Positions 1 to 64,000 of a stretch of DNA of 64,000 nucleotides are shown here, in pieces (position 1 is the first letter of the stretch; each line of letters opens with the position of its first letter). Under the pieces are notes generated by a model, which saw only the letters and a list, made by a program, of their open reading frames with translations, ran no database searches and was not told where the DNA came from. A program made the position numbers and the translations under genes. The stretch is from Microbacterium salitolerans (lineage in GTDB: Bacteria; Actinomycetota; Actinomycetes; Actinomycetales; Microbacteriaceae), in the NCBI RefSeq assembly GCF_019720895.1, contig NZ_JAHKSH010000001.1, positions 62,001 to 126,000 on the forward strand. The letters are read 5' to 3'.

Positions 1-362
1 GACTCGAGGTCGGCGCCCTCGGCGTCGCCGGCCGCGATGCGGCTCCAGAGCTGCGAGCGCAGCGTGCGCTTGACGCCGATCGCGATGCGCTGGGCGACGA
101 TCTGGGTGCCCCAGCTCGCGAGCGCGCGCAGCAGCGCGCCCCCGCAGCCGAGCCAGACGATCTCTCGGATGTCGAGCGATCCGCTCTGCACGCCCGCCAC
201 ACCGGCCGCGACCGCACCGGCGACGAGCACGAGGCCGAGCCCCTTGAGCGCCGCGAGCAGCCCGAGCACGAACAGCGCGATCTTGGGGACGGGACCGAGT
301 TCGGGCCGCCGCGCCTCGTCCTTCGGGCGAGCGGCCTCGAGCGTCCAGGGGTCGTTGCTCAT
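1..362 (-). CDS. cydD: Probable CydD-type ABC exporter subunit, N-terminal part (runs off the window)
   Basis: Only about 120 residues are visible. They start at an ATG at 362 and run off the left edge. The visible part has a short polar N-terminus, two hydrophobic segments (about residues 27-52 and 65-85) and an arginine-rich stretch ending in a segment of the kind found at the start of type IV ABC exporter membrane domains (RIAIGVKRTLRSQLW). The cydA-cydB genes lie just upstream on the same strand, which makes the cysteine/glutathione exporter subunit CydD the best assignment, as it is needed for cytochrome bd assembly. The ATP-binding domain is outside the window, so the family call rests on context and N-terminal character. 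Another ABC exporter is possible. Confidence 0.55.
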   Translation of the reverse strand, partial: MSNDPWTLEAARPKDEARRPELGPVPKIALFVLGLLAALKGLGLVLVAGAVAAGVAGVQSGSLDIREIVWLGCGGALLRALASWGTQIVAQRIAIGVKRTLRSQLWSRIAAGDAEGADLE

Positions 363-438
363 CGCACCTATGCCTACCGGATCGAGCTGACCGGCGCATG
401 CTCGGTCGCGGGGACGCGGCCTGCGGGGTCTCGGGAGC

Positions 439-738
439 TCACGCGCCCGCCTCCTGGACGCGCGTGACGAGTTCCTTCCACGGCCCCGTGAGCTCGGCTT
501 CCGGAACGTCGGCCGTGCGGCGGACCGTGGAGATGCGGGCCTCGATGTGCCAGATGAAGCGATCGCGCGACGTCGCGTCGTCGCGGACCGCGTTCCAGGG
601 GCATGCCTCGACGAGCGGGAGCCAGCGCTCTTCATCGCGGCCGACCGCCGCCGTCCACGTGCGTCGCAGCCCACCGAACCCGCCCGAGCGGATCACGACG
701 ATGAGCGGCTCGTCAGTCGCGTCGTCCGGGTGCGGCAT
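439..738 (-). CDS. Emfourin-like inhibitor of the neighbouring M4 protease
   Basis: A 99-residue soluble protein with no signal peptide. It begins 26 bases inside the end of the M4 protease gene, so the two are translationally coupled. Its features match the emfourin family, known as slow tight-binding inhibitors of protealysin encoded next to the protease: a beta-rich N-terminal half with IVVIRSGGFGGLRRTW, and a C-terminal segment with a conserved aspartate-rich RFIWHIEA region. The inhibitor probably keeps the cytosolic protease in check. The assignment rests on size, N-terminal pattern and gene order; I could not run a profile search. Confidence 0.7.
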   Translation of the reverse strand: MPHPDDATDEPLIVVIRSGGFGGLRRTWTAAVGRDEERWLPLVEACPWNAVRDDATSRDRFIWHIEARISTVRRTADVPEAELTGPWKELVTRVQEAGA

Positions 739-1768
739 CGACCTGAACCCCCACTTCCGTCCAGCCGGTGCGCACGGCCGTCACCTCGGGGGAGTCGGCG
801 CCGTACGCCGTCTCGGCCGCGGTCACCGTCGCCGCAGCGAATCCGGCGAAGTCGATGGTCGGTTCGAGACCCGACACCAGCGCGTCGTACCAGATGCGCC
901 CCGCGCGCTCCCAGGCGAATCCGCCGATCGCGGTCGCCGCGAGATGGAAGGCGCGGTTGGGGATGCCCGAGTTGAGGTGCACCCCTCCGTTGTCCTCCGT
1001 CGTCTCGATGAAGTCGCGCATGTGGCCCGGCTGGGGATCGCTGCCGAGCACGTCGTCGTCGTACGCGGTCCCGGGCGCAGACATCGACCGCAGCGCGACG
1101 CCCTCGACCTGATCGGTGAACAGCCCCTCGCCGATGAGCCAGCTCGCGCTCGCCGCATCGTGCTGGCGCTGGTGCTGCTCGACCAGGGCTCCGAACACAT
1201 CGGAGACCGACTCGTTGAGCGCACCGGACTGGTCGCGGTAGACGAGGCCGGAGGCGTGCTCGGTGACGCCGTGCGCGAGCTCGTGGCCGATCACCGACAG
1301 CGACGCGGTGAAGCGGGTGAAGATCTCGCCGTCGCCGTCGCCGAACACCATGCGCTCGCCGTTCCAGAACGCGTTGTCGTACTGCCGCCCGTAGTGCACC
1401 GTCGCGAGCAGCGGCAGCCCCGAGGCGTCGATCGAATCGCGGCCGTAGGCCTTCGAGAACAGCGCGTAGGTGGCGCCGAGGCCGTCGTACGCCTCGTCGA
1501 CCGCCGGATCGCCCGTCGCGGCGTCGCCCTCCGAGCGCACGGTCGCGCCGGGCAGTACCTCGGCCTCCTGGGCGTCGCTGATGGTGCGGTCGAGCCCCGC
1601 GCGCGAGGCTGCCGCACGCGGGTGCATGCTCTGTCGTCGCGTGCGGAACGCCGGATCCTGCAGCAGGGTGCGCTGTGCCGCCGACGCGGCGCGTTCGTAG
1701 CGGCTCTCGTCGAGTCGGGCGATGCGATCGAGCAGATGCGGGGGGACGATTCCGAGGGTCATGGCCAC
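713..1768 (-). CDS. Protealysin-like M4 family zinc metalloprotease
   Basis: A 351-residue thermolysin-family protease. The zinc site is HELAH at residues 162-166, with the third ligand in GALNESVSD (Glu186). The catalytic-His region GGVHLNSGIPNRAFH is further on. There is no signal peptide. The N-terminus carries the short protealysin-type propeptide (PPHLLDRIA near residues 9-17, proline-proline-hydrophobic) instead of the long FTP propeptide of secreted thermolysins, which suggests a cytosolic or non-classically exported enzyme. The emfourin-like inhibitor gene overlaps its 3' end. The gene sits between cydB and the cydD-like gene on the same strand, which is unusual for a cyd locus. Confidence 0.9.
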   Translation of the reverse strand: MAMTLGIVPPHLLDRIARLDESRYERAASAAQRTLLQDPAFRTRRQSMHPRAAASRAGLDRTISDAQEAEVLPGATVRSEGDAATGDPAVDEAYDGLGATYALFSKAYGRDSIDASGLPLLATVHYGRQYDNAFWNGERMVFGDGDGEIFTRFTASLSVIGHELAHGVTEHASGLVYRDQSGALNESVSDVFGALVEQHQRQHDAASASWLIGEGLFTDQVEGVALRSMSAPGTAYDDDVLGSDPQPGHMRDFIETTEDNGGVHLNSGIPNRAFHLAATAIGGFAWERAGRIWYDALVSGLEPTIDFAGFAAATVTAAETAYGADSPEVTAVRTGWTEVGVQVDAAPGRRD

Positions 1769-1816
1769 AAGCTACGCCGAACCTCCGACATTCGAGAGGG
1801 GACCGTGGGTGGTGTT

Positions 1817-1884
1817 CTGAGGAGATGTGCGAGCTCGAGGAGCCGCGGCGCGGATCCGTTCCTCAGTGCGGCACATCTCCTCAG
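1817..1884 (-). terminator. Long hairpin after cydB
   Basis: A perfect 14-base inverted repeat (arms 1817-1830 and 1871-1884, CTGAGGAGATGTGC and its complement) encloses a further imperfect stem. It lies between the cydB stop and the M4 protease start, both on the minus strand. It probably ends or attenuates the cydAB transcript; no U-tract is present, as is common in high-GC actinobacteria. Confidence 0.6.
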
Positions 1885-1895
1885 GAATGCGTCGA

Positions 1896-2942
1896 CTACT
1901 TCGCGCGCAGGATGGCGGGGAGGACGATGTGGGCGTCCGGGATCATGCCCGGCGTGATGCGCTTGCGGAACACCCAGTACGACCACGCCTGGTAGCCGAT
2001 GACGATGGGCAGGCCGACGCAGGCGACGATCGTCATCACGGTGAGCGTGTAGTCGCTGCTCGAGGCCGAGAACGCCGTGAGGCCGAACGACGGATCCAGC
2101 GTCGATGGCAGCACGTAGGGGAACATGCCGGCGAAGATGGATCCGGCGCCCGCAACGATGAATCCGCCGTAGCCGAGGAACGCGCGACCCTCCCGGCGGG
2201 CCCGGGCCGAGATCCAGCCGAACGCGAGAGCGGCGACCGCGAGGACGACGAGGGTCCACGACAGCACGGATCCGCCGTCGTGCGCGAACTGCACCCACAG
2301 CGCCCAGGCGGCGGCCGGCAGCAGGAGGAGGGGACCCCACGTCGCGCTGAAGCGGGCGGATCTCTCGCGGATCGCGCCGTCGGTCTTGAGCGCGAGGAAC
2401 GTGGCGCCGTGCACGAGGGCGAAGCCGACGAGGCCGAGACCGCCGAGGATCGCGGGCACCGTGAGCCAGACGAAGGGGTGACCGACGCGGTCGCCGTTGG
2501 CGTCGATCGGCAGCCCCGTCGAGGTGATCGCCAGGGCCGCGCCGATGCAGAACGCGACGATGAGGGATCCGATGCCGAGCGCCCCCGTCCAGAACCGCGC
2601 CCACCTCTCGGTGTGCACCTTTCCGCGGTACTCGATCGAGACGGCGCGCAGGATGAGGCCCACGAGGGTGATCGTGAGGGGGATGTAGAGGGCCGAGAAG
2701 AGCGACGCGTACCAGAGCGGGAATGCGGCGAAGATCGCGGCGCCAGCCGTGATCAGCCACACCTCGTTGCCGTCCCAGACGGGGCCGATCGTGTTGAGCA
2801 TCGTGCGGCGCTCCTTCTCGTCCCTGGCCGAGAAGAGCACGTGCATGCCGACGCCGAGGTCGAAGCCCTCGAGCAGCAGGAAGCCGACCCAGAGCACCGC
2901 GATGGCGACGAACCAGACGATGGGAAGAACGTCCATGATCAT
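1896..2942 (-). CDS. cydB: Cytochrome bd ubiquinol/menaquinol oxidase subunit II
   Basis: 348 residues, the usual CydB length. It starts with MIMDVLPIVWFVAIAVLWVG, followed by the diagnostic early motif LLLEGFDLGVGMHVLF and the GNEVWLITAGAAIFAAFP segment. Multiple membrane helices run the full length. It forms the bd-type terminal oxidase with CydA in the plasma membrane, reducing oxygen with electrons from quinol at high affinity. It lies 21 bases downstream of cydA and is cotranscribed with it. The C-terminus (VLPAILRAK) is complete. Confidence 0.97.
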   Translation of the reverse strand: MIMDVLPIVWFVAIAVLWVGFLLLEGFDLGVGMHVLFSARDEKERRTMLNTIGPVWDGNEVWLITAGAAIFAAFPLWYASLFSALYIPLTITLVGLILRAVSIEYRGKVHTERWARFWTGALGIGSLIVAFCIGAALAITSTGLPIDANGDRVGHPFVWLTVPAILGGLGLVGFALVHGATFLALKTDGAIRERSARFSATWGPLLLLPAAAWALWVQFAHDGGSVLSWTLVVLAVAALAFGWISARARREGRAFLGYGGFIVAGAGSIFAGMFPYVLPSTLDPSFGLTAFSASSSDYTLTVMTIVACVGLPIVIGYQAWSYWVFRKRITPGMIPDAHIVLPAILRAK

Positions 2943-2963
2943 GTCTCCTTGAGGATCCGCGGG

Positions 2964-4526
2964 TCAGTAGGCGAACGCGAGGACGTCGTCGTCGCGCTTC
3001 CTGTCGGGTTCGTCGTGGCGTGTGAGCTCGGGCATCGCGCTCGCGACGCCTCCGCGCACGTACTTCACGAGAAGGAACAGCTCGATGACGAGGAGGATCC
3101 CGTAGACGGCCGTGAGGGTGATGACGGAGAACAGCATCTCGCCCGCCGTCACGCCGGGGGAGACCGCGGCTGCGGTGAACATGAACACGCCGTCGATGCC
3201 GGACGGATCCGGGTTCGGCGCCACGACGAAGGGCTGGCGGCCCATCTCGGTGAAGATCCAGCCCGCGATGTTCGCCGCGAACGGCGCCGCGATGCCCAGG
3301 ATCGCGAGGCGCATGATCGACTTCGAGCGCGGGACCGTCCCCTTGCGCGTGAGCCAGAGGGCGATGACCGCGGCGCCGGCGACGATGCCGCCGAGGCCGA
3401 TCATGAGGCGGAAGCCCCAGTAGGTGATCCACATGACGGGCACGTACTGCACCTCGCTGCCGGCGCGGTCGCCGTAGAGCGCGTCGTCGGGGATCGTCGC
3501 CCCGTACTGGTCGACGTATTCGGGTTCGAGGTCGGTGATGCCCGGCATGTCGGCGCCCCACTCGCCCGTGCCGAGGAAGCCGAGCACGCCCGGGACCTCG
3601 ATGAGCGTGACGACGTCGTCGCAGTCGCCACCCGGATCGCCGAGCGAGAGCACCGAGAAGGATCCGCCCGTGTGGCATGCGGCCTCGGCGGCCGCCATCT
3701 TCATCGGCTGCTGCTCGTACATGAGCTTGCCCTGCACATCGCCCGTGATGACGGTGCCGAGGAATCCGAGGATCGCGACGACGGCGCCGAAGCGCAGCGA
3801 CCAGATCCACACGCCGTGGTCGGTGCGATCGCGACCAGGGGCGTCGCCCTCGCCGACGATGAGGGCGCCCTCGTCGTCGATCGTGTCGATGCCGTCGTGG
3901 CGCCGGCGCCACAGGTGGTACCAGGAGATCCCGATCAGGAACATGCCCGCGACGACGAGCGCGCCGAGGATCGTGTGGGTGAACGCCGCGATCGCGGTGT
4001 TGTTCGAGAGGACGGCCCAGATGTCCGTCATGACGGGCCGTCCGTCGTCGCTCATCTCCACGCCGACGGGGTGCTGCATCCACGAGTTGGCGACGATGAT
4101 GAAGTACGCGCTCACCCAGGATCCGATCACGGCGCACCACAGGGCCGTGAGGTGGAGACCCTTGCGCAGTCGGCCCCAGCCGAAGATCCACACGCCGAGG
4201 AACGTCGACTCGGCGAAGAAGGCGAGCAGGCCCTCGAGGGCCAGCGGAGCGCCGAACACGTCGCCGACGAAGCGCGAGTACTCGCTCCAGGCCATACCGA
4301 ACTGGAACTCCTGCACGAGCCCCGTCGCGACGCCCACGATGAAGTTGATGAGGTAGAGCTTCCCCCAGAACTTGGTCGCCCGAAGGAACTTCTCGTCGCC
4401 CGTGCGCACCCATGCGGTCTGCAGGATCGCGACGGTCATGCCGAGCCCCAGCGTGAGCGGCACCATCAGGAAGTGGTACACGGTCGTGATGCCGAACTGC
4501 CATCTGGCGATGTCGAGGACGTCCAC
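2964..4526 (-). CDS. cydA: Cytochrome bd oxidase subunit I
   Basis: 520 residues. I place the start at the GTG at 4526 (VDVLDIARWQFG), because a strong GAAGGAG ribosome site lies seven bases before it and the family normally begins exactly there. An ATG 18 codons upstream (4580) has no such site and would fall next to the operator array. The subunit holds hemes b558, b595 and d. It has a short quinol-binding loop, with EMGRQPFVVAPNPDPSG as the conserved GRQP signature. It leads the cydAB operon. A BlaI-like operator array lies 60-140 bases upstream, suggesting that the divergent BlaI gene regulates this oxidase. Confidence 0.97.
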   Translation of the reverse strand: MDVLDIARWQFGITTVYHFLMVPLTLGLGMTVAILQTAWVRTGDEKFLRATKFWGKLYLINFIVGVATGLVQEFQFGMAWSEYSRFVGDVFGAPLALEGLLAFFAESTFLGVWIFGWGRLRKGLHLTALWCAVIGSWVSAYFIIVANSWMQHPVGVEMSDDGRPVMTDIWAVLSNNTAIAAFTHTILGALVVAGMFLIGISWYHLWRRRHDGIDTIDDEGALIVGEGDAPGRDRTDHGVWIWSLRFGAVVAILGFLGTVITGDVQGKLMYEQQPMKMAAAEAACHTGGSFSVLSLGDPGGDCDDVVTLIEVPGVLGFLGTGEWGADMPGITDLEPEYVDQYGATIPDDALYGDRAGSEVQYVPVMWITYWGFRLMIGLGGIVAGAAVIALWLTRKGTVPRSKSIMRLAILGIAAPFAANIAGWIFTEMGRQPFVVAPNPDPSGIDGVFMFTAAAVSPGVTAGEMLFSVITLTAVYGILLVIELFLLVKYVRGGVASAMPELTRHDEPDRKRDDDVLAFAY

Positions 4527-4585
4527 GTCGGGGCTCCTTCTTCGTGCGGTGTCGCTGTCAGGGGTGGGGCGTGCGGACACGTCTC

Positions 4586-4667
4586 TTCTACGGAGTGTAG
4601 AACTATTTTTCTACACAGGGTAGAAGTTCTTCGACGGTCAGTAGATAACTCTCGACGAGCTGTAGAA
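4586..4667. promoter_or_regulatory. Array of alternating BlaI-like half-sites between cydA and blaI
   Basis: Four half-sites alternate in orientation: TTCTAC 4586-4591, GTAGAA 4597-4602, TTCTAC 4609-4614 and GTAGAA 4620-4625. Starts are 11-12 bases apart, about one helical turn. The central pair extends to GTGTAGAA-N6-TTCTACAC (4595-4616). A fifth GTAGAA at 4662-4667 overlaps a plausible blaI -10 (TAGAAT, 4663-4668). BlaI/MecI proteins bind dyads with TACA/TGTA cores, so these are good candidates. They lie in the divergent region, upstream of both cydA (starts 4526) and blaI (starts 4802). Confidence 0.7.
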
Positions 4668-4801
4668 TAGGGACACTTCACCGCCCGCGACAGAGGGGTT
4701 CTCGCACCGCGTCCTGCGTGCTCCCACGGCCACCACGAGTGGTCGCGGAGGCACGCCTGCGTAGAAGAGAACCCGCGGGTCCGTCGATGCAAGGGGGTGC
4801 C

Positions 4802-5158
4802 GTGGGCACACTGGGAGATCTGGAACGCGGCGTCATGGACGTGCTGTGGGAGGCCGACGAGGCGCTCACCGCGTACGACATCAAGGACGCCATCGAGCTC
4901 CAGCGCGGCCGCGACATGGCCGCCACCACCGTGCTCACCGTGCTGTCGCGCCTCGAGAAGAAGGGCTTCGTCGCGCCCGACAAGAGCGTGCGCCCCCACC
5001 GCTATCACGCCGTCGGCACGCGCGCCGAGCACCAGGCCGAGCTGATGCACGAGGTCCTCGGCGGGTCCGGCGACCGCACAGCCGTGCTCGCCCGCTTCGT
5101 CGGCGGTGTCTCCGACGAAGATGCGGCGTACCTCCGCAAGCTGCTCACGCGCTCCTGA
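4802..5158 (+). CDS. BlaI/MecI-family transcriptional repressor
   Basis: 118 residues from a GTG start preceded by AAGGGGG. Starting here puts the family signature LGDLERGVMDVLWEADEALT at the N-terminus as expected; upstream in-frame ATGs would add an unlikely arginine-rich tail. The winged-helix domain covers about residues 3-75 (AATTVLTVLSRLEKKGFV is the recognition-helix region). The C-terminal part dimerises. The family is normally inactivated by cleavage by a BlaR1/M56 membrane protease, and one is encoded 65 bases downstream. The divergent cydAB operon and the intervening half-site array suggest that it represses cydAB. Confidence 0.93.
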   Translation: MGTLGDLERGVMDVLWEADEALTAYDIKDAIELQRGRDMAATTVLTVLSRLEKKGFVAPDKSVRPHRYHAVGTRAEHQAELMHEVLGGSGDRTAVLARFVGGVSDEDAAYLRKLLTRS

Positions 5159-5223
5159 TGTGACGCGCCAGACGTGACCGCTCACGCCGGTCCGCGCCGC
5201 GCTCGAGCCCATAGCCTGGACCC

Positions 5224-5976
5224 ATGTCTCTCCCGGCCCTGATCGCGGGGCTCGCGCTCGCCGCGTTCGCCGTCGTGCTCGCGTGGCCGGCCCCCATCGT
5301 GCTCTCGCGCGCCGCGTGGCCGGCGCGCGCCCCCGTGCGCGCGCTGCTGCTGTGGCAGACCATCGCGCTCGCGGGCGGCCTGTCGATGGTCGGCGCGCTC
5401 TGGCTCCTCGGCGACGCCTTCTTCCCGGCTCACCCGTGGATCGCGGGGATCCCGTCGGCGATCCTCGCCACCTACCTGGTTGCCCACCTCGTGGGGACGG
5501 TGGCGCGGTTCGAGCGCCAGCGCCGTCGCCACCTGCAGCTCCTGCTGCTGCTGAGTCAGCCGGATCCGTCGCGCGAGCGCACGCTCGTACTCGACGACCA
5601 GGCGCCCGTCGCGTACTGCCTGCCGCGCGGGATCGGATCCGTCACCGTGCTCTCGAAGGGCCTGATCGACGTGCTCGACGAGGACGAGCTCGCGGCGGTC
5701 ATCGCGCATGAGCGCGCCCACGTCGAGCAGCGTCACGAGGTCCTGCTCGTCGCGTTCAAGGCCTGGCGTTCGGCGCTGCCGTGGTTCCCGATGGCGGGGC
5801 GCGCCGCGGGGGAGGTCGAGGCGCTCGTCGAGATGCTCGCCGACGACCAGGCGCGCCGCAGTCAGCCCGACGAGGTGCTCGCGCGCGCGATCCTCCAGGT
5901 CGGCCGGGTGCACGGCGAGGGGGCCTCGAGTCGCCGCAACCGGGCACAGGATCGCTTCCGCCGACTGTCTGCGTGA
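5224..5976 (+). CDS. M56 (BlaR1-type) membrane metalloprotease, anti-repressor partner of BlaI
   Basis: 250 residues. The N-terminal hydrophobic segments cover residues 1-30, 40-65 and 72-93. A basic cytoplasmic linker follows, then a zinc protease domain with HERAH at residues 162-166 in the context LAAVIAHERAHVEQRHEVLL, and a downstream EMLADDQARR segment supplying the third ligand. There is no sensor beta-lactam-binding domain. This is the short actinobacterial version seen next to BlaI genes, predicted to cleave BlaI when its signal is sensed. The signal is unknown; with cydAB under apparent BlaI control, respiratory or envelope stress is possible. Confidence 0.88.
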   Translation: MSLPALIAGLALAAFAVVLAWPAPIVLSRAAWPARAPVRALLLWQTIALAGGLSMVGALWLLGDAFFPAHPWIAGIPSAILATYLVAHLVGTVARFERQRRRHLQLLLLLSQPDPSRERTLVLDDQAPVAYCLPRGIGSVTVLSKGLIDVLDEDELAAVIAHERAHVEQRHEVLLVAFKAWRSALPWFPMAGRAAGEVEALVEMLADDQARRSQPDEVLARAILQVGRVHGEGASSRRNRAQDRFRRLSA

Positions 5977-6005
5977 CGCCGCGGCGCGCAGGTAGTGTGG
6001 CGGCG

Positions 6006-7445
6006 ATGAGGATCACGCGTCGCACGATGCTGCTGGGCGCCGGCGCGGGCGCCCTCACGGTGCTGCTCGCATCCTGCACGCCGGAGTCGACAGACCCGAA
6101 GCCGACACGCAGTCCGGAGCCGACCGTGACGCCGACTCCCGTCGGGGAGGTGCCGGCGGCCGCGGCCTTCCTGCGTACCGAGTGGGCGACGGATCCGTTC
6201 GCGCTCGGATCCCGCAGCGTCACCCCCGTGGGTGCGACGCCGGTCGACCGTGAGACGCTCGGGACGGCGCTCGTCAGCCGGGTCTTCTTCGCCGGCGAGG
6301 CGACGGATCCGGACCGCCCGGGAACCGTCTCCGGAGGGATCCTCTCGGGCCAGCGCGCGGCCGACGAGGTCATCGACGTCGCCGAGGCGGGCGAGCGCGT
6401 CGCCGTCATCGGCGCAGGCATCGCCGGTGCGATCGCCGCGGGCCGCCTCGGCGACGCCGAGCTCGACGTGTCGGTCATCGAGGCGCGCGACCGCGCGGGC
6501 GGGCGCCTCGTCACGCACATGGACGACGACTGGCCGGTTCCTCCGCAGGCGGGTGCGTGGATCCTCGGATCCGACGACACCGAGCTCGCGTCGCGCATGG
6601 GCGTCCTGGGCGTGGGAACGGTCGGGCTCGGCGACGCCACGGCGCGCGGCGCCGACGGCGAGATCGACGTGCCGACGGGCGACATCCTGCAGCAGGCGGT
6701 CGCCGACACCGAGACGCTGCCGGACGACGTGTCGCTGCGTGCCGCGCTCGACGAGGCCGGCGTGCAGGGCTCTCCCGAGCTCGAGGAGTTCCTCGCCGCG
6801 CTGTCGGCCTTCACGGGCGTGGACCCCGAGACGGCGTCGAGCTGGTTCCCGCCGCGCATGCCCGAGAGCCCCCTCGATGCGGTCGTCAGCGACGTGGCGC
6901 CGCTCGTCGAGACGCCCCTCGGCGATCTCGATGTGACCTATGCGAGCCCCGTGACCGGCGTCGTGTACGACGATCGCGGGGTGAGCCTGCGGCTCGCCAC
7001 GGGCGAGGCGCTCACGTTCGATCGCGTGATCGTCACGGTGCCCCTCGGCGTCCTGCAGAGCGACGCGATCGAGTTCGACCCGCCGCTGCCCTTCGAGAAG
7101 CGCTCCGCGATCGCGGCGCTCGAGATGGGGGCCGCCGAGAGCGTGTGGCTGCGGTTCGACGAGCCCTTCTGGACCACGGAGGCGGGCGTCTGGCACGTCG
7201 TGGGGCCCGTCGGCCCCGAGCCGACGCCGTCGCCCACGCCGACTCCCACGCCGTCGCCGACGCCCGGTGCCGAGGGCGACGTCGACACGACGATCCGCAC
7301 GTGGATCAACCTGCTCCCCGCGACGGGTGAGCCGATCCTCGTGGGCCTCGTCGGCGGACCCGCGGCTCGGGCGATCGCCGAGCTCGGCGACGACGACCTG
7401 CTGACGCTCGCGTCCGAGTCGCTCTCGCCGTTCACCGGCGCGTGA
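6006..7445 (+). CDS. Tat-exported lipoprotein flavin amine oxidase with circularly permuted domain order
   Basis: 479 residues. The N-terminus has a twin-arginine signal (TRRTMLLG) and a lipobox ending at Cys24, so it should be anchored outside the membrane with FAD already bound. In ordinary monoamine oxidases the FAD Rossmann motif is N-terminal and the FAGEAT...PGTV...SGxRAA motif is near the C-terminus. Here the latter comes first (FLRTEW...FFAGEATDPDRPGTV...LSGQRAADEV, residues 55-122), directly followed by the Rossmann motif VAVIGAGIAGAIAAG (residues 132-146; E159 and RAGGR 163-167). The protein then ends just after the usual penultimate segment (GLVGGPAARAIAELG). A Pro/Thr-rich loop (about residues 402-420) interrupts the substrate domain. 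The substrate is unknown. It overlaps the convergent neighbour by 14 bases. Confidence 0.88.
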   Translation: MRITRRTMLLGAGAGALTVLLASCTPESTDPKPTRSPEPTVTPTPVGEVPAAAAFLRTEWATDPFALGSRSVTPVGATPVDRETLGTALVSRVFFAGEATDPDRPGTVSGGILSGQRAADEVIDVAEAGERVAVIGAGIAGAIAAGRLGDAELDVSVIEARDRAGGRLVTHMDDDWPVPPQAGAWILGSDDTELASRMGVLGVGTVGLGDATARGADGEIDVPTGDILQQAVADTETLPDDVSLRAALDEAGVQGSPELEEFLAALSAFTGVDPETASSWFPPRMPESPLDAVVSDVAPLVETPLGDLDVTYASPVTGVVYDDRGVSLRLATGEALTFDRVIVTVPLGVLQSDAIEFDPPLPFEKRSAIAALEMGAAESVWLRFDEPFWTTEAGVWHVVGPVGPEPTPSPTPTPTPSPTPGAEGDVDTTIRTWINLLPATGEPILVGLVGGPAARAIAELGDDDLLTLASESLSPFTGA

Positions 7446-8157
7446 GAGCAGCCCGGGCCCATGCCCATCGCGTCGCAGGGCGTGTCGTGGCCGGCGAGCG
7501 CTGCACCGTCTGGCGCCAGCGGCTCAGGCCGATGAGGGTGCTTGCGACGCCGGCGAAGACCGCCAGTGCGAACAGACACGTCGCGGCGAACTCGCCGAAT
7601 CCCGACACCTGGCGCATGTCGAGGAAGTAATACGGGTACCAGCCGATGTGGAAGCCGCGCCAGAGCGTGAAGAGGCCCCAGATGACGGGGAAGGCGAGGA
7701 CGACTCCCACGATCGGCCACCGCGCCCGTCCGCGGCCCGGTCCGATGATCCACGCGACGATCGTGATGACCGGCAGTACGAAGTGGAGCACATAGTCCGA
7801 CCACGGCACCCACATCGGCAGCCCGCGGTTCGCGGCCTCCCACATGAGCAGCGCGAACACGAGCCCGGCGGTGATCGTCCAGCTCAGCACCGCCGTGCGG
7901 ATGTCGGTGAGCCAGCGCGGATCCTCGGATCGCCGCAGCGCGACCACGCCGCCGATCGTCGCGACGACGACGAACGCGATGTTCGACTGAATTGTCAGGT
8001 AGGCGAAGAAGTTCTGCCCCGCGATCGTCTGCGAGTCGAGGCCCCACAGCAGCCGGTGCACGAGCGCGACGGCGCACAGAGCGGCGGCGGCGAAGCGCGC
8101 CAGGCCGAACCATGTGCGGGGTGACACCGAGCAGAGCCTCCCGATCGTCGCGGACAC
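7432..8157 (-). CDS. Pr6Pr-family integral membrane protein
   Basis: 241 residues with about six hydrophobic segments. Conserved features of this family are the FFAYLTIQSN region after the first helices, LHFVLPVITIVAWII, and the GWYPYYFLDMRQV loop in the C-terminal third, followed by a last helix and a basic tail. The family is widespread in actinobacteria (Pr6Pr / FAR-17a-like) and has no established function. The gene converges on the amine oxidase gene with a 14-base overlap and is divergent from the downstream esterase. Confidence 0.8.
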   Translation of the reverse strand: MSATIGRLCSVSPRTWFGLARFAAAALCAVALVHRLLWGLDSQTIAGQNFFAYLTIQSNIAFVVVATIGGVVALRRSEDPRWLTDIRTAVLSWTITAGLVFALLMWEAANRGLPMWVPWSDYVLHFVLPVITIVAWIIGPGRGRARWPIVGVVLAFPVIWGLFTLWRGFHIGWYPYYFLDMRQVSGFGEFAATCLFALAVFAGVASTLIGLSRWRQTVQRSPATTRPATRWAWARAALTRR

Positions 8158-8204
8158 TGCGTCTGCGAGTCTACGGATCCGCGCCGCAGGCTCGTGCCCG
8201 GCTC

Positions 8205-8256
8205 GAATGCCGCGAATCGCTCCACTCCGGCGTTCTTGGCGCGATGTGCGGCATTC
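8205..8256. repeat. Palindromic repeat element, copy A
   Basis: A hairpin with arms starting GAATGCCGC (8205) and ending GCGGCATTC (8256), with an internal ATCGC/GCGAT pairing. It shares its arm sequence with copies B (9029-9074) and C (16739-16786). This copy lies between two divergent gene starts, so it is not a terminator for either neighbour. Confidence 0.65.
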
Positions 8257-8285
8257 GGAGCGCGCGGACCGGCATGATCGGGAGG

Positions 8286-9011
8286 GTGACTCAGCTCGAA
8301 TCTCCGCGCACCATCTTCCTGGCGGGCGACTCCACCGCCGCGCCGAAGCACGCCGACGCGGCGCCGGAGGCCGGGTGGGGGATGGCGCTGCCCTGGCATC
8401 TCACGCCGCGACTCCGCCTGGAGAACCATGCGCGCAACGGCCGCAGCACCCGGTCCTTCGTCGACCAGGGACGTCTCGCCGCGATCCTCGAGCGGATCCG
8501 TCCCGGCGACATCCTGCTCGCGCAGTTCGGGCACAACGACGGCAAGTCGAGCGATCCGGAACGGGCGACGGATCCCTGGACGAGCTACCAGGAGCACCTC
8601 GAGATGTACGTCGCCGGGGCGAGGGAGCACGGGGCGACCGTCGTCTTCGCGACGCCCATCGAGCGGCGGCGCTTCGACGAGGACGGTGCGGCGCGCGCGT
8701 GCCACGGCGACTACCCCCACGCGATGCGCGACCTCGCGAGCCGCCTCGGCGTGCCCGTCGTCGACGCGCAGGTGCAGAGCCTCGCGCTGTGGCAGCGCCT
8801 CGGGCCTGAGGCGTCGACGCGGTACTTCCTGCACACCGACGACGGCCGCCGGGATGACACGCACTTCCAGCCGCCCGGCGCGGCCGAGATCGCGCAGATC
8901 ATCGTGAACGATCTCCGCGCGCAGGCGATCGTGGAGCCGCACGAGGTGCGCCGTCTCGACGATCCGGCGCCGGCGAGCGCGTTCGAATGGCTGGAGACGG
9001 CTCCGGCCTGA
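8286..9011 (+). CDS. SGNH/GDSL esterase, rhamnogalacturonan-acetylesterase type
   Basis: 241 residues. Block I TIFLAGDSTAAPK gives the nucleophile Ser, block III is LLAQFGHNDGK, and the catalytic Asp/His pair is DDTHFQPPG near the C-terminus. This is the pattern of carbohydrate acetylesterases such as rhamnogalacturonan acetylesterase. There is no signal peptide, so it would act inside the cell, for example on imported acetylated oligosaccharides. I chose the GTG at 8286 because block I must be close to the N-terminus; an in-frame ATG at 8274 is an alternative, and neither has a strong ribosome site. No pectin genes are nearby. Confidence 0.85.
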   Translation: MTQLESPRTIFLAGDSTAAPKHADAAPEAGWGMALPWHLTPRLRLENHARNGRSTRSFVDQGRLAAILERIRPGDILLAQFGHNDGKSSDPERATDPWTSYQEHLEMYVAGAREHGATVVFATPIERRRFDEDGAARACHGDYPHAMRDLASRLGVPVVDAQVQSLALWQRLGPEASTRYFLHTDDGRRDDTHFQPPGAAEIAQIIVNDLRAQAIVEPHEVRRLDDPAPASAFEWLETAPA

Positions 9012-9028
9012 GTGCGCCGACGTTCGAA

Positions 9029-9074
9029 TGCCGCGTATCGCGCCATATGCGCGAACATGGCGCGATCTGCGGCA
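9029..9074. repeat. Palindromic repeat element, copy B
   Basis: Arms TGCCGCGTATCGCGCCAT (from 9029) and ATGGCGCGATCTGCGGCA (to 9074) form an 18-base stem with one mismatched region. It lies just after the esterase gene, so it may also act as its terminator. Its sequence is closely related to copies A and C. Confidence 0.7.
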
Positions 9075-9185
9075 GGTGAGCGCGCCGCATCCCCGCATCA
9101 CGGATCCGGATGCACAGGATCACCGATCTCGTCTTCACGTCGCTCCGCCGACCCCCTCCTAATGGAGGGAACCGAAGGAGCTTCA

Positions 9186-10388
9186 ATGACGAACTCGACC
9201 CTCTCGGATCCGCACACCGCGCAGCGTCGCGCCGGAGTGCTGCAGGGCATCCTCCTGCTGGCCGGCAGCTGCATGCCCGTGCTCGGATCCGTTCTTCTCA
9301 CGCCGATCCTGCCCCAGCTGAGCGCACACTTCGCCGGCGAGCCCGGCGCCGACGTGCTCGTGCCGATGATCGTCGCGATCCCGGCGCTCATGATCGCGAT
9401 CTTCGCGCCGTTCGCCGGCCAGGTCGTCGACCGCGTCGGCCGGAAGCCGCTGCTGATCATCGCGATGATCGCCTACGCGATCGCGGGCACCGCGCCCGCG
9501 TGGATGGAGGGGCTCACCGAGATCCTCGTGAGCCGCGTGCTCGTCGGCGTGTGCGAGGCGGCAATCATGACGGTGTGCACGGCGCTCATCGTCGACTACT
9601 TCCATGACGAGCGGCGAGCGAAGTACCTCGGCCTGCAGACGGTCGCGACGACGCTCGGGGCGACCGTGTTCATCGCGCTCGGCGGGGCACTCGGCACGGG
9701 CGGCTGGCACGCGCCGTTCTGGGTCTACGCCATCAGCGTCGTGATCGCGATCCCGATGATCTTCGCGCTGTGGGAGCCGCGCCGCGACGAGTCCGCCACA
9801 GGCGTCGCACGGGTCCCGATCCCGTGGCGCCGGATCTGGGCGCGGCTGCTGGTGACGCTGTTCGCGGGGTTCACGTTCTACGTCATGGTCATCGAGATCA
9901 GCTACCTCGTCGTCGCGACGGGCGTCGACGCCGCCGACACCCGCACGATCGGCGTCGCGTCGGCGGTCGCCTCACTCTCGACCGCGATCGCGGGCTTCAC
10001 GTTCTCGCGCCTCGGCCGACTGAAGCCGGGCGCGCTGCTGCCGCTCGCCTTCGCGCTCCAGGCCGTCGGAATGGTGCTCGTGTGGATCCTTCCCGGCTTC
10101 GCGGGCGTCGTCATCGGCGCGGTCGTGGCGTCGTTCGGATCCGGGTTCCTCCTGCCGTCCCTGCTCACGTGGGTCGTCGCGACGACGAGCTTCGCCGAGC
10201 GCGGGCGCGTCACCGGCTGGTGGACGGCGGCGTTCTTCCTGGGTCAGTTCCTGACGCCGATCATCGTCGGGGTGCTCCAGGGAGCCCTCGGGGAGCTGAC
10301 GACGGTCGTCGGCGTGGTCGGGATCGGCGCGGCCATCGTCGGCGGGGCACTGTTCCTGGCGCGCCGACGCCAGCACGAAAGCGTATAA
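9186..10388 (+). CDS. Major facilitator superfamily transporter
   Basis: 400 residues with about 12 membrane helices. I chose the ATG at 9186 because GAAGGAG lies five bases before it. The loop between helices 2 and 3 carries the MFS signature (GQVVDRVGRKPLLI). The first helix starts after a 20-residue polar N-terminus. It precedes the extradiol dioxygenase operon on the same strand with a separate leader, so it is a good candidate for uptake of the aromatic substrate of that cluster. The exact substrate cannot be read from the sequence. A small hairpin (CCCTCC-TAAT-GGAGGG) lies just upstream of the ribosome site. Confidence 0.9.
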   Translation: MTNSTLSDPHTAQRRAGVLQGILLLAGSCMPVLGSVLLTPILPQLSAHFAGEPGADVLVPMIVAIPALMIAIFAPFAGQVVDRVGRKPLLIIAMIAYAIAGTAPAWMEGLTEILVSRVLVGVCEAAIMTVCTALIVDYFHDERRAKYLGLQTVATTLGATVFIALGGALGTGGWHAPFWVYAISVVIAIPMIFALWEPRRDESATGVARVPIPWRRIWARLLVTLFAGFTFYVMVIEISYLVVATGVDAADTRTIGVASAVASLSTAIAGFTFSRLGRLKPGALLPLAFALQAVGMVLVWILPGFAGVVIGAVVASFGSGFLLPSLLTWVVATTSFAERGRVTGWWTAAFFLGQFLTPIIVGVLQGALGELTTVVGVVGIGAAIVGGALFLARRRQHESV

Positions 10389-10393
10389 CTCAG

Positions 10394-10437
10394 CCTGATG
10401 CGCAGGATCCACAGATTCGGCTTCCCTGATACGCAGG
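10394..10437. promoter_or_regulatory. Direct repeat upstream of the extradiol dioxygenase operon
   Basis: Two copies of CCTGAT(G/A)CGCAGG at 10394-10406 and 10425-10437, 31 bases apart (three helical turns), with one mismatch. A related copy (CCGGATGCACAGG) lies at 9106-9118 upstream of the MFS gene. This arrangement fits binding of a regulator to one helix face. The regulator is unknown. Confidence 0.4.
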
Positions 10438-10484
10438 TGGCGGCGGAGAGTGGACCCAGACCCACCCCGAAGAAGGGATCAACG

Positions 10485-11501
10485 ATGATCACACTGCTCT
10501 CCCACCTCTCGTTCGTCGCGGTGACGACGCCCGACGTCGAGGCATCCGTCACGTTCTACGAGGAGCAGGTCGGCATGCAGGTCGTCGACCGCATCGACGG
10601 CGCTGTCTACCTGCGCTGCTGGGGCGACTACTACCGCTACAGCCTCGTCGTCATGCCGGGCGATGAGCCTGCTCTGCACACCGCCGGCTGGCGCACCTCG
10701 AGCCCGGAGGCGCTCGAGGAGGCCGTGGCGCGACTGGAGGCCGAGGGGGTCGAGGGCGCGTGGACCGACGGCCACACGATCGGCCGCGCCTACCGCTTCG
10801 TCGGACCCCAGGGCCACCCGATGACCCTCCACTGGGACGTCGAGCACTTCCAGAGCGGCTCCGACCTCGCGTCGATCTACCCCGACCGCCCGCAGCGGCG
10901 CTCGTCGCACGCCGGGGCGCCGCGTCAGCTCGACCACGTCACGATCGCGGCTCGCGACGTCGACGCGTTCTGCGAGTGGTACACCCGGGTCCTCGGCTTC
11001 CGGCACATGGCCCGCACCGTGCTCGACGAGGCGCCCGTCTCGGTGTTCTCGGTGCTCACGACGAACGAGAAGTCGCACGACCTCGGCGTCGTGCTCGACG
11101 GATCCACCCGCGACGGGCGCGTGAACCACTTCGCGTTCTGGGTCGACACCCGCGAGGAGCTGCTGATCGCCGCCGACGTGCTCATGGAGAACGGAACCGA
11201 CATCGAGTACGGCCCGTCGATCCACGGGATCGGCGAGCAGAACTTCCTCTACTACCGCGAGCCGTCGAGTCTGCGCATCGAGCTGAACACCGGCGGATAC
11301 CGTAACTACGTGCCCGACTGGCAGCCGAACACGTGGAAGCCGTCGCAGGGATCCAACAACTTCTACCGCAACGGTCGGATGCCGATGTCGATGACGGAGT
11401 CGTTCCCGCCCGCCGACGGCCCCACGGCGACGGAGGAAGGCGTGCCCGACGAGATCAAGGACGCCCTGCTCAACCCGTACGCCCAGGAGGGTCGGGGCTG
11501 A
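10485..11501 (+). CDS. Type I extradiol (catechol 2,3-dioxygenase family) ring-cleavage enzyme
   Basis: 338 residues, starting at the ATG at 10485 after AGAAGGG. It has two vicinal-oxygen-chelate domains: the N-terminal one covers about residues 5-130, and the catalytic one about 145-275. The iron ligands are visible as His151 (LDHVTIAARD), His215 (VNHFAFW) and Glu266 (LRIELNTGG), the 2-His-1-carboxylate set of this family. It opens a catechol-type ring next to the hydroxyls with oxygen. It leads a set of ring-cleavage follow-on enzymes, so this is the key step of a meta-cleavage pathway. The substrate is not determinable. A 60-residue C-terminal extension (YRNYVPDWQPNTWKPSQGSN onwards) is typical of the homoprotocatechuate/aryl-catechol branch. 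Confidence 0.9.
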   Translation: MITLLSHLSFVAVTTPDVEASVTFYEEQVGMQVVDRIDGAVYLRCWGDYYRYSLVVMPGDEPALHTAGWRTSSPEALEEAVARLEAEGVEGAWTDGHTIGRAYRFVGPQGHPMTLHWDVEHFQSGSDLASIYPDRPQRRSSHAGAPRQLDHVTIAARDVDAFCEWYTRVLGFRHMARTVLDEAPVSVFSVLTTNEKSHDLGVVLDGSTRDGRVNHFAFWVDTREELLIAADVLMENGTDIEYGPSIHGIGEQNFLYYREPSSLRIELNTGGYRNYVPDWQPNTWKPSQGSNNFYRNGRMPMSMTESFPPADGPTATEEGVPDEIKDALLNPYAQEGRG

Positions 11502-11578
11502 CGGACGGCCGCCGCGACCGCACCGGCGGTCACGGCGGCCTCCCGTCTCCCGCACAATCGATCGACGAGGATCCGACG

Positions 11579-12547
11579 ATGACGTCACACCGCACACTCG
11601 ACAACCGCTTCGCCCTCGCGCGCTTCCGCGACGGCGACACCGCCCGCCTCGGCCTCGTGGCGGGCGACCGCATTCGCGCGCTCTCGCCCGATGAGCTCGG
11701 CGCCCCCGACCTGAACGCGTTCCTCGCACAGGGGGAGCTCGCGTGGGAGCGCCTCGCGCGACTCGTCGACACCGAGGGGCCATGGCAGGCGCTCGCCGAC
11801 GTGGTGCTGACCGCACCGGTCGAGCCGCGCCAGGTGCTGCAGACGGGGGCGAACTACCGCCAGCACGTCATCGAGCTCGTCGCGGCCGGCCTCACGAACA
11901 GCACGGACCGCACGTCCGACGAGGCGCGCGCGCACGCGGCGCAGATGATGGATGACCGCGCGGCGAACGGAGAGCCCTACTTCTTCATCGGCCTGCCGGC
12001 GTGCGTCGTCGGCGACGACGTGCCCCTCGCGCTGCCCGCATACAGCGAGGTGCACGACTGGGAGCTCGAGCTGGCCGTCGTCATCGGGCGCGAGGCGTTC
12101 CGCGTCTCGCGGGACGAGGCGCTCGACCATGTCGCCGGCTACACGATCGTCAACGACATCACCACGCGCGACCTCGTGTTCCGGAAGGACATGAAGGAGA
12201 TCGGCACCGACTGGTACCGCGCGAAGAATGCGCCGGGCTTCCTGCCGACCGGCCCGTTCCTCGTGCCGGCGCAGCTCGTCGACGAGTCGGACGCGCACGT
12301 GCGCCTCGACCTCAACGGCGACACGATGCAGGACTCGTCGACCTCGGATCTGCTCTTCGGCGTCCCCGCCCTCGTGTCGGCCGCGAGCCAGACGATGCCC
12401 CTGCTGCCCGGCGACATCCTGCTCACGGGCAGCCCCGCGGGCAACGGCCAGCACTGGAAGAGGTTCCTGCGCGACGGGGACGTCATGGAGGGATCCATCG
12501 CCGGGCTCGGCACTCAGGTCGTCCGCTGCGTCGAGGAGTCGTCATGA
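11579..12547 (+). CDS. Fumarylacetoacetate hydrolase family protein
   Basis: 322 residues from the ATG at 11579, with GAGG eight bases upstream. FAH-fold markers are LQTGANYRQHV, the metal-binding ELELAVVIG, GYTIVNDITTRD and GDILLTGSPAGNG. Members hydrolyse or hydrate/decarboxylate acyl pyruvates and 2-hydroxymuconate-type dienoates. Placed directly behind the extradiol dioxygenase, it likely acts on the ring-cleavage product or a later acylpyruvate. It overlaps the next gene by four bases (ATGA). A second, divergent FAH gene ends the same cluster. Confidence 0.9.
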   Translation: MTSHRTLDNRFALARFRDGDTARLGLVAGDRIRALSPDELGAPDLNAFLAQGELAWERLARLVDTEGPWQALADVVLTAPVEPRQVLQTGANYRQHVIELVAAGLTNSTDRTSDEARAHAAQMMDDRAANGEPYFFIGLPACVVGDDVPLALPAYSEVHDWELELAVVIGREAFRVSRDEALDHVAGYTIVNDITTRDLVFRKDMKEIGTDWYRAKNAPGFLPTGPFLVPAQLVDESDAHVRLDLNGDTMQDSSTSDLLFGVPALVSAASQTMPLLPGDILLTGSPAGNGQHWKRFLRDGDVMEGSIAGLGTQVVRCVEESS

Positions 12548-13530
12548 CGCTGCCGTCCGAGGACCCCGCCGACATCGACCGCACGGATCCCGAGCGCGAG
12601 ATCCGCGTGCGCGCTGAGGCGTTCCGCAACTGGGGGCGCTGGGGAGAGGACGACCGGCTCGGCACGCTCAACCTCCTCTCCGAGGCCGATCGCGTGGTGG
12701 CCGCCGCCCTCGTGCGCACCGGCCGCACGGTGTCGCTCGCGCAGGCGTTCGACACCGACGGCCCGCAGAAGGGGTGGCGACGCCGCACGAACCCGGTGCA
12801 CACCATGACCGACACGGGCACCGATGCCGAGCGCGGCAGCCAGGGCTTCCCGCACGGCATCGGCGGAGCCGACGACGTCATCGCCATGCCGCTGCAGTGC
12901 TCGACGCAGTGGGACGGCCTGGGCCACATCTTCGACCACGGATTCGCCTGGAATGGACGTCGCGCGGGCGACGTCGTCACGAGCGACGGCGACCTCGTCA
13001 CGGGCATCGAGCACGCCTCCTCCACCATCGCGGGGCGGGGTGTCCTGCTAGACGTGGGGCGCCATCTCGCCGACGGCGAGCTCGAGGACGGGTACGCGAT
13101 CTCGGCCGCGGAACTCGACGCGTGCGCCGCCGCCCAGGGCATCGAGGTGCGCCGCGGCGACATCGTGCTCGTGCGCACCGGGCGCTACACGCGGGCGAAG
13201 CGCGAGGGTTGGAACGACTACGCGGGCGGCGCCGCCCCCGGTCTGTCCCTCACGACGGCGGGATGGCTGCATCGCACCGAGATCGCCGCCATCGCGACCG
13301 ACACCTGGGGCTTCGAGGTGCGACCGAACGAGTTCGACGTGCCCTCGTTCCAGCCCCTGCACCAGGTCGTGATCCCGAACATGGGTCTCACGATCGGCGA
13401 GATGTGGGATCTCGATGATCTCGCGGACGCGTGCGTCGAGCGCGGGAGCTGGGAGTTCCTGCTCGTCGCCCCGCCCCTGCCGATCACGGGCGCCGTCGGA
13501 TCCCCGATCAACCCGCTCGCGATCCTCTAG
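12544..13530 (+). CDS. Cyclase-family (kynurenine formamidase fold) metal-dependent hydrolase
   Basis: 328 residues. The start is the ATG overlapping the previous stop. The family metal motif is present in its variant form STQWDGLGHIFDH (the usual version is HxGTHxDxxxH). GIEHASSTIAGRGVLLDVG and RRGDIVLVRTGR are further family markers. The family includes isatin hydrolase and kynurenine formamidase, as well as cyclase-like enzymes in aromatic degradation clusters. Here it probably opens or hydrolyses a lactone, lactam or amide intermediate. The exact reaction is unknown. It belongs to the extradiol operon. Confidence 0.88.
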   Translation: MTLPSEDPADIDRTDPEREIRVRAEAFRNWGRWGEDDRLGTLNLLSEADRVVAAALVRTGRTVSLAQAFDTDGPQKGWRRRTNPVHTMTDTGTDAERGSQGFPHGIGGADDVIAMPLQCSTQWDGLGHIFDHGFAWNGRRAGDVVTSDGDLVTGIEHASSTIAGRGVLLDVGRHLADGELEDGYAISAAELDACAAAQGIEVRRGDIVLVRTGRYTRAKREGWNDYAGGAAPGLSLTTAGWLHRTEIAAIATDTWGFEVRPNEFDVPSFQPLHQVVIPNMGLTIGEMWDLDDLADACVERGSWEFLLVAPPLPITGAVGSPINPLAIL

Positions 13531-13564
13531 CCAGAACGCATTTCGAGAACGAGGAGGTTCTCCC

Positions 13565-14698
13565 ATGACCGCAGTGAAGAAGGTCGCGATCGCCGGGTGC
13601 GGTGCCGCGAGCATGGCCGTCGCGATCCCGCTCGCCGAAGCGGGCGTCGAGGTCGACGTCTACGAGCTGACGACCGAGCTGCCCGCGCTCGGGTCCGGCA
13701 TCACCCTGCAGGGCAACGCGCTCCGCTCCCTCGCGGCGCTCGGCGTCTGGGACGACGTCGCACCGCTCGGGTACCCGTTCGAGGGGCTCACCCTGCGCGC
13801 ACCCGGGCCGGACGCCGCGGTCGTCGCCGAGCTGCCGGAGGTGAAGACGGGCGGGCCGGACTTCCCGGCCGGCATGGGCATGTACCGTCCCGACCTCGCA
13901 CGGATCCTCGCGGCGCGCGCCGTAGCTCTCGGCGTGCGGATCCACTTCGGATCCAAGGTGACGGGCGTCCGCGAGACCGAGACGGGCGTGCGCGTGGACG
14001 TCGGCGGCGCGACGGTCGGCGAGTTCGACCTGCTCGTCGGCGCCGACGGCCTGCATTCGACCGTGCGCGACCTCATCGGCATCGAGACGCAGCCCGAGCA
14101 CACCGGCATGGGCATCTGGCGCGCGTTCGTCCCGCGGCCCGCCGAGGTCACGCAGTCCCAGCTCTACTACGGCGGTCCCGTCTACATCGCCGGCTACACG
14201 CCGACGGGCGAGGACTCGATGTACGCGTTCCTCGTCGAGGACGCGCAGGACCGCTTCGGCGTCGAGCCCCCGGAGGCCGTCGGGATCATGAAGGACCTCG
14301 CGGCCGCGTACGGCGGACCCTGGAACGAGGTGCGCGAGAGCCTGGACGAGTCGAGCCGCATCAACTACACGTGGTTCACGGCGCACGTCGTCGACGGCGC
14401 CTGGAACCGGGGCCGCACGGTCATCATCGGCGACGCCGCGCACAGCTGCCCGCCGACGATCGCGCAGGGCGCCGCGCAGGCGCTCGAGGACGGTCTCGTG
14501 CTCGCGGAGCTGCTGCTCGCGGCGGACGCCGTCGATCAGGAGCTGTGGGACGCCTTCCATGCCCGTCGCGTCGAGCGCGCGACCGCCGTCGTCGAGGCAT
14601 CGGTACAGCTCGGGAGGTGGCAGCTCGAGCACAACCGCGAGGCTGACGCCCCCGGTCTCATCTTCGGCATCGCGAAGAAGATGGCGGAGCCCGCATGA
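13565..14698 (+). CDS. FAD-dependent aromatic monooxygenase (salicylate / 3-hydroxybenzoate hydroxylase type)
   Basis: 377 residues from the ATG at 13565, with GAGGAGG upstream. Group A flavoprotein hydroxylase motifs occur in order: N-terminal dinucleotide fold VAIAGCGAASMAVAIPLAEA, the DG motif LLVGADGLHSTVR (about residue 160), and the GD motif TVIIGDAAHSCPP (about residue 287). It uses NAD(P)H and oxygen to hydroxylate an aromatic ring, probably supplying the catechol for the extradiol enzyme in the same operon. The following gene overlaps by four bases. The hydroxylated substrate is not predictable from the motifs. Confidence 0.9.
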   Translation: MTAVKKVAIAGCGAASMAVAIPLAEAGVEVDVYELTTELPALGSGITLQGNALRSLAALGVWDDVAPLGYPFEGLTLRAPGPDAAVVAELPEVKTGGPDFPAGMGMYRPDLARILAARAVALGVRIHFGSKVTGVRETETGVRVDVGGATVGEFDLLVGADGLHSTVRDLIGIETQPEHTGMGIWRAFVPRPAEVTQSQLYYGGPVYIAGYTPTGEDSMYAFLVEDAQDRFGVEPPEAVGIMKDLAAAYGGPWNEVRESLDESSRINYTWFTAHVVDGAWNRGRTVIIGDAAHSCPPTIAQGAAQALEDGLVLAELLLAADAVDQELWDAFHARRVERATAVVEASVQLGRWQLEHNREADAPGLIFGIAKKMAEPA

Positions 14699-15780
14699 CC
14701 GCGGTGATCGACGTCCACGCCCACCTGCTCATGCCGTCCCTTCAGCAGGAGGTCGAGTGGCGCGCCCCTGACGGCGTCGCCGCCGCGGCCGACCTCGAGC
14801 GGGTGCGCAACGGCGTGCCGAGTCTGCAGGCCTCGGGCGCGATGGTCGGCGAGCGGATCCCGCTCCTCACCGATGCGGCGGCTCGCCTCGCGCGCATGGA
14901 TGAGCAGGGCGTGGCCGTGCAGTGGGTGAGCCCGTCGCCGAACCACTACTACCCGTGGGCCGACGAGGAGCTCGGAGTCTGGGCCGCGGGCGAGGCGAAT
15001 CGCCTCATCGCCGCCCACGTGGCGCAGGCCCCCGAGCGTCTCCGCGGCCTCGGCGCCGTCCCGTTGCAGCACCCGCACCGCGCGGTCGATCTGCTCGACG
15101 ACGCGCTCGAACGCGGGCTGATCGGCGTCGAGATCTCGTCGTTCGCGGGCGATGTCGAGCTGTCGGATCCGCGCCTCGAGGAGTTCTGGACGCGTGCCGC
15201 CGAGACCGGCGCGATCGTCTTCCTGCACCCCTTCGGCTGCTCGCTCGACGAGCGCCTCGACCGGTTCTATCTGTCGAACACCGTGGGCCAGCCGGCCGAG
15301 AACGCCGTCGCGATCTCGCACCTCATCTTCTCCGGCGTGCTCGATCGGCATCCCGGCCTCGCTCTCGTCGCGGCGCACGGCGGCGGCTACCTGCCGACGG
15401 CGATCGGTCGATCGGACCGCGCGTGGCGCGTGCGCCCCGAGGCGCGTGGCTGCGAGAACGCCCCCTCGACCTATCTGCGGCGGATGTGGTTCGACACGGT
15501 GGTGCACGACGAGCGCGGACTCCGCGACCTCGTCGACATCGTCGGCGCGGATCGCGTCGTGCTGGGATCCGACTTTCCGTTCGACATGGGGCTCGACGAC
15601 CCCGTCGCGTTCGTGCACGGGGCCGGGCTCGAGGAGGACGTCGTCCAGGCCGTGCTCGCGGGGAATGCGGAGGCGCTCGCCGTGGGGGCATCCATCGCCT
15701 CCGAGGGCCTCGACCACGCCGACCCGGCCGACCCCTCGGCACGATCCGCGCAGGTCGCGGGTTCGGGGCGGAGCGCATGA
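14695..15780 (+). CDS. ACMSD-like amidohydrolase / decarboxylase
   Basis: 361 residues, overlapping the monooxygenase by ATGA. The amidohydrolase-2 metal site is complete: VIDVHAHLLMP (HxH at residues 8-10), FLHPFG, AHGGGYLP and LGSDFPFDMG. This branch (ACMSD, gamma-resorcylate and 5-carboxyvanillate decarboxylases, LigJ-type hydratases) uses zinc for non-oxidative decarboxylation or hydration. In this operon it could remove a carboxyl group before or after ring cleavage. The Ala/Asp-rich 30-residue tail is unlikely to be catalytic. Confidence 0.88.
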   Translation: MTAVIDVHAHLLMPSLQQEVEWRAPDGVAAAADLERVRNGVPSLQASGAMVGERIPLLTDAAARLARMDEQGVAVQWVSPSPNHYYPWADEELGVWAAGEANRLIAAHVAQAPERLRGLGAVPLQHPHRAVDLLDDALERGLIGVEISSFAGDVELSDPRLEEFWTRAAETGAIVFLHPFGCSLDERLDRFYLSNTVGQPAENAVAISHLIFSGVLDRHPGLALVAAHGGGYLPTAIGRSDRAWRVRPEARGCENAPSTYLRRMWFDTVVHDERGLRDLVDIVGADRVVLGSDFPFDMGLDDPVAFVHGAGLEEDVVQAVLAGNAEALAVGASIASEGLDHADPADPSARSAQVAGSGRSA

Positions 15781-16727
15781 GGATCGGGCGCTGGATTCGC
15801 GACGGACAGAAGGAAGACGGCTTCGTCGAGGACGCCGGCGTCGTGCCGTTCCCGGACGGCCTCCTCGTCGCCGACGTTCTCGCGGCGGGCCCCGGCGGGC
15901 TCGCCGACCTCCTTGCCCGCGCCGGGGATCCCGTCGCACCGCTCGACGCCGTCACGCTGCGGGCCCCGCTGGATCCGGCGTCGGTGCGCGACTTCGTCGC
16001 CTTCGAGGAGCACGTCGAGGGCGTCAGTGCCGGCGTGGAGGGCAGGAGCCACGTCGCCGACGAGTGGTACGAGGCGCCGACGTTCTACTTCACGAACCCG
16101 CACACGATCGCGGGGCCGGGCGAGACGATCACGCCGCCCGAGACGCATCGGCTCGACTTCGAGCTCGAGGTCGCGGCCGTCATCGGCGGCTCCGGCACGA
16201 ACCTCACGGCCGACGAGGGGCACGCGGCGATCTTCGGCTACACGATCATGAACGACTGGTCCGCCCGCGACCTGCAGGCGCGCGAGATGAAGGTGCGCCT
16301 CGGGCCGTGCAAGGGCAAGGACTTCGCGATGACGCTCGGGCCGTGGATCGTCACCGCCGACGAGCTCGCGCCGTTCGAAGACGACGAGGGCTTCCTCGCG
16401 GTGCGGGCCGAGGTGTTCGTGGGCGGCGAGCGATACGGCGAGGACCTCGTGTCGAACATGGGGTGGCCGTTCGCGGAGCTCGTGGCCTACGCGTCGCGCG
16501 CGTCACGCGTGGTGCCCGGAGACGTCCTCGGATCCGGAACCGTCGGCAACGGCGGCTGCCTGGGCGAGCTGTGGGGCCGGGGCAGCGACCTGCCGCCGCT
16601 CGCGGAGGGCGACGAGGTGCGCATGGTCGTCGAGGGCATCGGCGAACTGGTCGGATCCGTCGGCGCTCCCGTCGCCGCACCGCCGCTTCCGAGGGCGCGC
16701 GTGCGCCCTCGCGCCCGGCGGCGCTGA
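15777..16727 (+). CDS. Second fumarylacetoacetate hydrolase family protein
   Basis: 316 residues from the ATG overlapping the previous stop. FAH markers are RDFVAFEEHVEG, FYFTNPHTIAGPGETI, FELEVAAVIGG, GYTIMNDWSARDLQ and GSGTVGNGGCLGELWGR. This resembles the fumarylacetoacetase / 2-keto-4-pentenoate hydratase lineage and differs clearly from the FAH gene at 11579, so two separate C-C or hydration steps are likely in the pathway. An arginine-rich tail ends the protein. It is the last gene of the operon, followed by hairpin C. Confidence 0.9.
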   Translation: MRIGRWIRDGQKEDGFVEDAGVVPFPDGLLVADVLAAGPGGLADLLARAGDPVAPLDAVTLRAPLDPASVRDFVAFEEHVEGVSAGVEGRSHVADEWYEAPTFYFTNPHTIAGPGETITPPETHRLDFELEVAAVIGGSGTNLTADEGHAAIFGYTIMNDWSARDLQAREMKVRLGPCKGKDFAMTLGPWIVTADELAPFEDDEGFLAVRAEVFVGGERYGEDLVSNMGWPFAELVAYASRASRVVPGDVLGSGTVGNGGCLGELWGRGSDLPPLAEGDEVRMVVEGIGELVGSVGAPVAAPPLPRARVRPRARRR

Positions 16728-16738
16728 CTCGCGCTCGC

Positions 16739-16786
16739 ATGCCGCAGATCGCTCCAAGGATCCGTTCTTGGAGCGATCTGCGGCAT
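16739..16786. repeat. Palindromic repeat element, copy C (also probable terminator)
   Basis: A perfect 19-base stem (arms 16739-16757 and 16768-16786, ATGCCGCAGATCGCTCCAA and its complement) with a ten-base loop, directly after the second FAH gene. The arm sequence is shared with copies A and B. It is well placed to end the extradiol operon. Confidence 0.8.
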
Positions 16787-16896
16787 TCAGGCGCCGGGCC
16801 GGTGCCGGATCCGCTCAGGTGACGCTCGCGACCCTTCGGAGATGGCATCGCGGGTCCGCTACGCTCGGTCCGGGCACGGCACGAGGAGGAGCGACG

Positions 16897-17769
16897 ATGA
16901 CCGATTCGGATCGACCAGAACGCGGGACGTGGATCGGTGACCAGGCCGTCTTCCACGGCGAGGGTGCGTGGTGGGATCCGCACGCCGGCGCCCTGCGCTA
17001 CGTCGACATGCTGGCGGGCGACCTCATCACCCTTCGCGGCGAGGACGCCGAACGCACCGACATGGCGTCGGACGTCGCGGCCGTGATCCGCGCGCGCCGG
17101 GGCGGCGGGTTCGTCGTCGCCGTCCAGGACGGGTTCCGACTGCTGGACGACGACCTGGACCTCGAGCGCGAGGTCGCGGTTCTCACCGACCCGGCGATCC
17201 GCATGAACGAGGGCGGCTGCGATCCGTCCGGCCGTCTGTACGTCGGGTCGATGGCCTACGACGGCACTCGAGGGGCCGGATCCCTGTACCGACTCGACCC
17301 CGACCTCAGCGTGCACGTCGCGCTCGAGAACGTGTCGATCCCGAACGGGCTCGTGTGGATCGACGGCGGGCGCACGGCGCTCCACACCGACACCCCGCGC
17401 GGCGAGATCCGCGCCTACGACGTCGATCCCGACACCGGCGAGTTCGGGGAGTCGCGCGTGCACATCGCCGTGCCCGAGGAGGTCGGGGCGCCCGACGGCT
17501 GCGCCCTCGACGCAGACGGCTGCCTGTGGGTCGCGATCTGGGGCGGATCCGCCGTGCACCGATACGGCGCCGACGGATCCCTCGAGGACGTCATCGCGCT
17601 GCCCGTGAGCAATCCGACCTCGTGCGCATTCGGCGGCGCGGAGGGGACGACGCTGTTCGTCACGACGTCGCAGGAGAACGTCGACGTCGCGGTGGAGCCT
17701 CTCGCGGGACAGGTCTGCGCGATGGACGTCGGCCTGCGCGGCGCTCCGGTCCACGCCTTCGCTGGCTGA
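16897..17769 (+). CDS. SMP-30/gluconolactonase family protein
   Basis: 290 residues from the ATG at 16897, after GAGGAGG. It has a six-bladed beta-propeller pattern. Metal-site segments are VFHGEGAWWDP (Glu), VSIPNGLVWIDGG (Asn) and GAPDGCALDADGCLWVAIWGG (Asp). The family hydrolyses sugar or other lactones with a divalent metal. Its position between the aromatic operon and pcaIJF would suit a lactonase of the same catabolic programme, but a sugar lactonase is equally possible. Confidence 0.88.
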   Translation: MTDSDRPERGTWIGDQAVFHGEGAWWDPHAGALRYVDMLAGDLITLRGEDAERTDMASDVAAVIRARRGGGFVVAVQDGFRLLDDDLDLEREVAVLTDPAIRMNEGGCDPSGRLYVGSMAYDGTRGAGSLYRLDPDLSVHVALENVSIPNGLVWIDGGRTALHTDTPRGEIRAYDVDPDTGEFGESRVHIAVPEEVGAPDGCALDADGCLWVAIWGGSAVHRYGADGSLEDVIALPVSNPTSCAFGGAEGTTLFVTTSQENVDVAVEPLAGQVCAMDVGLRGAPVHAFAG

Positions 17770-17774
17770 CCGCG

Positions 17775-17838
17775 AGAGTGGGGCCTGCCGCCGAGAGTGG
17801 CGTGAACAGCGCCCACGCTCGACGGCAGCCCCCACTCT
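17775..17838. terminator. Bidirectional hairpin between convergent genes
   Basis: A long imperfect hairpin spans 17775-17838, with outer arms AGAGTGGGG and CCCCCACTCT. It sits between the SMP-30 gene (plus) and the cupin gene (minus), as expected for a shared terminator. Confidence 0.75.
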
Positions 17839-17845
17839 GGGCGGC

Positions 17846-18262
17846 TCAGCTCCAGGGGAAGGGGTCGTGCGTGATCTCGGCGTCGTCGCCGACGTCGCGC
17901 AGGCTCGCGGCGCCGGCGCGGGTGCAGACGAAGCGCAGGTCGGTCGGGCTGTCGGCGTTCGCGTGGACGGCCATCATCGTGTTCGGGGCGACGCGGACGA
18001 CGGATCCGGTGGTCACGTCGATCACCTCGTCGCCGAGCGCCATCTTGCCCTCGCCGCCGAGGAAGATGTAGACCTCCTCGAGCTGGGCATGGAGGTGCCA
18101 GAACGGCGAGCTGCCGCCGGGTGCCAGCCCGTTGACGCTCACGCCGACGTTCTCGGATCCGAGGAGCCCCTCGAGGAAGAGCTTGCCGTTCATCCCGTGC
18201 TGCCCCTCGAGCGCGTGCCAGGAGTCGACGGGGCCGATGTTCTCGATGGAGTAGTGGCTCAT
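17846..18262 (-). CDS. Small cupin-domain protein
   Basis: 138 residues from the ATG at 18262; a GTG three codons upstream is an alternative start. It has a single cupin fold. Motif 1 is WHLHAQLEEVYIFLGGEGKM (two His and a Glu for metal binding), and motif 2 is VVRVAPNTMMAVHANAD. No catalytic assignment is possible. Such single cupins often bind a metal and act as small dioxygenases, isomerases or sensors in aromatic degradation clusters. It is transcribed toward the SMP-30 gene and divergently from pcaI. Confidence 0.8.
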   Translation of the reverse strand: MSHYSIENIGPVDSWHALEGQHGMNGKLFLEGLLGSENVGVSVNGLAPGGSSPFWHLHAQLEEVYIFLGGEGKMALGDEVIDVTTGSVVRVAPNTMMAVHANADSPTDLRFVCTRAGAASLRDVGDDAEITHDPFPWS

Positions 18263-18304
18263 GCTCCCCACGCTACGCGGGCGGCGGCCCCTTCCCGCGA
18301 GCCC

Positions 18305-18369
18305 TTCTGTGATCCGCTCCGCCGCGCTATCATGACTACGCAGATCGAACGTCTGTTCGCACAGCGAAC
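18305..18369 (+). promoter_or_regulatory. pcaIJF promoter with IclR/PcaR-type operator
   Basis: A -35 (TTCTGT 18305-18310) and -10 (TATCAT 18328-18333) are spaced 17 bases apart. Just downstream are CGAAC-N4-GTTCG (18346-18359) and the overlapping dyad GTTCGC-ACA-GCGAAC (18355-18369), which resembles PcaR/IclR operators. AAGGAGG lies just before the pcaI ATG at 18387. The likely regulator is the IclR gene at 21108. Confidence 0.65.
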
Positions 18370-18386
18370 ATCAGCAAGGAGGCCGG

Positions 18387-19133
18387 ATGATCGACAAGAG
18401 CGTCGCGAGCGTGACAGACGCCGTGGCAGGAATCGAAGACGGATCGACCGTCATGATCGGCGGGTTCGGGCGTGCGGGGCAGCCCGTCGAACTCATCGAC
18501 GCCCTCATCGCCACGGGCGCGAAGGATCTGACGATCGTCAACAACAACGCCGGCAACGGCGACACGGGCCTCGCGGCTCTCCTCGCGGCGGGGCAGGTGA
18601 CCAAGATCGTGTGCTCGTTCCCCCGCCAGAGCGACTCGTGGGTCTTCGACGGCCTCTACCGAGACGGGAAGATCGAACTCGAGCTGGTGCCGCAGGGCAA
18701 CCTCGCCGAGCGGATCCGGGCGGCCGGCGCCGGCATCGGCGCGTTCTTCAGCCCGACGGGAGTCGGCACGCAGCTCGCCGAGGGCAAGGAGACGCGCGAG
18801 ATCGACGGCCGAACGTACGCGCTCGAGTACCCGATCAAGGCCGACTACGCACTCATCTCGGCGTACCGTGCCGACCGCTGGGGCAACCTCGTCTACCGCG
18901 AGACGGCCCGCAACTTCGGCCCGATCATGGCGACCGCCGCCGCGACCACGGTCGTGCAGGTCGACGCGATGGCGGAGCTCGGATCCATCGACCCCGAGCA
19001 TGTCGTGACCCCGGGCATCTTCGTCGACCGCGTGGTGCCGGTCGGCGAGCGCCGCTGGGTGAAGGACGGCGTCTTCCTGGGAGGCGTCGACATCGAGGGC
19101 CGCTCCCTCGCCGACAAGGAGGTCGCATCGTGA
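18387..19133 (+). CDS. pcaI: 3-oxoadipate CoA-transferase, alpha subunit
   Basis: 248 residues, starting after a strong AAGGAGG site. Class I CoA-transferase A-subunit features are DGSTVMIGGFGRAGQPVELIDAL near residue 18 and GAGIGAFFSPTGVGTQLAEGKE with the ADYALISAYRADRWGNLVYR segment. With PcaJ it moves CoA from succinyl-CoA to 3-oxoadipate, the penultimate step of the beta-ketoadipate pathway. It leads pcaI-pcaJ-pcaF. The CoA-transferase family also covers acetoacetate; the thiolase and IclR neighbours favour 3-oxoadipate. Confidence 0.92.
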   Translation: MIDKSVASVTDAVAGIEDGSTVMIGGFGRAGQPVELIDALIATGAKDLTIVNNNAGNGDTGLAALLAAGQVTKIVCSFPRQSDSWVFDGLYRDGKIELELVPQGNLAERIRAAGAGIGAFFSPTGVGTQLAEGKETREIDGRTYALEYPIKADYALISAYRADRWGNLVYRETARNFGPIMATAAATTVVQVDAMAELGSIDPEHVVTPGIFVDRVVPVGERRWVKDGVFLGGVDIEGRSLADKEVAS

Positions 19134-19777
19134 CCGAGCTCACCCGCATCAGCCGCCAGGATCTCGCGGCCCGCATCGCCGCCGACATCCGCGAGGGATC
19201 CTTCGTGAACCTCGGCATCGGCGCCCCGACTCTCGTGGCCAACTACCTGCCCGCAGACGAGGAGATCATCCTCCACACCGAGAACGGCCTGCTCGGCATG
19301 GGGCCGAAGCCGGAGGAGGGGCGCATCGACCCCGACCTCATCAACGCCGGCAAGCAGCCCGTGACCGCGCTCGACGGCGCCGCGTACTTCCACCACGCCG
19401 ACTCCTTCGGGATGATGCGGGGCGGACACCTCGACGTGTGCGTGCTCGGCGCGTTCCAGGTCGCGCAGAACGGCGACCTCGCCAACTGGTCGACGGGCGC
19501 CCCCGGCGCGATCCCGGCCGTCGGCGGGGCGATGGATCTCGCGATCGGCGCCAAGGACGTCTACGTCATGACCGACCTGCTCACGAAGCAGGGCGAGTCG
19601 AAGCTCGTCGCGGCGTGCAGCTACCCGCTCACGGGCGTCGGCTGCGTGACGCGCGTCTACACCGACCACGCCGTGTTCGACGTGACGGCCGATGGATTCC
19701 GCGTGCGCGAGACGTTCGGCGACAACACGGCCGCTCAGCTCGAAGAGCTGACCGGCCTGACCCTCCAGGGAGAGTGA
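19130..19777 (+). CDS. pcaJ: 3-oxoadipate CoA-transferase, beta subunit
   Basis: 215 residues from a GTG overlapping the pcaI stop (GTGA). The catalytic glutamate is Glu51 in the signature HTENGLLGMGP; the GGHLDVCVLGAFQVA and VYTDHAVFDVTADGF segments are also typical. It is translationally coupled to pcaI, and one base separates it from pcaF. It completes the heterodimeric CoA-transferase active site. Confidence 0.93.
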   Translation: MTELTRISRQDLAARIAADIREGSFVNLGIGAPTLVANYLPADEEIILHTENGLLGMGPKPEEGRIDPDLINAGKQPVTALDGAAYFHHADSFGMMRGGHLDVCVLGAFQVAQNGDLANWSTGAPGAIPAVGGAMDLAIGAKDVYVMTDLLTKQGESKLVAACSYPLTGVGCVTRVYTDHAVFDVTADGFRVRETFGDNTAAQLEELTGLTLQGE

Positions 19778-19778
19778 C

Positions 19779-20948
19779 ATGACCGGAACCTACATCTACG
19801 ACGCCGTCCGCACGCCGTTCGGCCGGGCGGGAGGCGCGCTCTCGAAGGTGCGCCCCGACGATCTCGCGGCCGCCGTCATGAAGGCGAGCGTCGAACGCGC
19901 AGGCGTCGACCCTGCCCGCATCGACGACGTGATCTTCGGCGACGCGAACCAGGCGGGCGAGGACAACCGCAACGTCGCCCGCTTCGGCGCGCTCCTCGCG
20001 GGCTTCCCGACCTCGGTCACGGGCACGACGGTCAACCGCCTGTGTGCGTCGAGCGTCGAGTCGGTGGTCCAGGGATCCCGGGCCATCGAGTCGGGCGACG
20101 CCGACATCATCCTGGCCGGCGGCGTCGAGTCGATGAGCCGTGCCCCCTTCATCGTCGAGAAGTCGGCGAAGCCGTTCCCGGCCGTCGGCAACCAGACGCT
20201 GTGGAACACGGCGATCGGCTGGCGCATGGTGAACAGGAAGCTCCCGGCGCACTGGACGATCTCGAACGGCGAGTCGGCCGAGAAGATCGCCCGCGAGTGG
20301 GGCATCTCCCGCGAGGCGCAGGACGAGTTCGCCGTGCGCAGCCACGCGCTCGCCGCGAAGGCCTGGGCGGACGGCGTCTACGACACCGAGATCGTGCAGG
20401 TCGACGGCGCGGAGCTCGCGCGCGACGAGGGGATCCGCGACGGATCCACCGTCGAGAAGCTCGCGGGCCTGACGGCGCTGTTCGCGGAGGACGGATCCGT
20501 CACCGCCGGCAACTCGTCGTCGATCAACGACGGCGCATCCGCGATCCTGCTGGGTGCGGAGGGGGCCATCGACGCCGAGCCCCTCGCCCGGGTGACGGGC
20601 CGGGGAGCGCACGGCGTGGATCCGGACGACTTCCCGATCGCCCCCATCGAAGCCGCCAACAAGGCACTGGCGCGGGCGGGACGCACGTGGGCCGACGTCG
20701 ACGTCGTCGAGCTCAACGAGGCCTTCGCCTCACAGTCGCTCGCGTGCCTCGCGGGCTGGCCCGAGCTGGATCCCGACAAGCTCAACATCCACGGCGGCGC
20801 GCTCGCGATCGGCCACCCGCTCGGCGCATCCGGCGGGCGGATCATCGGCCACGCGGCACACGAGCTGAAGCGGCGCGGCGGCGGCGTCGCAGTCGCCGCG
20901 ATCTGCATCGGCGTGGGCCAGGGCCTCGCCGTCGTGCTCGAGCGGTAG
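19779..20948 (+). CDS. pcaF: 3-oxoadipyl-CoA thiolase
   Basis: 389 residues. The nucleophile is Cys89 (TVNRLCASSVE), His346 lies in GGALAIGHPLGASGG and the second active Cys is Cys376 (AICIGVGQG), so the catalytic triad of type II thiolases is complete. It cleaves 3-oxoadipyl-CoA to succinyl-CoA and acetyl-CoA. It follows pcaJ immediately. No intradiol ring-cleavage genes (pcaGH, catA) are in the window, so the upper half of the pathway must be elsewhere. Confidence 0.94.
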   Translation: MTGTYIYDAVRTPFGRAGGALSKVRPDDLAAAVMKASVERAGVDPARIDDVIFGDANQAGEDNRNVARFGALLAGFPTSVTGTTVNRLCASSVESVVQGSRAIESGDADIILAGGVESMSRAPFIVEKSAKPFPAVGNQTLWNTAIGWRMVNRKLPAHWTISNGESAEKIAREWGISREAQDEFAVRSHALAAKAWADGVYDTEIVQVDGAELARDEGIRDGSTVEKLAGLTALFAEDGSVTAGNSSSINDGASAILLGAEGAIDAEPLARVTGRGAHGVDPDDFPIAPIEAANKALARAGRTWADVDVVELNEAFASQSLACLAGWPELDPDKLNIHGGALAIGHPLGASGGRIIGHAAHELKRRGGGVAVAAICIGVGQGLAVVLER

Positions 20949-20957
20949 AGCTCCCAC

Positions 20958-21014
20958 CCGTGTCCCACAACACGCCGTCATCCGCGTGCGGTGACGGCGT
21001 GTTGTGGGACACGG
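20958..21014. terminator. Perfect 23-base hairpin after pcaF
   Basis: Arms 20958-20980 and 20992-21014 are perfectly complementary, with an 11-base loop, directly after the pcaF stop. The right arm sequence recurs in the second hairpin at 21032-21088. Confidence 0.85.
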
Positions 21015-21031
21015 TGCGCGGCCCCCACATC

Positions 21032-21094
21032 CCGTGTCCCGGGACACGCCGCCTCGCCACCGTGATGACGGCGTGTTGTGGGACACGGCCTTTT
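21032..21094 (+). terminator. Second, related hairpin with U-tract before the IclR gene
   Basis: The left arm at 21032-21051 pairs imperfectly with 21069-21088, and TTTT follows at 21091-21094. The right arm repeats the 20-odd bases of the first hairpin's right arm (20993-21014). It ends 13 bases before the IclR start codon, so it could also affect expression of that gene. Confidence 0.55.
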
Positions 21095-21107
21095 GTAAGG
21101 TGACCTG

Positions 21108-21875
21108 ATGCCAGAGGACACGTCCCGCGATTTCGTGCAGTCGCTCGCTCGCGGGCTCACGGTGATCCGCGCGTTCGACGCCGAGCACCCCGTGCTCACG
21201 CTGAGCGAGGTCGCGCAGCGCGCCGAGATCACTCGGGCGTCCGCGCGCCGCTTCCTCCACACGCTCGGCGAGCTCGGCTACGTCCGGGCGTCGGGGCGCG
21301 ACTTCTCGCTCACTCCCCGCGTGCTCGAGCTCGGCTTCAGCTACCTCTCGGCGCTGAGCCTGCCCGACATCGTGCACCCGCACCTCGAGCGACTGTCGCG
21401 CGAGGTCGACGAGAGCGTGTCGGCCGCGGTGCTCGATGGATCCGACATCGTCTACGTCTCTCGCGTCCCCACCCGTCGCATCATGAGCGTGGGGATCACG
21501 ATCGGCACCCGCTTCCCCGCGCACGCGACGAGCATGGGGCGGGTGCTGCTCGCGAACCTCCCGGATGCCGAGCGCGACGACGCCCTGTCCATGCCGTTGG
21601 AGGCATACACCGATCGCACGGTGGCGGATCCGCGGATCCTCGCGGACGAGCTCGACCGGATCCGCGAGCGGGGGTTCGCGATCGTCGACGGCGAGCTCGA
21701 AGAGGGGGTGCGCTCGGTCGCCGCCCCCGTGCACGGTCGGGGCGGACGCGTCGTCGCCGCCGTCAACGTGTCGACCGCGACGAGCCGCGTCGACCTCGAC
21801 CAGCTCGAGAGCGCCTTCCTCCCGGCGCTTCTCGACACGACGCGAGCGATCGACGCGGAGCTCGGGCTGGTGTAG
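21108..21875 (+). CDS. pcaR: IclR-family regulator, PcaR type
   Basis: 255 residues. The N-terminal winged helix (residues 9-70: FVQSLARGLTVIRAF then EVAQRAEITRASARRFLHTL) is followed by the IclR ligand domain (GTRFPAHATSMGRVLLANL; RGFAIVDGELEEGVRSVAAPV). The SLARGL opening is characteristic of PcaR/PobR/CatR-type beta-ketoadipate regulators. It lies directly downstream of pcaIJF, whose promoter carries a matching dyad. It probably senses beta-ketoadipate or a related aromatic acid. Confidence 0.9.
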   Translation: MPEDTSRDFVQSLARGLTVIRAFDAEHPVLTLSEVAQRAEITRASARRFLHTLGELGYVRASGRDFSLTPRVLELGFSYLSALSLPDIVHPHLERLSREVDESVSAAVLDGSDIVYVSRVPTRRIMSVGITIGTRFPAHATSMGRVLLANLPDAERDDALSMPLEAYTDRTVADPRILADELDRIRERGFAIVDGELEEGVRSVAAPVHGRGGRVVAAVNVSTATSRVDLDQLESAFLPALLDTTRAIDAELGLV

Positions 21876-21999
21876 CGGCGACGATCGAGTCGCGGGTCCG
21901 CCGTTCGGGAAGCGTGCGCAGGCGCATGCTGCATGTCCGCTGCCGCACGGATCCGTCCGCGGGGTTTCGGAGCACGGAGCGGGCCGCGAGGATGACGAC

Positions 22000-22305
22000 A
22001 TGCACAAGACCGTCGTCCTCTACCCTCACCCGGCCGACCCCGCCGCATTCGCGGCCTACTACGAGGGCACGCACCTGCCCCTCGCACGCCGGCTGCCGGG
22101 GATGATCGCCTGCCGCTACACGCTCGACGTGCATGTGGTGGAGGGCGAAAGCCCGTACTTCGCGATCTTCGAAGCCGACTTCCCCGACGCCGAGACGATG
22201 AGGGCCGCGATGCAGTCCCCCGAGGGGCAGGCGGTCGCCGCAGACGTCCCGAACTACGCTCCGGAGGGCACGATCGTCATGGACTACGCCGTCGCGGAGA
22301 GCTGA
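22000..22305 (+). CDS. EthD-family small protein
   Basis: 101 residues from the ATG at 22000. It has the ferredoxin-like EthD fold: a beta strand HKTVVLYPHPADPAAFAAYY, then THLPLARRLPGM, and a C-terminal FEADFPDAETMRAAMQSPEGQ. EthD-type proteins occur beside oxidative degradation genes, and some are involved in ether or polyketide ring metabolism. The catalytic role here is unknown. It stands alone between the IclR gene and the next terminator. Confidence 0.85.
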   Translation: MHKTVVLYPHPADPAAFAAYYEGTHLPLARRLPGMIACRYTLDVHVVEGESPYFAIFEADFPDAETMRAAMQSPEGQAVAADVPNYAPEGTIVMDYAVAES

Positions 22306-22400
22306 GTGAGGTCGCGCGCGGCTGACGCGCGCGACGACCGACACGGACCGCCATCGCATCCTCGGGGAGTGACGCCGAGGAGAGCATCGGATCTGTCCCC

Positions 22401-22449
22401 GAGTGCTGGCACGCCCTTTCGCGATTCGCGGGAGGGCGTGCCAGCACTC
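22401..22449. terminator. Perfect 17-base hairpin before the Dpp operon
   Basis: Arms 22401-22417 and 22433-22449 (starting GAGTGCTGGCACGCCCT) are perfectly complementary, with a 15-base loop. It separates the aromatic region from the accessory island and lies 27 bases upstream of the TATCAA operator. Confidence 0.8.
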
Positions 22450-22475
22450 TGTGGTGCGCCCAGAGGGTCTTGATT

Positions 22476-22496
22476 AATATCAACCGGGTTGATAAT
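22476..22496. promoter_or_regulatory. TATCAA-N5-TTGATA operator 1 (Dpp operon)
   Basis: AATATCAA-CCGGG-TTGATAAT: a perfect TATCAA/TTGATA dyad at 22478-22494, 67 bases upstream of the permease start. GATAAT (22491-22496) in its right half can serve as -10. The same dyad with a 5-base spacer occurs at three other promoters in the island. Confidence 0.75.
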
Positions 22497-22562
22497 TTCA
22501 CGGAAACGTCGCCACGTGAGCTTCGTGGACGCGTGCGGTTCGTAAGCAAGGGAGCTGAACCG

Positions 22563-23504
22563 ATGTGGAGTGTGCTGCTTCGACGTGTCGCCATCGCGAT
22601 ACCGCTGATCATCATCGTCTCGATGCTGATGTTCCTGCTGGCATCGCTCGTCCCCGGCGATCAGGCGCGAACGATCCTGGGCGAGGAAGCGACCCCGGCG
22701 CAGATCGCTGCGCTGCGGGAGCAGCTCGGCTTGGACCTGCCGCTGTACCAGCAGTACGCCAACTGGGCCGTTGCCGCTGTGCAGGGGGACTTCGGGGACT
22801 CGATCCTCACGGGACAGGGAGTGGGCTCGGTTCTGGCGTCGCGGCTGCCCGTCACGGCTTCGCTGATGATCCTCTCGACCGCCATCATCGCGATCGCAGG
22901 CGGCATCTTCGGGATCCTCAGCGCACTGCGCGGTGGGTGGCTGGGACGCGTCCTCGATGCGGTCTCGCTGTTCGGTCTCGCCGTTCCTTCGTTCGCCGTC
23001 GCGATCCTGCTCGCCTCGGTGTTCGCTGTGGTCCTGCCGATCTTCCCCGCGACCGGATACGTGGCCTTCTCGACCGACCCCGTGGGGTGGCTGTGGGCTC
23101 TGGTCCTCCCCGCCGTCGCGTCGAGTCTGGCGGGGACGACGCTCGTCGCGAAGCAGATGCGTGATTCCGTCAAGGACGCGCTGGCGCGCGACTATGTCCG
23201 AGCTATGCGGGCGAACGGCATCTCGGACACGTCGATCCTGCTGCGCCATGTCGTGAAGAACGCCTCGATTCCGGCGGTGACGGTTCTCGGCCTTGGCGCG
23301 GTCGCGGCCCTGACGGGGTCGATCTTCATCGAGAACGTCTTCGTCCTGCCCGGACTGGGAACCCTCGCCACGCAGGCGACCCTGAATCACGACCTTCCGG
23401 TCCTTCTCGGCCTCGGAGTCCTCTTCACGCTCATGGTCGTGATCGTGAATCTGATCGTGGATCTGATCTATGGAGTCCTGAACCCGAAGGTGAGGGTCGC
23501 ATGA
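22563..23504 (+). CDS. Dipeptide/oligopeptide-type ABC transporter permease (DppB-like)
   Basis: 313 residues from the ATG at 22563, with AAGGGAG upstream. The N-terminal helix MWSVLLRRVAIAIPLIIIVS is followed by the DppB hallmark PGDQARTILGEEATPAQIAALREQLGLDLPLYQQY and about six helices. The EAA-type loop is DYVRAMRANGISDTSILLRHVVKN. It forms the membrane channel with the permease half of the next protein. The substrate may be a peptide, but members of this family also move glycosides, nickel and other solutes. Confidence 0.92.
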   Translation: MWSVLLRRVAIAIPLIIIVSMLMFLLASLVPGDQARTILGEEATPAQIAALREQLGLDLPLYQQYANWAVAAVQGDFGDSILTGQGVGSVLASRLPVTASLMILSTAIIAIAGGIFGILSALRGGWLGRVLDAVSLFGLAVPSFAVAILLASVFAVVLPIFPATGYVAFSTDPVGWLWALVLPAVASSLAGTTLVAKQMRDSVKDALARDYVRAMRANGISDTSILLRHVVKNASIPAVTVLGLGAVAALTGSIFIENVFVLPGLGTLATQATLNHDLPVLLGLGVLFTLMVVIVNLIVDLIYGVLNPKVRVA

Positions 23505-25447
23505 GTTCGCATCGGCAGGGATCCCCCGGGGTGTTCCGCGGAACCGACCCCGCGCTTTTCGTGGAGGTGCTCAAGAAACCGCTGGCAGCCGTCGCTATCG
23601 GCTTCCTCACCCTGGTCGTCGTCGCTGTGGCCCTCGCGCCGCTGCTGGCGCCGTACGATCCGATTCATCAGGAGCTGGACTCGGTCCGGCTCGGGCCGAC
23701 CGCGGAGCACCTGCTGGGAACGGACGCACTCGGACGGGACATCCTGAGCCGACTGCTGTACGGCGGGCAGAGCACCCTCATCGGCGTGCTGCAGGCCGTC
23801 GGGACCACCCTCGTGATCGCAATCCCGCTGGGCATCACGGCGGGGTACCTCGGCGGCTGGTTCGACAGAGGCGTCACGCGGTTCGTGGACTTGGTCATGG
23901 CGATCCCGAACATCATGGTCACCCTGGCGGTGCTCGCGATCTTCAGCAACAGCATGACCGCGGCGATGATCACGTTCGGCGCGCTCGCCTCCGGCGGGGT
24001 GATCCGCGTGATCCGGAGCGCCGTCCTGTCGGTTCGCGAGGACCTCTACATCGATGCCGCAACGACGATCGGCCTGAGCGACCGCCAGATCATCGTCCGC
24101 CATGTGCTGCCGCGCGCGATGGGCGTCACGATCGTGCAGTCGGCCATGCTGGCTGCCATCGCGCTCGGCGTGCAGACCGGCCTCGCGTTTCTCGGCTTCG
24201 GGCCGCCCCCTCCGTCGCCGACCTGGGGCGGGATGGTCGGGGAGGCCTCGTCGGTCCTGCAGCTGCACTTGTGGATGATCTTCCCCACCGCGGGGCTGAT
24301 CACCCTCGCGACGCTCGCGTTCGGTCTCATCGGTGACGCGGTGCGCGATGCGTACTCCGAGAAGACGATGCACCAGTCGCGCGAGCAGGACGACCGTGAG
24401 CGGGTCGACCGTGAGATCGTGCCCGTCACAGAGACGGACGACACCGCACTCCTGTCGGTGCGGGGGCTCACGGTCGCGTTCGGCGAGGGAAGCGAGGAGA
24501 CGCTCGTCATCGACGGAGCGGACTTCGACATCCACGAGGGCGAGACGGTCGGCATCGTCGGTGAATCCGGGTCGGGGAAGACCGTGACGGCGCTCGCTGT
24601 GCTCGGTCTGCTCTCGAACGGCGGGCGCATCGTCTCGGGGCGGATCCGCTTTCGTGGTCAGGACATCACGGCGTACTCCGCGAAGGACTACCGACGCCTG
24701 CGCGGGAGCAAGTTGGCGCTGATCCTCCAGGAGCCGATGGTGTCGCTCGACCCCGCGTTCCGGGCGGGATACCAGGTCGCGGAGGCCGTGCGCTCTCACG
24801 GCAGGATGACGAAGCGGCAGGCGAATCGTCGGGCGCTCGATCTTCTGGCCGCTGTGCGCCTGCCCGATCCGCGAGCCACGGCGCGGCTGTATCCACACCA
24901 GATGTCGGGCGGCATGGCACAGCGCGTCGCGATCGCGATCGCGCTCGCGGGGCAGCCGAGCCTGCTCATCGCGGATGAACCGACGACGGCGCTCGACGTG
25001 ACGGTCCAGGCCGAGATCCTCGACCTCCTTCGGTCGCTGAAGGACGAGATGGGGATGTCGATTCTCCTGGTCACCCACGACTGGGGCGTCGTCGCCGACA
25101 TCTGCGACCGTGCCGTTGTGATGTATGCCGGTCAGGTCGTGGAGGAGGCGCCCGTCCGCACGATCTTCACGGCCCCTCAGCATCCCTATACGAAGGCCCT
25201 GCAGGGTGCGAACCCCCATTTCTCCCGAAAGGGCGAGCCTCTCACGGCCATCGCCGGCACGGTCCCCCCTGCAGGCACCTGGCCGAAAGGATGCCATTTC
25301 GCCGCGCGCTGCCCCCTCGCGACGACGTCGTGCACGACTCACCGGATCGCCGAGGTCACCATCGCTGAGGGACATCGATCCCGATGCGTCCTTGCGGAGC
25401 CGACGGGCGGACCGACAGCGATGAGGGAAGAGGTCGAGGCACGATGA
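23501..25447 (+). CDS. Fused ABC permease-ATPase (DppC-DppD fusion)
   Basis: 648 residues in one frame, overlapping the upstream stop by four bases. Residues 1-290 are a DppC-type permease (GTDALGRDILSRLLYGG; EAA loop DAATTIGLSDRQIIVRHVLP). After a charged linker (about 290-315) comes a full ATPase with Walker A GESGSGKT, Q-loop LILQEPMVSLDP, signature MSGGMAQR, Walker B LLIADEPT, and the cysteine-containing oligopeptide-transporter C-terminal domain (CHFAARCPLATTSC). The fusion of membrane and ATPase parts is uncommon among Dpp importers but is known. It pairs with the separate ATPase that follows. Confidence 0.92.
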   Translation: MSSHRQGSPGVFRGTDPALFVEVLKKPLAAVAIGFLTLVVVAVALAPLLAPYDPIHQELDSVRLGPTAEHLLGTDALGRDILSRLLYGGQSTLIGVLQAVGTTLVIAIPLGITAGYLGGWFDRGVTRFVDLVMAIPNIMVTLAVLAIFSNSMTAAMITFGALASGGVIRVIRSAVLSVREDLYIDAATTIGLSDRQIIVRHVLPRAMGVTIVQSAMLAAIALGVQTGLAFLGFGPPPPSPTWGGMVGEASSVLQLHLWMIFPTAGLITLATLAFGLIGDAVRDAYSEKTMHQSREQDDRERVDREIVPVTETDDTALLSVRGLTVAFGEGSEETLVIDGADFDIHEGETVGIVGESGSGKTVTALAVLGLLSNGGRIVSGRIRFRGQDITAYSAKDYRRLRGSKLALILQEPMVSLDPAFRAGYQVAEAVRSHGRMTKRQANRRALDLLAAVRLPDPRATARLYPHQMSGGMAQRVAIAIALAGQPSLLIADEPTTALDVTVQAEILDLLRSLKDEMGMSILLVTHDWGVVADICDRAVVMYAGQVVEEAPVRTIFTAPQHPYTKALQGANPHFSRKGEPLTAIAGTVPPAGTWPKGCHFAARCPLATTSCTTHRIAEVTIAEGHRSRCVLAEPTGGPTAMREEVEAR

Positions 25448-26304
25448 TGGTGCAGACGCAGCGAGATGATCGGATCCTCCGAGTCGACGGGCTCTCGGTC
25501 GAGTACCGGCGGGGCAGGCGACGCACGATCGCGGTCGAGGATGTCTCGTTTCGTATGGCGGAGGGTGAAGTCGTCGGCCTCGTGGGCGAGTCGGGATCGG
25601 GCAAATCGACGATCGGCAAGGCGATCCTCGGCCTCGTCCCGGCCGCCGAAGGGCGCATTGAGTTCCTCGGTGAGGATCTGACGGCGGTGCGTCGCAGCAG
25701 GCGGCGCCAACTGACCAAGGACATCCAGGTCGTCTATCAGGATCCCTACAGCTCGCTCGACCCGACCAAGGTCATCGGATACACCCTCGCGGAACCCATC
25801 CAGGTGCATGAGCCGGCTGGTCGCGACGCGGTGCGAGAGCGCGTGCACACGATGCTCGAGCGCGTCGGTCTCGGCCCCGAGGCCGCACGAAAGTACCCTT
25901 CGCAGTTCTCGGGCGGCCAGCGCCAGCGAGTCGCCATCGCCCGTGCGCTCATCCTTTCGCCGAAGCTCGTCGTCTGCGATGAAGCCGTGAGCGCCCTCGA
26001 TCTCTCGGTGCAGGCCGAGATCATCAACCTGATCAGCGGTCTGCAGCATGAGTCGGGCGCGAGCTTTCTGTTCATCTCACACGATCTCAGCGTCGTGCGT
26101 CACGTGTCCGACACGGTCATCGTTCTGAAGGACGGACGCGTCGTCGAGCAGGGGACCGCGGAGGAGGTCTACGCGAACCCGGCCCACGACTACACGAGGC
26201 GGCTTCTCGCTGCGGCGCCCGTTCCCGATCCCGAGGTTCAGGCGCAGCGCACACAGGACCGAATTCTCATCGGTCGCGCAGACCACCGGACGCCGACGCG
26301 ATGA
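25444..26304 (+). CDS. ABC transporter ATP-binding protein (DppF/OppF-like)
   Basis: 286 residues, overlapping the fusion gene by four bases (ATGA). Walker A is GESGSGKS, Q-loop QVVYQDPYSSLDP, signature FSGGQRQR, D-loop CDEAVSALD and H-loop ISHD. It forms the ATPase dimer of the importer with the C-terminal half of the upstream fusion protein. It is shorter at the C-terminus than most OppF proteins and lacks the Cys cluster. Confidence 0.92.
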   Translation: MMVQTQRDDRILRVDGLSVEYRRGRRRTIAVEDVSFRMAEGEVVGLVGESGSGKSTIGKAILGLVPAAEGRIEFLGEDLTAVRRSRRRQLTKDIQVVYQDPYSSLDPTKVIGYTLAEPIQVHEPAGRDAVRERVHTMLERVGLGPEAARKYPSQFSGGQRQRVAIARALILSPKLVVCDEAVSALDLSVQAEIINLISGLQHESGASFLFISHDLSVVRHVSDTVIVLKDGRVVEQGTAEEVYANPAHDYTRRLLAAAPVPDPEVQAQRTQDRILIGRADHRTPTR

Positions 26305-26356
26305 GCGCGCGCTCGAGCGAGACAGAGGCCACAACACCCACCACCAGGAGGCGATG

Positions 26357-27256
26357 ATGCCCATTCAGAAACTGCCCGATGTCGAGCTCTGGTATGACGA
26401 GTACGGAGATGAGGGCTCTGCTGAGGTCGTGCTGTCGAGCGCGATGGGGTTCAGCGGAGACTCATATCCCGAGCGGCTCAGCGAGCCCCCGACCGACTAC
26501 CGGGTCATCACGATTCAGGCGCGCGGATTCGGGCGCTCCACCCGCGTGACCGAGGAACCGCCTGCGGGCTGGCTGGCGCAGTGGGCCGACGACGTCGTCG
26601 CCTTCGCGGATGCGAAGGGCATCGATCGGTTCATCTACACGGGGGCATCGCACGGCGCCGGGATCGGGTGGTACATCGCCACCAGGCATCCAGAGCGGCT
26701 GAAGGCGTTCATCTCCGTCGTCGGAACGCCTCACGACCGCAACGGCATCACGAACACGTCCGAGAGTCGTCGCAGGGTCATCGAAGCTCGGATGGCGAAC
26801 GACACCGCCACCATTCGCGAGCAGCTGGAGAAGCTCGGTGGGTTCCTTCACGAGGACGAGGCCGAGCGGCGCCGGACGCGCGACATCCTCATCGACGCCG
26901 CGCTGGCGAAGCACCTGGATCGCGATGACGGGGAATCACAGATCAACCAGGGCATGCCGTTCCCGGAGGCCAGGGACAATGACGCTCTCGCGGAGGTCCT
27001 GCGAACGATCGATGTTCCCGTGCTCATGCTCGCGGGAATGCGAGACGGCGTCGTCTCGCCGGAGTCGGCGCTGCGCGGTGTGCGGAACGTGCGGAACTCC
27101 AAGGCGGTCTTCTTCGAGAGCGAGGGTCACTACCTGGCAGGGGAGGTGCCGGAGCGGCTGATCCGTGAGGTGAAGGTCTACATCGACGAGCTGAACGGAG
27201 TCGCGATGCCGCGCGCTCGGGAACGCGGCGAACGGGAGAAGGTGGGCACCGTATGA
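26357..27256 (+). CDS. Cytosolic alpha/beta hydrolase
   Basis: 299 residues. I use the second of two adjacent ATGs because AGGAGG is correctly spaced for it. The nucleophile elbow is TGASHGAGIGW, the acid lies in LAGMRDGVVSP and the base His in ESEGHYLAGE. There is no signal peptide, so it would act on the material imported by the surrounding Dpp-type transporter. The next gene (substrate-binding protein) overlaps its stop. The substrate is unknown; the fold fits an esterase, lactonase or C-C hydrolase. Confidence 0.88.
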   Translation: MPIQKLPDVELWYDEYGDEGSAEVVLSSAMGFSGDSYPERLSEPPTDYRVITIQARGFGRSTRVTEEPPAGWLAQWADDVVAFADAKGIDRFIYTGASHGAGIGWYIATRHPERLKAFISVVGTPHDRNGITNTSESRRRVIEARMANDTATIREQLEKLGGFLHEDEAERRRTRDILIDAALAKHLDRDDGESQINQGMPFPEARDNDALAEVLRTIDVPVLMLAGMRDGVVSPESALRGVRNVRNSKAVFFESEGHYLAGEVPERLIREVKVYIDELNGVAMPRARERGEREKVGTV

Positions 27257-28842
27257 GCACCGTACTGCCCCGGCGCCTGATGAGGGCAGGGATCGCGATG
27301 GTCGGCGTGGCGGGACTTGCAATGGGTCTCTCCGCATGCAGCGGCACGTCCGCCGAGGGGGGATCCGCAGGGAAAGGCGACGAGAACCTGACACTGCAGT
27401 TCCGGGGAACGCCGATCAGCCTTGACCCCGCCTTCCAGGGAACGGCCAGCGGATCGGTCTTCACCGTCCTCGCCTACGACCCCCTGATCTATCAGGCTGC
27501 GGACGGAAGTCTGCAGCCCAGCCTCGCGACCGAATGGGAGTTCACGGACGAGTCGTACACGACGTTCGAGCTGACGCTGCGCGATGATGTGGAGTTCGCC
27601 AGCGGCGAGCCGTTCACCGCAGAGTCCGTCAAGAACTCCGTCGAGTACTTCCTCGATGCGGATGCCGCCAACGCGGCGCGCGTGGGCGAGATCGAAGACG
27701 TGGAGGTCGTCGATCCGACGACGGTGCGCTTCCACTACGCCGATCCTTTCTCCGGTGCGCCGTTCTCGATGACGCAGACCGTGATGATGGGGAACATCAT
27801 CGGACCAGACGGACTGAGTGACCCGGACAGTCTTCTGCTCGAGATGGACGGAGCCGGTCAATATACGTACAACTCTGCCGAATCCGTTCCGGAGTCCTCG
27901 TACGTGTACGACCGCAACGACAACTACTGGAATCCCGACGCGCAGATGTGGGATCGCATCACCGTCGACGTGATCGGCGACCCGAACGCTGTCCTGAACG
28001 CCGCGTCGACCGGTCAGATCGATTTCGGCCTCGGATCAGCGCTTCTTGCGGGATCTGCCGAGGATGCGGGTCTGGATGTGCTGACGGCGCCGTTCTACAA
28101 CTGGGAGCTGCGACTGCTCGACATGGCGGGCGAGGTCAATCCCGCGCTCGCCGACGAGCGTGTCCGACACGCGATCGCACTCGCTGTCGATCGGGAGTCG
28201 ATCGTGAACGCGCTCGGTGGCGACTACATGTCGGTGAGCGACCAGATGGTGGCGCCGGGGGTGGACGGCCACGATGACTCGCTCGGGTGGGATCACGACC
28301 CCGACGCGGCACGGGATCTCCTCGCAGAGGCAGGATATCCCGACGGATTCGAGATGACGATCGTCGACAGCTCACAGCAGGACTATGAGTCTCGGATCGC
28401 ACAGGCGGTCGCGAGCTCGCTCGGCGAGGTCGGCATCGACGTCACCATCGAGGTCGATGCCGTCAGTATTCCGTCCTTCAACGAGAAGTTGGAGAGCGGT
28501 GAGTTCGAGGCGAGCCTGTGGGCGTCGAACGGCACCGTCGGGAACACCTATCAGAGCTTTCGCTTTCAGGACGGCGCGAGCAATCCGTTCGGATTCTCGG
28601 ACGACACCATGGAAGCTCTTTATGAGCAGAGCCTGGTCGTCGACGGCGAGGAGCGGACCGAGGTCTATCAGCAGATGAACGAACGCTGGCAGGAACTCGC
28701 GTACACGGTCCCGATTCTGACCGAGCACTACGTGAACTATGCGGGGCCGCGCGTCACGAACATCAAGTCGTCTGCGGCGAATCCGGTGATGCTCCCAGTC
28801 GGTCCGCGACCAGAGGACAACTGGCAGCCGACTGGCGAGTGA
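27253..28842 (+). CDS. Extracellular solute-binding lipoprotein, family 5 (Dpp-type)
   Basis: 529 residues. The lipoprotein signal ends at Cys29 (LAMGLSAC). Family 5 features include SLDPAFQGT, the ATEWEFTDESYTTFELTLRDDVEF region, and VRHAIALAVDRESIVNAL near residue 305. It delivers substrate to the preceding permease and ATPases and ends the operon, followed by a terminator. Family 5 binding proteins take peptides and many other ligands, so the ligand cannot be named. Confidence 0.93.
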   Translation: MSTVLPRRLMRAGIAMVGVAGLAMGLSACSGTSAEGGSAGKGDENLTLQFRGTPISLDPAFQGTASGSVFTVLAYDPLIYQAADGSLQPSLATEWEFTDESYTTFELTLRDDVEFASGEPFTAESVKNSVEYFLDADAANAARVGEIEDVEVVDPTTVRFHYADPFSGAPFSMTQTVMMGNIIGPDGLSDPDSLLLEMDGAGQYTYNSAESVPESSYVYDRNDNYWNPDAQMWDRITVDVIGDPNAVLNAASTGQIDFGLGSALLAGSAEDAGLDVLTAPFYNWELRLLDMAGEVNPALADERVRHAIALAVDRESIVNALGGDYMSVSDQMVAPGVDGHDDSLGWDHDPDAARDLLAEAGYPDGFEMTIVDSSQQDYESRIAQAVASSLGEVGIDVTIEVDAVSIPSFNEKLESGEFEASLWASNGTVGNTYQSFRFQDGASNPFGFSDDTMEALYEQSLVVDGEERTEVYQQMNERWQELAYTVPILTEHYVNYAGPRVTNIKSSAANPVMLPVGPRPEDNWQPTGE

Positions 28843-28848
28843 GTCATG

Positions 28849-28884
28849 ACGGAGGGCATGTGCTCAGGTGCACATGCCCTCCGT
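28849..28884. terminator. Bidirectional hairpin between convergent genes
   Basis: A perfect 14-base stem (28849-28862 with 28871-28884, ACGGAGGGCATGTG) with an eight-base loop, between the Dpp-type binding protein gene (plus) and the CapA-like gene (minus). Confidence 0.85.
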
Positions 28885-28909
28885 CGTGCGAGAACGACGG
28901 CACGGTGTG

Positions 28910-30031
28910 TCACTTCACACGCACGACATCGCTGTCCCACGTGAACGTGGTGTCGAGGCCAGCTCTCCGCGTAATGGACTCGATGTACGTGGCGACCGCT
29001 TCTCCCTGGGCATCGTGGGGGAGGGGGACGGGGCGCGCGTCGTCGTCGATCCAGCAGGGGATGAGTCCTGCGCGGATCGAGCCGTCGTCGTCCACATCGA
29101 GAACGGCGATCGCGGTGTTCCTGCTCTCTGGGTGGAACGGGTAGGCAGGCAGTCCGGGGTCCGGCTCGAACCCGAACATCTCCTTCCGCCGCGTCGCCCA
29201 CGCCTTGAGCTCTTCCGAATCGCTGTCGGATGAGGGGGTGAGTGCCGAGGTCACCGTGACGAAGTTCCCGAGTCCGTGGTAGATCGCGCGCCCTCGGTAC
29301 ATCTCGACGCCGCGCATGATGTGCGCGTGATGCCCGATGACCGCGTCCGCCCCCGCGTCGATCGCCGCGCGCGACACCTCGTACTCGTAGTCGTCGATGC
29401 GGGCGGGCGTGTGGCCGTACCCCTTGTGGAGGGCCGTCACGACGACGTCGAGCTCCTCTTTCGCGGCGGCGATCGCATCTGTCATCCGCGCGAGGGAGCC
29501 GCGGTCGCAGAACGTGTACACCTGCGGCGGATTTCCCGGGTTCATGTCGTCGAGGTCGTAGTGCGTCAGCACCTTCACGTAGGCGGATCCGGCCTTCTTG
29601 CTTGTCGCCCAGGACTCACGTGGCCCGACGCAGTTGAAGCTGACGACGCCGATGCGCATCCCGTCGCATCGGACCACCGCCGGAGCTTCCGCGGCGGCGA
29701 GGTTGGCGCCGGTCCCCGTCGTCTGGATCCCCTGCCTCTCGGCGGCTCGGATCGTGTCCAGAACTCCTCGGGTGCCGAGGTCGTACGCGTGGTTCCCGGC
29801 GACGGTTCCGATCGCGAATCCGGCTCGTGCCATCGACGCGAGGGCTTCTGGGTCCGAGGGTGGCGAAGGGATCGTGATCCCCGCGACATCGGACTCCGTC
29901 GTGTGCGGGACTTCGATCTGACCGATCGCCAGGTCGGCGGATCGCAGTACCGGCGCGCTGGGGGCGAAATACGCGTCGTGCGCGCTCATCTGGAGGACGA
30001 TGTCGCCCACGGCCATGATTCGAGTGCTCAT
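28910..30031 (-). CDS. Cytosolic CapA-like metallophosphatase-fold protein, copy 1
   Basis: 373 residues from an ATG preceded by AAGGGG. CapA/PGA_cap motifs occur in order: MAVGDIVLQ, AIGQIEVPHTT, VAGNHAYDLG, FNCVGPRES, VVTALHKGYGHTP and the metal-binding VIGHHAHIMRGVEMYRGR with YHGLGNF. It has no signal peptide or membrane anchor, unlike CapA/PgsA of capsule synthesis, and no capB/capC genes are near. The calcineurin-like fold suggests a hydrolase on phosphate or amide bonds. A paralogue lies at 41622. It has its own TATCAA operator. Confidence 0.88.
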   Translation of the reverse strand: MSTRIMAVGDIVLQMSAHDAYFAPSAPVLRSADLAIGQIEVPHTTESDVAGITIPSPPSDPEALASMARAGFAIGTVAGNHAYDLGTRGVLDTIRAAERQGIQTTGTGANLAAAEAPAVVRCDGMRIGVVSFNCVGPRESWATSKKAGSAYVKVLTHYDLDDMNPGNPPQVYTFCDRGSLARMTDAIAAAKEELDVVVTALHKGYGHTPARIDDYEYEVSRAAIDAGADAVIGHHAHIMRGVEMYRGRAIYHGLGNFVTVTSALTPSSDSDSEELKAWATRRKEMFGFEPDPGLPAYPFHPESRNTAIAVLDVDDDGSIRAGLIPCWIDDDARPVPLPHDAQGEAVATYIESITRRAGLDTTFTWDSDVVRVK

Positions 30032-30042
30032 CTGGGCCCCTT

Positions 30043-30063
30043 AATATCAATTAGACTGATACT
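30043..30063 (-). promoter_or_regulatory. TATCAA-N5-TTGATA operator 2 (capA copy 1)
   Basis: TATCAA 30045-30050, spacer TTAGA, CTGATA 30056-30061, with AA flanking. One mismatch to the dyad of the other copies. It lies 12 bases upstream of the CapA-like start codon on the minus strand, overlapping the core promoter or leader. Confidence 0.65.
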
Positions 30064-30102
30064 AGGGAGGCGGTGGCGGAACCTCAACAGGTCGCGCTCC
30101 GC

Positions 30103-31050
30103 TCACGCCGACGACAGCAGTGCGCTCGACGCCGCGAATGTGTGGTGGGTGACGAGGGGGGCCAGATCATCGCGGGCGGGCTCGAGCATGCGCCGGAAGG
30201 CCGCCTCAGCCAAGGGGCCGAGCGAGTCGTACACGGCGGCACATACGTCGACCGCGCGATGCATCGGGAAGTCGGCTCCGAGCAGAGCATGCGGCAGGCG
30301 GGGGTCGCGGCGGCGCAGCTCGCGCCACTCGCGCATGATCGACGTGCGCAGGCGCAGGGCTTCGTCTCCGGGCCGGGCGGATCGCTCCGACATCAGCGCG
30401 ATCACACCCTCGCGACCGACCTGGTCGAGGCGACGAGCGAGCGGGGTCCACTCCGCGATGAACGCACGGTAGGCGCCCGCGAGCTCGTCGAGGCCGAACG
30501 CCGAGGACACGGCCTGCGCTTCGTCGTCACCGAGCCGAGCGTCCGTGACGACCGTCAGGTGCTCCCGGTTCTCGGACAGCTCCTCCTGGATGAGCGCGCG
30601 GTGGTCGCCCGGACGGATCCACATCCCGTCGTACAGCGGGCCGAAGCGCAGCTGGCGCAGCGTCTCACGGAGGGTGCGTCGCGCGTCGCGCTCGGCGTCC
30701 GGAAGCGAGTAGCCCACGAGGGTCCAGCGGCCGTCCCATTCCTGGGGGAGGTGACTGCGGAAGAGCGAGACCACGTGGGTGTTGATGCGCTCCTGCGTCA
30801 TGGCCGGCACGCCGTAGGAGGTCTGGCGTCCCTCCTTGACCCCGTAGAGGACGCCGCGCTGGGCCAGGCGCTGGATCGCGGCGCGCGCCCCGCTGGGTGT
30901 GACGTCGAAGGCGCGCATCAGCTCGACGAGCACGGCCGACGGGATCGGCTCGCTGCGGGCGAACCAGTAGTCGCCCAGCAGCACCATCAGCAGCTGCTGA
31001 GAACGCGGTCCCTGCTGGTGGCGCGGCAGGTTCGGCGGCGTCGCGGTCAT
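30103..31050 (-). CDS. PaaX-family transcriptional regulator
   Basis: 315 residues. The N-terminal winged helix (LLMVLLGDYWFARSEPIPSAVLVELM; SGARAAIQRLAQRGVL) and the PaaX middle domain (WDGRWTLVGYSLPDAERDARRTLRETLRQLRFG then LYDGMWIRPGDH) are clear. PaaX represses phenylacetate catabolism by sensing phenylacetyl-CoA; actinobacterial relatives sense various CoA thioesters. It follows the P450 gene by 13 bases in the same operon. With a CoA-transferase and CoA-dehydratase-like genes in the island, sensing of a CoA ester is an attractive inference. Confidence 0.9.
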   Translation of the reverse strand: MTATPPNLPRHQQGPRSQQLLMVLLGDYWFARSEPIPSAVLVELMRAFDVTPSGARAAIQRLAQRGVLYGVKEGRQTSYGVPAMTQERINTHVVSLFRSHLPQEWDGRWTLVGYSLPDAERDARRTLRETLRQLRFGPLYDGMWIRPGDHRALIQEELSENREHLTVVTDARLGDDEAQAVSSAFGLDELAGAYRAFIAEWTPLARRLDQVGREGVIALMSERSARPGDEALRLRTSIMREWRELRRRDPRLPHALLGADFPMHRAVDVCAAVYDSLGPLAEAAFRRMLEPARDDLAPLVTHHTFAASSALLSSA

Positions 31051-31063
31051 GATGCTGATTGTG

Positions 31064-32296
31064 TCACCGCGCCGGAGCGAGGGAGAGCGGCACGGAACGC
31101 GGTCCGTATTCGAGCCAGTTCATCATCTGGATCTCGCCGCTGAGAGCGAAGGACGACGTCTTCGACAGCAGAGTCTCGAGGGCGATGACGACCTCCATGC
31201 GGCCCATCGTCGCAGCGGGGCACCGGTGGGCACCCCGGCCGAAGGCCAGGTGCGAGTTCTGCGGCCGATGGAGCACGAATCGATCCGGATCCTCGAAGGC
31301 GTCGTCATCGCGATTGGCGGAGGGGAAGAGGAGCGCGACGGGCTCGCCCTCGCGCACGAGCCGCCCGTGCACCTCCACATCGCGTCGTGCCGTGCGCGCG
31401 AACACACGGTACGGCGCATGCAGGCGCAGAAGCTCCTCGGCCGCCGCGGGGATGTCCTCGGGGGTGCGGCGGAGGCGCTGCTGGAGATCGGCGTCCTGGG
31501 CGAGGTGGGCGACGCAGCTGCCGATGACGGCCTGCGGCGCCCCCATCCCGGCGACGATCATCTGCCGCACCGTCGCGATCGCGGTCTTCTCGGTGATGTC
31601 GTTCGACGGATCCCCCGCGGCGACGTGCAGGCTCGCGATGAGGTCGCGTGCGGGATCCGGATCCTCTGCGAGCCGGTCGCGATAGACCTTCTCTGCGATC
31701 TCGTACAGCTCCGTGCTGCATTCGGCGATGACGGCGTCGTCCATGTCCTGGATGGCGAAGCTGTACCGCACGCCGACCTCGCGCACATGCCGGGTGAGGT
31801 CCGGCGCGACGCCGAGGAATGCGGCGAAGCACTCCATCGCGAACGGTGCGGCGAGGCCGGAGACGCCATCGGGAGCCGCTGCCCCCAGCATCTCGTCGAC
31901 GAGCCGCTCCGCGCTCGCCCGGAACGCGCTCTCCTGTGCGCGCACGACGCTGCGGCGGAGGACGGGGTCGATCGCCTGCCGGTACGCGGTGTGCTCGGGT
32001 GGGTCGAAGTGCAGCGGTGGCCGGCGCGAGCTGCGCGGCACGTGGGGGACCACGTTCTGGACCGAGGTGATGAAGCCGTCGTCGTCCTGCGCGATCCGCA
32101 CGATGTCGGCGTAGGTGGTCGCCGCCCAGAATCCGCCGAAGTCCTCGCTCCACGGGAAGGGGTTCTCGTGTCTCAGGTCGGCGTACTCGGCGTGGGCGCT
32201 CCCGAACGTCTCGTCGAGCGAGGGCGACCACTCGGAGTCGCGCTGTGCGCGTTCGCGCGTGTCGGCGGATCCGTATCCGAAGGGGCACTCTGCCAT
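31064..32296 (-). CDS. Cytochrome P450 with altered I-helix
   Basis: 410 residues. The heme-binding loop FGRGAHRCPAATMG places Cys359 as axial ligand. The ExxR motif is EELLRL. In the I-helix the usual acid-alcohol pair (AGxE/DT) is replaced: VAGMGAPQAVIGS has Gly and Ala at those positions. This pair normally delivers protons for oxygen activation, so the enzyme may use substrate-assisted chemistry. It starts one base after the permease gene, with AAGGTGA as ribosome site. No ferredoxin or reductase gene is nearby. Confidence 0.94.
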   Translation of the reverse strand: MAECPFGYGSADTRERAQRDSEWSPSLDETFGSAHAEYADLRHENPFPWSEDFGGFWAATTYADIVRIAQDDDGFITSVQNVVPHVPRSSRRPPLHFDPPEHTAYRQAIDPVLRRSVVRAQESAFRASAERLVDEMLGAAAPDGVSGLAAPFAMECFAAFLGVAPDLTRHVREVGVRYSFAIQDMDDAVIAECSTELYEIAEKVYRDRLAEDPDPARDLIASLHVAAGDPSNDITEKTAIATVRQMIVAGMGAPQAVIGSCVAHLAQDADLQQRLRRTPEDIPAAAEELLRLHAPYRVFARTARRDVEVHGRLVREGEPVALLFPSANRDDDAFEDPDRFVLHRPQNSHLAFGRGAHRCPAATMGRMEVVIALETLLSKTSSFALSGEIQMMNWLEYGPRSVPLSLAPAR

Positions 32297-32297
32297 G

Positions 32298-33935
32298 TCA
32301 GATCACCTTCTTCCGCGCCCAGCGCGCGACGGCTTCGAGCCCGACGACCACCACGATCAGGCCGAGGAGGATCCCCGCGGTCACCTGATAGTCGAGGGTC
32401 GCCACGGACTCCTCGAGGAGGAACCCGATCCCGCCGGCGCCGACGATGCCGAGAACGGCGGATTCGCGCAGCGACAGGTCGGACGTGAACAGGCTGTTGG
32501 CGATGAAGCTCGGCACGAACTGCGGCCAGACGCCGCTGACGAACACCTGGAGTCGACTGGCACCGGTGGCCTCCAGGGCACGCAGGGGAGCGGGATCCAC
32601 GTTCTGGAGCGAGTCGGTGAAGAACTTCGAGGCGAGCGCGGTGGCGGAGATCGTGAGCGCGAGGAACCCCGCGAAGGGGCCCAGACCCAGCGCGGCCACG
32701 AATATGAGCGCATAGATGATGTCCGGGATCCCGCGCATGACGACGACCGCGAGGCGCAGGATGATCGCGAGCGGTTCGAATCGGATCAGATGGCGGGTCG
32801 ACAGGACGGCGATGACAAGCCCGAAGACGACCCCGAACGTCGTCGCGGAGATGGCCATGAGCACGCTCTCGAAGATCCCGAGCGCGATCTCGGCGGAGAA
32901 CACGGGCGGGAAGAAGCCCTGGAGCATCTGGATCGCGGTGCCCCAGGAGCGCGCGATGCGAGCGGGGTCGATCGAGAGCTGGGTCAGCGCGATGAGAAAC
33001 ACCGCCGCGGCCACGCCGCTTCCGGCGACGTGGAGCGTGCGCGTCCGGTTCCACCCGAGCGCTGCGCGGTCCTGGCGCGCGCCGTACAGCTGCGCGGCGG
33101 TCGTCTCATCGGCGTGCTCGGCTGTGGCTCGCTGGGCGAGATACGAGATGAGCTCGAGCGCCAGCAGCATGGCGACGATGACGACGATGATCCCGGCCGC
33201 ACGCGGGTAGTCGAGCGAGCCGATCGCGGTCTGCAGGGCGACGCCGATGCCGCCGGCGCCGACGAGGCCGAGCACCGCCGAGGCGCGGATGTTGATGTCG
33301 AGACGGTAGAGCACGAGCGAGGTGACGGCCGGCAGCGCGCGGCTCAGCGTGGTCGCCACGAAGTTCTGGGCGCGTCCTGCTCCCACCGCCGCGACGGCGT
33401 CGCGCGGGTCGGGCGCCTGCTCGTCGAAGACGTCGGCCATCATCTTGCCGATCATCCCCACGGAGTGGACGGCGATCGCGAGTGCCCCCGCGAGCGGGCC
33501 CAGCCCGAACAGACGCACGAAGATGATCGCGAAGATCAGCGACGGAATGGCGCGCGTGACGACGATGATCGCGCGCGCCAGCCATTGCACGAGCCGCGGA
33601 CCGCTGAAATGACGGGACGATGCCGCCGCGAGGAAGATCGAGGCGATCGTCGCGAGTCCGGTCCCGGCGATGGCGATCCAGAGGGTTTCGATGGCCAGCG
33701 AGAGGAGGCTCGGCAGATCGCCGGTCGTCGGCGGCACCATCCGCTCGATGAGGCGGGCGATGTCGTCCATGCCGCTCGCGAGTGCGGCGGGGCGGATGTC
33801 GATCCACCACATCCCGAATGCGGTGACGAGCAGGTAGGCGAGGGGGATCGCGGCCGAGCTCAGGGCGCGGCGCCGTTGCGCGATGGCGGCCGCCCGCGCC
33901 GAGGGGGGCGTGAGGGTCGCGGTCACGTCAGGCAT
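32298..33935 (-). CDS. phnE: Tandem PhnE-type ABC permease (two permease domains in one chain)
   Basis: 545 residues. Two homologous permease halves are visible: residues 1-265 (EAA-like loop DPRDAVAAVGAGRAQNFVATTL; VLGLVGAGGIGVALQTAI) and 290-545 (DPAPLRALEATGASRLQVFVSGVWPQF; VLGIVGAGGIGFLLEESV). PhnE permeases are normally single; fused pairs are known in some actinobacterial and marine transporters. It is preceded by the ATPase (8-base overlap) and binding protein of the same system. No phosphonate degradation genes are near, so the cargo may be something else. Confidence 0.92.
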   Translation of the reverse strand: MPDVTATLTPPSARAAAIAQRRRALSSAAIPLAYLLVTAFGMWWIDIRPAALASGMDDIARLIERMVPPTTGDLPSLLSLAIETLWIAIAGTGLATIASIFLAAASSRHFSGPRLVQWLARAIIVVTRAIPSLIFAIIFVRLFGLGPLAGALAIAVHSVGMIGKMMADVFDEQAPDPRDAVAAVGAGRAQNFVATTLSRALPAVTSLVLYRLDINIRASAVLGLVGAGGIGVALQTAIGSLDYPRAAGIIVVIVAMLLALELISYLAQRATAEHADETTAAQLYGARQDRAALGWNRTRTLHVAGSGVAAAVFLIALTQLSIDPARIARSWGTAIQMLQGFFPPVFSAEIALGIFESVLMAISATTFGVVFGLVIAVLSTRHLIRFEPLAIILRLAVVVMRGIPDIIYALIFVAALGLGPFAGFLALTISATALASKFFTDSLQNVDPAPLRALEATGASRLQVFVSGVWPQFVPSFIANSLFTSDLSLRESAVLGIVGAGGIGFLLEESVATLDYQVTAGILLGLIVVVVGLEAVARWARKKVI

Positions 33936-34728
33936 CTCGCGCGTTCCGATACACCGACCGGATCTCCGCCTCGTCCGTCTCGGCGGTCGGGGTGTCCAGG
34001 ACGAAGGATCCGTCGCGCACGGCGACGACGCGATCGGAGACCATCAGGGCGAGATCGACCTGGTGCAGCGAGCACACGACGGTGAATCCGTCTTCGGCCG
34101 CAAGCTTCTTCAACGTCTCGAGAACGGAGACGCTCGCGTTCGGATCGAGCGACGCGACCGGCTCGTCGGCGAGGACGAGCTCTGCCTCCTGCATGAGGGT
34201 GCGCGCGATCGCGACGCGCTGCTGCTGTCCGCCGGACAGGGTGTCGCACCGCTGGAATCGCTCGTCCGCGAGCCCGACTCGCTCCAGGTTCGCCACCGCG
34301 CGCTCCCGCAGTGCGCGCGGGTAGGTGGCGGCGCCGTACCGCGGGAGTCGCAGCGAGCCGAGCGCGCCCATGAGCACGTTCTCGAGCGCGCTGAGGCGTC
34401 CGACCAGGCCGAACTGCTGGAACACGAAGCCCACGCGCGAGCGCAGCCGCCGCAGATCGCGCCGCCCGCACGTCGCGGGATCGGTGCCCAGCACGTCGAT
34501 GCGCCCCGTCGTGGGCCGGTGACTGCCGTTCAGCAGGCGGAGCAGGGTGGACTTGCCGGCCCCGGAGGGGCCGACGAGCGCCACGAACTCGCCGGGATGA
34601 ACATCGAGGTCGACGCCGGCGAGCACGGTCTTCTCGCCGAATCGCATCCCGACGTCGCGCAGCGCGATCGACGGGGCCGCCGTCACGGTGCCCGGATCCC
34701 GCACGTCCTCTGCCGTCATGCTCGTCAT
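33928..34728 (-). CDS. phnC: PhnC-type ABC transporter ATP-binding protein
   Basis: 266 residues from the ATG at 34728, which lies six bases before the upstream gene's end and has GAGAGAG in front. Walker A is GPSGAGKS, Q-loop GFVFQQFGLVGRLS, signature LSGGQQQR, Walker B LVLADEPVASLDP and H-loop SLHQVD, all typical of PhnC. It powers the tandem permease that follows with an 8-base overlap. Confidence 0.93.
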   Translation of the reverse strand: MTSMTAEDVRDPGTVTAAPSIALRDVGMRFGEKTVLAGVDLDVHPGEFVALVGPSGAGKSTLLRLLNGSHRPTTGRIDVLGTDPATCGRRDLRRLRSRVGFVFQQFGLVGRLSALENVLMGALGSLRLPRYGAATYPRALRERAVANLERVGLADERFQRCDTLSGGQQQRVAIARTLMQEAELVLADEPVASLDPNASVSVLETLKKLAAEDGFTVVCSLHQVDLALMVSDRVVAVRDGSFVLDTPTAETDEAEIRSVYRNARDA

Positions 34729-34733
34729 CTCTC

Positions 34734-35732
34734 TCACTCGCTCCGGCACACGTCGGCCTGCGTGGCGTCGCAGATCTCGCGGATCGCGTCGTAGTCGGAG
34801 TCGTCGGCGGGCTCGAAGGCGAATGCGCCCGTCCCTCCCCAGAGGCACGCGGTGCCGCCCGCGTACTCGTCACCCCAGGGCTCCGGGGCTTCGCGCTGGG
34901 TGTCCTCGGCGCAGAGGCCGGCCTCCATAGCGGAGACGGCGTCGTACGCGAGCACCGCATCTGTGATCTCCGCGCGAAGGTCCTCGTCGAGCCAGTCGCC
35001 GAGGACGAGCGGCGTGCCGGGGATGTCGGGAGAGGTCCAGATGGTCTCGGTGTCGCCGTCGGCGATGATCCCGCGTGCGGGGAGGATCGACGTCACGAAC
35101 GGCGCGGCGACGAACGCGACGTCGCAGTCACCGGCCAGCATCTGCGTCACCGCGACGTCGTGCGACCCGACGAAGATCGGATTCACGTCCTTCTCCGGAT
35201 CGATGCCGGCCTCGATGAGGCCGGCCGCGGGCGCGAGGTAGCCGGTCGACGACGCGGGATCCGTGAAGCACACGTCGGCGCCTGCCACGTCCTCGATTCC
35301 GGCGATCTCGGATCCGGGGGCGACGATGCCGAGCGACTGCACGGCACCCGATCCGGCTTCGGGAGTCAGCTGATCCATCGCGACGGGGGTGACGTCGGCG
35401 ACGTCCTCGGCGAGGTAGTAGGAGAAGGCGCCGTAGACGGCGACATCGACACGCTCGGCGGCCTGTGCCTCGATCACGCCGGCGTTGCTGCTCACAGCTT
35501 CGATCGAGGTGGGGATCCCCGTCGCGTCCTCGATGGCGGCGACGATCGGTTCGAAGGACTTCTGCAGCTCCTCGCTGTTGTCCGTGGGGACGACGGCGAA
35601 CACGAGCTCCGATGGGGCCCCGCCCTCCGTGTCGGCGTCGTCGGCGGGGCGTGCGTTGGGACTCGCGCCGCAGGCGGCGAGGACGAGCCCTGTCGCGGCC
35701 AGTGCGGCGATCGTGATGACGGACCTGCGCAT
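34734..35732 (-). CDS. phnD: PhnD-type substrate-binding lipoprotein
   Basis: 332 residues with a lipobox ending at Cys21 (LVLAAC). PhnD-family features are LVFAVVPTDNSEELQKSFEPIVAAIEDATGIP, VDVAVYGAFSYYLA and VCFTDPASSTGYLAPAAGL with the FVGSHDVAVTQMLAGDCDVAFV segment. This family binds phosphate, phosphite or phosphonates, but also other organic ligands. The operon continues into a P450 and PaaX instead of C-P lyase or phosphonatase genes. Confidence 0.92.
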   Translation of the reverse strand: MRRSVITIAALAATGLVLAACGASPNARPADDADTEGGAPSELVFAVVPTDNSEELQKSFEPIVAAIEDATGIPTSIEAVSSNAGVIEAQAAERVDVAVYGAFSYYLAEDVADVTPVAMDQLTPEAGSGAVQSLGIVAPGSEIAGIEDVAGADVCFTDPASSTGYLAPAAGLIEAGIDPEKDVNPIFVGSHDVAVTQMLAGDCDVAFVAAPFVTSILPARGIIADGDTETIWTSPDIPGTPLVLGDWLDEDLRAEITDAVLAYDAVSAMEAGLCAEDTQREAPEPWGDEYAGGTACLWGGTGAFAFEPADDSDYDAIREICDATQADVCRSE

Positions 35733-36083
35733 GATGATGGCTTCCTGTTCTCGGGCGTCGATGCCGGAGTCGCGCGTTCGGGGGAGCAGTATGGGCAGAC
35801 TCTCCCATTTCTACAGAACGTGAATCTGTGGCCTATTGCTCGACGCTGATGCAATGGCAGATGACGGACGAGGCCCAGTACAGCACCGTCTGCGCCGGGA
35901 GTCAATGACGTTCCTCCCTTGAGTCCGGTTCGCACCCGTGGTTCACTGGCGGCGAATATAGGCAACACATTGGTGTCTGCCCGATCAAAAGAATGTTTTG
36001 TTCACATCCGCGCAGGCGGACGACGATGTTCCCTGTGCGGCACGACACGCGTCCGCGATGACGAGGACGCGGGAGGGACGATC
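35733..36083. other. Divergent promoter region between the phnD-like gene and a secreted hydrolase
   Basis: 351 bases without a gene. The stretch 35950-36005 is visibly AT-richer than its surroundings and holds a small dyad CAAAA-GAATG-TTTTG (35986-36000). That dyad is distinct from the TATCAA operator and may bind a different regulator. GGGAGGG at 36071-36077 is the ribosome site of the hydrolase. No RNA gene or further open frame is convincing. Confidence 0.4.
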
Positions 36084-37445
36084 ATGCCGAGAAGACGCAC
36101 GCACGCGATGGCGGCGGCGACGGGAGCAGCCGTTGCGGCCGCGCTCCTCACAGCAGGCCCGGCCACGGCTGCAGATACCGTGCACGGCACCCTGCCGAGC
36201 GGCGGCACCTACGTGCTGCACGTCCCCGACGCGTGGAACGGCACCGCGCTCGTGTGGAGTCCCGGCTATGGCGGGGGCGGAGGCACTCCCGTCGGCGGCC
36301 CGACCGACTCGCTCGTCGAATGGCTCGTCGACGAGGGGTACGTGGTCGCCGGCACGAGCAGCGCGAGCGGAGGGTGGGCCGTCGAGGCGCTGCTCGCCGA
36401 TCAGCCGGCTGTCGTCGATGCGATCGAGGTCGAGGTGGGCGAGCCCGACGATGTCGTCGCGTGGGGCGCGTCGATGGGCGGGCAGGTATCTGCGGCGCTC
36501 ATGGAGGCCCGCCCCGACGTGTTCGACGCGGCCCTGCCGCTCTGCGGATCCGTCGCCGGTGCGATCCCCATGCTCAACGGATCCCTCGATGGCACGTTCG
36601 CCCTGCGGATGCTGCTCGCGCCGGACGATGATCGCCTCGAGCTCGTCGACGTGCGGGACGAGATGAGCCGCCAGGCCGCGTTCCGCGAGGTCGTCGACGA
36701 GGCGCAGGCGACGCCGGAAGGACGGGCGCGCATCGCCTTGGCCGCGAGCCTCGCGCAGGTTCCCACCTGGACTCAGCCCGGGACGCCGGAGCCAGGCGGG
36801 CGGGACTGGGACGCGCAGCAGGAGCAGCTCTACGACGCCTTCATGTGGGGCGTCGTCTCGCCGCGGCAGCCTCTCGAGGAGCGCGCCGGCGGCGTGTTCT
36901 CGTGGAACACCGGTGTCGACTATGCGGCGGGTCTGGCGGGGTCGCCGAACGCGCGGCTCGTGCGCGCGCTCTATGCGGAGGCCGGCCTCGACCTGAGGGC
37001 GGACCTCGCGGCGATCGACGGCGGTGACCGCATCTCGGCGGACGCGGACGCGGTCGCCTACATGCAGCGCAACGCGACGCCGACGGGCGATATCGCCGGC
37101 CCGGTGCTCACCCTCCACGAGACCGGTGACACCGCGCCGACGGTCACGCAGGCGCGCACCTACGCCGATCGCGTGCGCGCGAACGGCGACGCCGCGCTCC
37201 TGCGGCAGGCGTTCGTCGATCGACCCGGCCACTGCGACTTCGCAGATGCGGAGGTCGCGGCCGTCCTGTCGGCGCTCCAGACGCGGCTCGACACCGGCCG
37301 GTGGGCGAACTTCGCGACCCCGCGCGCACTCGATGCCGCCGCCGACGAGATCGCCGCGTCGAGCGGTCTCGCGCGCAGAGACGAGGGATTCGCGCAGATC
37401 GTTCCGGACCGCATGCTGCGCCCTGAGCGGGAGGAGATCCGATGA
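36084..37445 (+). CDS. Secreted alpha/beta hydrolase, paralogue 1
   Basis: 453 residues from the ATG at 36084. A Sec signal peptide ends near residue 31 (AGPATAADT). The pattern of this paralogous group is GTLPSGGTYVLHVPDAWNGT at the N-terminus, the nucleophile elbow WGASMGGQ, a middle lid domain containing VFSWNTGVDYAAGL, and a catalytic His in RPGHCDFADAEVAAVL. Three such genes lie in this island. They would act outside the cell on an ester or amide polymer or conjugate. The substrate is unknown. It overlaps paralogue 2 by four bases. Confidence 0.85.
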   Translation: MPRRRTHAMAAATGAAVAAALLTAGPATAADTVHGTLPSGGTYVLHVPDAWNGTALVWSPGYGGGGGTPVGGPTDSLVEWLVDEGYVVAGTSSASGGWAVEALLADQPAVVDAIEVEVGEPDDVVAWGASMGGQVSAALMEARPDVFDAALPLCGSVAGAIPMLNGSLDGTFALRMLLAPDDDRLELVDVRDEMSRQAAFREVVDEAQATPEGRARIALAASLAQVPTWTQPGTPEPGGRDWDAQQEQLYDAFMWGVVSPRQPLEERAGGVFSWNTGVDYAAGLAGSPNARLVRALYAEAGLDLRADLAAIDGGDRISADADAVAYMQRNATPTGDIAGPVLTLHETGDTAPTVTQARTYADRVRANGDAALLRQAFVDRPGHCDFADAEVAAVLSALQTRLDTGRWANFATPRALDAAADEIAASSGLARRDEGFAQIVPDRMLRPEREEIR

Positions 37446-38791
37446 CGCGGGCGCGCAGGACCATCGCAGGAGTCTGCGCGGCGTTCGCCGTCGCCGCGCC
37501 GGTCGTGGTCGCCGCTCCGGCGGGCGCCGCCGATGAGATGACGGCCGATGGCACCCTGCTCGGCGGGGCGACCTACGCACTCCACAAGCCCAGCGACTGG
37601 AACGGCGACCTCGTCGTCCTGCCCGGGCGTCCGGACCTCGACACCCCGTCGGTCGACTGGCTGACGGATGCGGGCTACGGCGTGATCGGCTACGACCTCA
37701 GCGACGACTGGGATCTCCTGCAGGATCGCGACAACGCAAGTGCCGCGTACCGCGCATTCGGTGAAGCGGCCGGGGTCGCGCCCGACAGCGCCGTCGTCGC
37801 GGGCCGATCGCAGGGCGGCCTGACGACGCGCATCATCGTCGACGCGCAGCCTGACTGGCTCGACGGCGCGCTTCCGATGTGCGGTGGCGGTGCGGGCAAC
37901 ATCAGCACGTGGAACTACAAGCTCGACACCGCGTTCGCACTGCGCGAGCTCGTGGATCCGAGTTCGACGATGCAGATCGTCGGCATCCACGACGCGGGCG
38001 CTGAACTGGCCGCGATGACCGATCTCGTCGACATGACGGGATCATCGACGGAGGGGCGCGCTCGGGCGGCCCTCGCCGCCGCGCTCGCCAAGATCCCCGC
38101 CGTCGATCCGGCGTCGGGGGAGCCGCTCGCCGATCTGGACGCGCGCATCGACCGATACCTCGAGCACCTCCCGTTCGCCATGGGCTCCCACGTGCGCGTC
38201 GGCTACGAGCGCACCGTCGGCGGCGTCTTCTCGTGGAACGACGACGTCGACTACGCGGACGAGCTGCGCGCCTCGGGGCGGTGGAGCGAGGTCGCCGGGG
38301 CGTACCGGGCGGCGGGGCTCGACCTGCGCGACGATCTCGAGACCCTCGCGCGGGCGGAGCGGATCTCGGCGGACCCCGAGGCGGTCGGCTTCGTCGAGCG
38401 CACCTCGACGTTCACGGGGGAGCTCGACGTCCCGGTCCTGTCGCTGCACACGACGGGCGACGGCGCCGGATCCACGCAGGACGACGACGCGTACGCCGAG
38501 ACGGTTCGCGCGGCGGGGGACAGGGCGATGCTGCGCCAGCTGACCGTCTCCGCTGACGGGCACTGCACCTTCACGGCGGCCGAGGAAGCGGTCGCTGTGA
38601 GCGCCCTGTTCGAACGCATCCGCAGCGGCCGCTGGTCGTCGATGGCGCCGGCGAGGCTCGAGGTTCGTGCCGACGAGCTGCGTCAGGCGGCGTCGGCGGA
38701 ACTCGGCGATGTGCGCTTCCTCCAGCGCGCCCCGCACGGAGCGCCCGCACGGATGTGGGACATCCGCGACTGGGGGACCTACACGGGCTGA
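37442..38791 (+). CDS. Secreted alpha/beta hydrolase, paralogue 2
   Basis: 449 residues with a signal peptide ending near residue 30 (APAGAADE). Same architecture as paralogue 1: GTLLGGATYALHKPSDWNGD, nucleophile elbow AGRSQGGL, lid segment VFSWNDDVDYADEL and a catalytic His in ADGHCTFTAAEEAVAV. The elbow differs from the GxSMGG of the other two copies, so specificity may differ. It is translationally coupled to paralogue 1 and followed by a hairpin terminator. Confidence 0.85.
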   Translation: MTRARRTIAGVCAAFAVAAPVVVAAPAGAADEMTADGTLLGGATYALHKPSDWNGDLVVLPGRPDLDTPSVDWLTDAGYGVIGYDLSDDWDLLQDRDNASAAYRAFGEAAGVAPDSAVVAGRSQGGLTTRIIVDAQPDWLDGALPMCGGGAGNISTWNYKLDTAFALRELVDPSSTMQIVGIHDAGAELAAMTDLVDMTGSSTEGRARAALAAALAKIPAVDPASGEPLADLDARIDRYLEHLPFAMGSHVRVGYERTVGGVFSWNDDVDYADELRASGRWSEVAGAYRAAGLDLRDDLETLARAERISADPEAVGFVERTSTFTGELDVPVLSLHTTGDGAGSTQDDDAYAETVRAAGDRAMLRQLTVSADGHCTFTAAEEAVAVSALFERIRSGRWSSMAPARLEVRADELRQAASAELGDVRFLQRAPHGAPARMWDIRDWGTYTG

Positions 38792-38811
38792 TCCTCCCCG
38801 AGAACGCAGCG

Positions 38812-38850
38812 GAAGCGGCGGACGGATCCTCGGGTTCCGTCCGCCGCTTC
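38812..38850 (+). terminator. Hairpin after hydrolase paralogue 2
   Basis: A perfect 15-base stem (38812-38826 with 38836-38850, starting GAAGCGGCGGACGGA) with a nine-base loop, 21 bases after the stop codon. Confidence 0.85.
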
Positions 38851-38893
38851 GACATCCGTCTGCGCCCCGGCGGATGCGCCCGAACGCTTCTTG

Positions 38894-38914
38894 AATATCA
38901 ATCCATATGATACT
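38894..38914 (+). promoter_or_regulatory. TATCAA-N5-TTGATA operator 3 (amino-acid-type ABC / CapA / CoA operon)
   Basis: TATCAA 38896-38901, spacer TCCAT, ATGATA 38907-38912, with AA and CT flanks. One mismatch to the dyad. GATACT (38909-38914) can be the -10. It lies 53 bases upstream of the binding-protein start and would control the eight-gene run to 46235. Confidence 0.7.
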
Positions 38915-38966
38915 TTCTCGATGCGCAACGACCCGCGCCTCATTCACGAAGATGTGGAGACGTCCG

Positions 38967-39878
38967 ATGAAGCTCACCCGAATCGCGACCCCCGCCGCTC
39001 TTGCGGTCGCGGCCCTCACTCTCGCGTCCTGCTCCCCGTCCGGCGGCGACGAGGCGGCTGACGACGCGACAGGCGGCGCCTCGGCCGACGCGCCGCTCTA
39101 CGAACAGCTGCCCGACGAGATCAAAGACGCTGGTCAGATCACGATGGCCGGCGACACCCATCCGCCCTATCGCACGATCGAGGAGGACGGATCCTTCACG
39201 GGAATCGACCCCGATCTGCAGGCCGCGCTGTCCGAGGAGCTGGGCGTTCCGTTCGTGTTCGAGACGGCCTCCGGGCTCGACGCGATGCTCACCGGCATGC
39301 TCTCCGGCCGCTATGACGCGTTCAACGGTCCCGTGCGAGCGACGCCCGAGCGCCAGGAGCAGTTCGATGCGATCGTCTGGATGACGACGCGCACGTCGTA
39401 CGTCTACCTCGCCGAGCGGGCCGACGAGCTCTCGGATCCCGAGGCCCTCTGCGATTCCCGGGTCGCCGGTGTGACGGGATCCGTCTCCGAGTCGCAGCTC
39501 GAGCACTATGCGGAGTGGTGTGACAGCAACGGTCTCGGAGCGCCGGAGTTCATCGGCCTCGCCGACTCGAACGCGACCTTCCTCGCGGTGAACTCCGATC
39601 GCGCCGACTACGCCGCGACGACGCAGGGCGGCGCCATCGACCTGCAGGCGGCGGACCCCGACACGTACGAGTACGTCGTGCAGACCGATGAGCAGGGGGC
39701 CGGTGTCGACCAGCTCGCGATGTTCCTCCCCAAGGACATGGGGCTCGCCGAGCCGATGCTCGCGGCCTTCGAGAACATCTTCGACAACGGCGAGTACGAC
39801 CGGATCATGGAGGAGTGGGGCATCTCCGACGTCGCCGTCGACGCGCCCGTGCTGAACCCGACGACGGAGGCCGAGTGA
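38967..39878 (+). CDS. Extracellular solute-binding lipoprotein, family 3 (polar amino-acid type)
   Basis: 303 residues from the ATG at 38967. The lipobox ends at Cys22 (LTLASC). Family 3 features are TMAGDTHPPYRTIEEDGSFTGIDPDLQAALSEELGV, MLTGMLSGRYDAFNGPVRATPERQEQFD, and AMFLPKDMGLAEPMLAAFENIFDNGEYDRIMEEWG. It delivers an amino acid or small organic acid to the following permease. It begins the operon that continues through the CapA-like protein, the CoA-transferase and the dehydratase-like pair. Confidence 0.92.
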   Translation: MKLTRIATPAALAVAALTLASCSPSGGDEAADDATGGASADAPLYEQLPDEIKDAGQITMAGDTHPPYRTIEEDGSFTGIDPDLQAALSEELGVPFVFETASGLDAMLTGMLSGRYDAFNGPVRATPERQEQFDAIVWMTTRTSYVYLAERADELSDPEALCDSRVAGVTGSVSESQLEHYAEWCDSNGLGAPEFIGLADSNATFLAVNSDRADYAATTQGGAIDLQAADPDTYEYVVQTDEQGAGVDQLAMFLPKDMGLAEPMLAAFENIFDNGEYDRIMEEWGISDVAVDAPVLNPTTEAE

Positions 39879-40792
39879 CGGTCATGGCACCCGCGACGAT
39901 CCACACGAACCCGGCTGCCGAGGCGGTCGACGTCGCGACGGCGCGACCACGGGTCCGGCCTGGCCGGATCATCGGCGGCGCACTCATCCTTCTCGTTGCG
40001 GCGAGCATCGTCTGGTTCCTCGTCAGCAACGAGCGGTTCGAGTGGGACGTCGTGGGCTCCTACCTCTTCAGCCCGAGCGTGCTCATGGGCCTGGGCATGA
40101 GCCTCGCGCTCACCGCGATCGGGATGGTGCTCGGGTCGATCCTGGGCACGTTCCTCGCAGCGGGTCAGCTGAGCGACTTCCTCCCCCTCAAGCTCGCCTG
40201 CATCGCGTTCGTCGGCTTCTTCCGCGGCGTCCCGCCTCTCGTGCAGCTCATCTTCTGGTACAACCTCGCCTACCTGGTTCCCCGGATCGAGGCCGGCGTG
40301 CCGTTCGGACCGGAGCTGTTCAGCTGGTCGACGAACGACATCATCACGCCGCTGACGGCCGCCATCATCGGCCTCTCGCTGCACGAGGCGGCGTATATGG
40401 CGGAGATCATCCGCGGGGGGATCCTGTCGGTCGACCAGGGGCAGCGCGACGGCGCCGCGGCCATGGGATTCAGTCGCTGGCACACCTTCACCCGCGTCAT
40501 CCTCCCGCAGGCGATGCGCGTCATCCTGCCGCCGACCGGGTCTCAGGTCATCGCGCTGCTCAAGGGCACATCGCTCGTGTCGGTGATCGCGATGGGCGAC
40601 CTGCTGCACGCCGTGCAGGTGATCTACAACCGCACCTACGAGGTCGTGCCGATGCTGGTCGTTGCGGTCATCTGGTACCTCGTCGTCGTCACCGTGCTGA
40701 CGATCGTGCAGCGCCGCGTCGAGGACCACTTCGGCCGCGGATCCGCCAGGACGCCCGTCGCCCGCACGCGCCCGAAGGAGATCGCAGAGTGA
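39875..40792 (+). CDS. Amino-acid-type ABC transporter permease (HisM/GlnP-like)
   Basis: 305 residues from a GTG overlapping the upstream stop; an ATG at 39884 is the alternative. A 50-residue N-terminal region with one helix precedes the typical permease domain (VLMGLGMSLALTAIGMVLGSILGTFLA; FFRGVPPLVQLIFWYN; EAA loop DGAAAMGFSRWHTFTRVILPQAMR). A single permease gene suggests a homodimeric channel. Confidence 0.92.
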   Translation: MTVMAPATIHTNPAAEAVDVATARPRVRPGRIIGGALILLVAASIVWFLVSNERFEWDVVGSYLFSPSVLMGLGMSLALTAIGMVLGSILGTFLAAGQLSDFLPLKLACIAFVGFFRGVPPLVQLIFWYNLAYLVPRIEAGVPFGPELFSWSTNDIITPLTAAIIGLSLHEAAYMAEIIRGGILSVDQGQRDGAAAMGFSRWHTFTRVILPQAMRVILPPTGSQVIALLKGTSLVSVIAMGDLLHAVQVIYNRTYEVVPMLVVAVIWYLVVVTVLTIVQRRVEDHFGRGSARTPVARTRPKEIAE

Positions 40793-41622
40793 ACATCGCA
40801 GAGGAGTCAGGGCTCATCGTCCAGCCCCAGCGTGCCGAGGAGCAGCCCGTCGTCGAGGTGACGGGCGTGCGCAAGCGCTTCGGCGACGACGACGCGCTCG
40901 ACGGCGCCACCATGAGCGTCTACGAGGGCGAGGTGGTCGCGATCCTCGGCCCCTCCGGGTCGGGCAAGTCGACGCTCGTGCGCTGCATCGACCAGCTCGA
41001 GACGATCGACGGCGGATCCATGCGACTCGACGGCGAGCTGCTCGGATTCGAGGAGATCGGCGGGCACCTGCGCCCCATGACGGACGCGGGGCGGCAGCGG
41101 CAGCGGCGACGCATGAGCATGGTGTTCCAGCAGTTCAACCTGTTCCCGCACTGGACGGTGCTGCGCAACGTGACCGAGGCCCCGATCCATGTGCACGGCG
41201 TCCCGCCCGCCGAGGCGAGGGCGCACGCGCTCGACCTGCTGGGCCGCGTGGGACTCGCCGAGAAGGCCGATGCGTATCCGAAGCAGCTCTCGGGCGGCCA
41301 GCAGCAGCGCGTCGCGATCGTGCGCTCGGTCGCGGTGGATCCGCGGATCCTCCTGTTCGACGAGCCGACGAGCGCGCTCGATCCCGAGCTCGTCGACGAG
41401 GTGCTGCAGACGATGAAGCAGCTCGCCCAGACGGGACGGACGATGATCGTCGTCACGCACGAGCTCGACTTCGCGCGCCACGTGGCAGATCGCTGCGTCT
41501 TCATGTCCGACGGCCGGATCATCGAGGACCGTCCCGCCGACGCGTTCTTCGCGGATCCGCAGTCGGAGCGCCTGCGCACCTTCCTCGCGCGTTCGGGGCG
41601 CGCCGACGCCGAGGCCTCCTGA
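40789..41622 (+). CDS. Amino-acid-type ABC transporter ATP-binding protein (GlnQ-like)
   Basis: 277 residues from a GTG overlapping the permease stop. Walker A is GPSGSGKST, Q-loop MVFQQFNLFPHWTVL (the FNLFPH sequence is diagnostic for polar amino-acid importers), signature LSGGQQQR, Walker B ILLFDEPTSALDP and H-loop VTHELDFARHVADR. Its stop codon overlaps the CapA-like start. Confidence 0.94.
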   Translation: MNIAEESGLIVQPQRAEEQPVVEVTGVRKRFGDDDALDGATMSVYEGEVVAILGPSGSGKSTLVRCIDQLETIDGGSMRLDGELLGFEEIGGHLRPMTDAGRQRQRRRMSMVFQQFNLFPHWTVLRNVTEAPIHVHGVPPAEARAHALDLLGRVGLAEKADAYPKQLSGGQQQRVAIVRSVAVDPRILLFDEPTSALDPELVDEVLQTMKQLAQTGRTMIVVTHELDFARHVADRCVFMSDGRIIEDRPADAFFADPQSERLRTFLARSGRADAEAS

Positions 41623-42752
41623 TGGTCGTCGTCCACGCGACCGGCGACCTCGTTCTCGAGCGCGACGACTCGCGTCCGCTGTTCGAGTTCGCCGCGCCCG
41701 CGCTCGCCGCGGCCGACGTCGTGATCGGCCACCTCGAGGTGCCGCACACGGAACGCGGCGTGCAGATGACGGCGGACGTGCCTGCCATCCCTGCGCCTCC
41801 GACGGCGCTCGACGGCGTCGCGGAGGCGGGCTTCGACATCGCGACGCTCGCGGGCAACCACGTCTTCGACCTCGGCCCGGACGGCATCGCCGACACCCGT
41901 CGGCACTGCGCGGAGCGGGGAATCCTCACGACGGGGGCCGGCGGCGATGCCGACGAGGCATGGGCTCCTGCGGTGATCGAGCGGGCGGGCCGCAGGGTCG
42001 CCGTCATCAGCGTCAACTGCGTCGGCCCGCGCGAGACGCGCGCCGGATCGGCCAAGCCCGGCTGCGCGAGCGTCGATGTCGTCACGCACTACGAGACCCG
42101 CGGCGCGAACCCCGGCGGTCCGCCTCGCGTGTTCACGTTCGCAGATCCGGGCGATCTGCGGATCCTGTCGGACGCGATCGCCGCGGCCGCGCGCGACGCC
42201 GACGTCGTCGTCGCGCTGCACAAGGGCCTCGTCCATCAGCCGGTCGACATCGCCGCCTACGAGCACGAGATCTCCCGGGCGGCGATCGACGCCGGAGCCG
42301 CCGCCGTCATCGGCCACCACGCGCACATCATGAAGGGCGTCGATGTCTACCGCGGGCGTCCGATCTTCCACGGCCTCGGCAACTTCGCGACCGTCACGCG
42401 CGCACTCGGCGGATCCGCCGACGACAGCCCCGAGCGACGTGCGTGGGCGCGCGAGCGCGTGCGCCTGTTCGGGTTCGCCCCGGATCCGAGCACCCCCGAC
42501 TACCCCTTCCACCCCGACAGCCGGAACACGGCCATCGCGGCAGTCGAGATCACCGATGAGGGCGTCGACGCCGCCCTGATCCCGTGTCGCATCGACGCGC
42601 GGTCCCGCCCCGTGCCGCTCTCGCGTTCCGACGGCGGCGAGGACGTCGCCGACTACATCCGCACCATCACCCGCGACGCCGGACTCGGCACCGAGTTCGC
42701 GTGGCGTGGTGACCACCTCCGCATCACAGGATCGAAGGAGACGACCCGATGA
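41622..42752 (+). CDS. Cytosolic CapA-like metallophosphatase-fold protein, copy 2
   Basis: 376 residues, starting inside the ATPase stop (TGATG). Same motifs as copy 1: HATGDLVLE, VIGHLEVPHTE, LAGNHVFDLG, NCVGPRET, VVVALHKGLVH and VIGHHAHIMKGVDVYRGRPIFHGLGNF. There is no signal peptide or anchor. It is translationally coupled to the importer before it and to the CoA-transferase after it, so it likely acts on the imported compound before CoA activation. A phosphatase, peptidase or amidase role is possible. Confidence 0.88.
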   Translation: MVVVHATGDLVLERDDSRPLFEFAAPALAAADVVIGHLEVPHTERGVQMTADVPAIPAPPTALDGVAEAGFDIATLAGNHVFDLGPDGIADTRRHCAERGILTTGAGGDADEAWAPAVIERAGRRVAVISVNCVGPRETRAGSAKPGCASVDVVTHYETRGANPGGPPRVFTFADPGDLRILSDAIAAAARDADVVVALHKGLVHQPVDIAAYEHEISRAAIDAGAAAVIGHHAHIMKGVDVYRGRPIFHGLGNFATVTRALGGSADDSPERRAWARERVRLFGFAPDPSTPDYPFHPDSRNTAIAAVEITDEGVDAALIPCRIDARSRPVPLSRSDGGEDVADYIRTITRDAGLGTEFAWRGDHLRITGSKETTR

Positions 42753-43984
42753 CGACGAAGCCCCTGGAAGGAAAGACGGTCATCGACCTCACGACCGCTC
42801 TCGCAGGCCCCTACGCGACGCTGCTGCTCGCGGGGCTCGGGGCGCGTGTCATCAAGGTCGAGAACCCGACGCGGGGCGGCGACTCGTCGCGCAACAACTC
42901 GCCGTACGTCACGTCCGACGGCCTGAGTCTGCGCCGCACCTCGGACGACGACATGTCCGTGTCGATGATGCTGCGCGGCCGCGGCAAGCAGTCGATCACC
43001 CTCAACCTCAAGCACCCCGACAGCCGCGCGGTGCTGTTCGACCTCGTCAAGGACGCCGACATCCTCGTCGAGAACTACAGCTCCGGCGTCACGAAGCGGC
43101 TCGGCATCGACTACGAGGCGGTGCGGCCGCTGAACGAGAAGCTCATCTACACGTCGATCAGCGGGTTCGGCGCGACGGGCGATCACGGCGATCGCAAGGC
43201 GATGGACACGATCATCCAGGCCCTCAGCGGCGTCATGACGACGGCGGGGGAGCCAGGGGATCCGCCCGTGCGCTTCGGGCTCCCCGTCGGCGACCTCGTC
43301 GCCCCCCTGTTCGGAGTGATCGGAACGCTCGCGGCGAGCCTGCAGGCCGAGCGGACGGGTACCGGCCAGCACGTCGACGTGTCGATGCTGGGCGCGCTCA
43401 CGTCGCTCGTGGCCTGCGAGCCGTTCGATGCGCTCGAGTCGGTCGGCTTCCCGCTGCGCACCGGCGCCTACGTTCCGCGCCTCGCCCCCTTCGGCACGTT
43501 CCGCGCGGTCGACGGCTGGTTCGCGATCTGCGCGCCGACCGATCAGTTCTCGGCGGGTGTCCTGCGTGCGCTGGGGCGCGAGGATCTGCTTGGGTCTGAC
43601 GAATTCGGGTCGCGCGACGCGCGCGTCGCGAACGCCGACCGCCTGCACGGGCTGATCGCGGGATGGGCGGCGGAGCACACGCTGGGGGAGGTGCTCGCGG
43701 CCCTCGACGCGAACGGCGCGCCGGCGGCCCCCGTGCGCACGACGGCGGAGGCCGTGCGCGACAAGCAGGTCACCGATCGGCGCGAGGTCGTTCCGCTCGT
43801 GCATCCCAAGTTCGGCCACTTCGACGGTCTGTACGGCTCCGGCGTCCCCGTGGTCTTCTCGGGGACCGAGGCCGACCTGTCGGCGCCCGCCCCCAAGCTC
43901 GGCGAGCACACGGACGACATTCTGCGCGGCCTGGGCTACGACGATGCGCGCATCGCCGCGCTGCGCGAGGATCGGGTGCTGTGA
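42749..43984 (+). CDS. Class III (CaiB/BaiF family) CoA-transferase
   Basis: 411 residues, overlapping the previous stop. The family start GKTVIDLTTALAGPYATLLLAGLGARVIKVENPT, the VENYSSGVTKRLGIDYEAV segment, the catalytic aspartate Asp153 (RKAMDTIIQALSG) and the ISGFGATG loop are present. It would move CoA between acyl groups with an aspartyl-CoA intermediate. Immediately downstream lie two dehydratase-family genes, the same order as CoA-transferase plus dehydratase in FldABC or HgdAB-type 2-hydroxyacid pathways. Acceptor and donor are unknown. Confidence 0.93.
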   Translation: MTTKPLEGKTVIDLTTALAGPYATLLLAGLGARVIKVENPTRGGDSSRNNSPYVTSDGLSLRRTSDDDMSVSMMLRGRGKQSITLNLKHPDSRAVLFDLVKDADILVENYSSGVTKRLGIDYEAVRPLNEKLIYTSISGFGATGDHGDRKAMDTIIQALSGVMTTAGEPGDPPVRFGLPVGDLVAPLFGVIGTLAASLQAERTGTGQHVDVSMLGALTSLVACEPFDALESVGFPLRTGAYVPRLAPFGTFRAVDGWFAICAPTDQFSAGVLRALGREDLLGSDEFGSRDARVANADRLHGLIAGWAAEHTLGEVLAALDANGAPAAPVRTTAEAVRDKQVTDRREVVPLVHPKFGHFDGLYGSGVPVVFSGTEADLSAPAPKLGEHTDDILRGLGYDDARIAALREDRVL

Positions 43985-44997
43985 CCAGCACTCCTCGCGT
44001 CGGCGTCGTCGGCGCCGACCTGCCCCGGCAGGTCGCGCTCGCGGCCGGTGCCGTCCCCACGCGGCTGCTCGGGGCGTGGGAGGGCGACACGTCGCGCGAG
44101 GCACGAGAGCTGCTCGGTGCGATGGACGTCGTCGCCGTGCGCATCCTCGACGAGATCCTCGCGGGCGCGCACGATCACCTCGCGGGTCTCGTCGTCTGCA
44201 ACGACTCGTCGGCGAACCTCCGCCTCTTCTATGTGCTCCGCGTCCTCGCGGAGCGCGGGCGCGTCCGGCTCCCCGTCTCGCTGTTCGACGCGCCTCGCGG
44301 ATCCGGGTCCCCGCGAGAGCACTTCGTCGCGCGCCGCATCGCGCGGCTGACCGAGTTCTGCGAGGCGGTCACCGGATCGGGCCCCAGCGACTTCGCGGCC
44401 GCTGCGGCGTCGGAGGACGCACTGGGGGGCGCCCTGCGCGGACTGCGCGCGCGGCGCAGGAGCGGGCGCGTCACCGGGGCCGCGGCGCTCGACGCCTATC
44501 GTGCCGCTGCGACCCTCGCTCCCGAGGAGGCGGCTCTCGAGGTCGACCGCGTCGACCGCTCGGCCGCCGGGATCCCCGTCGTGGTGACGGGCGGATCCCA
44601 CCCTGATTCGTCGGTCTACGCGGCGATCGAGAACGAGGGGCTCCTCGTCGTGGGAGACGACCACGACACGGGCGACGCCGCGTGGATCGGACCCACCGGA
44701 CGCGACGCCGCCGAGATCGCGCGACTCCATGCGGCCCGTCCGCCGCTCGCGCAGCGGTCGCGCTCCTCCGAGCGGGCGGCTGCTCTGGCCGCGCTGGTGA
44801 CCGAGACGAAGGCCAGAGGGGTGATCTCACTCGCGCGGGAGCTCGACGACGCGCCCGCGTGGGACCTCGCCGCACAGCGTGCCGCCATCGATGTCCCCCT
44901 CGTCGCCCGCACACGCATCGCCCCCGACGCGGCGCGCACTCAGGCGGTCGATGCCGCGCGCGAGCTGCGGGATCGCATCACGGAGGAGGGCGCATGA
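43981..44997 (+). CDS. 2-hydroxyacyl-CoA dehydratase family protein lacking most iron-sulfur cysteines, subunit 1
   Basis: 338 residues from a GTG overlapping the CoA-transferase stop. The fold is recognisable: an N-terminal VGVVGADLPRQVALAAGAVPTRLLG, a central VVCNDSSANLRLFYVLR, a second-lobe IPVVVTGGSHPDSSVYAAIENEGLLVVGDDHDTGD, and a C-terminal ARGVISLARELDDAPAWDLAAQRAAIDVPLV. In the oxygen-sensitive enzymes (HgdB, FldC, BcrB/C) cysteines in these three places bind the 4Fe-4S cluster. Here only the first (VVCND) survives; GDDHDTGD and ARELDDAP have none. No activator ATPase gene is in the window. The function must therefore differ from the classical radical dehydratase. Confidence 0.75.
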   Translation: MTSTPRVGVVGADLPRQVALAAGAVPTRLLGAWEGDTSREARELLGAMDVVAVRILDEILAGAHDHLAGLVVCNDSSANLRLFYVLRVLAERGRVRLPVSLFDAPRGSGSPREHFVARRIARLTEFCEAVTGSGPSDFAAAAASEDALGGALRGLRARRRSGRVTGAAALDAYRAAATLAPEEAALEVDRVDRSAAGIPVVVTGGSHPDSSVYAAIENEGLLVVGDDHDTGDAAWIGPTGRDAAEIARLHAARPPLAQRSRSSERAAALAALVTETKARGVISLARELDDAPAWDLAAQRAAIDVPLVARTRIAPDAARTQAVDAARELRDRITEEGA

Positions 44998-46235
44998 GCG
45001 CCGACCGGCTGCGCAGCGCCCACGAGGCCACGCGTTATCAGAAGCAGTGGTTCCTCGACCTCGCCGAGCGCGCGCGAGCGGGTGAGCCCCTCGCGATCGT
45101 CAACGCCGACGCACCGCACGAGATCCTCCGTGCCCTCGACATCCCGTACGTCGTGACGCAGTGGTGGTCGTCCATCATCGCCGCGAAGCGCATGAGTCCC
45201 GCCGCGCTGTCGCACGTGGCGGCGCGCGGGCTGCCCGACTTCAGCCTGCAGTACGACGCGATCCCGCTCGGCGAGCAGGATCTCGCCGACGCCGACCGGC
45301 CGTGGGGAGGCCTGCCGCAGCCGACCTTCGCCATCGCGGAGCGTTCGGGCGACATCACGCAGAAGATCTTCGAGCAATGGGGCGAACGCGATGGCACCGA
45401 GACGTTCCTCCTGTCGCGCACGGGAGGGGATCCCGCGCCGCACGCCTGGTGGGATCTGGTGCCGCACCAGTGGGAGGCGGCCTTCGGATCCGACCGCCTC
45501 GACCTGCTGCAGGACGAGATCGGCGAACTGATCACGTGGCTGGAGGAGCGCACGGGGCGCATCCTCGACACCGGCCGACTCGAGCGGATCCTCGAGCTCG
45601 GCAACGAGCAGGCGGAGTGGAATCGGCGCACGCGCGATCTCATCGCGAGCGCCCGGCCGACGCCCGTCGCTGTGAACGACACGATGCCCGCGGTCATGGT
45701 GCCGCAGTGGCACCGCGGCACCGAGTGGGCGGTGGGGGCGGCGAAGCGGCTGCACGACGAGGTCGCGGAGCGCGTGGAGGAGGAGACGGCGATCTGCCCC
45801 GACGAGCGCGTGCGCCTCATGTGGGTCGGCCGCGGCCTGTGGAGCGATCTCGACATGTACCGCCGATTCCAGGAGGAGTTCGGCGCGGTGTTCGTGTGGT
45901 CGATGTACCTGGCGATCGCGGCCGACGGGTACCTCCGGTACGGGGACGATGCGACTCGCACTCTCGCCGCGCGCTTCGTCGGCATCACCGACCAGCTGTA
46001 CATGCCGCCGTGGTCGAGCGAGTGGTACGTCAAGGAGGCGCTCTCCCACGGTGTCGACGGCGTCGTGCACCTGGTCGCGGATGACGCCGCCGGGGCCGGC
46101 CTCATCTCCGAGGCGCTCGAGGACGAGGGGATCCCCGTTCTCGAGATCCGCGCGAACAACGCCGACGAGCGCTCCGCGGCGGCCGCCCGGATCCCCGAGC
46201 GCATCGAGGAGTTCCTGCGCACGCGCGTGCGCTGA
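44994..46235 (+). CDS. 2-hydroxyacyl-CoA dehydratase family protein lacking iron-sulfur cysteines, subunit 2
   Basis: 413 residues, overlapping subunit 1 by four bases. It follows the dehydratase-family layout: a helical N-terminus, a first lobe EPLAIVNADAPHEILRALDIPYVVTQWWSSIIAAKRM, a helical middle and a second lobe MWVGRGLWSDLDMYRRFQEEFGAVFVWSMYL, then a C-terminal GVDGVVHLVADDAAGAGLIS. The only cysteine (ETAICPDE) is not at a cluster position. With subunit 1 it likely forms a heterodimer. A cluster-free dehydratase, hydratase or binding role is possible; no activity is proven. Confidence 0.72.
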   Translation: MSADRLRSAHEATRYQKQWFLDLAERARAGEPLAIVNADAPHEILRALDIPYVVTQWWSSIIAAKRMSPAALSHVAARGLPDFSLQYDAIPLGEQDLADADRPWGGLPQPTFAIAERSGDITQKIFEQWGERDGTETFLLSRTGGDPAPHAWWDLVPHQWEAAFGSDRLDLLQDEIGELITWLEERTGRILDTGRLERILELGNEQAEWNRRTRDLIASARPTPVAVNDTMPAVMVPQWHRGTEWAVGAAKRLHDEVAERVEEETAICPDERVRLMWVGRGLWSDLDMYRRFQEEFGAVFVWSMYLAIAADGYLRYGDDATRTLAARFVGITDQLYMPPWSSEWYVKEALSHGVDGVVHLVADDAAGAGLISEALEDEGIPVLEIRANNADERSAAAARIPERIEEFLRTRVR

Positions 46236-46275
46236 CGCGGATCGCGGGTGCGCGGGAGCCTGCCGCGTCGTCGCG

Positions 46276-46857
46276 CTACTCGTCGTCGGTGCGGCGCTCG
46301 GCCCTGATCCGCGCTTGGGCGAGGCGCGAGGGGATGTGGCGGGGGCGCACCGTCGAGGTGCGCTGTGCGATCGCGGCGGCCTCGGCTTCGTCGTCGCCGA
46401 AGTAGCCTCCGGCGAGCACGTCGGCGGAGGCCTGCAGGATGTCGCGGAGCGAGCCGTCCGGCGGCCCTCCGAGCGCGGCGATGAGCCGCTCCTCGTGCTC
46501 GCGCAGACGCTCGGTGCAGCGGGCGAGCACGGCCCAGCCCTCCTCCGTGAGCTGCACGAGTCGGATCCTCCTGTTGCGGGGGTGGTCGCCGCGCGAGACG
46601 AGCCCCTGCTCGATCAGCTCGTTCGAGACGGTGTGCGCCGCCTGGGCGCTCACGAACGTGCGCCGCGCGAGCTGTGCGTTCGAGAGGGGCAGCCCCTCTC
46701 CGAGCACCTGCAGCACGACGAACTGCGACAGCGTGACGCCCTCGGCGAGCGCGGTGTTCTCCGTGAAGCGCGTGAACGCTCGCGCGAGTCGGTAGCTGCT
46801 GTAGCCGAGCCGGGTCGTGGCCGGTTCGCCGCGCGGGTCTCGAGTGATGTCATCCAC
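46276..46857 (-). CDS. MarR-family transcriptional regulator
   Basis: 193 residues from a GTG. The winged helix-turn-helix is clear: LSQFVVLQVLGEGLPLSNAQLARRTFVSAQAAHTVSNELIEQGLVSRGDHPRNRRIRLVQLTEEGW. A 40-residue basic C-terminal tail is extra. It is divergent from the secreted hydrolase at 47091, and operator copy 4 lies between them, so it is the leading candidate for the protein that binds the TATCAA dyads across the island. MarR proteins typically respond to aromatic or CoA-linked ligands. Confidence 0.92.
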   Translation of the reverse strand: MDDITRDPRGEPATTRLGYSSYRLARAFTRFTENTALAEGVTLSQFVVLQVLGEGLPLSNAQLARRTFVSAQAAHTVSNELIEQGLVSRGDHPRNRRIRLVQLTEEGWAVLARCTERLREHEERLIAALGGPPDGSLRDILQASADVLAGGYFGDDEAEAAAIAQRTSTVRPRHIPSRLAQARIRAERRTDDE

Positions 46858-46987
46858 GATGAGATCCTACGCGTGCGGGGACGCGGCCCTCCGAATCGCG
46901 CCGCCGCCGATCATGGCGTACCCGCCGCTCGGCCGCGTCGAGGGGCGTCTCTCGCCGATTGACTAAGGCGGCTTCTGCTGCCTCAAT

Positions 46988-47008
46988 AATATCAATGGGG
47001 TTGATATT
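46988..47008. promoter_or_regulatory. TATCAA-N5-TTGATA operator 4 (marR / secreted hydrolase)
   Basis: AATATCAA-TGGGG-TTGATATT, a perfect dyad at 46990-47006, in the divergent region between the MarR gene (start 46857) and the hydrolase (start 47091). GATATT (47003-47008) can be the -10 of the hydrolase promoter. Confidence 0.75.
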
Positions 47009-47090
47009 TACCCGAAGTGGTGCCACTGTCTTCCCAGATCGCCGCCCGGCGATCTTCTGCCGACGATGGAGTTGGACGAGGAGTACCACG

Positions 47091-48419
47091 ATGGTCATTG
47101 CACGACGCGCGTTGAAGATCGGCATCGCCGCCATGACAGCCGGGGCGCTGGTGGGCGCGATGGCGCCGACGGCGGTCGCGGAAGAAGGTGACGAGATCAT
47201 CGAGGGTCAGCTCGCCGACACCACGCCGTATCGATTCATCGTCCCGGACGACTGGAACGGCACGGTGTTCGTGAACCTCGACTTCGCGTCGGGCTCGCCG
47301 TCCGACGCGCAGCAGGCGCTCATCGACGACGGCGCCGCGTACGGCGGCACGACCCGCAACGTGACCGGGTGGCGTCTCGGCGACGCGGTCGACAATCAGA
47401 TCGAGGCGCTCGACGCGCTCGCGGCGGAGACCGGAGAGCCCGAGCGCGCCATCGCGATGGGGAGCTCGATGGGCGGCATGATCGCCGCGACCACCGGGGA
47501 GCTGCATCCCGACCGCATCGACGGCGTCCTCGCCGCGTGCGGCGGGTTGTCGGGAACCGTGTCGCAGTGGAATCAGAAGCTCGACACGGTCTTCGTGCTC
47601 GCCCAGCTGATCGACCCGGACCTTCCCGTCGTCGACATCCCTGAGGACATCGCGGCTGCCCGCGCCCTGTGGCAGGGCGCGCTCGCCGAAGCGCAGGAGA
47701 CGTCGGAGGGACGCGCGCGGATCGCCCTCGCGTCGGCGATCGGCCAGCTTCCCGCGTGGTCGCCGAGCGTCGAGGATCCGGACCCGCGGGATCCCGCACA
47801 GTACGAGGCCGGATGGTACGGATCCCTCTCGGGCGATCCGCTGCCGTACATCGGTCAGGCGATGAGCAGTCGACGCTCCGGCACCGAGATGGCCGGGGGA
47901 CTGCCCTCGTGGAACACCGGAGTCGACTACGCGGAGCAGCTGCGGAAGGCATCGCCCGAGGCGCGACGCGTCGTGGCGGCGCTGTACGAGGAGGCCGGGC
48001 TGTCGCTCGATGCCGATCTCGGCATCGTGAACGGCGCCGACCGCGTCGCGGCCGACCCCGAAGCCGTCGAGCGCTTCGCCGAGAACTACGAGTTCACCGG
48101 CGCGATCTCCGTCCCCACGCTGACGCTCAACAACGTGGGCGACCAGATCTCGACGGTCGCCCAGCAGTCCGCCTACGAGGAACGTGTGAAGAAGGCGGGG
48201 AACGCGAGCCTGCTGCGTCAGACGTATGTGGGGTCCGCCGGGCACTGCGTGTTCAGCGACGCGGAGATGCTCACGGCCGCGCACGTGCTCCTCGATCGTC
48301 TCGACACCGGGCACTGGGGAGGCGGCGCCGTCGCGCGCAACCTCAACGCCGCCGCCGAGGAGCTCGACATGGGAGAAGCGCGCTTCCTGAGCTTCCGCCC
48401 CGACCGGTTCAATCGGTGA
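47091..48419 (+). CDS. Secreted alpha/beta hydrolase, paralogue 3
   Basis: 442 residues from the ATG at 47091, with GAGGAG upstream. Signal peptide to about residue 30 (APTAVAEE). Same family as the genes at 36084 and 37442: GQLADTTPYRFIVPDDWNGT, elbow MGSSMGGMIAA, lid segment LPSWNTGVDYAEQL and a catalytic His in SAGHCVFSDAEMLTAA. It is the first gene downstream of operator 4, seven bases before the larger esterase. Confidence 0.86.
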   Translation: MVIARRALKIGIAAMTAGALVGAMAPTAVAEEGDEIIEGQLADTTPYRFIVPDDWNGTVFVNLDFASGSPSDAQQALIDDGAAYGGTTRNVTGWRLGDAVDNQIEALDALAAETGEPERAIAMGSSMGGMIAATTGELHPDRIDGVLAACGGLSGTVSQWNQKLDTVFVLAQLIDPDLPVVDIPEDIAAARALWQGALAEAQETSEGRARIALASAIGQLPAWSPSVEDPDPRDPAQYEAGWYGSLSGDPLPYIGQAMSSRRSGTEMAGGLPSWNTGVDYAEQLRKASPEARRVVAALYEEAGLSLDADLGIVNGADRVAADPEAVERFAENYEFTGAISVPTLTLNNVGDQISTVAQQSAYEERVKKAGNASLLRQTYVGSAGHCVFSDAEMLTAAHVLLDRLDTGHWGGGAVARNLNAAAEELDMGEARFLSFRPDRFNR

Positions 48420-48425
48420 TCCGCC

Positions 48426-50567
48426 ATGCGACGTGACACGAACCGGATGACGATCATCACGCGGCGCGCTCTCGCCGTGGCAGCCGGGGCCGGCATGGCC
48501 GCGACCCTCGCGATCGGGGTGCCCGCCAGTGCTGAGGAGGGGACGCCGGAGGGGATCCCGAGCGCCGCGCCGCCCGCGGCCTTCTTCGAGGAACCCGACC
48601 TGCCCGCCGCAGACCACTGGCCCTTCTCCGAGGACTTCCCGCGCACGTCGGGCACGTCGAGGTATGACGACGGAGCACTGCTCTGGACCGACTGGCTGTA
48701 CGACGACACGGGCGACGGATCCTTCGACTATCGCGCCGAGTCGGCCGAATCGAACGGTGCGGATGTCTTCCGCGCGGGCGTCGGCGTGCACCGTGATCGC
48801 TCCTTCTGGCGGGTCGACTGGAACACGCTCGTCGACCCGGACCTGCCGCTGGCCGTCTGGGGCCTCGATACGGACGACGACCCCACCACGGGCACGGCGA
48901 CGTGGCCCGCGGAGGCCGGGGTGTCGTCGCCCGGAATGGACGCCTTCCTCACCGTGTCCTCCCGCGGCGTGCGGCTCGAGGACGTCGCGGCGGGAACGTC
49001 GAGCGACCTCACGGCGCGCGGCGCCGAGGTCGTCGTCGACGAGGAATCGCGATCGTTCATCGTGTCGATCCCGCGATCCGCTCTGCGCGTCAACGGCGAG
49101 TGGACGGTGCGTCTCGCGACCGGTACGGCAGACGAGTCGGGCGAGGCGTTCGCCTCCCCGCCCGGAGACCCGGACGCGCGCGTCTACAACGCGGCATTCC
49201 GCACGAACGACCAGGAGAACGCGAACCGCGCGGGCAGTCAGAAGGCGACCACCTGGAACAACGGAGCGCAGAGCGAGGCGCTCTCGAACGGCGACATCGC
49301 CCCGTTCTCGCTGCACCTCGACTGGCGGCGCCTCGCGCGCGGCGAGGTCGAGCCCGAGCCGGATCCGGCTGGGTTCTCGGTGCGGTGGTACGTCTCGTCG
49401 GTCGAACTCGGCCAGGGGCTCCACCCCGATGCCCGCGCCCCGCAGGGCCAGGCGCCGACCACGGATCCGCGCGTCTACGGACGTGTGCAGCCGTACACCG
49501 TCTACGTCCCGGAGTCGTACGATCCCGCCGTCCCCGCGCCGCTCACGCTGCTCCTTCACGGCGGGGGCGGGAACCACAACAGCTTCCGCGGCGACCAGGA
49601 GTCGACGCTCCACACCTCGGTGTGCGAGGAGCGGGGGTCGATCTGCGTCGCGCCCCTCGGCAGAGGAGACGCCACGTGGTTCGTCAATGAGGCCGAGCTC
49701 GACGTGTGGGAGGTGTGGAACCGCGTCGCCGGCACCTACGCGATCGATCCCGACCGCACCACCGTCGCCGGATGGTCCATGGGAGGCGTGGGAGCCACGC
49801 GCCTCGCGGTCAATCACCCGGATGTGTTCGCCGGCGTCGGCATCGTGTCGGGCGCGGGATACATGAACGCCGTCGCGGGGCGCGATGGCGCCGAGGACCC
49901 GCTCCGGGTCGAGAACCTCGGGGCGATGCGGGTGTTCATGGACGCCGGGACCGCCGACATCGCGGAGCAGAACACCCGCGACTGGGGAGCCGCCTTCGAG
50001 TCGGCGGGCGTGCCGTACCGCGCGCACTACTACGCCGATGCGACGCACGGTCACTTCGGGGTCGTCGGCTGGCCCGAGTTCGCCGACCGCGTCGACGACG
50101 CGGTGCGCGAGACGTCGCCTCCGAGCATCGCGTACCGATGGGATCCGCGTGAGGAGCGGGAGGATCTCGGCATCACGATGGACTCCGCCTACTGGATCGA
50201 CCAGATCGAGTCCCGCGACGCGGACGCGACGTGGAGCCGGGTCACGGCCCGATCCGGGGCGCTCGACACCGTCGTCGCGGAGCCGGTGGTGCACGAGACC
50301 TCGGGCGAGTACTCGGGCCGCCACACCGAGATCCGCGAGCTCGTGCACGAGCAGGTGGGGATGCGAGAGCCGTCGAACGAGCTGGAGCTCGACCTGACGA
50401 ACATCGCGGCGGCTGCGGTCGACCTCGACGCGGCGGGGCTCGGGGAGGCGGAGCAGGTGGTGCTGGACATCGTCACGGATGGTCCGACCGACATCGTGCT
50501 GCGCGGTTCCGGAGCCGAGCGCGTCCTGCCGGTCGACGCCGGAAGCCACCGCATCGTCGTGGAGTGA
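48426..50567 (+). CDS. Large secreted esterase with N-terminal beta-rich domain (PHB-depolymerase / prolyl-oligopeptidase type)
   Basis: 713 residues; an internal ATG at 48447 would give a tidier Tat-like signal (ITRRALAVAAGAG). After the signal, residues about 60-320 form a beta-rich region with VGVHRDRSFWRVDWNTLVDPDLPLAVWGLDTD, resembling DOMON or carbohydrate-binding modules. The catalytic domain starts near 350 (PYTVYVPESYDPAVPAPLTLLLHGGGGNHNSF), with the elbow AGWSMGGVGATR and a His in DATHGHFGVVGWPEF. A C-terminal beta domain follows. It is predicted to act on a polymeric or conjugated ester outside the cell, with the hydrolase next to it. Confidence 0.85.
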   Translation: MRRDTNRMTIITRRALAVAAGAGMAATLAIGVPASAEEGTPEGIPSAAPPAAFFEEPDLPAADHWPFSEDFPRTSGTSRYDDGALLWTDWLYDDTGDGSFDYRAESAESNGADVFRAGVGVHRDRSFWRVDWNTLVDPDLPLAVWGLDTDDDPTTGTATWPAEAGVSSPGMDAFLTVSSRGVRLEDVAAGTSSDLTARGAEVVVDEESRSFIVSIPRSALRVNGEWTVRLATGTADESGEAFASPPGDPDARVYNAAFRTNDQENANRAGSQKATTWNNGAQSEALSNGDIAPFSLHLDWRRLARGEVEPEPDPAGFSVRWYVSSVELGQGLHPDARAPQGQAPTTDPRVYGRVQPYTVYVPESYDPAVPAPLTLLLHGGGGNHNSFRGDQESTLHTSVCEERGSICVAPLGRGDATWFVNEAELDVWEVWNRVAGTYAIDPDRTTVAGWSMGGVGATRLAVNHPDVFAGVGIVSGAGYMNAVAGRDGAEDPLRVENLGAMRVFMDAGTADIAEQNTRDWGAAFESAGVPYRAHYYADATHGHFGVVGWPEFADRVDDAVRETSPPSIAYRWDPREEREDLGITMDSAYWIDQIESRDADATWSRVTARSGALDTVVAEPVVHETSGEYSGRHTEIRELVHEQVGMREPSNELELDLTNIAAAAVDLDAAGLGEAEQVVLDIVTDGPTDIVLRGSGAERVLPVDAGSHRIVVE

Positions 50568-50582
50568 CGTCGGCCGCCGAGC

Positions 50583-50644
50583 GCGGACATCGAACGCGAT
50601 GGGGGACACCGAAATCGGTGTCCCCCATCGACGTCGATGTCCGC
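50583..50644. terminator. Long hairpin after the secreted esterase
   Basis: A 62-base palindrome (outer arms GCGGACATCG and CGATGTCCGC; inner perfect arms CGATGGGGGACACCGA / TCGGTGTCCCCCATCG) separates the esterase from the metallophosphoesterase. Confidence 0.85.
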
Positions 50645-50775
50645 GACCCGCCCGACAACTCCCCGATCCCGTCATCCGGCCATCGGCGACACGTCACGGG
50701 CCGTTCGGGCGCCGGACACCTGTCGCCCTCATCCTGGGGCCTGCCCTCCCCCGGATCACACGAAAGGCATCATCG

Positions 50776-51963
50776 ATGTCGTCCTCTTCTCGCATGTCCC
50801 TGACCCGTCGCGGCCTGCTGACGGGATCCGTCGCCGCCGCGGGCGCGGTCGCCGCCGCCGCGAGCATCGGCGCCCCGACGACCGCCCAGGCGAAGACGGC
50901 CGACGGCCTCGTGCGCCGCGCGCTGCGCTTCCGCGACGACGGCACGTTCACTGTCGTGCAGTTCAACGACACGCAGGACACGCACACGACCGACGAGCGC
51001 ACGATCGCCCTGCAGGAGGCCGTGCTCGACGACACGGACGCCGACTTCGTCGTGATCAACGGCGACGTCATCACGGGCGGCATGACCTCCGAGCTCCAGG
51101 TCAAGCAGGCGCTCAACAACGTCGTCCTGCCGATGGAGAGCCGTCGGATCCCGTGGGCCCTCACGTTCGGCAACCACGACGAGGACAGCGTGCCGCAGAC
51201 GGGCATGGACGAGGCGAAGATGCTCGCGTTCGTCCGGCAGTACGAGCACAACGTCAACGTGGGCGATGCCGACGTGACGGGAACCGCCAACCAGGTGCTC
51301 ACGATCCGCTCGTCGTCGAACGGCGATGAGGCGTTCGCGCTGTGGCTCCTCGACTCGGGCCGGTACGCGCCGGGTCAGATCGCCGGCCAGGACTTCGCCG
51401 GCTACCCGACGTGGGACTGGCTGCGCTTCGATCAGGTCGACTGGTACTGGCGCACGTCCCAGGCGCTCGAGCAGCGCGCGGGCGGGCTCGTCCCAGGGCT
51501 CATGTTCCAGCACATCGCGCTGTGGGAGCACCGCTTCATGTGGTTCGCGAGCGTCGACGGTCGGTCGGACGCCGACCACGCGCGCGCGGCCGCGAAGCAC
51601 GGGATCGTGGGGGAGCGCAACGAGGCCGAGTGCCCGGGTCCGTTCAACTCGGGGCTCTTCAACGCGATGCTGGACCGCGGCGACATCCGGGGGCTGTTCG
51701 TCGGCCACGACCACATCAACACCTACGTCGGCAACTACTACGGCATCGAGCTCGGATACGGTCCCGGCACGGGGTTCGGCCCCTACGGGCTCGGGGGCGC
51801 CGACAACCATCGCCTCCGCGGCGCGCGCGTCTTCACGCTCGATGAAAACGCGGACGGCGTCTACACGGGATCCCGAGCCCTGTTCGCGAGCGACTACGGC
51901 ATCGACCTCACGAACCAGCGTCGGCCGAGCGAGCCCGCGCCGTTCCCGTCGTACGTGAGCTGA
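50776..51963 (+). CDS. Tat-exported calcineurin-like metallophosphoesterase
   Basis: 395 residues from the ATG at 50776, preceded by AAAGG. Twin-arginine signal LTRRGLLTGSVAAAGA, cleaved near residue 40. The metal-binding motifs occur in order: VVQFNDTQD, VVINGDVITGG, LTFGNHDED, MFQHIALWEH and LFVGHDHINTY, the full purple-acid/phosphoesterase set. It would release phosphate from extracellular esters. It ends the island and is not obviously part of the TATCAA regulon. Confidence 0.92.
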   Translation: MSSSSRMSLTRRGLLTGSVAAAGAVAAAASIGAPTTAQAKTADGLVRRALRFRDDGTFTVVQFNDTQDTHTTDERTIALQEAVLDDTDADFVVINGDVITGGMTSELQVKQALNNVVLPMESRRIPWALTFGNHDEDSVPQTGMDEAKMLAFVRQYEHNVNVGDADVTGTANQVLTIRSSSNGDEAFALWLLDSGRYAPGQIAGQDFAGYPTWDWLRFDQVDWYWRTSQALEQRAGGLVPGLMFQHIALWEHRFMWFASVDGRSDADHARAAAKHGIVGERNEAECPGPFNSGLFNAMLDRGDIRGLFVGHDHINTYVGNYYGIELGYGPGTGFGPYGLGGADNHRLRGARVFTLDENADGVYTGSRALFASDYGIDLTNQRRPSEPAPFPSYVS

Positions 51964-52005
51964 TCGCCGCTTCCCGGGTGCCGACTGCGTGACCGGAGGA
52001 CGCCC

Positions 52006-52800
52006 CTATCGCAGATCCCGCGGCACGACGAGCGGGGTGCCGGTGACCGGGTCCGGGATCACGACATTCGGCAGGGCGAACACGTCGCGGACGAGATCGG
52101 ACGTGATCGTCGCGGCCGGCGCGCCCTCCGCGACGATCGCTCCCTCGGACATCACGACGACGTGCGACGCGAAGCGGGCGGCCTGGTTGAGGTCGTGCAG
52201 CACCGCGACGACAGTGCGGCCGGCGGCGTTGAGGCGGTGGAGGAGGCCGAGCACCTCGAACTGGTGGGAGACGTCGAGGAACGTCGTCGGCTCGTCGAGC
52301 AGCAGCATCGGCGTCTCCTGCGCGAGAACCATGGCGATCCACACGCGCTGACGCTGACCGCCAGAGAGCTCGTCGACGCGGCGGTCGCCGAGGTCGCGCA
52401 CGCCCGTCTCCTCGAGGGCCTCGGCGACAGCGGCCTCGTCGGCGGGCGACCACTGGCGCAGCAGCCGCTGGTGCGCGAACCGCCCGCGTGAGACGAGCTC
52501 CGCGACAGTGATGCCGTCGGGCGCGGTCGCCGACTGGGGCAGCAGTCCGATGCGGGTCGCGGCGCGCTTGGCGGGAACGTGCGCGATGTCGGACCCGTCG
52601 AGCACGACCTGCCCGGCCGACGGACGCAGCAGGCCGGCGAGCGCGCGCAGCAGCGTCGACTTGCCTGAGGCGTTGGGCCCAAGGATCACGGTGAACGATC
52701 CCGGCGGCACGCGGAATGAGAGCCCCTCACTGATGACGCGCTGGTCGTAGCGCAGAGTGACGTCGTCAGCGGCGAGAACGACGGGGGAGGGATCGGTCAT
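52006..52800 (-). CDS. Iron-siderophore ABC transporter ATP-binding protein (FecE/FepC-like)
   Basis: 264 residues. Walker A is GPNASGKST, Q-loop IGLLPQSATAPDGITV, signature LSGGQRQR, Walker B MLLLDEPTTFLDVSHQ and H-loop LHDLNQAARFASHV; the TFLD and DLNQA sequences are characteristic of siderophore and B12 importers. It overlaps the permease gene by four bases and is the last gene of the iron operon. Confidence 0.94.
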   Translation of the reverse strand: MTDPSPVVLAADDVTLRYDQRVISEGLSFRVPPGSFTVILGPNASGKSTLLRALAGLLRPSAGQVVLDGSDIAHVPAKRAATRIGLLPQSATAPDGITVAELVSRGRFAHQRLLRQWSPADEAAVAEALEETGVRDLGDRRVDELSGGQRQRVWIAMVLAQETPMLLLDEPTTFLDVSHQFEVLGLLHRLNAAGRTVVAVLHDLNQAARFASHVVVMSEGAIVAEGAPAATITSDLVRDVFALPNVVIPDPVTGTPLVVPRDLR

Positions 52801-53840
52801 GCGGTCTTCCTGATCTCGTGGGCGAGCAGCCAGATGAGGTAGCCACCGCCGATGACGACGGTGACGACGCCGACGGGGACGGTCAGCGGGATCACGTGCT
52901 GCGCGACGATGTCCGACGCGACGAGCACAGCGGCGCCTGTCGCGGCCGACGCGGCGATCGGGATCTCTGCCGTGCCGGCGAGGCGGCGCGCGATCTGCGG
53001 CGCGGCCAGGGCGACGAACGAGATCGGTCCGGCGACGGCGGTCGTCACGCTCACGAGCGCGACGGCGAGGCCGATCGCCGCCCATCGGATCCGCGAAACG
53101 GCGACGCCGCTCGCCCGGGCGGCGTCGGCGCCGAGGTCGAGCTGGCGCAGGCCGCGCGAGACGAGGGGGACGGCGGCGAGGAGCACGAGCACGACGGCGG
53201 TCGCGGGCCACCCCGTGGCCGCGGTGACGCCGTTGAGGCTCCCGGCGCCCCAGGCCGCGGCGAACAGCGCCGTCTCGAGTTCGGCGCGCAGGAGCAGCCA
53301 GGTGTTGAGTGCGGAGAGCATGGCCGAGACGCCGATGCCGACGACGATGAACCGGAACCCCTGCAGGCCGTCGCGCGAGGCGAGCATGAGGATGGCGACG
53401 GCCGCCGCGAGTCCGCCGGCGAGCGAGCCGAGCGTGAGCATGGCCCAGCCGCCGCCGGCGATGAGCGTGAGGATCATGCCCGTGTACGCGCCGCTCGCGA
53501 GGCCGATGACGTCGGGACTGGCGAGCGGGTTGCGCGTGAACGTCTGGAAGACGGCGCCCGCGACGCCGAGGGCGGCGCCGAACGCGATCGCGCTCGCCGC
53601 CCGAGGGAGACGCCACTCGAGCACGGCGGTGCGTGCGAGCCCGTCCGTCCGGCCGGTGAAGGATCCGACGACCTCCGCAGGTGCGACGGGGTAGTCGCCG
53701 AGGGCGAGGGCGGTGACGCCGAGGATCAGGACAACGACGGTGACGGCGGCGGTGGCGGCGGCGCGGCGCACGCGGACGACGACGCGGTGGCGGCCCCGCC
53801 CCAGGACGAGGCGCCGGTGGGCGAAGCGGACGTCCGTCAC
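52797..53840 (-). CDS. Iron-siderophore ABC transporter permease 2 (FecCD family)
   Basis: 347 residues from a GTG that overlaps the upstream permease stop (GTGA). FecCD hallmarks are LEWRLPRAASAIAFGAALGVAGAVFQTFTRNPLASPDVIGL, the LGADAARASGV loop and GPISFVALAAPQIARRLAGT. About ten membrane helices. It forms the translocation channel with permease 1. Confidence 0.93.
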   Translation of the reverse strand: MTDVRFAHRRLVLGRGRHRVVVRVRRAAATAAVTVVVLILGVTALALGDYPVAPAEVVGSFTGRTDGLARTAVLEWRLPRAASAIAFGAALGVAGAVFQTFTRNPLASPDVIGLASGAYTGMILTLIAGGGWAMLTLGSLAGGLAAAVAILMLASRDGLQGFRFIVVGIGVSAMLSALNTWLLLRAELETALFAAAWGAGSLNGVTAATGWPATAVVLVLLAAVPLVSRGLRQLDLGADAARASGVAVSRIRWAAIGLAVALVSVTTAVAGPISFVALAAPQIARRLAGTAEIPIAASAATGAAVLVASDIVAQHVIPLTVPVGVVTVVIGGGYLIWLLAHEIRKTA

Positions 53841-54874
53841 AGCGCGCTCGCTCGGCGTCGGCGCACGAGGGCGATGAGCACGGGCGCCCCGACGAAGGCG
53901 GTGACGATGCCGGCGGGCATCTCCCCGGGGGCGGCGACGCGCCCCACGATGTCGGCGAGCACGACGAGCGCGGGCGCGGCGAGCATCGATACGGCGAAGA
54001 TGCGCCGCTGGTCGGTGCCGACGCTCCAGCGCACGACGTGCGGGATCATCAGACCGACGAACGCGATCGGGCCGGCGATGGCGGTCGCGGTGCCGGCCAG
54101 GAGGGTGACGGCGGCGATCGCCGAGCCCTGCACACGTGCGAGTCGCACGCCGTGCGACCGCGCAACATCGGCGCCGAGCGCGACGGAGTTCAGCGCCGGG
54201 GCCGCGACGAAGGCGAGGGCCAGGCCGGCGACCAGCAGCGGGGCGGTCGTCGCGAGCACGTCGGGGCCGCGCTCGAGGAGGGAACCGGCGTTCCACCCGC
54301 GCATCCGGTCGAAGGCGTCGGGGTGGGTGAGCGTGAGACCCGTCGTGAGCCCCGCCAGCACGGCGCCGACCGCGACGCCGGCGACCGTGAGACGGATCGG
54401 ATCCGCAGGGCCGCTCCGGGAGGATCCGAGCGCATACACGGCGGCGGTCACGACGAAGGCGCCGAGACAGGCGAGCCAGACGTAGCCGCCGGGCTCGGTG
54501 ATCCCGAGGAATGCGATGCCGATCGCCACGAAGAATGCCGCGCCCGCGTTGACGCCGAGGATGCCCGGATCCGCGAGCGGATTGCGGGTGAAGGCCTGGA
54601 TGAGGGCACCCGCGACGCCGAGGGCGACCCCGACCATGACGCCCGCGATCGCGCGCGGCACCCGCTGATCCCATACGACGAAGCGCGCCTCGTCGGTTCC
54701 GGCGCCCGCGAGCGCGGCGAGAATCTCGTCGGCCCGCAGCGGGTTCGCGCCGACGAAGACCGATGCGACGAGTGCGGCGACGAGTGCCCCGGCGAAGACC
54801 GTCGTCCAGGCGCGCGCGCGACGGGCGGCCGCACCCGTGACCGTCCGTCGCGTCGAGGATCCCGCGCCCGTCAT
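53837..54874 (-). CDS. Iron-siderophore ABC transporter permease 1 (FecCD family)
   Basis: 345 residues from the ATG at 54874. Markers are WDQRVPRAIAGVMVGVALGVAGALIQAFTRNPLADPGILGVNAGAA, LGADVARSHGVRLARV and GPIAFVGLMIPHVVRWSVGTDQR. It lies eight bases after the binding-protein gene and overlaps permease 2. Confidence 0.93.
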   Translation of the reverse strand: MTGAGSSTRRTVTGAAARRARAWTTVFAGALVAALVASVFVGANPLRADEILAALAGAGTDEARFVVWDQRVPRAIAGVMVGVALGVAGALIQAFTRNPLADPGILGVNAGAAFFVAIGIAFLGITEPGGYVWLACLGAFVVTAAVYALGSSRSGPADPIRLTVAGVAVGAVLAGLTTGLTLTHPDAFDRMRGWNAGSLLERGPDVLATTAPLLVAGLALAFVAAPALNSVALGADVARSHGVRLARVQGSAIAAVTLLAGTATAIAGPIAFVGLMIPHVVRWSVGTDQRRIFAVSMLAAPALVVLADIVGRVAAPGEMPAGIVTAFVGAPVLIALVRRRRASAL

Positions 54875-54882
54875 GCGCGCGG

Positions 54883-55821
54883 TCAGCCCTCCTGCAGGAT
54901 CCGCTCGAGGTCGTCGAGCACCGTCATGCCGCCGACGGGACCGACGCCGGTGATCCAGAACGAGAAGTCGACGAGCTCGAGGTCGCCGAACGCGTCGGCG
55001 TTGTCCGCGATGGACGCGGGCATCGTCGTCGGGTCGTCGACGTCTGCCGTCGTGACGAGCACGAGGTCGGCCTCGGCCTCGCGCGCCTGCTCGGGCGAGA
55101 TGTCGAGCGAGATGTCCTCCCAGTCGTGTTCGGGCGTCGTGAACCCGGCGCACTCGAGGGTGCTCCCGGCGAAGGACAGGGGGCCGTACAGCGTCAGGCG
55201 CGTGTCGCGCGGGCGCACGAGCTGGGCGGTCTGGCCGGCCGTGTCGTACTCGTCGGCGATCTCCGTGCAGCGGGCCTCGTAGTCGGCCAGGAGGTCCTCC
55301 GCACCCTGCTCGTCGCCGAGCGCCTCGGCGACGAGGGCGACGTTGTCCTGCCACGGGTCGGCCTGCGTATCCATGAAGACGGTGGGTGCGACGTCGGACA
55401 GCTGGTCGTAGAGCGCCGAGTGGCGCGACTCCGTGCCGAGGATGAGGTCGGGCTCGAGGGCGGCGATGCGCTCGACGCTCGGCTCGGTGACGGTGCCGAC
55501 CATCTCGATGTCCGCGGCCTCGTCGCCGAGGTAGGCGGGCACGCCCGTCTCCTCGCTGAGCACGGCTGTGCCGACGGGGATCGCGCCGAGGGCGACGGAG
55601 GTGTCGAGCTGCACGGGCTCGAGCACGACGACGCGCTGGGGGTCATCGGGAACGGCGGTCTCGCCGCGTGCGTGATCGACGGCATGGGTCCCGCCCTCGG
55701 TCTGCGCTGCGGCGGAGTCGTCACCGGACGGCGCGGAGCAGGCGGTCAGGAGCAGAGCTCCGGTGGCGAGCGCGGCAACGGCGCCGAGGGGGCGCAGACG
55801 GCGGGGAGCGAGCACGGGCAT
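54883..55821 (-). CDS. Siderophore-binding lipoprotein
   Basis: 312 residues. The start is the ATG at 55821 because AGAAGGA precedes it; an upstream in-frame ATG (55869) would break the signal peptide. The lipobox ends at Cys28 (ALLLTAC). Family 8 (TroA-like) features are PDDPQRVVVLEPVQLDTSVALGAIPVGTA, RIAALEPDLILGTESRH and LVRPRDTRLTLYGPLSFAGSTLE. It first binds ferric siderophore for the following permeases. An iron box lies directly upstream. Confidence 0.92.
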   Translation of the reverse strand: MPVLAPRRLRPLGAVAALATGALLLTACSAPSGDDSAAAQTEGGTHAVDHARGETAVPDDPQRVVVLEPVQLDTSVALGAIPVGTAVLSEETGVPAYLGDEAADIEMVGTVTEPSVERIAALEPDLILGTESRHSALYDQLSDVAPTVFMDTQADPWQDNVALVAEALGDEQGAEDLLADYEARCTEIADEYDTAGQTAQLVRPRDTRLTLYGPLSFAGSTLECAGFTTPEHDWEDISLDISPEQAREAEADLVLVTTADVDDPTTMPASIADNADAFGDLELVDFSFWITGVGPVGGMTVLDDLERILQEG

Positions 55822-55884
55822 AGGCGTCCTTCTGGTCGGGGAGGGAGCGCTGGCCGGAGGAGCGAACACGGGCCGGCGGGTTAC

Positions 55885-55903
55885 TTAGCTGAGCCTAACC
55901 TCA
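55885..55903 (-). promoter_or_regulatory. DtxR/IdeR-type iron box
   Basis: TTAGCTGAGCCTAACCTCA matches the 19-base DtxR/IdeR consensus at about 16 positions by eye. It lies 64 bases upstream of the siderophore-binding lipoprotein start, so the importer should be derepressed when iron is low. Confidence 0.85.
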
Positions 55904-55931
55904 CTTGAGGTGGTGTCTCCAATCGACCCCG

Positions 55932-56771
55932 TCATGCCCGCGGGCGGTCGTTCCAGTACTCCTGCACGTGCACCCGGTCGGAGCGGATCCCCGCGCTCCC
56001 GAGCAGCGAGCGGATCCGCGCGACGCGCTGACTCTCGGTCGCACACCACGCGTAGAAGCCATCGCCCGCCGAGGCGGCGGTCGCGCCGTTGTCCCGCGCC
56101 CATGCTCCGACGGCCGCGGCGAGGGGGTCGCCGCCGCGCTGCCCAGCCGCGCGCAGAACGACGGCGAGACGGTCTCCGACGTCGTCGCGCAGCCACTCGG
56201 CATCCCGCGGGTCCGCGGCCTCGACGAGCACTTCGGCCGCGACGTCGGCCGGCAGGTCGCGCACGATCCCGCGCACCGCGGGAAACGCCGTCTCGTCGCC
56301 GCAGATCAGCACACGCCGAGCGGATCCGGGATCCCACTGCACGCCGTGTCGCCCCGCGTCGCGCCGCGCGTCGGGGGCCGAGACGAGCAGGCGGTCGCCG
56401 ACCTGCGCGCGTCGCGCCCATGTGCACGCCGGGCCCTCCGTGGCGTGGTGGAAGAAGTCGATGTCGAGCTCCTGCCCCTCGGGCCGCGCCGAGCTCACGG
56501 TGTAGCTGCGCAGGACGGGCCGCCGGTCGCGCGGCAGGTCGCGCCATTCGCGCCGCCACTCGGCCTCAGGAAGGAGCGCCCGGTCGAGCTCGGCGGGATA
56601 TGCGGCGGGAGACAGCAGGATCTTGATCCGCTGATCCAGGCCGCGTGGCACGAGGTGAGCGAGCTGCGGGCCCGCGAGCGTCACGCGCGTGAACGCGGGA
56701 GACAGTCGCGAGACGACGCGCACGGTCGTGCCGAACAGCGCGTTGGGGGAATCGAGGAAGGAGGGAGTCAT
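55932..56771 (-). CDS. Siderophore-interacting protein (FAD-dependent ferric reductase, SIP/ViuB family)
   Basis: 279 residues. The FAD-binding domain holds LSPAFTRVTLAGPQLAHLVPRGLDQRIKILL and RSYTVSSARPEGQELDIDFFHHA (flavin-binding RxYT). The C-terminal NAD(P)H-like domain has RVLICGDETAFPAVRGIVRDLPADVAAEVLVE and the SIP-type end VHVQEYWNDRPRA. It reduces ferric siderophore inside the cell to free the iron. It stands upstream of the importer operon on the same strand, across the iron box. Confidence 0.92.
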   Translation of the reverse strand: MTPSFLDSPNALFGTTVRVVSRLSPAFTRVTLAGPQLAHLVPRGLDQRIKILLSPAAYPAELDRALLPEAEWRREWRDLPRDRRPVLRSYTVSSARPEGQELDIDFFHHATEGPACTWARRAQVGDRLLVSAPDARRDAGRHGVQWDPGSARRVLICGDETAFPAVRGIVRDLPADVAAEVLVEAADPRDAEWLRDDVGDRLAVVLRAAGQRGGDPLAAAVGAWARDNGATAASAGDGFYAWCATESQRVARIRSLLGSAGIRSDRVHVQEYWNDRPRA

Positions 56772-56802
56772 CGTGTCGTCGTCACGCGCGGCATCGCCTG
56801 AC

Positions 56803-57390
56803 TCAGCTCCCGTACCCGAGCCCGTCGATCAGGTCGAGCCCGCGCTTCGCCCACCCGATCTCGGTGCGGGCGCGCTCGACGAGGTTCTCGTAGCCGAAGC
56901 GCTTGAAGGCGACGACGCGGGCGTGGTCCTCGGGCGGCGTGACGGCGAGGCGCTCTCGCAGCATCGGCGTGCCGTGGGCGTCGACGCGCTCGAGTTCGGC
57001 CTCCCACTGGTCGAGCTCGCCCTGCCAGTGCGCGATGTGATCTTCGAGGAAGGAGCGCGCCGCTTCGGGGGTCGCGGCTTCAAGGTAGGCGGCCTTGAGC
57101 GACGCGGGTTCGCGCACCCGGGCGTAGGAGAGGGGGCCGTTCATCCAGGCGAGATAGTCCTCTTCGCCGGCAGCGGTCACGTGGTAGACCCGGCGGGTGC
57201 CGCGGGTGCCGCGCACCTGCTCCTCGCCCTCGATGAGCTCGGCCTTCTCCATCTTCCGCAGCTCGGGGTAGATCTGGCTGTCGGGTGCGTGCCACAGATG
57301 GCCGACCGATGTGTCGAACTGCTTCTGCAGGTCGTATCCGGACATCGGGCCGACCCGCAGCAGCGCGAGCAGGGCGTAGCGAAGACTCAT
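56803..57390 (-). CDS. PadR-family transcriptional regulator
   Basis: 195 residues from the ATG at 57390. The PadR winged helix is typical: LRYALLALLRVGPMSGYDLQKQFDTSVGHLWHAPDSQIYPELRKMEKAELI, then GTRRVYHVTAAGEEDYLAWM. The C-terminal helical dimerisation domain covers about residues 95-190. PadR proteins often respond to phenolic acids, which suits the vanillate-type O-demethylase gene directly upstream on the same strand. Confidence 0.9.
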   Translation of the reverse strand: MSLRYALLALLRVGPMSGYDLQKQFDTSVGHLWHAPDSQIYPELRKMEKAELIEGEEQVRGTRGTRRVYHVTAAGEEDYLAWMNGPLSYARVREPASLKAAYLEAATPEAARSFLEDHIAHWQGELDQWEAELERVDAHGTPMLRERLAVTPPEDHARVVAFKRFGYENLVERARTEIGWAKRGLDLIDGLGYGS

Positions 57391-57434
57391 CTCTCGATCC
57401 TCTCGCGTCCGCGCGGGATCCTGCGCGGACGACA

Positions 57435-57472
57435 GGGGGCTCGGGCGACCCGCAGGTCGAGCCCGAGCCCCC
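57435..57472 (-). terminator. Hairpin after ligM
   Basis: Arms GGGGGCTCGGGC (57435-57446) and its complement (57461-57472), with a small inner stem in the loop, 13 bases after the ligM stop codon and before the PadR gene. Confidence 0.85.
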
Positions 57473-57484
57473 GTCAGGTGGTGA

Positions 57485-59803
<2,319 letters not shown>

Positions 59804-59804
<1 letters not shown>

Positions 59805-60679
59805 CAGGCGCTCGCCTGGAACTTCCGCGCCCACTCCGCCGTCGCCGAGAGGCCGCCGAACGTGTAGAAGTGGACGCCGACGTCGCCGGCCGCGTCGTCG
59901 GCCGCGACGAGGGCGCCGAGATCGTTGATGAAGCGGTCGGGGCCGGCCGTTCCCATGAGGTTCGTCAGCGAGAAGCCGTACTTCTTGACGATCATGGCGT
60001 TCGCGCCGATGCCGAAGCGGCGGGCGAATCCGAGCAGGCGCTTGATGCCGGCGGGGCCGGGCGTGCCGACGCGGATGGGGGCGTCGATGCCGCGCTCGCG
60101 GACCTTGCGGATCCACGAGATCACCGGCTCGGTGTCGAAGCCGAACTGCGTGAGGATCACCGCGTCGAGGCCCTGCTCCTTGAGAGCGGCCGTCTTGGCC
60201 GCGAGGTGCTCCCACAGCACGTCGTCGGCGATGTCGGGGTGTCCCTCGGGGTATCCCGCGATCGACACCTCCTTGACACCGAACTCGGGGAGGCGACCCG
60301 ACTGGATCACGTCGAGCGAGCTCGCGTACGGGCCCATCGGGGTCTCGGGGTCGCCGCCGACGCTGAAGACGTGGTCGGATGCGCCCACGTCACGCAGGGC
60401 GGCGAGGAACTCCTCGAGCTGCGCGACGGATCCGAGGCGGCGCGCCGAGATGTGCGGGACGGGGATGAAGCCCGCCTCCTTGACGGCCTTCGCGGCCGCG
60501 ACGCGCATCTCGAGATCCTCGTTGCCGAGGAACGTCACGTTGATGCGGGTTCCCTGCGGGATGAGGCTCTGCGCCTCGTGCAGTCCGGGCACGTCCTTGC
60601 CCGTCATCTCGAGCGAGAAGTCGTCGATGAGGTTCTGGCCAGCGTTCACGGATGAGGGTCCTTCCGTTTCGGTGCGCAT
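59804..60679 (-). CDS. metF: Methylenetetrahydrofolate reductase family protein
   Basis: 291 residues (ATG at 60679; a GTG 11 codons in, after GGAAGGA, is an alternative start). TIM-barrel MetF features are FSLEMTGKDV near the start, GTRINVTFLGNEDLEMRVAAAKAVKEAGFIPVPHISARRL, HVFSVGGDPETPMGPYASSLDVIQSG, SIAGYPEGHPD and LTQFGFDTEPVISWIRKVRERGIDAPIRVG. It likely oxidises methyl-THF from O-demethylation to methylene-THF in this context. It is the first gene of the metF-purU-ligM operon. FolD, needed to reach formyl-THF, is not in the window. Confidence 0.9.
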
Positions 60680-60699
60680 CGTTGCGCTTCCGGATCGAA

Positions 60700-60720
60700 T
60701 ATAACTATGGGCATAGGGAA
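60700..60720 (-). promoter_or_regulatory. Probable metF-purU-ligM promoter with small dyad
   Basis: An AT-rich patch upstream of metF contains CTATGGGCATAG (60705-60716, a near-perfect dyad) next to TATATT-like sequence on the minus strand, a plausible -10 with overlapping operator. The nearby PadR and LysR genes are possible binders. Confidence 0.4.
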
Positions 60721-60766
60721 ATGTCTAGGGGTAATCGAGAATCTGTCTCCACACCCCGAGACGCGC

Positions 60767-60801
60767 GCACGCCCCCGGCCTGGGATGGGCCGGGGGCGTG
60801 C
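60767..60801 (-). terminator. Hairpin after the second O-demethylase gene
   Basis: A perfect 14-base stem (60767-60780 with 60788-60801, GCACGCCCCCGGCC) with a seven-base loop, 13 bases after the stop codon of the minus-strand gene. Confidence 0.9.
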
Positions 60802-60813
60802 GGAGCGGAGGGA

Positions 60814-62187
60814 TCAGTCGGCGCGATACGAGGTGCGCGCCTCCTCTGTCAGAGGGGCGGGCTGCACGGTCGCACGGATCGTCACCTGCACGTGGTCCTC
60901 CACCTGCAGCTTCGACGAGGGCGTGTCCTCGCCCCAGACGACCGTCACCTCCGTGCCCGGCTCCGCGAACTCCGGCTCGACGACGGCCAGCGACAGGATC
61001 GCCCGCTCGTTCGCGGAGTAGCCGGTCCACGTCGACTGCCCGACGATGCGCCCGCCCGCCTCGACGCGGTCCGCGTGGAAGGTGTCGTAGAGCGACATGG
61101 GCAGGTTGAAGTACTTGGCGCCGGGGCCCGGCCTGTACATGGACCCGACGGCGTCGGCGACGTCGTCGCCGTTCCACACGAGCGTCACCTTCCGGCGCGT
61201 GTCGGTCTCACCCTCGTCGACCATCTTCTCGAGCGCCTCACGCCCGATGAACTCGTGGTCGAACTTCACGATGCGGCCGTAGTCGAGCTCGAACGGCGTG
61301 ACGTAGTAGTCCTCGATGTCGTCGGAGTGGAAGCTCCCGCCGAGCGGTGAGATCGTCTCGTAGGCGTTGTGCTTCAGCCAGCGGCGGTACGGGGCGAGCT
61401 TCTCGTCGGTGTAGATCGCGGGCAGCGGGCGCGGCAGCCAGCCGGATTCGAGCGCGTTCGTGTGGTACGCGCGGCCGCCGACCTGGATCATGCCGTGCTT
61501 CTCGCCGGCCGCGAGCAGCGCCGCGTGCACAGCGGGTTGGTCCTCCCACGGCCCCCACATCTCGAACCCGGGCTCTCCCGCCATGCCGTGGCGGAGTGCG
61601 CGCACTTCCTTGCCGCCGATGGTGAAGCGCGTCATGTGGAAGAACTTCAGCTTCGGGGGCTCCTCGCCCGTCGCCTCGCGGATGACGTCCATCGCGCCCG
61701 GGCCCTGCACCTGGTAGCGGTACACGACAGGATCCCCCGTGCGCACGAGCGAGTTGTCGTCGCGCCAGATGCGCACGTCGTATCCGCCCGTGACCGCGTG
61801 GTAATGCATCCAGTTGATCGACGGCGGGATGCCGACGGCCTGGTACTCGTCGTCGTCGAGGTGGAAGAGGATGTTGTCGCCGATGACGTGACCGCTGTGG
61901 CTGACCGCGACGAACTGCTTCGCCATGTCGACGGGGAACTTCTCGACGCTGTTGACGCCGAGGTCGCTGATGAGCTTGAGGGCATCGGGGCCCTTGATGT
62001 TGAGGTCGGCCATGTGATGCGACTGGTCGTAGAGGACCGAGGTGCGTCGCCACGCGAGCTGCTCGTCGCGCCAGTTCGAGAACTCCTGCACGACGCGCGG
62101 CACGACCGCCGGCGGTGTCTGCGACTCCCAGAGCAGAGGGACGGGGCCACCGGCCTCCGCGATCGCCTCTTCGAGATTGCTCGCCAT
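60814..62187 (-). CDS. Second LigM/DesA-type tetrahydrofolate-dependent O-demethylase
   Basis: 457 residues from an ATG with a near-perfect AAGGAGG site. Same fold and blocks as ligM (YDQSHHMADLNIKG; KFFHMTRFTIGGKEVRALRHGMAG; RAYHTNALESGWLPRPLPAIY), with the catalytic His and the Tyr kept. At the position of LigM Arg122 it has Ile (VGIPPSINWMHYH). This suggests a different methoxy substrate, for example a syringate- or gallate-type acid, or a neutral methoxyphenol. It has its own transcription unit, divergent from a LysR regulator. Confidence 0.88.
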   Translation of the reverse strand: MASNLEEAIAEAGGPVPLLWESQTPPAVVPRVVQEFSNWRDEQLAWRRTSVLYDQSHHMADLNIKGPDALKLISDLGVNSVEKFPVDMAKQFVAVSHSGHVIGDNILFHLDDDEYQAVGIPPSINWMHYHAVTGGYDVRIWRDDNSLVRTGDPVVYRYQVQGPGAMDVIREATGEEPPKLKFFHMTRFTIGGKEVRALRHGMAGEPGFEMWGPWEDQPAVHAALLAAGEKHGMIQVGGRAYHTNALESGWLPRPLPAIYTDEKLAPYRRWLKHNAYETISPLGGSFHSDDIEDYYVTPFELDYGRIVKFDHEFIGREALEKMVDEGETDTRRKVTLVWNGDDVADAVGSMYRPGPGAKYFNLPMSLYDTFHADRVEAGGRIVGQSTWTGYSANERAILSLAVVEPEFAEPGTEVTVVWGEDTPSSKLQVEDHVQVTIRATVQPAPLTEEARTSYRAD

Positions 62188-62259
62188 GATTCCTCCTTGA
62201 ATCGGTGTCGTGCGCCGTCGGGCCCACGTGTCTTCAGTCTTGACGCGACCGCCCTCACC

Positions 62260-62276
62260 TGTAAAACATGAGTTCA
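62260..62276. promoter_or_regulatory. Candidate LysR-type binding site
   Basis: TGTAAAACATGAGTTCA, a loose TG-N13-CA dyad in the 115-base divergent region between the O-demethylase gene and the LysR gene. It has the placement expected for a LysR recognition site; no other copy is present to support it. Confidence 0.3.
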
Positions 62277-62302
62277 CGACGTGTCACCCCAGGAGAACTT
62301 GC

Positions 62303-63220
62303 ATGAGCGACATCCCCTTCACCTTTCGCCAGCTCGAGTACTTCAGCGCCATCGCGGCGGAGGGATCCCTGTCGGCGGCCGCCCGTCGCTGTCACGTGAG
62401 CGCGTCCGCCCTCGCGCTCGCCGTCGACGAGCTCGAGCGGCATATGTCGCTGCAGCTCGTCGTCCGCCGCAAGGGGCACGGCGTCACGCTGACCCCGGCC
62501 GGGTCCCGCGTGCTGTCGCTCGCGCGCGGGCTGCTGACGGACGCCGAGACGCTGGCGGCCGACGCCTGGCAGGCGTCGACGACTCTCACGGGGCGATTCC
62601 GGCTCGGCTGCTTCTCGACGCTCGCACCGTTCTTCCTCCCCGCCGTCGTCCAGGAGTTCCAGGCGAGCCACCCGCAGCTCGAGATCGACTGCGTCGAGGC
62701 GAGCGCGCCGGAGCTGCACGAGATGCTCCTGCAGGGTCGCCTCGACGCGGCGCTTCTGTACAGCGTCGACGTCTCGGCCCAGCTCGACTTCGACGTCGTG
62801 CGGGAGCACCGCCCGCACGTCGTGGTCGGGGAGGATCATCCGTTCGCCGGGCGCGGGGAGGTGCACCTGGGGGAGCTCCTGACGGAACCGCTCGTGGTGC
62901 TCGACGTGCAGCCCACCCGCCAGAACACCCGAAACATCTTCGCGGCGCTCGACCTCGCCCCCACGATCGGGCACGTGACCACGAGCTTCGAGCTCGCGCG
63001 ATGCCTCGTCGGTCGCGGCGCGGGGTACGCCATCCTCTTCCAGCATCCGGCGACCGACCTGACGTACGACGGTCACGTCGTGCGCACGATCCCCATCGCC
63101 GACGATGTGCCGCCCACGATCACGGGCCTCGCCCGTCCCGCGGGCTCCCCGCGCACTGCGCGATACCGCGCGCTGCACGAGTTCCTGCGGGGGTGGCGGG
63201 AGCCGGCACCGGTCGGGTGA
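62303..63220 (+). CDS. LysR-family transcriptional regulator
   Basis: 305 residues from the ATG at 62303, with AGGAG seven bases upstream. The N-terminal helix-turn-helix is FTFRQLEYFSAIAAEGSLSAAARRCHVSASALALAVDELERHMSLQLVVRRKGHGVTLTPAG. The effector domain starts near residue 92 (GRFRLGCFSTLAPFFLPAVVQEFQASHPQLEIDCVE). It is divergent from the second O-demethylase gene, which it most likely activates in response to the aromatic substrate. Confidence 0.94.
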   Translation: MSDIPFTFRQLEYFSAIAAEGSLSAAARRCHVSASALALAVDELERHMSLQLVVRRKGHGVTLTPAGSRVLSLARGLLTDAETLAADAWQASTTLTGRFRLGCFSTLAPFFLPAVVQEFQASHPQLEIDCVEASAPELHEMLLQGRLDAALLYSVDVSAQLDFDVVREHRPHVVVGEDHPFAGRGEVHLGELLTEPLVVLDVQPTRQNTRNIFAALDLAPTIGHVTTSFELARCLVGRGAGYAILFQHPATDLTYDGHVVRTIPIADDVPPTITGLARPAGSPRTARYRALHEFLRGWREPAPVG

Positions 63221-63323
63221 TCCTCCGCGTGCACGAGGGAACAACTTCTGTGCGCTGGCGTTGAGCCCACCTTGTACCCGGACGAGCCCCGTATTGCGAT
63301 CCGCCCGCTGTTAGCATCGCGGC

Positions 63324-63794
63324 GTGGATACCACGCCGAACTCCATCGCTCTGACCTTCCTCGCGCGCATCGACGTCGATGTCGCAGACCCGAGCGATCT
63401 CGGTGTCGTCGCCGGGGAGCATCGCAGGATCGTGTCGATCATCGGCGGAACAGTCGACGGACCAGGTCTCTCGGGGCGAGTGCTGCCCGGCGGAGCTGAC
63501 TTCCAACGGCTCAGGATAGACGGAACGCAAGAACTCGATGCGCGATACGGCTTGGAACTGGAGGACGGCACACGGCTGTACGTAGAGAACCAGGCGCTCA
63601 GGGCGGGTGACCCGGAAGTGATGGCTCGCCTTGCCCGAGGCGAGCGCGTGGATCCATCTCTCGTGTACTTCCGATCCACCCCTCGCGTCCATGCTCCCGC
63701 GGGTCCGTGGGAGTGGCTCAACAGGCGGATTCTCCTCGCAACTGGCGAGCGGACGCCGGATCGGGTTCAGCTCGATGTCTATCTCGTCGAATAG
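63324..63794 (+). CDS. DUF3237 (UPF0311) family protein
   Basis: 156 residues from a GTG at 63324. Family features are FLARIDVDVADPSDLG, the RIVSIIGGTVDGPGLSGRVLPGGADFQRL block and RYGLELEDGTRLYVENQALR, ending with a VYFRSTPRV segment and ILLATGERTPDRVQLDVYLVE. The family has no proven activity but recurs beside aromatic degradation genes. It lies 30 bases upstream of a benzoylformate decarboxylase gene. Composition here is less GC-rich than in the rest of the window. Confidence 0.85.
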   Translation: MDTTPNSIALTFLARIDVDVADPSDLGVVAGEHRRIVSIIGGTVDGPGLSGRVLPGGADFQRLRIDGTQELDARYGLELEDGTRLYVENQALRAGDPEVMARLARGERVDPSLVYFRSTPRVHAPAGPWEWLNRRILLATGERTPDRVQLDVYLVE

Positions 63795-63824
63795 GCGCCC
63801 GCCTGATCAAGGAACGGCTACGTC

Positions 63825-64000
63825 ATGACTGCTCAGCGAACTGTCCTGGAAGCATCCGCAAACCTGTTGCGGGCTCACGGCTTGACCACGATCTTCGGGA
63901 ATCCCGGGTCCAACGAGCTTCCGTTCCTGGCGGGGCTCGGGAACGACTTCGATTTCGTCCTCGGGCTGCACGAGCAGGTCGTCATGGGCATGGCAGATGG
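63825..64000 (+). CDS. mdlC: Benzoylformate decarboxylase-type thiamine-diphosphate enzyme, N-terminal part (runs off the window)
   Basis: The 58 visible residues begin MTAQRTVLEASANLLRAHG, followed by TTIFGNPGSNELPFLAGLG and VLGLHEQVVMGMADG. GNPGSNELPFL and the catalytic Glu in HEQVV are hallmarks of benzoylformate decarboxylase, which converts phenylglyoxylates to benzaldehydes in the mandelate pathway. The thiamine-diphosphate motif (GDG...NN) is outside the window, so related decarboxylases cannot be fully excluded. Confidence 0.8.
   Translation, partial: MTAQRTVLEASANLLRAHGLTTIFGNPGSNELPFLAGLGNDFDFVLGLHEQVVMGMAD

Follow-up and report, generated by a model that had tools for sequence, protein, structure and literature searches.

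A CoA-transferase gene and two 2-hydroxyacyl-CoA dehydratase-family subunit genes without cluster cysteines in Microbacterium salitolerans: a possible iron-sulfur-free, oxygen-tolerant variant

Introduction

Members of the benzoyl-CoA reductase/2-hydroxyacyl-CoA dehydratase family (BCR/HAD, HGD-D) are described as radical enzymes that depend on iron-sulfur clusters and on low-potential electrons driven by ATP, and that belong to life without oxygen. In the FldABC system, a transferase of the CaiB family stands beside two homologous subunits. For the class I benzoyl-CoA reductase subunit BzdO, PMC11971306 describes two tyrosines that touch the thioester oxygen, and places Glu65 and Ser44 near the cluster. 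Within the open-licence literature on 2-hydroxyacyl-CoA dehydratases, titles and the beginnings of abstracts describe no aerobic pair free of the cluster cysteines.

The locus analysed here lies in a window of 64,000 nucleotides (the whole stretch of DNA studied) from Microbacterium salitolerans. A sequence-only reading had proposed that its two dehydratase-family genes could encode an iron-sulfur-free, oxygen-tolerant variant, and the fold match, the empty cluster sites, the clade of relatives and the lack of an activase match in the host, all taken from sequences and predicted models, support this as a possibility.

Gene organization

Open reading frames and matches to PF02515 and PF06050 confirmed both the position (42749-46235, forward strand) and the proposed order, a CaiB-type gene and then two dehydratase-family subunits. 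The first gene (42749..43984) encodes a CaiB/family III CoA-transferase of 411 aa (PF02515, 362.7 bits), which is full length, covering positions 1-366 of 366 of the model; its putative catalytic aspartate is Asp153, in AMDTI, a role known from formyl-CoA transferase. In the comparison with curated models of family III transferases, all scores were far below the cut-offs and no specific acid was indicated. HGD-D subunit 1 (43981..44997, 338 aa, the counterpart of BzdN and HadC) begins with a GTG that overlaps the CaiB stop, and HGD-D subunit 2 (44994..46235, 413 aa, the counterpart of the catalytic subunit BzdO/HadB) with an ATG that overlaps the subunit 1 stop. Both scored above the PF06050 gathering score (38 bits for subunit 1, with a cut-off of 28.4, and 119 bits for subunit 2).

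Upstream on the same strand, an amino-acid-type ABC transporter (38907..41622) was named by eye from its open reading frames, the binding protein (38907-39878), the permease (about 39884-40792) and the ATPase (about 40789-41622). The gene for a CapA-like metallo-enzyme of the PGA_cap family (41622..42752, forward strand, 376 aa; PF09587, 174 bits) overlaps the CaiB start. A MarR-family regulator (46276..46857, reverse strand; PF12802/PF01047) follows subunit 2, and is found near the cassette in close relatives too.

The CapA-like protein matched the entry of the lasso-peptide epimerase MslH (1.5e-18), a PGA_cap-family epimerase (PMC10406935). As the alignment reads, MslH Glu44, Asn87, His88 and Asp91 correspond to Glu39, Asn79, His80 and Asp83, and MslH His259 and His295 to His200 and His235, but the MslH ligand His261 is replaced by Gly202, and Asp11 of MslH lies outside the alignment. 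Epimerase activity is therefore not implied, and a CapA-like epimerase feeding an (R)-acid is possible but unsupported, with the equivalent of His261 missing.

Fold and cluster sites of the two subunits

The search for relatives used patterns taken from the window protein, a choice that favours close ones; 80 of 90 relatives were kept. The AlphaFold model of subunit 2 (pLDDT 91.4, pTM 0.91) matched by Foldseek MbdO (1.8e-17), BzdO (5.3e-17; TM 0.82/0.78) and HadB (1.9e-15; TM 0.82/0.84), and a profile (A1) made from subunit 2 of 24 of the 80 loci and of the window matched MbdO (4.6e-31), BzdO (2.1e-24) and HadB (4.2e-24). Within this fold the cysteine positions are empty in the alignments. The place of the first cluster cysteine (BzdO Cys95) is taken by Leu85 (45246..45248) and that of the second (BzdO Cys128) by Gly119 (45348..45350), while the loop of the third (BzdO Cys380) is deleted at or just after Asp364 (46083..46085, forward strand as for the other codons); profile mapping set Cys380 on Asp364, and MAFFT left a gap at the cysteine with Asp364 beside it. 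The single cysteine of subunit 2, Cys268, lies outside the cluster columns. The claim that subunit 2 retains no cysteine at the cluster positions thus stands, and compensating cysteines in place of the cluster ligands were rejected, no such set being found in the alignment columns and the lone Cys268 not being cluster-like.

For subunit 1, a profile (A3) from 24 loci and the window matched BzdN (2.6e-43) and HadC (1.3e-32). The window protein has two cysteines, Cys73 and Cys127. Subunit 1 had been read as keeping one of three expected cysteines: the cluster set is indeed missing, but none is kept in register, Cys73 lying three residues off the BzdN cluster-cysteine column, which holds Ser76 in the window and Cys in 39 of 73 subunit 1 rows. 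The complete set was present in none of these 73 rows (72 of the 80 loci plus the window); in the other 8 loci blastp at 1e-3 against open reading frames of at least 150 aa detected no subunit 1. Three cluster cysteines per subunit, a feature of the family, are accordingly found in neither window subunit. The genes for subunits 1 and 2 are adjacent, as would suit a dimer, and form a single open reading frame in 13 of the 80 loci; the natural fusion of one of these (L061, 7870-10239) was modelled with pLDDT 87.6 and pTM 0.89.

Distribution and conservation among relatives

Of 81 rows of subunit 2, 74 are without all three cysteines (Cys-free) and 7 keep them (Cys-bearing). The 74 Cys-free rows make up one side of a tree branch (SH-aLRT 98), and a careful tree of 36 of 39 prepared rows, leaving out locus L065, which is cut by a contig end, and two paralogues of locus L070, gave the Cys-free branch values of 90/99, not starred. 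CaiB accompanies 70 of 73 Cys-free loci, and the CapA-like enzyme stands beside 54 of 73, the remaining 19 being without CapA in the available stretch. A clade of homologues sharing the cysteine loss beside CaiB, and usually beside CapA, was thus found by tree and co-occurrence. Of the 54 actinobacterial Cys-free loci, 41 have the ABC transporter next to the other cassette genes, as judged by blast co-occurrence. The partner genes are alike in Cys-bearing and Cys-free loci, and the operon is conserved across phyla. The presence of the genes is scattered: in a draw of 199 genomes of the family 5 had them, and in one of 396 genomes of the phylum 3 did (the own genome included in both).

In eight hand-chosen pairs of actinobacterial relatives, the window excluded, dN/dS of subunit 2 was 0.04-0.19 (purifying selection in 8 of 8), and that of subunit 1 was 0.14-0.48, indicating faster evolution of subunit 1.

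Remodelled active site of subunit 2

The following positions, all on the forward strand, were assigned by alignment. Tyr87 (45252..45254) and Tyr305 (45906..45908) are the equivalents of BzdO Tyr97 and Tyr298, the residues that contact the thioester oxygen there, and both are conserved in 81 of 81 rows. Equally invariant (81/81) is Gln56-Trp57-Trp58 (45159..45167), at the place of HadB Glu55-Asn56-Gln57. The motif QWHRGTEW (residues 238-245, 45705..45728) is invariant from Gln238 to Thr243 and at Trp245 in all 81 rows, and its Trp-His pair is absent from BzdO and HadB. BzdO Gln274 corresponds to Arg280 (45831..45833), a column with Arg in 71 of the 74 Cys-free and 2 of the 7 Cys-bearing rows.

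HadB Glu55 and Ser37, which we take to be the catalytic residues, are changed to Gln56 and Ala38, and the presumed catalytic Glu/Ser feature is thus missing. They would be equivalent to BzdO Glu65 and Ser44; the BzdO alignment starts at residue 69, and its extension would set Glu65 one residue off Gln56. Since the Gln/Trp/His site is common to Cys-bearing and Cys-free rows, the remodelling is independent of the cluster. A Cys-free paralogue in L070 (17663-19222), outside the 81 rows, carries Glu at the place of Gln56, so there is no strict order between losing the cluster and losing the Glu. As judged from the alignment, His240 may serve in CoA binding only, because it aligns with a helix end next to the pantetheine.

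Activase, oxygen and substrate context

No match to the activase model TIGR00241 was detected in the host genome, which contains the window and is estimated to be 100% complete. By this model, the lack of an activator gene, first noted for the window, extends to the whole genome, and on this ground a hidden activase in the host was rejected. The broader family PF01869 gave two matches in the host genome, one above the cut-off. An RpiR-like regulator was seen by eye to adjoin the latter, which suggests that this protein is a sugar kinase.

Activase and the haem-copper oxidase COX1 were checked in 24 hand-chosen genomes among the 80 locus genomes. None of the 17 Cys-free genomes had an activase, and all 17 had COX1; of the 7 Cys-bearing genomes, 4 had an activase without COX1 and the other 3 had COX1 without an activase. 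COX1 is present also in the host. The description of the host as having cytochrome bd and oxygenases agrees with a cytochrome bd recognised by eye only (1896-4580) and with window genes for a P450, an FAD-binding (monooxygenase-type) protein and a catechol 2,3-dioxygenase-like protein.

A PaaX-like group, named from its window member, occurs near 37 of the 80 loci; the neighbour families include P450, secreted-looking hydrolases and TRAP or ABC transporters, and LigM/DesA-type demethylases are encoded in the window. These neighbours suggest acids from plants or lignin without singling one out. Tartrate- or malate-type esters, considered from the dicarboxylate relatives of CaiB, were too weak a candidate to claim.

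Discussion

The iron-sulfur ligands and the helper protein are missing, while the fold and the CoA pocket are kept, so the chemistry of the pair probably differs from that of the radical enzymes and is oxygen-proof. We infer a heterodimer with a CoA-ester substrate and a non-radical mechanism; the reaction type and the substrate are guesses. The reading that we favour, and hold to be reasonably likely, is a cluster-free enzyme pair acting on acyl-CoA by polar chemistry that tolerates oxygen, as part of an aerobic cassette for a carboxylic acid.

Under this proposal, subunits 1 and 2 would form a BCR/HAD-fold heterodimer that has lost its clusters and abandoned radical chemistry. CaiB would load CoA onto an imported carboxylic acid, with possible recycling of the CoA from the product. 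Subunit 2 would bind the acyl-CoA in the manner of BzdO: Tyr87 and Tyr305, and probably Arg280 as well, would hold the thioester oxygen, and an enolate rather than a ketyl radical would be stabilised. The remodelled site (Gln56-Trp57-Trp58, Asn37 and His240-Arg241) together with the kept Glu43 might provide acid-base catalysis of a polar, oxygen-tolerant step, such as an elimination, an isomerisation or a lyase cleavage, on a substrate whose proton would be sufficiently acidic with no radical involved. The pair would act within a cassette for the aerobic breakdown of an acid taken up by the cell, possibly a dicarboxylic one or one derived from plants or lignin. More tentatively, an iron-free BCR/HAD branch may exist in several aerobic phyla, with enolate-type polar chemistry, a Gln-Trp-Trp/Trp-His-Arg site that replaces Glu/Ser and is present already in the cluster-bearing relatives, and an undescribed aerobic pathway for plant acids.

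Other explanations were weighed against the same observations. The pair could still be an oxidoreductase or radical enzyme with another electron carrier such as a flavin: 2-hydroxyglutaryl-CoA dehydratase has a flavin beside its cluster, according to PMC11574389, and subunit 2 retains the fold and the residues for thioester contact. This is unlikely, however, as the Glu and Ser that serve as acid and base in the radical mechanism have given way to other residues and activase matches are absent from both the own genome and the 17 Cys-free genomes; no flavin reductase was noticed next to the pair. There is also a small chance that the pair is not catalytic and instead binds or senses acyl-CoA or acts as a scaffold, with the chemistry left to CaiB and the neighbours. 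Loss of the presumed catalytic Glu and Ser along with the cluster cysteines, and the loose conservation of subunit 1, would fit such a role, but the invariance of the subfamily motifs QWW and QWHRGT in 81 of 81 rows goes beyond the needs of a mere binder, and the purifying selection on subunit 2 and the natural fusions also speak against it.

An unusual metal site, liganded by Glu, Asp or cysteines located elsewhere, draws on acidic residues in the 74 Cys-free rows (Glu in the Cys1 column of 54, and Asp at or beside Cys3 in 70), Asp289 of subunit 1 in place of the third cysteine (72 of 73 rows) and Cys268 in 61 of 74 Cys-free rows. Such a site appears rather improbable: the window itself has Leu at Cys1, Gly at Cys2 (Gly in 54 of 74) and a deleted Cys3 loop, and Cys268 is unlike a compensation because 4 of 7 Cys-bearing rows have it too. 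That the genes are a functionless, decayed relic of an anaerobic pathway might be suspected from the lost textbook cofactor ligands and the scattered presence, but the intact overlapping open reading frames, the operon conserved across phyla and the low dN/dS of subunit 2 in relatives make it extremely improbable, and the decayed-gene reading was rejected on the selection and the operon conservation.

If the favoured reading of a cluster-free polar enzyme is true, the BCR/HAD scaffold can support non-radical chemistry, and the Cys-bearing, partly Cys-bearing and Cys-free members form a comparison series. The cassette of transporter, CapA-like enzyme, CaiB and the pair would be a conserved aerobic catabolic unit. 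Automatic annotation likely calls such genes dehydratase subunits, by which metabolic reconstructions may be misled.

Comparison with known systems

The CaiB protein is a full-length member of the family III CoA-transferases (succinate-glutarate, succinyl-CoA:mesaconate and formyl-CoA), but lies far below the cut-offs of their curated models. The parallel drawn earlier to FldABC holds for gene order and fold; the same reaction is not to be assumed, because catalytic residues have changed along with the cluster. Like the (R)-2-hydroxyacyl-CoA dehydratases HadBC, HgdAB and FldBC, the window pair consists of two homologous subunits, but the cluster cysteines and an activase match are missing in the window host, and the hosts have haem-copper oxidase. 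The double-cubane cluster protein DCCP shares the fold of subunit 2 as a more distant match (Foldseek 8.6e-12); unlike the window pair, it has, from entry titles, a double-cubane cluster and a partner, DCCP-R. The class I benzoyl-CoA reductases BzdNO and MbdNO gave the best Foldseek matches of subunit 2, and the best or good profile matches of both subunits. In contrast to the BzdNO system, the BzdN-type cysteine set is missing from subunit 1 and no activase match accompanies the pair; in subunit 2, BzdO Cys95, Cys128 and Cys380 are missing, His131 is replaced, and so are Glu65 and Ser44, as deduced through HadB, while the thioester tyrosines of BzdO are kept.

Organization of the gene pair

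Three coupled genes on the forward strand code for a CaiB-family CoA-transferase (42749-43984), HGD-D subunit 1 (43981-44997, GTG start) and HGD-D subunit 2 (44994-46235, ATG start), with a 4-base stop/start overlap at both joints. Both subunits matched PF06050 above its gathering score (38 and 119 bits, respectively), and the order proposed by the sequence-only reading, a CaiB-type transferase followed by two dehydratase-family subunits, was thus confirmed. A CapA-like gene (41622-42752, forward) overlaps the CaiB start, and upstream of these genes is an ABC transporter of the amino-acid type, recognised by eye.

Fold and cluster positions

Profiles were built from 25 sequences of each subunit. 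Against solved structures, the subunit-2 profile matched MbdO (4.6e-31), BzdO (2.1e-24) and HadB (4.2e-24), and the subunit-1 profile matched BzdN (2.6e-43) and HadC (1.3e-32). The AlphaFold model of subunit 2 (mean pLDDT 91.4) was ranked by Foldseek closest to MbdO, BzdO and HadB (best-entry E 1.8e-17 to 1.9e-15; query TM 0.81-0.82), the partner subunits being weaker (3o3m_B, TM 0.64; 8s02_B, TM 0.63). The dehydratase fold is thus supported, and the profile matches and this ranking identify subunit 2 as the equivalent of the catalytic subunit, with subunit 1 corresponding to its partner.

The cluster ligands of BzdO are Cys95, Cys128 and Cys380, according to PMC11971306. When BzdO residues were placed on window subunit 2 by profile alignment, the first two columns were occupied by Leu85 and Gly119; the third maps to Asp364 or right next to it, where the loop of that cysteine is deleted. 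Subunit 2 therefore carries no cysteine at the cluster positions, as had been read from the sequence. In subunit 1, the second BzdN cysteine column holds Ser76 (Cys in 39/73 rows) and the third Asp289 (Asp in 72/73 rows, Ser in one); neither column has a cysteine in subunit 1 of the six Cys-bearing relatives present in the alignment.

A clade that lost the cluster cysteines

By scanning one genome per species, a total of 80 loci were obtained out of 90 relatives found, a sample that favours close relatives because the search patterns were derived from the window protein. Of the 81 aligned subunit-2 sequences, 74 lack all three cysteines and seven carry the full set. The 74 Cys-free rows form one side of a branch in an 83-row tree (SH-aLRT 98; quick search, long branches present), giving the clade of homologues with the same loss that had been sought, and in a careful 36-row tree 26 Cys-free rows stand on one side (support 90/99, not starred). 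Two further Cys-free paralogues from a sphingomonad bin (L070) fall outside this clade on long branches, and a group of sphingomonad subunits 2 (L110 7875-9161, L111 7671-9011, L112 8154-9440) keeps cysteines 1 and 2 and has lost cysteine 3, a half-way state. On these two grounds, the loss may have occurred more than once, or stepwise. The genes of these two L070 paralogues lie within 15298-19222, together with, by eye, one subunit-1-like gene.

Partner genes were sought by tblastn (thresholds: CaiB 150, subunit 1 40, CapA 150 bits). Of the 73 Cys-free loci, 70 had CaiB, 67 had subunit 1 and 54 had CapA; the proposed constant association thus holds nearly throughout for CaiB, and CapA is usual. 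Each of the three was detected at 5/7 Cys-bearing loci, and the ABC transporter at 41 of the 54 actinobacterial Cys-free loci. In eight pairs of actinobacterial relatives, dN/dS lay at 0.04-0.19 (subunit 2), 0.08-0.20 (CaiB) and 0.14-0.48 (subunit 1). Both subunits are fused in one ORF at 13/80 loci, and in the predicted model of one natural fusion (L061; pLDDT 87.6, pTM 0.89) the linker is floppy. The low dN/dS, the fusions and the recurrent partners indicate that the gene pair has probably retained a function. Its distribution is scattered: counting the host genome, the cassette was present in 5/199 genomes drawn from the family (E 1e-30) and 3/396 drawn from the phylum (1e-40), and was absent from three other listed genomes of the genus.

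Activase and oxygen

Out of the 80 genomes with loci, 24 were hand-picked to cover the groups and surveyed for the activase model TIGR00241 and the haem-copper oxidase marker COX1. TIGR00241 matched in four, exactly those without haem-copper oxidase, all Cys-bearing. Among the 17 Cys-free genomes no TIGR00241 match was found and COX1 was present in all; three Cys-bearing alphaproteobacteria likewise had COX1 and no TIGR00241 match. In several surveyed genomes the absence weighs less, since these are metagenome bins. The host genome has COX1 and no TIGR00241 match, in agreement with the activator gene missing from the window.

Glycyl radical enzymes were found at L066 13749-16166 (reverse strand), L052 3-4403 and L060 11578-14058, with PF02901 and PF01228 in the three tested; the start of a second in L066, near 18745, was seen by eye only. 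They adjoin the cassette in bins of anaerobe type and, unexpectedly, the Cys-free pair in Sphingomonas soli, a haem-copper oxidase genome.

Genomic setting

The window also codes for a LigM vanillate/3-O-methylgallate O-demethylase (879 bits against a cut-off of 580), a syringate-demethylase relative, and catechol 2,3-dioxygenase-like and 3-oxoadipyl-CoA thiolase-like proteins. Among related loci, L084 has a Rieske oxygenase of the vanillate type, L058 a TRAP transporter and L075 an S15-type hydrolase; TonB receptors were also recognised by eye. These neighbours suggest plant or lignin-derived acids as substrates of the cassette, none being singled out.

LigM and a second demethylase relative lie within 57485-62277, with an ACT and formyl-transferase domain protein between them. 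Parts of the cassette's theme recur in a neighbouring cluster (28910-35732), which has a second CapA-like gene, a PaaX-type regulator, a P450 and an ABC transporter whose binding protein is of the phosphonate type. The cassette is flanked (35919-38791 and 46959-50567) by four predicted alpha/beta-hydrolase-type proteins whose starts look signal-like by eye; those at 37442-38791 and 46959-48419 matched no Pfam family above cut-off, and relatives of one flanking hydrolase occur in 23/54 actinobacterial Cys-free loci. A metallophosphoesterase (PF00149; 50479-51963; Tat-like start by eye) follows downstream of these hydrolases.

Active site and possible chemistry

In BzdO, Glu65 and His131, with Ser44 beside them, are the acid-base residues, and Tyr97, Tyr298 and Gln274 contact the thioester oxygen (PMC11971306). 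In window subunit 2 the place of His131 is taken by Thr122 in the profile alignment, the tyrosines are retained as Tyr87 and Tyr305, and Arg280 replaces Gln274. Since the BzdO alignment starts at residue 69 (if extended, it places Glu65 one residue off Gln56), the places of Glu65 and Ser44 were read through HadB, whose Glu55 and Ser37, which we take to be catalytic, correspond to Gln56 and Ala38.

Glu43, Gln56-Trp57-Trp58, Tyr87, Gln238-Trp-His-Arg-Gly-Thr243, Trp245, Trp283, Tyr305 and Leu306 are identical in 81/81 rows, Cys-free or Cys-bearing, with Asn37 in 77 and Ala38 in 79; L110-L112, outside these rows, have Ser instead of Thr243. Because Gln56-Trp57-Trp58 is invariant, the presumed radical-mechanism Glu is already gone in the seven Cys-bearing rows. 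The order of Glu and cluster loss is not fixed, since one Cys-free L070 paralogue has Glu at the Gln56 place; the other has Asn-Tyr-Trp for Gln-Trp-Trp. In the first motif, all seven Cys-bearing rows have one more cysteine (LCxYC), which, as a guess, might close the open iron site. Arg280 is present in 71/74 Cys-free vs 2/7 Cys-bearing rows.

The chemistry of this subfamily was probably altered while the clusters were still present, with the acyl-CoA pose retained and Arg280 helping to hold a charged oxygen. For this putative enzyme, elimination, isomerisation and lyase cleavage are candidate polar steps that would fit a CaiB-supplied CoA ester. An unactivated 2-hydroxyacyl-CoA is unlikely to be dehydrated without a radical, because its beta proton is insufficiently acidic for protein bases, according to PMC11574389. 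The observation of a cysteine-poor pair stands, and its interpretation as an iron-sulfur-free version is supported within the reach of sequence and predicted structure; on that basis, the window pair is best described as a predicted cluster-free variant of the BCR/HAD kind.
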